Below, in pieces: positions 1-22,379 of a stretch of DNA of 22,379 nucleotides. Source of the stretch: a virus; IMG/VR virus record IMGVR_UViG_3300049846_000879, positions 1 to 22,379 of that record. One strand, 5' to 3'. Both the position numbers and the translations under genes were made by a program. Below the pieces are notes generated by a model that was given only the letters and a program-made list of their open reading frames with translations, ran no database searches and was not told the origin of the DNA. Position 1 is the stretch's first letter, and every line of letters starts with the position of its first letter.

Positions 1-721
1 TTATTTTGTGAAAAGTGGCGGCGCTGGCTGCTATATCGCCAGCAACATTAACATTAGTGGCGCTAACAACGGCTGTTGTAATGTTATCTGGAGTGATATT
101 ACCAAGCGACAATATAAACTGGCCCTCGGTAGTTATTGGGGAGCCAGCAACTCCAATGCCATCCTGTCCAGTTACTCCAGCACTTGTAACAGTTCCAGAA
201 CCAGCAGCACCGTTGGAGGCCGCAGTTATCTGGCCGCGAGAATTTACTGTAATAGTAGCAAGAGAGTAAGTACCGGCAGACACCGCAGTATTTGCTATAA
301 ATATGTCCCCAGCAGCGGTGATTGGGTTCACAGAAGCAGATAGGCCGCCACCAGCCGATACCGATGTAACTGTACCAGAACCAGCCGCTCCGTTAGCAGC
401 AGATGTTATCTGACCTAATGCGTTTACGTCAATTTGCGCCAACGTATATCTTCCAGCCGATACGCCCGTGGTGGCAATTTCAATGCTGCCAGCACCAGTA
501 ATTGGATTGGGAGATGCGGTAAGACCGCGGCCCGCGGAAACACTTGTAACCGTACCAGAGCCGCCACCACCAGCCGCAGAAGCGTTAATCCACTTTTGCT
601 GAGCGGCATCATACATCAGGGATTGGCCTGATGTTGGTGTCTGTATGTTGGTATCGGCTAGATCGGAAAGATTGCCGACTTCAATCTCGGTAAGGCCACC
701 ACGAGTTCCTGAAAGGGACAT
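1..721 (-). CDS. Tail-fibre-like structural protein with tandem repeats (3' end outside window)
   Basis: Reading leftwards from the ATG at 721, 240 codons stay open to the window edge, so the C-terminus is missing. After a short N-terminus (MSLSGTRGGLTEIEVGNLSD) and a Gly-rich linker, a unit of roughly 60 residues occurs twice. Each copy runs from GSGTVTSVSAG through a central NPIT and VSAG to GQIT and NGAAGSG. A third, diverged copy begins with GTVTS and has SPIT. Such Gly/Ser/Thr/Val-rich beta repeats are typical of phage tail fibres and appendages, and the position after the capsid genes fits. The start lies 1 nt past the stop of the coiled-coil gene. The receptor-binding end cannot be judged. 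A role in host attachment is inferred from repeat style and position. Confidence 0.7.
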   Translation of the reverse strand, partial: MSLSGTRGGLTEIEVGNLSDLADTNIQTPTSGQSLMYDAAQQKWINASAAGGGGSGTVTSVSAGRGLTASPNPITGAGSIEIATTGVSAGRYTLAQIDVNALGQITSAANGAAGSGTVTSVSAGGGLSASVNPITAAGDIFIANTAVSAGTYSLATITVNSRGQITAASNGAAGSGTVTSAGVTGQDGIGVAGSPITTEGQFILSLGNITPDNITTAVVSATNVNVAGDIAASAATFHKI

Positions 722-722
722 T

Positions 723-1250
723 TTAGCCCCCTATAGCAATAGCCTGCAATTTATTAAGGCGATTCTTGATATCTTCTTCTTGTGCCTCTATTTTGCTTTG
801 ACGATCTTTTAATTCTGCCTCTTTATTAGCAAGGCGCGTTTTTTCTGCAGACAAATCTGTATCTCTGCGCGTAGCCGCATCTTCTCTTGCCGCACAATCA
901 GCATTACGCTTATCTAGTTCACGAGAAAAACGGTCCAACTCAACTTTTTTAGCATCAAGTAATTTATTCTTTTCTGATAATTCCGCTTGCTTATCAGATA
1001 GTTGTGATAACAACTTTTCATTTACTTCATTTTCATTTCTAATTGATGCTAAAATATCACGGTTATTCTGTATATCTTCCCTTGCCTTGTCAGCGCGTGC
1101 TTTTTCTTCTTCGGAAAGGGCATAGCTTTCTTCAATTGCATCCTTTAACGCTGATGGGCTATTTGTTAATTGAGAAAGATAGTAAACAATCTCAAGAAGA
1201 ACTTGATAAGTCTCAATAGATACTTTTTTGGGTTCAGCAGTTAGTCCCAT
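723..1250 (-). CDS. Coiled-coil phage protein, function unknown
   Basis: A 175-residue protein starting at an ATG with a good ribosome site (GGAG, 7 nt upstream). Residues about 45-165 are almost entirely charged and helical (E, K, R, D, Q, with leucines at heptad-like spacing; e.g. LSEKNKLLDAKKVELDRF), so a long coiled coil is likely. The first 40 residues are less charged (YQVLLEIVYYLSQL). No enzymatic motif is visible. It sits between a small structural-type gene and the tail-fibre-like gene, so a virion-associated stalk, fibre chaperone or assembly helper is possible. The family is not recognised. Confidence 0.65.
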   Translation of the reverse strand: MGLTAEPKKVSIETYQVLLEIVYYLSQLTNSPSALKDAIEESYALSEEEKARADKAREDIQNNRDILASIRNENEVNEKLLSQLSDKQAELSEKNKLLDAKKVELDRFSRELDKRNADCAAREDAATRRDTDLSAEKTRLANKEAELKDRQSKIEAQEEDIKNRLNKLQAIAIGG

Positions 1251-1253
1251 AGA

Positions 1254-1628
1254 TTACTCCTCTGGACCAGCCTGTTGTATGGTTATTGTCGCCGCTTCCC
1301 CAGTACCCGCAGAAGCCAATGCACGAACGCGCAACCTAATAGCACGAGGGGGGAAGGCGTAGTTAGTATCAGTAGCGCCATTAATGTTATTAGCGGCAGT
1401 AGCAGAAACAAGCGTAGCATTATTAATCCAGGCAACGGCAGAAACAACATTCAAATTTGTTGACCAAGGATCACCAAAAGTATGCTGTACATCTGCAATG
1501 GTGTTATTCCCGGATACGATTACACCAATACCAATGCAAGTTGGATTGTTGTATGTATCTATAGGATAAGCAGGCGAATAAGTGGGTCCACCTGTCGAGC
1601 CTACTACTGTGAAAACCTTAGCCCGCAC
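1254..1628 (-). CDS. Small structural-type protein, GTG start
   Basis: A 124-residue protein. The start is GTG at 1628, supported by a GAGGA ribosome site at about 1636-1640 that abuts the stop of the upstream gene. No ATG is nearby. The sequence is low in charge and rich in A, T, V, N and G, with beta-strand-like stretches (AIRLRVRALASAGTGEAATI). This is typical of phage head or tail accessory proteins. It follows the 146-residue gene of similar composition closely, suggesting translation in step with it. Candidate roles are head decoration or a head-tail joining element. No specific family is recognised. Confidence 0.55.
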   Translation of the reverse strand: MRAKVFTVVGSTGGPTYSPAYPIDTYNNPTCIGIGVIVSGNNTIADVQHTFGDPWSTNLNVVSAVAWINNATLVSATAANNINGATDTNYAFPPRAIRLRVRALASAGTGEAATITIQQAGPEE

Positions 1629-1640
1629 TGTTGGATCCTC

Positions 1641-2081
1641 TTAGTCTAGTTGACGCAATCTATTGAACCTCAGTTGCACCTGATAACGAGCGGCAGTGTC
1701 CACAGAAAGCAGCGTAATTGCAGCCGTAACTTCCGTTGTCAATGTGGCAGCAACAACAGCGGCGGCAGAAGCTACAATTGTTTTCGATCCAAGAGCAACT
1801 GTAGTTACCTCTACAACGCCTAGGGCAGAACCCATTGACGAAAAGGTAATGTAGTCCTGTCCTGCAGCCGATACCGTAATCTTATCGCTTGTTGCACCAG
1901 AACCCTGTTGCGTAATATAGCACGCGCCGTTCAAGTTTTGCACATTCTGCGGAAGAACAAACGTTTGTGTCCCGCTTCCAGTAAAATTGAACGTACGGCT
2001 AAGCACAACTTCCGACTGACTAGATAAGCCAGAAGTTAGCGCAGTAGTACCGCTATAGATATTATCACCAAAAGAGGTCAT
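1641..2081 (-). CDS. Small structural-type protein downstream of the major capsid gene
   Basis: 146 residues from an ATG preceded by AGGAG. Composition is dominated by T, S, A, V and G with few charges, and beta-like segments such as GSGTQTFVLPQNVQNL and ITVSAAGQDYITF. It lies 10 nt after the major capsid gene, where phages often keep decoration or head-completion proteins. A short hydrophobic alanine/valine run (VASAAAVVAATL) is present but is not convincing as a membrane segment. The likely role is a virion component; no named family is recognised. Confidence 0.55.
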   Translation of the reverse strand: MTSFGDNIYSGTTALTSGLSSQSEVVLSRTFNFTGSGTQTFVLPQNVQNLNGACYITQQGSGATSDKITVSAAGQDYITFSSMGSALGVVEVTTVALGSKTIVASAAAVVAATLTTEVTAAITLLSVDTAARYQVQLRFNRLRQLD

Positions 2082-2091
2082 TCAGCACTCC

Positions 2092-3006
2092 TTATGCGCC
2101 GGGTGAACCGTACCAACCAAGATAGTTTACTGCGCCAGTACCAAACAAGCGCATTGCCGAGAACTTCAAGTTCTTAGTGTCGAACTCGTTGTCACGATCA
2201 AGCATTACTTGGTCTACGTCAGTAAACACGATACCATCTTCTTGGTCAGTTTTAATGAACCAAGCATCCGTATCGGTAAGCCACGGGGAAACGATAAGTT
2301 CCATCGGGAAACGCGAGCTAGATACAGTGTTGATGGTGTTGTTAGCTGTGCCAACTTCATACTCAGTTCCAAGAATTTTCTCAGCAATAACTGCGCTTTG
2401 AACCGGAACAACCAACTTCTTAGGCTGAACAACAATCGGCAAACCCTGATCATCAACGAATGCCAAAATGTCGATGCGAGCCTGCTCAATTGCAGTCTGC
2501 GAAAGATCTGCAGCAGTCGCAGGGGTGTTGCGCTGCGTGGTAGCAGAAGCAACAAGGCGGTGAGCCGAGTTGAACAGCGACAAGCCATCGGCGGTTAGTA
2601 CTGGGTTCGTAGCAGTCGAGAAGCCGTTGTTCAGGTTATTGAACACTACAGTTTCTTCCGTTTTACGAACAGAAGCGGCAAGTTGCTGAGGAATCGACTT
2701 GAAAAGATTGTACATATCGTAGCGCATCATTTCATAGGTAATGGTTGAACCAATACCGTATGCTACGTTTACAATCTCACGTGGGAAGCCTTGGAACTTA
2801 TCACGATAAGGGATCGAAGAACCCTGATCTTTAACGCCAGCCAAACCATAGTTGGTTACGCCTTGAAACTTCTCGAACTGCTTGTCCGAATCGTGCTTCG
2901 TAACGATCTTCTCCCAAAGGGGCTGCCAATCGTTGTACGAATCACCAAACCAGCCCTTAATACCAGGCCATAGGTCTTCTGAAAATGCACCAGTTGCAAT
3001 TACCAT
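2092..3006 (-). CDS. Major capsid protein
   Basis: 304 residues, ATG preceded by AGGGAG. The sequence resembles the Mu gpT-like or HK97-fold capsid group seen in many environmental phages. An N-terminal region (WPGIKGWFGDSYNDW) is followed by the helical stretch ITYEMMRYDMYNLFKSIPQQ. A loop with the family-style phrase LFNSAHRL comes near residue 144, and a C-terminal beta region ends in YLGWYGSPGA. Gene order supports the call: scaffold, accessory protein, decoration candidate, then this gene. It would form the icosahedral shell with the scaffold upstream, and it is the most plausible client of the GroES-like protein encoded nearby. Family assignment is from pattern recognition, not alignment. 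Confidence 0.8.
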   Translation of the reverse strand: MVIATGAFSEDLWPGIKGWFGDSYNDWQPLWEKIVTKHDSDKQFEKFQGVTNYGLAGVKDQGSSIPYRDKFQGFPREIVNVAYGIGSTITYEMMRYDMYNLFKSIPQQLAASVRKTEETVVFNNLNNGFSTATNPVLTADGLSLFNSAHRLVASATTQRNTPATAADLSQTAIEQARIDILAFVDDQGLPIVVQPKKLVVPVQSAVIAEKILGTEYEVGTANNTINTVSSSRFPMELIVSPWLTDTDAWFIKTDQEDGIVFTDVDQVMLDRDNEFDTKNLKFSAMRLFGTGAVNYLGWYGSPGA

Positions 3007-3024
3007 GTTTTTATCTCCCTATTA

Positions 3025-3603
3025 TTACGCTGTTGCAGCTTTCAGTAGGTGGCGATTCCACCGAACTTCGACGCCGTTATTCGCAGTAGCACCAGTTTGG
3101 TAGCCACCAAGAATATCAAATGGACCTACGTTTAACACTTTGAATAAGTTGTTAATGGACGCAGATGACTGGGTTGTTACCGAATGACCAGAAATACCAG
3201 TAGAAGCATTTGCAGCCGAAACAGTAAGCTGAACGTTTTTTCCGATAGTATCAACGTTGCCAGCCGAAGCATCGCAACGAACATAGTATGTTTGATCTGG
3301 ATTGATGCAAACATCTACATAGCCAGCTTGGCCAGAGGTGAGGATCTTTGTGCTGTTAAAGGTCAGCGGACGCGGGTAATTACCGCCAGCAGCAGTTGTA
3401 TATACTGCTAGAACTACACCGTAACCTGGGTGAGTTGGGTCCATACCAGCAGATGCGGGAACGATAACACCGTTCACAAACGCAACGGCGTCGCCCTTTG
3501 CAATAGTTTGATTCGCCCCGTCAGCATTAGCGCGGGCGGGCAAAGTGCGAACCCAGTCAGCCGTAGGTTGACGACTTGGGATGAAACCTTGTAATGCAGC
3601 CAT
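3025..3603 (-). CDS. Capsid decoration/stabilising protein candidate
   Basis: 192 residues with an AGGAGA ribosome site. It is Gly, Ala, Thr and Val rich and mostly beta, e.g. AIAKGDAVAF-like and GYGVVLAVYT segments. Its position immediately before the major capsid gene, after the scaffold, is where decoration or capsid-cement proteins usually lie. No transmembrane segment or catalytic motif is visible. An alternative is a minor head protein. Confidence 0.55.
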   Translation of the reverse strand: MAALQGFIPSRQPTADWVRTLPARANADGANQTIAKGDAVAFVNGVIVPASAGMDPTHPGYGVVLAVYTTAAGGNYPRPLTFNSTKILTSGQAGYVDVCINPDQTYYVRCDASAGNVDTIGKNVQLTVSAANASTGISGHSVTTQSSASINNLFKVLNVGPFDILGGYQTGATANNGVEVRWNRHLLKAATA

Positions 3604-3617
3604 TTACTTCTCCTTTT

Positions 3618-4085
3618 TTACTCTATTACTTGCTCGCCTTTCCGCGAGCTAATTGTTATATTTCCATGCACTTCCGCTCCACCACCCTTTTCTCGCATAT
3701 CACGCTTAACGTGGGCAGTTAGTCCGGCAGTCCTACGTTGAGTTTCGTTATTGAAATAATCAATACGACTCTCAGCAATTTCCTGTGGCACACGACAAAG
3801 AACCAAATCCTTCTTCTCGTGTACGGTAGTCATAGACTTACCGTTTTCTATTCGATTATCTGCTACTGGAGCAGCGCTATCGGCTTGAAGTTTGCTTACA
3901 GGTTCATACCCTTCGGCAAGTCGCTTGGAATATAAATCTGGATCTTTGTTGATCCAACGATAATGGTATCCATCTTCCTTGAATACAACATCCGTTGCTG
4001 AGGCTGGCTTCCAAGCACTGTTACCTTTTTTAAGGTCGCTTGATTTTGGTCTACCCGGACCACGCTTAACAATATCTTCGCTCAT
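3618..4085 (-). CDS. Small basic protein with AT-hook-like N-terminus in the head gene cluster
   Basis: 155 residues. The ATG overlaps the scaffold stop codon by 1 nt (TAATG), so translation is probably coupled. Residues about 7-14 read KRGPGRPK, an AT-hook-like GRP core flanked by basic residues, followed by W- and Y-containing segments (YHYRWINKDPDLYSKRL). This suggests contact with nucleic acid or an acidic partner, though similar basic starts also occur in phage proteins not known to bind DNA. The C-terminal half is helical and charged. It sits between scaffold and capsid genes. The function is not known. Confidence 0.6.
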   Translation of the reverse strand: MSEDIVKRGPGRPKSSDLKKGNSAWKPASATDVVFKEDGYHYRWINKDPDLYSKRLAEGYEPVSKLQADSAAPVADNRIENGKSMTTVHEKKDLVLCRVPQEIAESRIDYFNNETQRRTAGLTAHVKRDMREKGGGAEVHGNITISSRKGEQVIE

Positions 4086-5041
4086 TATTTGACTCCTTTT
4101 CTGGTTTGCTCAATCTGCTTTTTAAAAGCTGCGATATAATCAGCTTCAGATTTAGCACCCTTATTAGAGCCAAATTTGGTCCTGATTGCGATTTCTCGCT
4201 GCTTCGGACTTAGTGTTATTGTGTTCGATTTTTGTCTGTTTGTCAAATTAGCCCCCAAAACAGGTTGTGAACCTACATTATTTTTTTGCAAACCCATGCG
4301 CCGATCTATTTCTGCCAGCTTTTTTTCCATCGGCCATTTTGCATATGGTCCATCAGGATTTAACACGGCTGCAGCCTCCATTAGCGCGTATTGAGATTTC
4401 TGATCATTGCCAGTTGCCCAGGGGCGCAAAAGATTGCCGTTTTCATCAGTTTCACTCATCCAGGCTTGTGCATAAGCATTTTCCTCTGGTGAGATTTCTC
4501 CACCAGCAAAAGCATCATCAGCAATCTCTCTGCCACTAATATTTTGTTGCGGCGCTTGCTTTTCCTGCTTTTGTTGCTGCGGCTTTTGTAACTGTGAAAG
4601 TTTTTTCTCAACCTTCAATTCTGTTAGTTGATTCTGTGCATTCAAATAACCCTGCATATCGCCAGTTTCCCATGCCGATTGCATTTTTTGAACAAGAGCA
4701 GATTCGGTTGCAGAAAACTTTTCTTCTTGCAAATGGCCAACAACGGCGGTCTGGTTGTTACGCAATTCTTCAATCAGCTCTGCTTGCTGTTGCGCGATGC
4801 TTTTCAATTCATTGAACTGCCGCTTGCTATCTTTTGTTTGATAGTAAAGCCAGTCCATTCGCTTTTTAATCGGTTCAGCAAGTTCTGGTGGCAATCCGTT
4901 TAAATCAACTGCCGCCGCCGGTTGCACGCGATCTTCTTGTTGCGTCTGCGGCGCTTCCTGATGTGATTCATTTGAATCAACTGATGCTTCTGCCGACGAA
5001 GTGTTGTTGGATTCAGTTACTTCTGCTTGTTCTTCGGTCAT
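4085..5041 (-). CDS. Head scaffolding protein candidate
   Basis: 318 residues. The N-terminal 50 residues are acidic and low complexity (TEEQAEVTESNNTSSAEA). The middle is a Gln-rich helical or coiled-coil region (QLQKPQQQKQEKQAPQQN), and the C-terminus is basic (FKKQIEQTRKGVK). This charge layout, with a basic helical tail, is typical of phage scaffolds that bind the inner capsid surface and leave or are degraded as DNA enters. It is two to three genes upstream of the major capsid gene. The start overlaps the GroES-like stop by 4 nt (ATGA). No protease gene is visible nearby. Confidence 0.7.
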   Translation of the reverse strand: MTEEQAEVTESNNTSSAEASVDSNESHQEAPQTQQEDRVQPAAAVDLNGLPPELAEPIKKRMDWLYYQTKDSKRQFNELKSIAQQQAELIEELRNNQTAVVGHLQEEKFSATESALVQKMQSAWETGDMQGYLNAQNQLTELKVEKKLSQLQKPQQQKQEKQAPQQNISGREIADDAFAGGEISPEENAYAQAWMSETDENGNLLRPWATGNDQKSQYALMEAAAVLNPDGPYAKWPMEKKLAEIDRRMGLQKNNVGSQPVLGANLTNRQKSNTITLSPKQREIAIRTKFGSNKGAKSEADYIAAFKKQIEQTRKGVK

Positions 5042-5361
5042 GCCGCATTCTCCTCATTAATAACTGCTAAAATATCTGCGTCTTGACAGATATATAATGT
5101 CCCATCGTCGGAACCATATTTCTGGTCAAGCCATGAACCAGAATACTGACCAAACACAACCTTTTGGCCTACTTTTAACGTTAGAACATTTCCTTTTTCT
5201 GGGATTTCGCACCAACCGGCGGTTTCGCCTAATGCCACAATTGTTCCAATACAATTGGCATGTCTTTGTGCTACGGAGTCTGGCAATACAATTCCGCCTT
5301 TAGTTTCTTTTTTGACCTCTCGTTCGATAAGAACGCGGCCAAACTTTGGCTCATACTTCAT
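5038..5361 (-). CDS. GroES-like co-chaperonin (Cpn10 family)
   Basis: 107 residues. GroES proteins form a heptameric lid on GroEL and help fold proteins in its cavity; T4 gp31 is a phage protein that replaces GroES for capsid folding. Here PKFGRVLIERE matches the first strand of Cpn10. KETKGGIVLPDS (about residues 18-29) matches the GroEL-binding mobile loop with its GIVL core. ALGE, LKVGQKVVFG and DADILAVI match later conserved parts. The ATG at 5361 was chosen over an in-frame TTG at 5376 because GAGG lies 5 nt before that ATG. A longer segment around GQYSGSWLDQKYGSDDG suggests an enlarged roof or core loop. It lies directly before the scaffold gene, which points to a role in capsid assembly. 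Confidence 0.88.
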   Translation of the reverse strand: MKYEPKFGRVLIEREVKKETKGGIVLPDSVAQRHANCIGTIVALGETAGWCEIPEKGNVLTLKVGQKVVFGQYSGSWLDQKYGSDDGTLYICQDADILAVINEENAA

Positions 5362-5388
5362 TTTTACCTCATTCAAACTCAGTTAAAC

Positions 5389-6051
5389 TTACGCGTAACT
5401 TCTTTTGCTAATTGCCCTTAGTAAATCTTTCGGATTGTTATAACCACCAAGCCCAAGCTGAGAAATATACGAACTCTCAATCGCATTTAACTCGCCCATA
5501 TTGCTTCCCTTATCAACAAGGCGGTTGTTGATTAGATCGAGGAAATATTTTTCTTCATCTCGGCCTGCGCCGCCGCCATATACGCCTTGCGTGGCAATCT
5601 TGCTTGATTGCTGATCTGGACTATAACCGCCCATGGCAAGTGAGCCGGGAAGCGTTAATTTCTTTTCTTTTGGAGTAAATGCTGGTTCGCCTCCGCCCAT
5701 AGATGGAGTCTTTGATTTCCCGCCAAATGATTGTGCTATATTGCTACCGGCGTAGCTTCCAATAGCCTCATTCATTCCAGCACTAGCGATTGAAGCAGGG
5801 AGCGCATTGGCTACACTTGATCCAAGCCCTTTGCCGATTGATTGGCCTATGGTGCCGCCACCAGGAAAATAATTCTTAGCTATGTTTCCGCCGACCCATG
5901 AACCCGCGCCAGCCAATGCAGCATCACCCCAACTTCCGCCTGTTGCCTTAGTGCCAACTGCTGAACCAATTGCGCCACCAATACCTGGAGCGATTGTATT
6001 TCCTACGACTGCGGCGGCAATCGGAATAACTTTTTTTATTGCACTTCCCAT
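5389..6051 (-). CDS. Gly/Ala-rich protein with glycine-zipper region, possible internal virion or ejection protein
   Basis: 220 residues. Residues about 9-70 are rich in G and A with small-residue spacing (GGAIGSAVGTKATGG, AGAGSWVGGNIAK). This resembles glycine-zipper segments that insert in membranes or pack tightly. A disordered Gly/Ser/Lys region follows, then a helical C-terminus (EEKYFLDLINNRLVDKG). Podoviruses commonly encode such proteins beside the portal as internal proteins ejected with DNA. That role is inferred from position and composition only. The ribosome site is weak. Confidence 0.5.
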   Translation of the reverse strand: MGSAIKKVIPIAAAVVGNTIAPGIGGAIGSAVGTKATGGSWGDAALAGAGSWVGGNIAKNYFPGGGTIGQSIGKGLGSSVANALPASIASAGMNEAIGSYAGSNIAQSFGGKSKTPSMGGGEPAFTPKEKKLTLPGSLAMGGYSPDQQSSKIATQGVYGGGAGRDEEKYFLDLINNRLVDKGSNMGELNAIESSYISQLGLGGYNNPKDLLRAISKRSYA

Positions 6052-6087
6052 TGCTCGATTATTACCGATTTTTTAAAATCTGGCAAA

Positions 6088-6480
6088 TCAGGGGAAAACA
6101 TCAGCAATATAGATAGTTCCAACAGACTTCAATTCTGGGAAAATGGAGTCCCAACCATTGCGCCCGATCACGCACAAATAGCGTATATTTCTATCTGCCA
6201 TCAAATCTCGTATAAATTTTTTGTACTCATCTCTCCAAAGATTTTTGGTTCCTGGTTTTGATGCTAAAAGAACAATGTTTAGCATTTCACCATAGCCAAT
6301 ATCGGAATACTCAATGTAAGTTGCCCCGATTGGCTCTGCATCCGAGATTAGGTAAACATCGCCACCATTTAGAATCTCATCTAACGAGTTCTTTTCACCC
6401 GGAGTTCTTTTCGCCGCCTCATTCAGGAACTCTTTTGCCTGAGAGTTCCCATAAGGCACGCGGTCAAATCTTATCGTCAT
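6088..6480 (-). CDS. GNAT-like protein next to the portal
   Basis: 130 residues with an arrangement like a small GNAT acetyltransferase fold: MTIRFDRVPYGNSQ at the start, a strand ending in VYLISDAEPIGATYIEY, then LNIVLLASKPGTKN, a helix (DEYKKFIRDLMAD), and IRYLCVIGRNGWDSIFP. The acetyl-CoA loop (R/Q-x-x-G-x-G/A) is not clear, so it may be catalytically inactive. GNAT-fold proteins near the portal are known in podoviruses, where they act as structural or internal virion proteins. No good Shine-Dalgarno is seen. A 50-nt gap separates it from the portal stop. Confidence 0.5.
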   Translation of the reverse strand: MTIRFDRVPYGNSQAKEFLNEAAKRTPGEKNSLDEILNGGDVYLISDAEPIGATYIEYSDIGYGEMLNIVLLASKPGTKNLWRDEYKKFIRDLMADRNIRYLCVIGRNGWDSIFPELKSVGTIYIADVFP

Positions 6481-6530
6481 TCAAAGCCAACATAATTGTA
6501 ATTTGCTCAATTACTTCTTGTTTGCCAGCC

Positions 6531-8744
6531 TCATGGTGCTGCGCTTCCAACGATTTGTGACAATAACTCGGCCTGAGGGGGCGATATTTGTCCAGTAGTG
6601 TCTCCAGAAACCATTGAGTTATCGGATCCCTGCGCCACAGGTGAATCTGGCTGGGACTGGGGCGGGGGTGGCGGGATGATTGCGTGTTGTTGCCCATACA
6701 AGAATCCTATATGCTTTTGCTGATGTTTCAAAATATCTTCTTGCTGATCTGGCGTTAGTTCTATTCCCATTTGAGCTATAAATCCACTTAATTCCTGTAG
6801 TTTTGCCAAATGCTCTGCATGATTTTGCGTGGGGAAAACATCAAACAGCGGCCTAGACTCTTTAGGCATCAAGAAATACATATTTTCGATGTATTGATCA
6901 TCAATATTTTGCGGTTCAGGCATTGGAGGCACAAGTGCATCAATATCTTCCACATCCAGAGCCTGTAAATATCTTCTGAACGCCTCATCATAAACTTGCG
7001 GTCTGCCCTGGTTTACCGGATTTTGCAATGTTGCTTGTAATTCCGCTTCAGCACGCGCTACTTTTTGTCCCTGTGTCGAATATTTTGGGTCAAAAATAGG
7101 CTGAATCAACATATCATCAGCATAATCAGCGCGAGTAATTGACTCTGGGGAGTTATTTACAACAAATGATGTAACCAGCGGCAGAAACTTTTGATTAATT
7201 TTGTAAATCTTCTGCAGTTCCTCACTGAATGAGTTGGAAATACGCATTTGAACACTGGAAAATTGTTCTAACGCCTGCTCCACCTGAGACAAGATGGCTG
7301 TTGGCTGCATTACTTTTTCGATTGTGCCAGTAGTGGCTTCAGTAGTCGAACCCAAACGCTGTGCGCGAGCATCAAGCTCTTTCATGATCTCCATAAGAGC
7401 AATGTTAGGGCCAGGAAATTTGCCCAACATAATCGAATTGCTCATATCACCAGTGGTATCTGGGATCTTTGTTAGTTTACCAAGAACAAGACGTATTTCG
7501 TCGCCCTCTATTCCCAACTTGTCGCTAATAAACCCAGACATATTGCCTTCATTGGCAAGTGTGGCTGCATCCATACTTTGACGTAACATAATGTTAATGG
7601 AGCTGTTTAAATCGCCAATTGTGTGGCCCAAACCAAGTCCATAAAAACCATCTGGATTCTCTTGATATTTGTAATGGGTGTAGAATTGGTCTTGTTCAAA
7701 ATCTTTTAATGGATTACCAAATTTGTCGGCTTCGTAGTTAATGGTAAGCCTTAAAACTTTGTGGTTGGCCGCATCTATTGTTACCAAATATGGCCTCAGA
7801 AGGCCCTTACCATCTAAATCGAGATACGTTTGTTGCTCAATTAAAACCGCCTGAGCGTCTCGCTTTATCCTTGAATTAACTGGGTTTAGTCCCTGCACTT
7901 CGTTAACTCTTAGATTGTATCTGTCGTCTATTTTAGCGCTAGCCTCTGCTGCAACGGCAGCCTCGGTAAGATATCCAGACAATGCTAATTGTTCAGTTTC
8001 ACCAACTGTAGTGTAAATTACATGACTTTTTCTACGGACATCCTCAATCCTAACCGCTCCAACGTTATAGCTAACGACAAGATCTGTTGGGCGAACGTTA
8101 TCAACTTGGAATTTGCGCTTTTTCTCGCTGAAGTATGTTTTGGTAAAAAAAGATCCATGTACTGCAACTCCCAAGAAAAGAGCATCTTTGTCTTGTTTAT
8201 ATGACCTGTCCTCAAATCCAAGCTGGTAAGACATGTGCCTACCAATTCTCTCGGCCCTATCCTCAAGAACTTTTCTATCCTTTGATGTTCTCCGCATTGG
8301 AATGGCGGAAACAAATGTGTCATTAGGAAAGAATGATTTGTACGTTCTTGATTGAAACTGATTACACGCCTCGGTCAGAATTGGAACCGATTCAGTAGCG
8401 CCCCAATCTCTTTCGGAATCTGCGTTCTCTGCATAATCCTGCTGCATATAAAGTGACAACCAGAAAGCATGTCGCTCAAGCCAATCACTTCTTGATTCTT
8501 CGTCATCTTGAAATCCGTTCCACACTTCCTGCCCAATTTCATTCAATAGGTCTGGATCAAGATCGTTGGCTAAATTATAGGTAGATGCGGCTTGCCTTAC
8601 TTTTCCAGCAAGTTCAGCTTCAGTAAGTCCTTTTAAAAAGGCTTCAGAAACATCATCGTCGGGCGGATCTTGTGCAATGAGCCCGGCTACAGAGTTAAGA
8701 ACTTCCTGATTCTCTTGATCTTGGGCAAGGATTTCGTTTTCCAT
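6531..8744 (-). CDS. Portal protein, P22-like podovirus type
   Basis: 737 residues, close to the roughly 725 residues of P22 portal. The portal is the dodecameric ring at one capsid vertex that passes DNA and docks terminase. Supporting features are a conserved-looking N-terminal region (SDWLERHAFWLSLYM), the segment ATESVPILTEACNQFQSRTY, a helical central part (GLGLGHTIGDLNSSINIMLR; EQALEQFSSVQMRISNSF), and a Pro/Gln-rich flexible tail (IIPPPPPQSQPDSP). GAGAAG lies 8 nt before the ATG. The first 58 nt overlap the end of the glycosyltransferase-DUF115 gene. The whole-protein match is by eye, but size, position and sequence style agree. Confidence 0.82.
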   Translation of the reverse strand: MENEILAQDQENQEVLNSVAGLIAQDPPDDDVSEAFLKGLTEAELAGKVRQAASTYNLANDLDPDLLNEIGQEVWNGFQDDEESRSDWLERHAFWLSLYMQQDYAENADSERDWGATESVPILTEACNQFQSRTYKSFFPNDTFVSAIPMRRTSKDRKVLEDRAERIGRHMSYQLGFEDRSYKQDKDALFLGVAVHGSFFTKTYFSEKKRKFQVDNVRPTDLVVSYNVGAVRIEDVRRKSHVIYTTVGETEQLALSGYLTEAAVAAEASAKIDDRYNLRVNEVQGLNPVNSRIKRDAQAVLIEQQTYLDLDGKGLLRPYLVTIDAANHKVLRLTINYEADKFGNPLKDFEQDQFYTHYKYQENPDGFYGLGLGHTIGDLNSSINIMLRQSMDAATLANEGNMSGFISDKLGIEGDEIRLVLGKLTKIPDTTGDMSNSIMLGKFPGPNIALMEIMKELDARAQRLGSTTEATTGTIEKVMQPTAILSQVEQALEQFSSVQMRISNSFSEELQKIYKINQKFLPLVTSFVVNNSPESITRADYADDMLIQPIFDPKYSTQGQKVARAEAELQATLQNPVNQGRPQVYDEAFRRYLQALDVEDIDALVPPMPEPQNIDDQYIENMYFLMPKESRPLFDVFPTQNHAEHLAKLQELSGFIAQMGIELTPDQQEDILKHQQKHIGFLYGQQHAIIPPPPPQSQPDSPVAQGSDNSMVSGDTTGQISPPQAELLSQIVGSAAP

Positions 8745-10360
8745 TTAAATAACTTCTCATAATGAACGGGATGCGCTTTGCTTATTTTATACTTTAATTG
8801 GTTGTGGCGCAAATTCGCTATTTTTCTTGCATTTACAAGGAACGGAACAATTCCCTCTCCCTCAGCTTCTATATCCCATTTGCCAGACTCAACAATAATT
8901 CTAAATTCCTCAAACTGAGCCATTAACTGCGGCTCGGAGAAAAATGTCTTTTTCATTGGATGTAGTGGATGATTAAGGCTTACGCTAAATTCCAAATACT
9001 TTGGCTGCCCTATCTCATCCTTTGCATTAAGATCTGGCTTGTCTGGGAATGACAACTCATATCCGTAAAGTTTAAATTTCCTAAATCCAAGGTGCTCCAA
9101 TAGGTACATTCCCCTGGTTGCCGTAGCGCTTCCACCGGAAATGATGGCATCCGGTTGCTTTTCAGTTAGCACGTGCTCTCCAGCGCCTACGGAAGCATGG
9201 TATCCCCATATCGTGCATCCTCTTTCCAAGAGTGTTTTTGTTACCTGGGGGTTAACCTGCGACGCAACAATCCATAAAACATTCGGATCAGCGTCTTTCA
9301 CGAAGTCGGCGACGTGTGGCCTTGGGTCAAGAAGTATGCAGGCGTATGGGGTTATGCCTGCATTTTTCAACCTGGTTAGTGAATGTTTAACAGCGAATAT
9401 CTTTCTTCCCGCTTCAACTTCTTTTAAAACATCTTCCGCAACAAAATGCGGCCCAGCAGAAACTACAACAACTCTCTCATCGTTTGGCAAGCACTCCCTT
9501 ACCCAGTTTTTAATAAGTTTCTGGTTTTCTTCAATCTGCGCACGCAGCACCTCATCGGGCAAGCTATTCTTGGTCTGGATCTGTATATTTGAACCATTGT
9601 TCAATCTTGGCATTATTTGATTCTGCTGCAAAAGCTGCTGCTTTGCCATCGGCCCCTTGTAATGTGTTGACCATTTACCCATGGGCGAGTGGGGCCAAAT
9701 TTCCATACCGGGCTTATCGGCAGTAAGGTTTGTTTTGTTAGTAAATTCAATTTGGTCAAAAACCCAGGAGTCGTGCCACTCCTTCATTTGCAAAATGGCG
9801 TCGGTAATATATTGGAGGTGCCATGTCTTAATTATATCTGCTCCGCCATTTTCCAAATCAAATGCCAGCCACCCACACTCGCTATGCGGCCAGTCTTTGC
9901 GACCAAGATAAGCTACTGCGTCGCCTTCTTTGGGTAGGCATTCTTTAAGCTCATCATGCGATACTGGCTTTGTAGTATGCACATCAGCGTCAAGCCAAAT
10001 TAGGTATCGTGGTAAATCTTTGACACCATCGGACTTTGCCTTTTCTACCAAATCTAAAGCATTTTGGATTGCGAATACTTTGTGACAGAAACGAACCGGC
10101 TGTTTACGATAATTTTGCGGATCTTCCTTATCTTTATTGCGATCAATAAAATCTTGATGGTCTACCTTACGTCCGACCATAACAATATCGCAATCTTTGC
10201 GAAGTATTGGCGCTAACGATTGATTGATATCGTTGTTGTCTAACTGAACAATAAGCGGGACATCTTTTGGCCAATATTGGACAAATGATTCCAGCATCTT
10301 CTTGGCGTAAACATCAAACATTTCGTTTGGAAAGGTGGTTATTACTGCAATGTTGCTCAT
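8687..10360 (-). CDS. GT-A-type glycosyltransferase fused to DUF115/MptE-like domain
   Basis: 557 residues in two parts. Residues about 1-250 look like a GT-A glycosyltransferase: a start such as NIAVITTFPNEMFDVYAKK and a DAD metal/nucleotide-sugar motif at 124-126 in YLIWLDADVHTTKP. Residues about 265-440 match the DUF115/MptE-like group: VVVVSAGPHFVAEDV, then FAVKHSLTRLKNAGITPYA and SGGSATATRGMYLLEHLGF. DUF115 domains also occur in Maf proteins that add nonulosonic sugars to flagellin. The acceptor here cannot be known; host surface glycan, flagellin or virion protein are options. The start overlaps the methyltransferase stop by 4 nt and its end overlaps the portal gene by 58 nt. Confidence 0.78.
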   Translation of the reverse strand: MSNIAVITTFPNEMFDVYAKKMLESFVQYWPKDVPLIVQLDNNDINQSLAPILRKDCDIVMVGRKVDHQDFIDRNKDKEDPQNYRKQPVRFCHKVFAIQNALDLVEKAKSDGVKDLPRYLIWLDADVHTTKPVSHDELKECLPKEGDAVAYLGRKDWPHSECGWLAFDLENGGADIIKTWHLQYITDAILQMKEWHDSWVFDQIEFTNKTNLTADKPGMEIWPHSPMGKWSTHYKGPMAKQQLLQQNQIMPRLNNGSNIQIQTKNSLPDEVLRAQIEENQKLIKNWVRECLPNDERVVVVSAGPHFVAEDVLKEVEAGRKIFAVKHSLTRLKNAGITPYACILLDPRPHVADFVKDADPNVLWIVASQVNPQVTKTLLERGCTIWGYHASVGAGEHVLTEKQPDAIISGGSATATRGMYLLEHLGFRKFKLYGYELSFPDKPDLNAKDEIGQPKYLEFSVSLNHPLHPMKKTFFSEPQLMAQFEEFRIIVESGKWDIEAEGEGIVPFLVNARKIANLRHNQLKYKISKAHPVHYEKLFKWKTKSLPKIKRIRKFLTL

Positions 10361-10938
10361 ACTACCTCAATAATGCCAAAACCCATTGTCTTTGAATTGA
10401 TGACTTCGTAATGTTTTAAATGGCAAACTATATTACAGTATTCATTGTAAGCCATTTTCACTTCAGGCAAGCAAATGTCATGAAAGATGACATACTTTTT
10501 AGCTAGTGGGGCGTAAAATCTAGCGTCAGTTATTGCGTTCTTATAGCTATGGCCAGCATCAATCAAAACTACATCATACTTGTCTGTAATTTCAGCTAAT
10601 GTATTAGGATCATTACTATCTGCATGAATTCCATGTGGTCGTGTAATTCCTAAAGATGCAAGTTTATCTAAAACCTCATCTCTTGCTGGCGTGGTATGTT
10701 TTTCGCCAAGATCAACGTAAGTAATTTTACTCCACGGCTTTACAGCTTGCGATAGGACGTAAAGTGAATTTCCCTCAGCAGTTCCTATCTCTAGGTACGA
10801 CTCACAACCCTGAATAAGGTTATAAACGTGCTCTAGCTCATTGTAATCTTGCACAATGGGAATTGCTAAGCGGCGCGACCGTTCTTGCAGATCTTTCCAC
10901 AAATCATCAAATGCTGGCGGTGATGTTCTTGTTGTCAT
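10357..10938 (-). CDS. Class I SAM-dependent methyltransferase (Methyltransf_24-like)
   Basis: 193 residues with a complete class I core. Motif I is YLEIGTAEGNSL (about residues 48-59), where SAM binds. An acidic residue ends strand 2 (ITYVDLGEK, D76). DVVLIDAGHSY (122-132) and IFHD (151-154) match the pattern in Methyltransf_24 enzymes and sugar-modifying methyltransferases. The substrate is unknown; its neighbours (cupin, nucleotidylyltransferase, glycosyltransferases) point to a sugar or glycan. It overlaps both neighbours by 4 nt, so it is probably made from one polycistronic message. Confidence 0.85.
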   Translation of the reverse strand: MTTRTSPPAFDDLWKDLQERSRRLAIPIVQDYNELEHVYNLIQGCESYLEIGTAEGNSLYVLSQAVKPWSKITYVDLGEKHTTPARDEVLDKLASLGITRPHGIHADSNDPNTLAEITDKYDVVLIDAGHSYKNAITDARFYAPLAKKYVIFHDICLPEVKMAYNEYCNIVCHLKHYEVINSKTMGFGIIEVV

Positions 10939-11252
10939 TTTCTTTCTATATCCTCCTCACTGCAAATTCTGCCAAACTGGCATTCTAGTACCCAAGTTGG
11001 CGTAATAGCGCTATATTTATGCCAAGTACCAGCATCTATAAGTGCGTATTCTCCTGCGGCAACACCATAAGTTTCTCCACCATTGCCAGTCATTATTCCC
11101 TCACCAGACAAAAACAACCAAAGCTCACTTCGATCCTTATGGCGCTGATGCGAACATGACTTACTTCCTCTAAACCTAAGCAACTTAATCTTAAACCACT
11201 TGCGGTCAAAAAGCGTGATGCCATAACCCCACTTATGCTTCTTTAACTGCAT
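10935..11252 (-). CDS. Single-domain cupin, sugar-isomerase-like
   Basis: 105 residues. Two cupin motifs are present: H35-x-x-H38 with E43 in CSHQRHKDRSELWLFLSG, and H78 in IDAGTWHKYSA. These would bind one metal ion in a small beta barrel. The pattern is like the C-terminal cupin of type II phosphomannose isomerase or sugar-epimerase cupins, which suggests work on a sugar phosphate or nucleotide sugar. A regulatory or structural cupin is the alternative. The ATG at 11252 was preferred to TTG at 11258 because AAGGA lies 6 nt before it. It overlaps the preceding gene's end by 20 nt and the next gene by 4 nt. Confidence 0.8.
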   Translation of the reverse strand: MQLKKHKWGYGITLFDRKWFKIKLLRFRGSKSCSHQRHKDRSELWLFLSGEGIMTGNGGETYGVAAGEYALIDAGTWHKYSAITPTWVLECQFGRICSEEDIERK

Positions 11253-11679
11253 TGACAATCCTTCTGATTATTTCTTGGCTACTTTCAACTTTACCGCCGC
11301 CAACGTTAAATAATGATTTGATTTCCATGTTGATGCAAAGATCTAATTCTGGTGTATTGCTTTCCGTTCTATCTCCACCATTAGCAAAATAGTCTGGATA
11401 TATTTCTCTTAAGTTGGCGCAAACCGTTCCGTCATCGTCTTTTGCTATTACAACGTCTTTTACGCCCTTAATCGCTCGCAATATCTCTGCCCTTTGTTCC
11501 CAAGGCTGCAAGTAGTATCCCTTTTTGCGAACAAGCCAGGAATCCGTATTCAAAATAACATAAACATCGCCATAGCGTGCAGCATCCTGAATCATTCTAA
11601 CATGGCCAACATGAAGTGGATCCATCCCTCCGCTAACGCAAATTTTACTTTTTCTTGTTTCTGTAAATTCCGGTTTCAC
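11233..11679 (-). CDS. HxGH nucleotidylyltransferase, HldE/RfaE C-domain-like
   Basis: 148 residues. HVGH at 23-26 in SGGMDPLHVGHVRMI is the nucleotide-binding signature of cytidylyltransferase-type enzymes. NGGDR (100-104) and GGGKVESS (127-134) match the HldE/RfaE adenylyltransferase branch, which activates D-glycero-beta-D-manno-heptose 1-phosphate with ATP for LPS core synthesis. The sugar kinase domain fused to it in bacterial HldE is absent and no separate kinase is seen in the window. A sugar phosphate would have to come from the host. Glycerol-phosphate or other small-alcohol phosphate substrates are alternatives. It overlaps the 2OG oxygenase stop by 4 nt. Confidence 0.85.
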   Translation of the reverse strand: MKPEFTETRKSKICVSGGMDPLHVGHVRMIQDAARYGDVYVILNTDSWLVRKKGYYLQPWEQRAEILRAIKGVKDVVIAKDDDGTVCANLREIYPDYFANGGDRTESNTPELDLCINMEIKSLFNVGGGKVESSQEIIRRIVNAVKEA

Positions 11680-12398
11680 GCAATCTCCAATACAAAGTTA
11701 ACAAGCAATCTTGGCTTATCGGTTACTTCTCTTTGCGTAACCTCATGAACAGAGATCGGAGAATTCACAAAACATACGCAGTAGTTTGCCTCATAGTTTA
11801 TAACGTTATGTGGGGCTACGCACTCATCTTTAATTTGTCTTTTCCCATATTCTTCTGGGATTTTAACAAGTTTATTTACAACAAAATCGCCGCCCGCAAA
11901 ATCTTCTGAATCCCGCATATAAAGCATTGCCGCCCATACTTCCTTTGGATGATCAAGATGCGGAGCACTAACGGTGCTTTTTTCTTTTACTGGCGTGTTT
12001 ATTCCAACCAAACAATCCAAGTAAATATCCGCAACATCCCTTCCCCTCATGCCAACTTTCATTTTTTCAAAATTATACTGAGGATGATATTGTTTTAAAT
12101 GTTTTCCAAACTTTGCAATAATCACATCGTAAAACGCCTTTGAAGTATGATACTCAATAAACTCTTTCCATATCTGCGGCGGTGACTGTTCTAAAGAGTC
12201 TACAGCAGGAACATCAACCCTCTTGTTGTTTTCGTTTATTTTTTTACCGGCAATCTTACGCCAATCAGGGCGAGAGGCCATAAGTGAGTGATACACAGAA
12301 GGAGATAAACACCTAGTAGTATATGCGTACGGGTATGGCACATCGCGCACCTCGCAGATATTAGTTAGTATGTTATGCGTATCGCTGAAGTATTTCAT
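11676..12398 (-). CDS. 2-oxoglutarate/Fe(II)-dependent oxygenase
   Basis: 240 residues. The iron-binding triad is visible: H147-x-D149 in SAPHLDHPKEVW and H218 in NSPISVHEVTQ. R230 in KPRLLVNF would bind 2-oxoglutarate. FAGGDFVV (167-174) is the strand typical of the double-stranded beta-helix fold. Such enzymes hydroxylate or otherwise oxidise a C-H bond using O2 and 2-oxoglutarate, and occur often in phage sugar clusters. The substrate is unknown; context favours a sugar or a surface-linked group. It starts within the end of the methyltransferase gene (26-nt overlap). Confidence 0.83.
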   Translation of the reverse strand: MKYFSDTHNILTNICEVRDVPYPYAYTTRCLSPSVYHSLMASRPDWRKIAGKKINENNKRVDVPAVDSLEQSPPQIWKEFIEYHTSKAFYDVIIAKFGKHLKQYHPQYNFEKMKVGMRGRDVADIYLDCLVGINTPVKEKSTVSAPHLDHPKEVWAAMLYMRDSEDFAGGDFVVNKLVKIPEEYGKRQIKDECVAPHNVINYEANYCVCFVNSPISVHEVTQREVTDKPRLLVNFVLEIA

Positions 12399-13044
12399 TG
12401 TTTGCTATATCTGGTACGTATCGTTTCTGAAATGGCTTCTTAAATGCGGCATCGTGTTTCTTTTGAAACGCCGCATAAATAAACAACCGTGTTTTGCCAC
12501 GAGATAAATCTTCAAGTTCCTGCTGGCCGCGCTCAAGAACAATTTTATCGAACGATAGATTGGCACAATTGCCCTCTCTGTCGCCGATCTTTAAAAAAAG
12601 CAGTCTATAATCATTAGCCGTAGCTAAAGCCTCAAACAAGATTGGACAATAGTTATAAAACCCGTGATTGGGCCACGGTGCGAACGGTAGATGGTGAAAC
12701 ATTACTCCACCAACCTTGCAGCAATCGTGTATTGTTTCAAAAATTCTTCCCTGATCAAAGCAATGTTCGGACGTGCCGATATTTGTAACCAGGCTTGCTT
12801 GCGTTTCGTGCTTATACGGCTCGTTAAGGTCAACTTGCTTTGTGTACTTGGTGCTATTGATATCTAGCGCTATGTAGTCTTTAAAACCGTTTTTAATGTA
12901 GAAGTCGTAAGTAGAATCGGCTTTGAATATGTGGCTGGATGTGTAACGTTGACTTCCAAGCTCTAAGATTAGATCCTTGTCTGGTAACTCTACGTTGCTC
13001 AATATATCTAAAATGCTAATTGCCGATGCTGGATTGAATGTCAC
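12373..13044 (-). CDS. Class I SAM-dependent methyltransferase-like protein
   Basis: 223 residues. A class I methyltransferase core is recognisable: a motif-I-like LILELGSQRYTSS (less Gly-rich than usual), a strand-2 acidic end in YIALDIN, and a motif IV/V-like stretch LVTNIGTSEHCFDQGRIF followed by CCKVGGVMFHHLPF. The last part after motif V matches methyltransferases that report the reaction in a final strand. The weak motif I means binding of SAM is likely but not certain. It lies between epimerase and 2OG oxygenase genes, with a 4-nt overlap to the epimerase stop, so a sugar or lipid-linked substrate is inferred. Confidence 0.7.
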   Translation of the reverse strand: MTFNPASAISILDILSNVELPDKDLILELGSQRYTSSHIFKADSTYDFYIKNGFKDYIALDINSTKYTKQVDLNEPYKHETQASLVTNIGTSEHCFDQGRIFETIHDCCKVGGVMFHHLPFAPWPNHGFYNYCPILFEALATANDYRLLFLKIGDREGNCANLSFDKIVLERGQQELEDLSRGKTRLFIYAAFQKKHDAAFKKPFQKRYVPDIANNEILQRYA

Positions 13045-14120
13045 AGTTTTTCTCTCCAGGTTCTTGGTAGCTTGTCAGATTCGATCTCAATCGGGAACGA
13101 ATAGTCAAATATCTTTGGTTTCATTGCTGCTGCCATTTCGGCAATGCAATCTTCTAGCGATTGTTGCGGCTCAAAACCAAGAAGCCTGCGTGCTTTGTCG
13201 CTAGAGCAGTATGCCTCTTTAACTGTGTCGGTAACTGGGCGTGGTGGCAGATATACGCGCTCTGTCACAATCCCAGTTACCTTCTCGCACAGGCTTAGCA
13301 ACTCATTAATCGTAATCTCTCCACCATCCGGACCGATGTTTACAACTTCTCCATCTGCGGCCCCATCAACCATTTTTACAAGTGAGTGAAGGCAATCCTT
13401 TACTGGAGAAAAACAACGTTTCTGATTTCCATCGCCATAAATATAAACGGGCAAACCAAGTTTTAGACGGTTTAAGAAAATTGAAACCACGTTCCGATAC
13501 GGAGTTATCTCTTGCTTTGTACCTATGATGTTGTGTGGTACTGCAGTTGTCCATTTTACGTCGTGCGTTTCGCATAAAACTTTAAGAGTTTGTTCGGCGG
13601 CTACTTTTGCAATCCCGTATGGATCGATTGGCTTGGTTTCATGGCTCTCTCTAAATGGCAAATCAATTTTAGCTGAATTATTGCTTGTTCTATCTTCCTC
13701 ATTCCAGCAAGTCATTTGTCCGTTACCATACCTAGCCATGCTACTCATATTAACAATTCGCTTGGCACCAGCAGCAATAGCGGCGCTAAATACTGAAACC
13801 GAGGCTTCGTAGATATTCTTAGTAATGAACGACGGGCTAAAAACGCTGAAACCCTCAGCAGCAGTAGCAGCACAATGCACCACAACATCAGGTTTAATTA
13901 AAGAAAGCGCCTCTTTCAAACTATTAAATTCCCTGCAGTCAAGGCCCCTCCTGCTTCCGTCCGGCATATTAAAATAGGTAAATCTAGCTTTAGCTGGAAT
14001 ATTTTTAAAATCGCCGCAAATAAAGTTATCATTGCCATGTACTTCATGACCATCAGCTATTAACGCATCAGCTAAATGCGATCCTAGAAATCCCGCTATT
14101 CCTGTTATAAAAATTTTCAC
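13041..14120 (-). CDS. NAD-dependent epimerase/dehydratase (extended SDR)
   Basis: 359 residues from a GTG start. The NAD(P) motif is GIAGFLG (7-13). The extended SDR active site is visible: serines in VNMSSMARYG (126-127) and YGIAK (Y168, K172). The rest of the Rossmann and substrate domains follow, with LPPRPV-type and YCSSDKARRLLGFEP segments typical of UDP-glucose 4-epimerase-like enzymes. It would interconvert or dehydrate a nucleotide sugar; the exact substrate cannot be read from sequence. The GTG overlaps the stop of the 45-residue gene by 4 nt (GTGA), which supports that unusual start. Confidence 0.87.
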   Translation of the reverse strand: MKIFITGIAGFLGSHLADALIADGHEVHGNDNFICGDFKNIPAKARFTYFNMPDGSRRGLDCREFNSLKEALSLIKPDVVVHCAATAAEGFSVFSPSFITKNIYEASVSVFSAAIAAGAKRIVNMSSMARYGNGQMTCWNEEDRTSNNSAKIDLPFRESHETKPIDPYGIAKVAAEQTLKVLCETHDVKWTTAVPHNIIGTKQEITPYRNVVSIFLNRLKLGLPVYIYGDGNQKRCFSPVKDCLHSLVKMVDGAADGEVVNIGPDGGEITINELLSLCEKVTGIVTERVYLPPRPVTDTVKEAYCSSDKARRLLGFEPQQSLEDCIAEMAAAMKPKIFDYSFPIEIESDKLPRTWREKL

Positions 14121-14254
14121 TTCTTTTTCTTTTTCTCAACGCCTTTAATGGTTCCTTTATTCGCTGAAGCGTAAAAAACGCTTTCGCCCTTCTTTGCGCC
14201 ATATTCTTTCTTCATAGCTGTTTTGATCTTTTTACCTTTTTTAGTTAGAGGCAT
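14117..14254 (-). CDS. Small Lys-rich phage protein (45 aa)
   Basis: A short gene: ATG at 14254 with an AAGGAG ribosome site 5 nt upstream, stop TGA at 14117-14119. The stop overlaps the GTG of the epimerase by 4 nt, which argues it is translated and couples to it. It begins MPLTKKGKKIKTAMKKEYG and ends in a run of lysines; the middle is GAKKGESVFYASANKGTIKG. I recall similar small Lys-rich proteins near head genes in environmental phages, which supports a real gene. A DNA- or RNA-contact role is possible from charge alone. It overlaps the preceding glycosyltransferase end by 14 nt. Confidence 0.75.
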   Translation of the reverse strand: MPLTKKGKKIKTAMKKEYGAKKGESVFYASANKGTIKGVEKKKKK

Positions 14255-14960
14255 ACCATCTCCTTATGTTTGAATTGTTAATAAAACTTGCTAGCTTCTG
14301 CTTTTCTAAAGCAAGGTAGTTACTGCACTTAGAAAAAACATAACTGTCCCTTCTGTTCCACTCTTGCGCCCTAATTCCACTATGCGTAGCATCGGCAATT
14401 CCCTTATCGCTTGGCTTGATATGCGCCAATTCGTAGTTCTTTAAATGCGTGAAGCAGCCATTAGCTTTTGCTATATCCACAGTCCAAGTATCGCAATACC
14501 AATGCAAAAAAATAGGCGGGAGAAAATAGCCCATAGTCTCAATATATTCCCGTGTAACGATTGGATGTGGAGTGCCATCTTTATCGCGACTATCCTGAAA
14601 GTGATATACATGGACTTTATTTTTAAGCGCATTGTAGTGCTCTAGTAATTCTTTGTCCCAAAGAGGAGTTGTAAAAACGATGTCATCGCTGCCAAGCATA
14701 AACAATTTGTTATCCTTATTCTGCAATGCCAGATCGCAAAGATCATTCCACTTTTGTACTGTCGGTAGCCATTCTTGCGTAGACCATTGAGTAACGCCAG
14801 GCCAATATCCAGCTAAGTTGAATTGATATTGTTTTGATTCATCCTTTTGATACATCAAATAAACGTTGGGAAGATTCTCCGCAGTTTTTGAAATGCTATC
14901 AAGCAGCTTTTTGCATCCTTCCGGCCTTCCCTTGCTGGGAACTAGGATAGCTATGTTCAT
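14241..14960 (-). CDS. GT-A-like glycosyltransferase
   Basis: 239 residues. The first strand MNIAILVPSKGRPEG is typical of GT2-like enzymes. FMLGSDDIVF (residues 87-96) carries SDD at the usual DxD position. A later stretch (FLHWYCDTWTVDIAKANG) includes an acceptor-side W/D region. It probably transfers a sugar from a nucleotide donor. The ATG at 14960 was chosen over an upstream in-frame start at 15032 because it overlaps the small membrane gene's stop by 4 nt (ATGA). The acceptor is unknown. Confidence 0.72.
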   Translation of the reverse strand: MNIAILVPSKGRPEGCKKLLDSISKTAENLPNVYLMYQKDESKQYQFNLAGYWPGVTQWSTQEWLPTVQKWNDLCDLALQNKDNKLFMLGSDDIVFTTPLWDKELLEHYNALKNKVHVYHFQDSRDKDGTPHPIVTREYIETMGYFLPPIFLHWYCDTWTVDIAKANGCFTHLKNYELAHIKPSDKGIADATHSGIRAQEWNRRDSYVFSKCSNYLALEKQKLASFINNSNIRRWYASN

Positions 14961-15058
14961 AGCGCCCCGCCATATTGACGGAAGAGGCTTGCTACGACAA
15001 ATGTGCCGCAAATAATCGCCCCATAAAGGCACAGCATTGCTTTTTGCTTATTGCTCAT
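14957..15058 (-). CDS. Tiny single-pass membrane protein (33 aa)
   Basis: ATG at 15058 to TGA at 14957. The protein begins MSNKQKAMLCLYGAIICGTF and ends SLFRQYGGAL. Residues about 7-25 are hydrophobic, with a basic N-terminus, so one membrane span is predicted. It overlaps the stop of the GT8-like gene upstream by 4 nt (ATGA) and the next gene's start by 4 nt (ATGA). Such paired 4-nt overlaps are strong evidence that this frame is translated. The role is unknown; its place between two glycosyltransferases would fit a small membrane partner for one of them. Confidence 0.7.
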   Translation of the reverse strand: MSNKQKAMLCLYGAIICGTFVVASLFRQYGGAL

Positions 15059-15819
15059 CTTATAACCTCATGAACCGCGTCGCTTGACTCCATGTAATTC
15101 TCGTATTCATCAAGCCACAGATCTGCATACGGGACGTCTTTTTTATCATCGAACCACGGCCCACCCTCAGTATAGTGAAGCACATCAATGTTTTCTACAA
15201 TCGGGGATACACCTGCGATAAAGTTGTATGAATAAGGCAACGATCCAATCGCTGAATCTGGAAGCCAGCTAAACGTGTGCATGTCTACACCACGCAACTT
15301 GTTTACTTTGTCCTCGGTCAGCTTGCGATTCAGCGGGTGGCCACAATTCCACAAAACAAACGACGACCAATTCTTGCGCTGATAGGGCAACTGCTCTCTG
15401 TCATCCATTTTCTTGGTGCGGCCATCAACAATGTGGTTGTGCTTAACGCACATCACTGCATATTTGTCGTCAGCTAATTCAAACAGTTTTTTTACATCGG
15501 ATAGAAAAATCATATCCGCATCAAGAAAAAGCGCCCAACCTTTATATTCGTTGAGCGCAGGAACTAAAAACCTTGTATGAGAAAACTCAGTTGTAAATGG
15601 CTTGCCATCAATTAGATCAAGCCATTCTCCAGTGGATCCAATAGTAACCCACGGGCGAGAAAACCTTCCCGACTTGCGTAAATCGCGATGCTTAACATGA
15701 GTTATTTGTAATTGAGATTTGGTTCGCTTCTTAATTGAGTGCTCGCATACTGAGCTAGCGATGGGTTCCCTGGAGTCATAGCCGATGAAGATTTTATATA
15801 GTGGTTTATCACTTTCCAT
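15055..15819 (-). CDS. Glycosyltransferase, GT8-like
   Basis: 254 residues. The N-terminus KIFIGYDSREPIASSV is the family-like opening. WALFLDADMIFLSDVKKL holds the DAD motif (100-102) that binds the metal and nucleotide sugar. HYTEGGPWF near residue 215-224 matches the C-terminal His/Gly motif of GT8-like LPS-type glucosyl- or galactosyltransferases. The first 118 nt overlap the previous gene in another frame. Its start is trusted because the strand-1 motif begins within 9 residues of the ATG. The sugar donor and acceptor are unknown. Confidence 0.8.
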   Translation of the reverse strand: MESDKPLYKIFIGYDSREPIASSVCEHSIKKRTKSQLQITHVKHRDLRKSGRFSRPWVTIGSTGEWLDLIDGKPFTTEFSHTRFLVPALNEYKGWALFLDADMIFLSDVKKLFELADDKYAVMCVKHNHIVDGRTKKMDDREQLPYQRKNWSSFVLWNCGHPLNRKLTEDKVNKLRGVDMHTFSWLPDSAIGSLPYSYNFIAGVSPIVENIDVLHYTEGGPWFDDKKDVPYADLWLDEYENYMESSDAVHEVIR

Positions 15820-16535
15820 ATATCACCACGCTCAATCTCATTAAGGCTCATTTGGTGGGCACTTAACCAGCGCAATAACATTTCTCTATATGTGGTGTCA
15901 AGATGAATTTCACCCACTACATCTTGAAACGATCCAATCGCGCTATGATCTTTATCCGAGACCACAGGTATTCCGCGCCTCACAGCCTCAATCGCCACGG
16001 AGGAATTAAACGTGATTATTTTTGCAACGTGTTCCCAATTTATCGGATCGGTTTCGCTTTTATCACGAACAAGTGATGCTGAACTTTCTTGTAGCGCATT
16101 ATGCACCCATTTCGCTTTATCTATCCCAAGCCATTCGCAAACATAATCACTGGGAGGGCATATCAACGTATAGCCATCGCGCGGCTTATACGGCAACAAC
16201 TCTAGTGAATGATCTTGTCCAAATTCTGCACTTGAACTTGAATCCCATTTCGCTTGAGTTCCTCGACAAGAGATTCGGTATTTTCCACCGTAGTGGCCAG
16301 CGCCCCAATAGCCCCTGTCAACATTGAACCAAGGTAGTAGTTTCTTTTCCGCAGCCTTGAAAATCTCAGCCGTACCTCGCAAAATGCCATAAGCAATATG
16401 AACGTCAGCATCAGCCAAGCCACTATTAGCCATGTAGATAGAAACATTGTGACCCCCAACTAACAAGCCTTTGTATAACGACTGGGTAACGCGCTTGTTT
16501 ATCTCGTGCTCAGTCTGGTAAATTGCAATTTTCAT
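15702..16535 (-). CDS. Capsule-polysaccharide-synthesis-like protein (KpsS/LipB-type C-terminal pattern)
   Basis: 277 residues. The first strand MKIAIYQTEHEINKRVTQSL and LLVGGHNVSIYMAN resemble GT-B-type nucleotide-sugar folds. IITFNSSVAIEAVRRGIPVV (173-192) resembles the sugar-binding segment of capsule synthesis proteins that attach Kdo-type or other sugars. Residues after about 240 lie within the overlap with the next gene and look like filler (SSSAMTPGNPSLAQYAS), so the true functional end may be before it. The start overlaps the 71-residue gene's stop by 4 nt. Function is moderately supported; the donor is unknown. Confidence 0.6.
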   Translation of the reverse strand: MKIAIYQTEHEINKRVTQSLYKGLLVGGHNVSIYMANSGLADADVHIAYGILRGTAEIFKAAEKKLLPWFNVDRGYWGAGHYGGKYRISCRGTQAKWDSSSSAEFGQDHSLELLPYKPRDGYTLICPPSDYVCEWLGIDKAKWVHNALQESSASLVRDKSETDPINWEHVAKIITFNSSVAIEAVRRGIPVVSDKDHSAIGSFQDVVGEIHLDTTYREMLLRWLSAHQMSLNEIERGDIWKVINHYIKSSSAMTPGNPSLAQYASTQLRSEPNLNYK

Positions 16536-16747
16536 GAGCGCCTAATCCACGGCTGAGTTTCTATTTCGTTATTCGCCCAAGACTCAATTTTCCCTATATC
16601 TAGCGTTTGGTATGTTTCTATGGTTGTTATTGTTAGCACACCATCTTCTTCCCATCCAAGCATCGCAATATAATTAGCTGGGAATCCATCCAAAGTTATT
16701 CCGTCTGGCTGGTCGCGCAAATCTTGTACTATTAATCTCCAACTCAT
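16532..16747 (-). CDS. Small hypothetical protein between TerL and the sugar genes
   Basis: 71 residues, not recognised. It shares 4 nt with the TerL stop (ATG at 16747) and 4 nt with the next gene's ATG, so both ends are tightly placed and it is likely translated. The sequence MSWRLIVQDLRDQPDGITLD contains a charged segment, and WEEDGVLTITTIET gives a beta-like pattern. No membrane segment, cysteine cluster or motif is visible. Confidence 0.6.
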   Translation of the reverse strand: MSWRLIVQDLRDQPDGITLDGFPANYIAMLGWEEDGVLTITTIETYQTLDIGKIESWANNEIETQPWIRRS

Positions 16748-18168
16748 TTTCGCTTGATAATCGGCTTGGTTCGATACGGATCAACATTGTCCATACCATA
16801 CTCCTTCCTCGCCTTGAAGAATTTATTTAATGCCTGCTGCCTTTCAAGCGACTTCACAGTAACCAACTTATCATGCCATACACGGCTCATAAGCTCAAAA
16901 GCGTCGCAAAAATTGCTACTCCAATCGTGGTATGGAACTTGTGAATATCTCTTACGTTCTTCATCCCACTTGTAATGATAATGCATCAACGAGCGAACCA
17001 AATCCTTACACCTATCCGCGTTAATCCAGCACTTTGGCAACGTCATCCTTGCCGCCATCTCCGATGATCCCTGGTCTGTCGCACGTATCAGGTTCATCTT
17101 AATACCAAACTCCCGTGCCTGCTCAATCATAGACCTGCCACCAGCCTCAATAAACTTACTCGCCGCGTCATGCGGAACAAAATGCGCCATCGCATGATGA
17201 TACACATAATTCCTCCGATGCGCATGCGCCGGTATATCATCCCCAAAATGCCAGCGCTGAATCGCACCAGTATCATTATTCCTCTCATCTACAACAATTT
17301 GCCGACCTAACAACACTTCACAATAATGCCGAACGTCTTGAAAATTGTTCTCATACGAGTCAATTACAAAAATCTCGCCATCGCCAACCTGATAAAACAC
17401 AATCGAGTTCGCATCACCATACCCACGATCCCACGCCGTATATACTGGATAATTCGGATCGTGCTGAACCCTATTGCTAATCCGATCCTTCCTAACGTGC
17501 TGCGCATACACCGCACCACTATACCGAGTGTCAAACTCACCCTCCCAAATATGCCGATACGCAACAGGATCAATCTTCTTTAAATGCCGCCGCTCCGCAT
17601 CCAACACATCAGGAAAAAACGGATTGTCATTCCAATTCACCTTCAAAACAATACTGTCATCCCGCTTGTTCTCTACAAACCGCTCCCACGTCGGATCACT
17701 CGCCTGCTTCGGATTAAAACTAATCCATATCTCACTACCAGTCTTACGTATCGTCGGTATCAACGTCTCCCACGACGAATCACTCACCGCTTGCGCCTCC
17801 TCTACCCAAGCTACATCCACACCCTCGTAACTCTTGATCTCAGCAGGATTATGCCGCAAACCCTTAAACGCAAACTCCGTCCCGTTCGCACCCTTAATAC
17901 TCTGCTTCTGTACCTCATAAAATGCAGTCATAGCAGGATGCCGACCAATAATATCAGCCAACAACTTATGAACCGAATCACTAATGCTTACCTGCAACTC
18001 CCTACAGCATAACACCCTAATCGGCTCTCGCATCCCCCTCACCAACAACATAATCGCAAACGCAACACTCTTGCCACCACCACGACCACCATACACAACC
18101 TTGTACCTAGACCGATCCTGCATCACAGCAGCCCACGGCGGTATCTCAAGCTCAATCACATCGCTCAT
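16744..18168 (-). CDS. terL: Terminase large subunit (PBSX-like TerL)
   Basis: 474 residues. TerL uses ATP to drive DNA into the prohead and cuts it to length. Walker A is GGRGGGKS (27-34) and Walker B is VDVAWVEEA (117-125). The nuclease domain starts with a first acidic residue in YTAWDRGYGDANSIVF (D247), and a late acidic site lies in HDWSSNFCDAFE near the C-terminus. Length fits PBSX-type TerL. The start is the ATG at 18168; a GTG three bases earlier is possible. No Shine-Dalgarno is seen. Codons in the first two thirds end mostly in G or T (GAG, AAG, CAG, TTG, GGT, CGG), unlike the portal and sugar genes. This may show a separate origin or strong strand bias. Confidence 0.93.
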   Translation of the reverse strand: MSDVIELEIPPWAAVMQDRSRYKVVYGGRGGGKSVAFAIMLLVRGMREPIRVLCCRELQVSISDSVHKLLADIIGRHPAMTAFYEVQKQSIKGANGTEFAFKGLRHNPAEIKSYEGVDVAWVEEAQAVSDSSWETLIPTIRKTGSEIWISFNPKQASDPTWERFVENKRDDSIVLKVNWNDNPFFPDVLDAERRHLKKIDPVAYRHIWEGEFDTRYSGAVYAQHVRKDRISNRVQHDPNYPVYTAWDRGYGDANSIVFYQVGDGEIFVIDSYENNFQDVRHYCEVLLGRQIVVDERNNDTGAIQRWHFGDDIPAHAHRRNYVYHHAMAHFVPHDAASKFIEAGGRSMIEQAREFGIKMNLIRATDQGSSEMAARMTLPKCWINADRCKDLVRSLMHYHYKWDEERKRYSQVPYHDWSSNFCDAFELMSRVWHDKLVTVKSLERQQALNKFFKARKEYGMDNVDPYRTKPIIKRK

Positions 18169-18189
18169 CACAACATAATACTACAAAAA

Positions 18190-18366
18190 TTAGCCGTAGC
18201 CAAAAAAGGAAGCCTTCGGGCATTCAGGGGGAATACCACGAGGGTCATAGCCCCACACAAACTCCTCACCGCAATCGCACCAGCAAACAGTAGACACGCA
18301 AACGCGGTAATCCTTAAACGGCTCCACATAAGCCGCAGTCCACACAACACTATGAAGCTCACTCAT
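18190..18366 (-). CDS. Small Cys-rich protein upstream of terL (58 aa)
   Basis: ATG at 18366 to TAA at 18190. The protein begins MSELHSVVWTAAYVEPFKDY, then has five Cys: one in YRVCVS, a cluster in STVCWCDCGEEF, and one in GIPPECPKAS. This resembles a small zinc-ribbon or knuckle, but no standard spacing is certain. The stretch is G/T-biased in its codons like the start of terL, which supports this frame over the alternative overlapping frame. No Shine-Dalgarno was found. It ends 21 nt before terL. Confidence 0.5.
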   Translation of the reverse strand: MSELHSVVWTAAYVEPFKDYRVCVSTVCWCDCGEEFVWGYDPRGIPPECPKASFFGYG

Positions 18367-18579
18367 AAAAATTTACTACAACAAAAAAAGGAAGCTAACC
18401 ACAGAAAAAAGGGTATACCCTATTTTAAAAGTACAGTTTGTAGGTGAAGAAACTAGCCACCCGCCTCGCCTAAAAGGCCATACGCCACGACCCCCCGCCG
18501 GTCAGACTGCTTGCTTGCGCTCTAGTCGCTGCTACAGCCTGCCACTATGCACCCTACAATTAACATCACCAGAGCACTG
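18367..18579. other. Non-coding stretch with 12-bp palindrome
   Basis: This 213-nt gap between two small genes shows no convincing coding frame on either strand. At 18410-18421 lies AGGGTATACCCT, a perfect 12-bp palindrome flanked by A/T runs, which could be an operator. A GC-rich patch follows near 18490. No tRNA, terminator stem with U-tract, or repeat was recognised. Being close to the terminase genes, it might contain packaging-site sequence, but nothing here proves it. Confidence 0.4.
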
Positions 18580-18645
18580 TCATAGATAATGCCTAAGTAT
18601 AAGCGCTGCTATGATAACAACTATTAGCCATACTGGTATATACAT
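18580..18645 (-). CDS. Tiny hydrophobic membrane peptide (21 aa)
   Basis: ATG at 18645 to TGA at 18580, only 2 nt after the stop of the TerS-position gene, so translational coupling is likely. It begins MYIPVWLIVVIIAALILRHY, a single hydrophobic span with a basic end. Phages often keep peptides of this kind with a PxWL start, but I cannot name the role. The sequence is too regular in hydrophobicity to be chance, yet short enough that confidence stays moderate. Confidence 0.5.
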   Translation of the reverse strand: MYIPVWLIVVIIAALILRHYL

Positions 18646-18647
18646 AA

Positions 18648-19025
18648 CTACTCACTGTCTATTGTGACGCTGTCATCTTCTGGTTTATTATTTAACGGTC
18701 GTACAACTAAGTTAATCTGCACTGGCGCTATGACTTTAGCTTGTTGCTGTGAGTCACGCTCTGGGTATGCAATGCAAATCATTTCCTTTGAGGCCTGCAG
18801 CGCTGTCTTATCATCACCATGCGCAATGATACTGTTGATCCTGTTAAGCGCTGGCCCTAAGCTTTCCTGCGCAATGTCAGTCATCATTTCTGCCGTTATC
18901 TTACCGCCTGGCGCTATTGGAGCGCTTGACTCATGATGCCCATGCGTGGCCCTGCTATACATGCCAGCGGGCAATACTTCCTGCTTTGGCGGCGTGTAGC
19001 CGTAGCCATATGGATCGCTTGTCAT
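18648..19025 (-). CDS. Protein in terminase-small-subunit position
   Basis: 125 residues from ATG 19025. A TTG at 19061 would add 12 residues but would overlap the promoter. The N-terminus is Pro/Tyr/Gly rich (YGYGYTPPKQEVLPAG). The helical middle (LGPALNRINSIIAHGD, ALQASKEMICIAYPERD) is reminiscent of the helical motif found in some TerS-like and phage DNA-packaging accessory proteins. No clear helix-turn-helix is seen. It is two small genes upstream of terL, which supports a packaging role, but TerS identity is inferred from place alone. Confidence 0.45.
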   Translation of the reverse strand: MTSDPYGYGYTPPKQEVLPAGMYSRATHGHHESSAPIAPGGKITAEMMTDIAQESLGPALNRINSIIAHGDDKTALQASKEMICIAYPERDSQQQAKVIAPVQINLVVRPLNNKPEDDSVTIDSE

Positions 19026-19031
19026 GCGGGT

Positions 19032-19061
19032 ATTATATGCACAAGCTGGCACTGTAGGCAA
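19032..19061 (-). promoter_or_regulatory. Leftward promoter candidate, leaderless start at TerS-position gene
   Basis: On the minus strand, -10 TATAAT (19037 to 19032) is preceded 18 bp upstream by TTGCCT (19061 to 19056, four of six -35 positions). The predicted start, about 7 nt after the -10, falls on the A of the ATG at 19025. There is no ribosome-binding site between, so the message may be leaderless. The spacer contains GTGCCAG, a partial match to the 12-bp repeat. This would be the main promoter of the late minus-strand genes. Confidence 0.5.
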
Positions 19062-19165
19062 GATGCAACGTTAAAACGCCGAAACGTTAGCACAACATCG
19101 CACAACACAACACACTAGCCAACTACATAATTTGCTAACATCGTTTATATTGAACGCTCGTAAAG

Positions 19166-19238
19166 TGTGACAGACTCAAGCTGTTGTTAATTAAGCAATG
19201 TTCCAAGGTCAATAGACCCTGTCACAGACCCTGGCACA
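19166..19238. repeat. Left arm of 73-bp inverted repeat
   Basis: Matches the reverse complement of 19402-19474 at about 55 of 73 positions (hand count, no gaps). Contains four copies of the 12-mer: TGTGACAGACTC (+), TGTTCCAAGGTC (+), and two head-to-tail minus copies at 19215-19226 and 19227-19238. Differences gather between copies, so the 12-mers are the conserved part. Confidence 0.8.
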
Positions 19239-19401
19239 AATAAGCTATTGAAATAAAACCAATGTTCCAAGGTGACAAGGTATTATGTGAAAAATCGATA
19301 TACATATATGCAGACAAATATATAACTTATAGAAAACGGTCTAAACCCTGGAACATCTGTCACAAACTCTATTTAATCATTATACTACAATAACTTCCAA
19401 G

Positions 19402-19474
19402 TGTGACAGGGTATGTGACAAGGTATAGCTACCCTGGAACATTCATTATAATACAGCAACTTAAGTCTGGCACA
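19402..19474. repeat. Right arm of 73-bp inverted repeat
   Basis: Inverted partner of 19166-19238. Two plus copies lie exactly head to tail, TGTGACAGGGTA then TGTGACAAGGTA, followed after 4 nt by a minus copy at 19430-19441 and another at 19463-19474. The positions are the exact mirror of the left arm about 19320. Confidence 0.8.
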
Positions 19475-19497
19475 AGCATGACTAAACGATCGTTCAA

Positions 19498-19710
19498 GTG
19501 GTGTTTTTAGCTGTTTTAGGGCTGTTTTTGCAGTTAACATTAGTTTTAATACACCAAGCTGCATTAACAATAACTGATAGTTTTATTGTATCCATGCAGG
19601 CAACAGACTGTTTCTTATTTAGTGTAATTTAGCAGTTGCAATCAGTGTTACCCAGTGCTATGTATTGGTCATGCAAGGCAATCAAGCTTAGCAGTTTAAC
19701 GGGGGATTAT
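19498..19710. other. Leader of the rightward genes, no gene seen
   Basis: No coding frame with a usable start is convincing. A short direct repeat CTGTTTT occurs twice near 19511-19530. GGGGGA at 19701-19706 is the ribosome site of the next gene. A rightward promoter is expected here, but no hexamer pair stands out. Confidence 0.4.
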
Positions 19711-19908
19711 ATGAATCTATTTAGACAGACTAAAGATGGCGCACTAGATAAACAATACTTACGAATCTGCGCGGTGCATAAATTACTAGACGCGGCGCGC
19801 ATTGATAAATCTACGGCAATCAATATGTTGAGCCAGCGGGGTATAGACAACCCGCGCAGGCTAGTAGAGCTTTGGCTTGCTAATCCAAAACAGAACTTTT
19901 CAGCATAG
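19711..19908 (+). CDS. Small early-type protein (65 aa), function unknown
   Basis: The ATG at 19711 has GGGGGA 4 nt upstream, so it was preferred over an in-frame start at 19636. The protein is helical, with charged segments (MNLFRQTKDGALDKQYLRIC, LVELWLANPKQ) and STAINMLSQRGIDNPRRLVE, which could form an HTH-like helical pair but without a clear pattern. It is the first gene after the repeat region on the plus strand, so it is a candidate for a repeat-binding or early regulatory factor; this is inference from position. Confidence 0.65.
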   Translation: MNLFRQTKDGALDKQYLRICAVHKLLDAARIDKSTAINMLSQRGIDNPRRLVELWLANPKQNFSA

Positions 19909-19921
19909 GGAGTCACACACC

Positions 19922-20098
19922 ATGACACACTACATGATAATAGAAAAGAAAAACCCGCTTGCAGTACATGCTTATTGCCACAGCAAAGAATCAGCGCAAC
20001 GCTGGCTTGATGTAAACGCGCCGGAATATGCGGCAAAGGGTTATTTTATGGATAAAACACTCACCGCTGATTCGTTTGAAATTAAGGAAAGGGCTTAG
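19922..20098 (+). CDS. Small phage protein (58 aa), function unknown
   Basis: The ATG at 19922 has GGGAG 9 nt upstream; a longer frame from 19877 lacks that support and overlaps the gene before. The sequence begins MTHYMIIEKKNPLAVHAYCH and ends YFMDKTLTADSFEIKERA, a mixed alpha/beta pattern with W (QRWLDVNAPEYAAKGYF). I recall similar short phage proteins of unknown role. No metal or membrane motif. It is followed 2 nt later by the next gene's ATG. Confidence 0.65.
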   Translation: MTHYMIIEKKNPLAVHAYCHSKESAQRWLDVNAPEYAAKGYFMDKTLTADSFEIKERA

Positions 20099-20100
20099 CC

Positions 20101-20283
20101 ATGAGTCAGCAAAAATTATTCACGATGTACCATGAGGCGTTACAACTATCAATAAAGCGGCAGCTTACTGATAAAGACCGCGAATTAGTGGCCGATATAT
20201 ACCACGAAACTACAATGATGAGGGACGGGGATTTAAGAAAAGATATTTTATTTATTATCAAAAATAGATTGTGGCGGATGTAA
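20101..20283 (+). CDS. Small helical protein (60 aa), function unknown
   Basis: ATG at 20101, 2 nt after the preceding stop, with AAGGAAAGGG upstream. The protein is mainly helical and charged (MSQQKLFTMYHEALQLSIKR, DKDRELVADIYHETTMM, RKDILFIIKNRLWRM). No known motif. It belongs to the early-type plus-strand set. Confidence 0.6.
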   Translation: MSQQKLFTMYHEALQLSIKRQLTDKDRELVADIYHETTMMRDGDLRKDILFIIKNRLWRM

Positions 20284-20347
20284 TAACTATCAAAAACCAT
20301 CGCAATCTTTAGTTAGGCTGCGCTGGTTGCAGGAATTTTAGTTACAC

Positions 20348-20399
20348 TTGACGCGCCAAGCGTTTTACGCTAGGCAAGACTAATCGGGCAATGTTGCCC
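20348..20399 (+). promoter_or_regulatory. Possible promoter and operator region upstream of the HTH gene
   Basis: TTGACG at 20348-20353 could serve as a -35 (five of six); the -10 17 bp later (TAGGCA) is poor. Two inverted repeats lie within or after it: AGCGT-TTT-ACGCT (20359-20371) and GGGCAA-TG-TTGCCC (20386-20399), the second ending 5 nt before the ATG of the HTH gene. Such repeats would suit an autoregulating HTH protein, or a stem that controls translation. Binding is not shown. Confidence 0.35.
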
Positions 20400-20404
20400 A
20401 ATCA

Positions 20405-20614
20405 ATGCGAGGGTGCGTGGATTCAGAAACATTCAGAAACATAGCAACAGAGCTTTACGGCCCCGCATGGGTTAGGGTGCTTGCTGATGCAACTAATTTG
20501 CACACGCGCTCAATCCGTGAAATGGGTGAGGGTAAACGGTTTATTCCAATAAGACTGGCGGAACTACTGCTGGCGCTGCAATCCTTCTCGCATGGAGCCA
20601 AGCGCAATGAATAA
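20405..20614 (+). CDS. Small helix-turn-helix DNA-binding protein
   Basis: 69 residues. ELYGPAWVRVLADATNLHTR and SIREMGEGKRFIPIRLAELL give a helix-turn-helix like those seen in small phage proteins that begin with a YGP-W-x-x-A-LA pattern. A GTG at 20417 behind GAGGG is an alternative start. The stop overlaps the VapE-type helicase start by 8 nt, so the two are probably made together. It could act as repressor, regulator of its own hairpin-containing upstream region, or an origin-binding accessory. Confidence 0.7.
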   Translation: MRGCVDSETFRNIATELYGPAWVRVLADATNLHTRSIREMGEGKRFIPIRLAELLLALQSFSHGAKRNE

Positions 20615-21887
20615 CGATAATCAACTGGTAACGGTAAGCACTGGCGGCGAAGTCATCCCGTTTGTTAAGGGCAACCGTGAAGTAGAGATAGACGGGCAGT
20701 TATACCGCATTGATGGCAAATCCGTAAACAACACCCTTTTAATGTTAGAACGCACCCAAACGCTTCATGGCGTGTTTATTTACGATATTTTTGCCGATGA
20801 TATAATGGTTGCCAAATGCCCACCATGGGAGCATGCAACAGACTTTTCACCCCACAGACTAGTTGATCCCGATGATGTAACACGCTTTCGCGGGTGGCTT
20901 GAAACAATCGGCATCAAAACAGGCTCAAACGATGCTCACGCCGCTATCGTAACAGCCGCAAAGCGTAACACCGTAAACCCGCCAAAAGAATACTTTGAAA
21001 CACTACATTGGGACGGAATAGCTAGGCTAGACACCTGGCTAGCAGACTTTTGTGGCGCTGATTACCAAAACCCGGATTATTTAAAACACGTTGGCAGCAA
21101 GTGGTTAATTGGAGCGGTAGCGCGTATCTACGAGCCTGGATGCAAGTTTGACACAGCGCTCATTTTAGAAGGTGCGCCCTACCTGGGCAAGTCTGAGGTT
21201 TTCCGTATTTTATCCACGTTCAACGGAAAAGATTATTTCTGCGATCAAAACTTAGACTTTCACAAAGTTGACTCCCTGCTGGTGCTGCAAGGCAAGCTGA
21301 TTTTTGAAATGGCCGAACTTGCTAACTTTCGTCGCGCTGAATCTGAAGACGTTAAAAGCTTCTTAAGTAGGCAGATTGACGAATACCGCTCGCCCTATGC
21401 CCGTAAAGTAGGACGCAGGCCGCGCATGTTCGTGATCGGTGGTAGCGTGAACCCTAACGGCGGCTACTTGAAAGACCCAACCGGAAACAGGCGGTTTTGG
21501 CCTGTAGCCTGCCGCCATATACAATTAGACGCCTTACGGCTGATTAGCTCGCAACTATGGGCAGAGGCAATCGTGAGATACAAAGCAAACGAGCGATATT
21601 GGCTTTTGGATGACGAATACCGCCTAGCACAAATCGAACAAGAACTACGCATGGAAGAAGATGCGCTAGCCGATGACATACAAAAGGCAGTGGATGAAAT
21701 TGTACTGGGCCGCGATGATTACGGCCTAAGAATTAGCGAGGTTTTAGACAAAATGGGAATCGAGCCGAACCAGAAAAGCAACGCTATTGCCTATCGCGTC
21801 AAGAGCTACCTAACCTCAAATAACTGGCGCGAGGAACGGCCACGGGTTGAAGGAAAACAGCTTCGCCTATGGTATAAACAACAATAG
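20607..21887 (+). CDS. VapE-family helicase/NTPase, replication protein
   Basis: 426 residues from ATG 20607 (GGAG 9 nt upstream), overlapping the HTH gene stop. VapE-type proteins act as DNA helicase/NTPase in phage replication. The Walker A is EGAPYLGKS (188-196), Walker B is KLIFEMAEL (230-238), and a conserved DPTGNRRFWPV occurs at 290-300, as in VapE/D5-like primase-helicases. The stretch HWDGIARLDTWLADF (134-148) is the usual VapE lead-in. No primase domain is visible in the short N-terminal 100 residues. C-terminal part (IQKAVDEIVLGRDDYGL to the end) looks like a winged helix. The nearby symmetric repeat region makes a replication role likely. Confidence 0.9.
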   Translation: MNNDNQLVTVSTGGEVIPFVKGNREVEIDGQLYRIDGKSVNNTLLMLERTQTLHGVFIYDIFADDIMVAKCPPWEHATDFSPHRLVDPDDVTRFRGWLETIGIKTGSNDAHAAIVTAAKRNTVNPPKEYFETLHWDGIARLDTWLADFCGADYQNPDYLKHVGSKWLIGAVARIYEPGCKFDTALILEGAPYLGKSEVFRILSTFNGKDYFCDQNLDFHKVDSLLVLQGKLIFEMAELANFRRAESEDVKSFLSRQIDEYRSPYARKVGRRPRMFVIGGSVNPNGGYLKDPTGNRRFWPVACRHIQLDALRLISSQLWAEAIVRYKANERYWLLDDEYRLAQIEQELRMEEDALADDIQKAVDEIVLGRDDYGLRISEVLDKMGIEPNQKSNAIAYRVKSYLTSNNWREERPRVEGKQLRLWYKQQ

Positions 21888-21889
21888 TA

Positions 21890-21918
21890 TTGACTTGTTG
21901 CAACAGGTGCTATATAGT
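21890..21918 (+). promoter_or_regulatory. Strong sigma-70-like promoter
   Basis: TTGACT (21890-21895, five of six) and TATAGT (21913-21918, four of six) with a 17-bp spacer. It would transcribe the secreted peptide gene and what follows. It is the clearest promoter on the plus strand in this window. Confidence 0.65.
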
Positions 21919-21924
21919 GTAACC

Positions 21925-21946
21925 AAGTTAGCAATTAAGCTAACTT
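21925..21946 (+). promoter_or_regulatory. Perfect 8-bp inverted repeat in the leader
   Basis: AAGTTAGC and GCTAACTT separated by 6 nt, lying about 7 nt after the predicted -10 and before the ribosome site GGGGG. It could be an operator at the start point or a 5' stem that alters message stability or start access. Neither function is shown. Confidence 0.5.
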
Positions 21947-21962
21947 ATTTATGGGGGTTACG

Positions 21963-22133
21963 ATGAAGCTAATTAACACGTTTATACTAGCACTAACCGC
22001 CGCTTTGGTGGCGTTAGTGATTTACACCTACACTGCACGACCTGCATTAGCTGCTACTGATTGGCAGTGCATGAATCAATGTACAATGCAAGGCTATATG
22101 TACGGCTATTGCCAGAAAGTGTGCGGGTATTAA
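21963..22133 (+). CDS. Secreted small Cys peptide with twin CX3C motif
   Basis: 56 residues. The ATG at 21963 follows GGGGG by 6 nt; an ATG at 21951 would contain that ribosome site, so 21963 is chosen. A signal peptide is clear: MKLINTF then a hydrophobic run LALTAALVALVIYTYT, with likely cleavage after ARPALAA. The mature part of about 25 residues holds four Cys in CMNQC and CQKVC separated by TMQGYMYGY. CX3C-X9-CX3C is a helical-hairpin type disulfide pattern. In the periplasm the two pairs would form disulfides. Target and role are unknown. Confidence 0.75.
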   Translation: MKLINTFILALTAALVALVIYTYTARPALAATDWQCMNQCTMQGYMYGYCQKVCGY

Positions 22134-22135
22134 TC

Positions 22136-22309
22136 ATGACTAACAAACAATTCACGCGAAACCTACGCCTAACAACTGAACCGCGTTTTCTAACGCCGTT
22201 TGAGCAACGCTTAATTCGTTATCACCAGCGCGACGAAGCCGAGGCGCGTAACGCATTCTTATGGGGTGCCGGTGTAATGTTCTTATGGGGCTTGTTATGT
22301 ATATTATAG
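22136..22309 (+). CDS. Small membrane protein (57 aa)
   Basis: ATG at 22136 starts 2 nt after the preceding stop. The first 35 residues are charged (MTNKQFTRNLRLTTEPRFLT, RYHQRDEAEARN). Residues about 40-57 form one membrane span (FLWGAGVMFLWGLLCIL). The N-terminus is probably on the cytoplasmic side. The in-frame start at 22061 overlaps the secreted peptide gene and is not preferred. Function unknown. Confidence 0.65.
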   Translation: MTNKQFTRNLRLTTEPRFLTPFEQRLIRYHQRDEAEARNAFLWGAGVMFLWGLLCIL

Positions 22310-22379
22310 CATTTAGAAACCAGTTCCATCAGCGCATTTACCGCGATGTAAAAGCCGCGAATGAGCAGCAGGCTTATGT
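22297..22379 (+). CDS. Partial gene start at right edge
   Basis: ATG at 22297 with GGGG 6 nt upstream, open to the edge for 27 codons. It reads MYIIAFRNQFHQRIYRDVKA and is helical. It overlaps the membrane protein's end by 13 nt. Only the start is visible, so no function can be assigned. Confidence 0.5.
   Translation, partial: MYIIAFRNQFHQRIYRDVKAANEQQAY

Follow-up and report, generated by a model that had tools for sequence, protein, structure and literature searches.

The window, by which we mean the whole stretch of DNA analysed, is a virus record of 22,379 bases and possibly a fragment, in which the rightward genes start near 19.6 kb and no tRNA was found. Toward its right end, the gene for a VapE-like helicase is followed by a promoter-like site, a perfect inverted repeat, the gene for a 56-residue precursor of an exported peptide with two CX3C pairs, and a second short reading frame (Table 1). 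The preliminary description regarded promoter, hairpin and peptide as an isolated unit. This view could not be maintained, as the helicase gene ends 2 nt before the promoter-like site and another open reading frame begins directly behind the peptide gene. The latter frame, which gave no family match among the Pfam, NCBIfam and PHROGs models, is likely co-transcribed with the peptide gene, and because it starts only 2 nt downstream the peptide gene seems to belong to a short operon.

Table 1 Features of the peptide locus and its surroundings in the window
Feature	Position	Strand	Basis or remark
Virion genes, portal-like and terminase-like genes		-	
VapE-like helicase	20592-21887	+	PF05272, 1.4e-66; PHROG DNA helicase
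Promoter-like site, -35 TTGACT / -10 TATAGT, 17-nt spacer	21890-21918	+	10/12 consensus matches; consensus only
10-bp palindrome TGTTGCAACA in promoter spacer	21896-21905		Single occurrence in the window
Perfect 8-bp inverted repeat AAGTTAGC-6-GCTAACTT, 6-nt loop	21925-21946	+	At the predicted transcript start
Shine-Dalgarno-like GGGGG	21953-21957	+	5 nt before ATG; read from sequence
56-residue precursor, exported twin-CX3C peptide	21963-22133	+	
N-terminal export segment	21963-22052	+	Hydropathy and AXA rule
25-residue domain TDWQC-MNQ-C-TMQGYMYGY-C-QKV-CGY	22056-22130	+	
57-residue open reading frame, hydrophobic C-terminus	22136-22309	+	Starts 2 nt past the peptide stop

Elsewhere in the window, the portal-like and terminase-like genes are separated by a series of genes for sugar and nucleotide functions (8687-16535, minus strand), which includes an NDP-sugar epimerase (13041-14120, phrog_540) and a methyltransferase-like gene (10357-10938). 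These are probable auxiliary glycan genes, the others of the series being labelled by eye. The structural region also holds a gene for a GroES-like co-chaperonin (5038-5376, minus strand; phrog_3188, E 7e-12). Between the leftward and the rightward genes sits a 73-nt inverted repeat (19166-19238 / 19402-19474), the arms of which are 75% complementary and 163 nt apart, and which is a possible origin or regulatory region. A near-perfect palindrome around GGGTATACCC is found at 18405-18426.

The promoter had initially been called strong. A promoter-like site is indeed present, but its match to the consensus is decent rather than exceptional, and 18 such sites occur in 18100-22379, where 8.5 are expected. 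The palindrome in its spacer is a possible operator. The perfect 8-bp inverted repeat just after the promoter was confirmed and may act as a 5' stabiliser or as an operator. The repeat is real, but such stems are not above chance in number: the window has four perfect 8-bp stems with a 3-8 nt loop, whereas 20 Markov shuffles gave 2.6 on average, and the fold of the leader RNA has a z of -1.58, with 15 of 200 shuffles equally good. Only the position of the repeat, approximately 7 nt past the -10 element, stands out and is suggestive. Perfect stems of at least 7 bp were looked for upstream of 20 related genes: none lies close to a start codon, and three genes have one placed 77-115 nt upstream. 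A conserved leader hairpin was rejected from this comparison, and the proposal that promoter, hairpin and peptide form one conserved module found no support, the hairpin not exceeding chance and not being conserved upstream of the relatives. Reading the hairpin as an operator or riboswitch was likewise set aside, as no Rfam family reached the gathering threshold and no second exact copy was found.

The export segment of the window precursor shows a hydropathy maximum of 2.88 over 12 residues, one Lys among the first eight residues and an ALA|A site. By hydropathy and the AXA rule, a signal-peptidase site is possible after A30 (ALA|A) or A31, and cleavage after residue 30 or 31 would leave 25-26 residues; alternatively, the segment may stay in place as an uncleaved membrane anchor. 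The window protein has four Cys in CX3C-X9-CX3C spacing as well as the D, G, Y and terminal aromatic residue, so that all features of the family described below are present. A hydrophobic N-terminal stretch is found by hydropathy in all 25 sequences scored, and in most of them an AXA-like site precedes the domain. Two members contain a lipobox (IAGC in L018, LTAC in L050), while L015 and L057 resemble uncleaved anchors more on inspection of their hydropathy. The inspection of hydropathy and of AXA and lipobox sites supports the original proposal of a 56-residue precursor that would release an exported Cys peptide about 25 residues long. A zinc or redox motif was considered and rejected, as the domain has neither CXXC nor a conserved His.

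The C-terminal 25 residues define a family with the signature D-x2-C-x3-C-x3-G-x2-Y-x2-C-x3-C-[SG]-Y. A strict motif, composed of D, the four Cys, G, Y and a final codon TWY at fixed spacing, was scanned against 2.9 million viral contigs and yielded 19 stretches on 18 contigs, every one of which encodes a small open reading frame with the domain. A decoy made of the same codons with CX4C spacing gave a single match in the same scan, the translation of which looks unrelated. A looser motif matched 56 stretches, of which 17 were judged members by reading and one (L056) was doubtful and excluded from all alignments and counts; the other 38, being Cys-rich or stop-containing frames, were dropped. 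A profile-guided scan added three more (L116, L117 and L118), and the total besides the window amounts to 22 viral contigs, representing 19 lineages after near-identical contigs were merged (L005/L024/L047 and L034/L049). The 25-column profile scored in 19 of 19 viral records, which were chosen for holding a member. The domain occurs in one or two tandem copies per protein and rarely in three (L098).

In the genome collection, the family was found in 14 stretches (genome contigs) from metagenome-assembled genomes (MAGs) that carry the labels Accumulibacter, Rhodocyclaceae, Dechloromonas, Oxalobacteraceae, Legionellaceae, Alphaproteobacteria, Syntrophaceae, Thermodesulfobacterium, Bacillota and others. 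Profile A1, built from 22 proteins, was positive in 6 of 399 genomes in the order of genome G006 (E 0.001), and profile A3, built from 45 of 49 domain copies (omitting the two near-duplicate L013 copies, copy 1 of L064, and L056), was positive in 3 of 398 genomes in its phylum (E 1e-5), the centre genome G006 being counted in both cases. The family is rare and patchy in the sampled genomes. Homologues with the same CX3C spacing and conserved cysteines, on which the preliminary description had staked its case, were thus sought and found, and the domains almost certainly constitute a real family of exported Cys domains. One viral record, IMGVR_UViG_3300024982_000004, contains two copies of a two-domain gene (L005 and L013) about 34 kb apart and is possibly made up of two related prophages or a chimeric contig. 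In a Thermodesulfobacterium MAG (L070), a second exported protein with several CX3C pairs (6349-6777, plus strand) is encoded beside a family member.

Positions fixed by the search pattern are not countable as conserved. Among the positions that the strict pattern does not demand, an aromatic residue (Y/F/W) follows the D in 41 of 45 domain copies, a Ser precedes the last residue in 40 of 45 and a Thr precedes the D in 33 of 45. The Tyr after the Gly (38 of 45 copies) weighs less, since it was required by the looser motif and partly by the genome-scan motif. With L056 left aside, 16 of 18 phage proteins terminate exactly at the end of the domain. In all ten pairs compared pN is well below pS, with synonymous sites saturated in seven pairs, for which the ratios are qualitative only, and members of the family are under strong purifying selection. 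The simple net charge of the domain ranges from -2 to +3 and is mostly 0 or +1.

AlphaFold (AF2), with alignments of 22 and 45 rows, predicts a two-helix hairpin (pLDDT 81-82, pTM 0.40-0.43) with helices at precursor residues 34-42 and 47-54, in agreement with the helical hairpin pattern first suggested for the peptide. The domain is probably a disulfide-bonded helical hairpin, for which a C1-C4, C2-C3 pairing is predicted by analogy. Foldseek and the viral fold library returned no match at E 0.001. VIA-align placed the olive pollen allergen Ole e 6 (1ss3) second, with a Z of 3.6 and an rmsd of 1.7 over 30 of 30 residues, with thionins and viscotoxins near it in the ranking and some unrelated helix pairs as well; as Z values below 5 are given to unrelated helix pairs too, the structural match to Ole e 6, the best sensible one, is modest. 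Residues C10/14/24/28 of the model fall on 12/16/26/30 of Ole e 6, and alignment of Ole e 6 to the sequence profile yields this register too, with the four Cys all matched. This agreement between profile and structural alignment on the Cys register strengthens the likeness. At E values no higher than 1, the Ole_e_6 model picks up 38 of the 45 domain copies, the best of ten members attaining 26.0 bits versus the curated cut-off of 27.7 (PF09253), and the window protein has no match to it.

Ole e 6 (PF09253, PDB 1ss3) has the identical CX3C-X9-CX3C spacing and a Gly in the loop, but it is a plant protein of unknown function with a long tail and six Cys, whereas the window protein has four. It is described as two antiparallel helices with a short loop and six cysteines (PMC8198727). 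The window protein also conforms to the Cys motif of the plant alpha-hairpinins, and two helices are predicted for it. The alpha-hairpinins are secreted, have multi-domain precursors and include peptides with protease-inhibiting activity. They are plant defence peptides to which no sequence relation was shown, and the phage domains are, by comparison, near-neutral in charge. Their 4C motif is given as CX3C-X4-20-CX3C and their fold as helix-loop-helix with two disulfides (PMC11591084). Furthermore, the C-x3-C-x3-GY-x2-GYC stretch of the domain resembles the helix and loop of actinodefensin and arthropod defensins (NF038042, PF01097). Defensins of the CS-alpha-beta type have six Cys and a terminal CXC. 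The phage peptide differs from them in having four Cys only and no CXC end. The window protein scores 15.2 bits versus a cut-off of 20.4 for PF01097 and 17.2 versus a cut-off of 65 for NF038042; one of ten members (L034) exceeds the PF01097 cut-off, by 0.4 bit, and none of the ten reaches that of NF038042. Some relatives resemble the CS-alpha-beta defensin models as much as Ole e 6. The likeness to plant peptides is read here as convergence on a stapled hairpin.

The genomic surroundings of the relatives are diverse. A CI/HTH repressor of the S24/HTH_3 or HTH_3 type precedes the gene in 3 of 19 phage lineages: in L005 the gene begins 2 nt past the stop codon of an S24/HTH_3 repressor, in L034 it shares four bases with an HTH_3 regulator, and in L028 one other open reading frame separates it from an S24/HTH_3 repressor upstream. 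In the remaining 16 lineages the gene is not behind a repressor, and the window gene also has no adjoining one. Other members are found near terminase genes (L114, L118, L059 and L050), near replication genes (L009 and L051) or near YopX genes, and in two phage-type loci that are related to each other the peptide gene is immediately preceded by a CsrA-like gene (L029, 4343-4636, minus strand; L074, 2035-2364, plus strand). Some relatives, L061, L066 and L067 among them, are encoded in bacterial chromosomes outside obvious prophages. The slot behind the repressor was compared in 11 isolated phage lineages with L005-related repressors, hand-picked from the 60 matches listed. The next gene encodes an exported or membrane-bound protein in 4 of the 11 (Bordetella IFTN9, Acidovorax AP1, Pseudomonas PfDIW6 and Pseudomonas P52), among them all three closest of the lineages compared, and this protein differs from the twin-CX3C family. 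The other seven have no exported protein in the slot, the next gene product being not exported in six and no gene directly following in one. The post-repressor slot often, but not always, holds envelope proteins.

Searches with the window peptide by tblastn gave no match at E 10 in isolated phages and plasmids, and neither the peptide nor the VapE-like helicase retrieved anything from the viral contigs when used as a seed. The two-copy relative L066 matched 25 phage and 45 plasmid records, all weakly; those examined were chance matches, namely a protein of a P. aeruginosa phage in which the Cys are arranged differently, a Cys-free open reading frame of a Streptomyces phage, and S. meliloti frames located at the gene for an AI-2E transporter. 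L034 as a query found no isolated-phage match at E 1, and with these three queries no convincing relative was obtained from 50,697 isolated-phage records. No Pfam, NCBIfam, PHROGs or PADLOC model claims the family convincingly, and the PMC text searched contained neither the motif strings tried nor an account of a phage-encoded disulfide-rich peptide belonging to it. Within these libraries (Pfam, NCBIfam, PHROGs, PADLOC and PMC text) the family is apparently unnamed. Small exported phage proteins are easily overlooked by annotation and by database models, and a compact, recognisable domain that some 20 phage lineages have in common with a number of bacterial genomes offers a family open to naming, tracking and testing. 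The few exclusion proteins known to act in the periplasm may thereby gain a new scaffold.

As for function, the protein probably acts in the envelope. The hydrophobic N-terminal segment would export a mini-protein carrying one or two, rarely three, copies of the 25-residue domain, and the disulfides would form in the oxidising periplasm. The hairpin, either released or held in place by a lipid or an uncleaved anchor, could then bind one envelope or phage-entry component through its Tyr/Gly-rich face and in this way alter the infected cell or lysogen. In the window phage, the early-region promoter would provide the peptide soon after infection. The likeliest use would be superinfection exclusion, in which a receptor or an incoming tail protein would be blocked; Llp, Spackle and Ltp do so with other scaffolds. 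The periplasm and superinfection had already been named as an arena, and we judge this the likeliest one; action on host competitors, put forward at the same time, appears less likely given a domain net charge of -2 to +3. We consider the chances roughly balanced for the overall reading of an exported, envelope-acting mini-protein with superinfection exclusion as its likeliest use. Exclusion specifically is a tentative assignment by analogy, somewhat short of probable, and is the best single guess because Ltp, Llp and Spackle are all small exported phage proteins that stop a second infection.

Ltp consists of helical repeats without Cys staples and belongs to a Gram-positive host. Ltp of the S. 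thermophilus phage TP-J34 is a superinfection-exclusion lipoprotein that is encoded in the lysogeny module and, like the present proteins, is small, exported, tethered and repeat-built (PMC3952083). The T5 Llp/Cor lipoproteins and T4 Spackle are small, exported, disulfide-bearing proteins that act from the periplasm to prevent secondary infection (PMC9586334, PMC7677548). These differ from the twin-CX3C family in size and fold and have one disulfide instead of a CX3C hairpin. Among Ltp, Llp and Spackle, one is encoded in a lysogeny module and one is an early gene (PMC3952083, PMC9586334, PMC7677548). The place behind a repressor in 3 of 19 lineages and the exported or membrane proteins in 4 of the 11 slots compared count in favour of exclusion; the 16 lineages with the gene elsewhere, the window gene with no repressor beside it and the seven slots lacking an exported protein count against. 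The chromosomal relatives outside obvious prophages also speak against exclusion, being unexpected for a pure superinfection gene. The PHROG of the Cor exclusion protein matched 1 of 22 members at E 0.0099, which is too weak to count, and the best E value of the PADLOC defence models among the 22 members was 0.021, at chance level. A bolder reading, which we regard as unlikely, is that of a mobile exclusion family of tandem 25-residue disulfide-stapled helical hairpins, which would have passed between unrelated Gram-negative phages and also to bacterial chromosomes, would have converged on the alpha-hairpinin/Ole e 6 scaffold and might be the smallest known exclusion modules.

Several other functions would be compatible with an exported hairpin. 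The chromosomal location of L061, L066 and L067 outside obvious phage genes would suit another kind of envelope-acting lysogenic-conversion gene (moron), which would inhibit or steady a periplasmic host enzyme, protease or transporter to the benefit of the cell or lysogen and without excluding phages. Alpha-hairpinins with the same Cys pattern indeed vary in their binding and inhibitory activities (PMC11591084). However, no partner gene recurs across the loci inspected, except for the CsrA-like neighbour of the related pair L029/L074, and there is no enzyme-like motif, so that we rate a moron of this kind as somewhat unlikely, yet the foremost competitor of superinfection exclusion. It is quite improbable that the peptide is a secreted antimicrobial against competing bacteria in the manner of plant alpha-hairpinins or defensins, even though it has the same 4C motif CX3C-X4-20-CX3C and weak matches to the defensin-type and Ole e 6 models. 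The domain charge (-2 to +3, mostly 0 or +1) is unlike that of typical cationic peptides, export leads to the periplasm, two members are lipid-anchored by motif, and no immunity or export gene was recognised nearby in the loci inspected by eye.

Phage lysis cassettes include small exported proteins with Cys and lipoboxes. This precedent is what recommends a lysis-timing or spanin-like accessory gene acting on the envelope late in infection; we find this highly improbable, as no lysis cassette was recognised beside the gene in the loci read by eye and the window gene follows a replication helicase. The regulated part of interest could finally be the promoter and inverted repeat themselves, as the operator of an early-region repressor, with the peptide real but incidental. 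The palindromes at 21896-21905 and 21925-21946 do flank the -10 element, but neither recurs exactly in the window and chance alone is expected to yield such stems. There is thus little probability for this last reading, and the conservation of the peptide across phages is independent of the promoter and the repeat.
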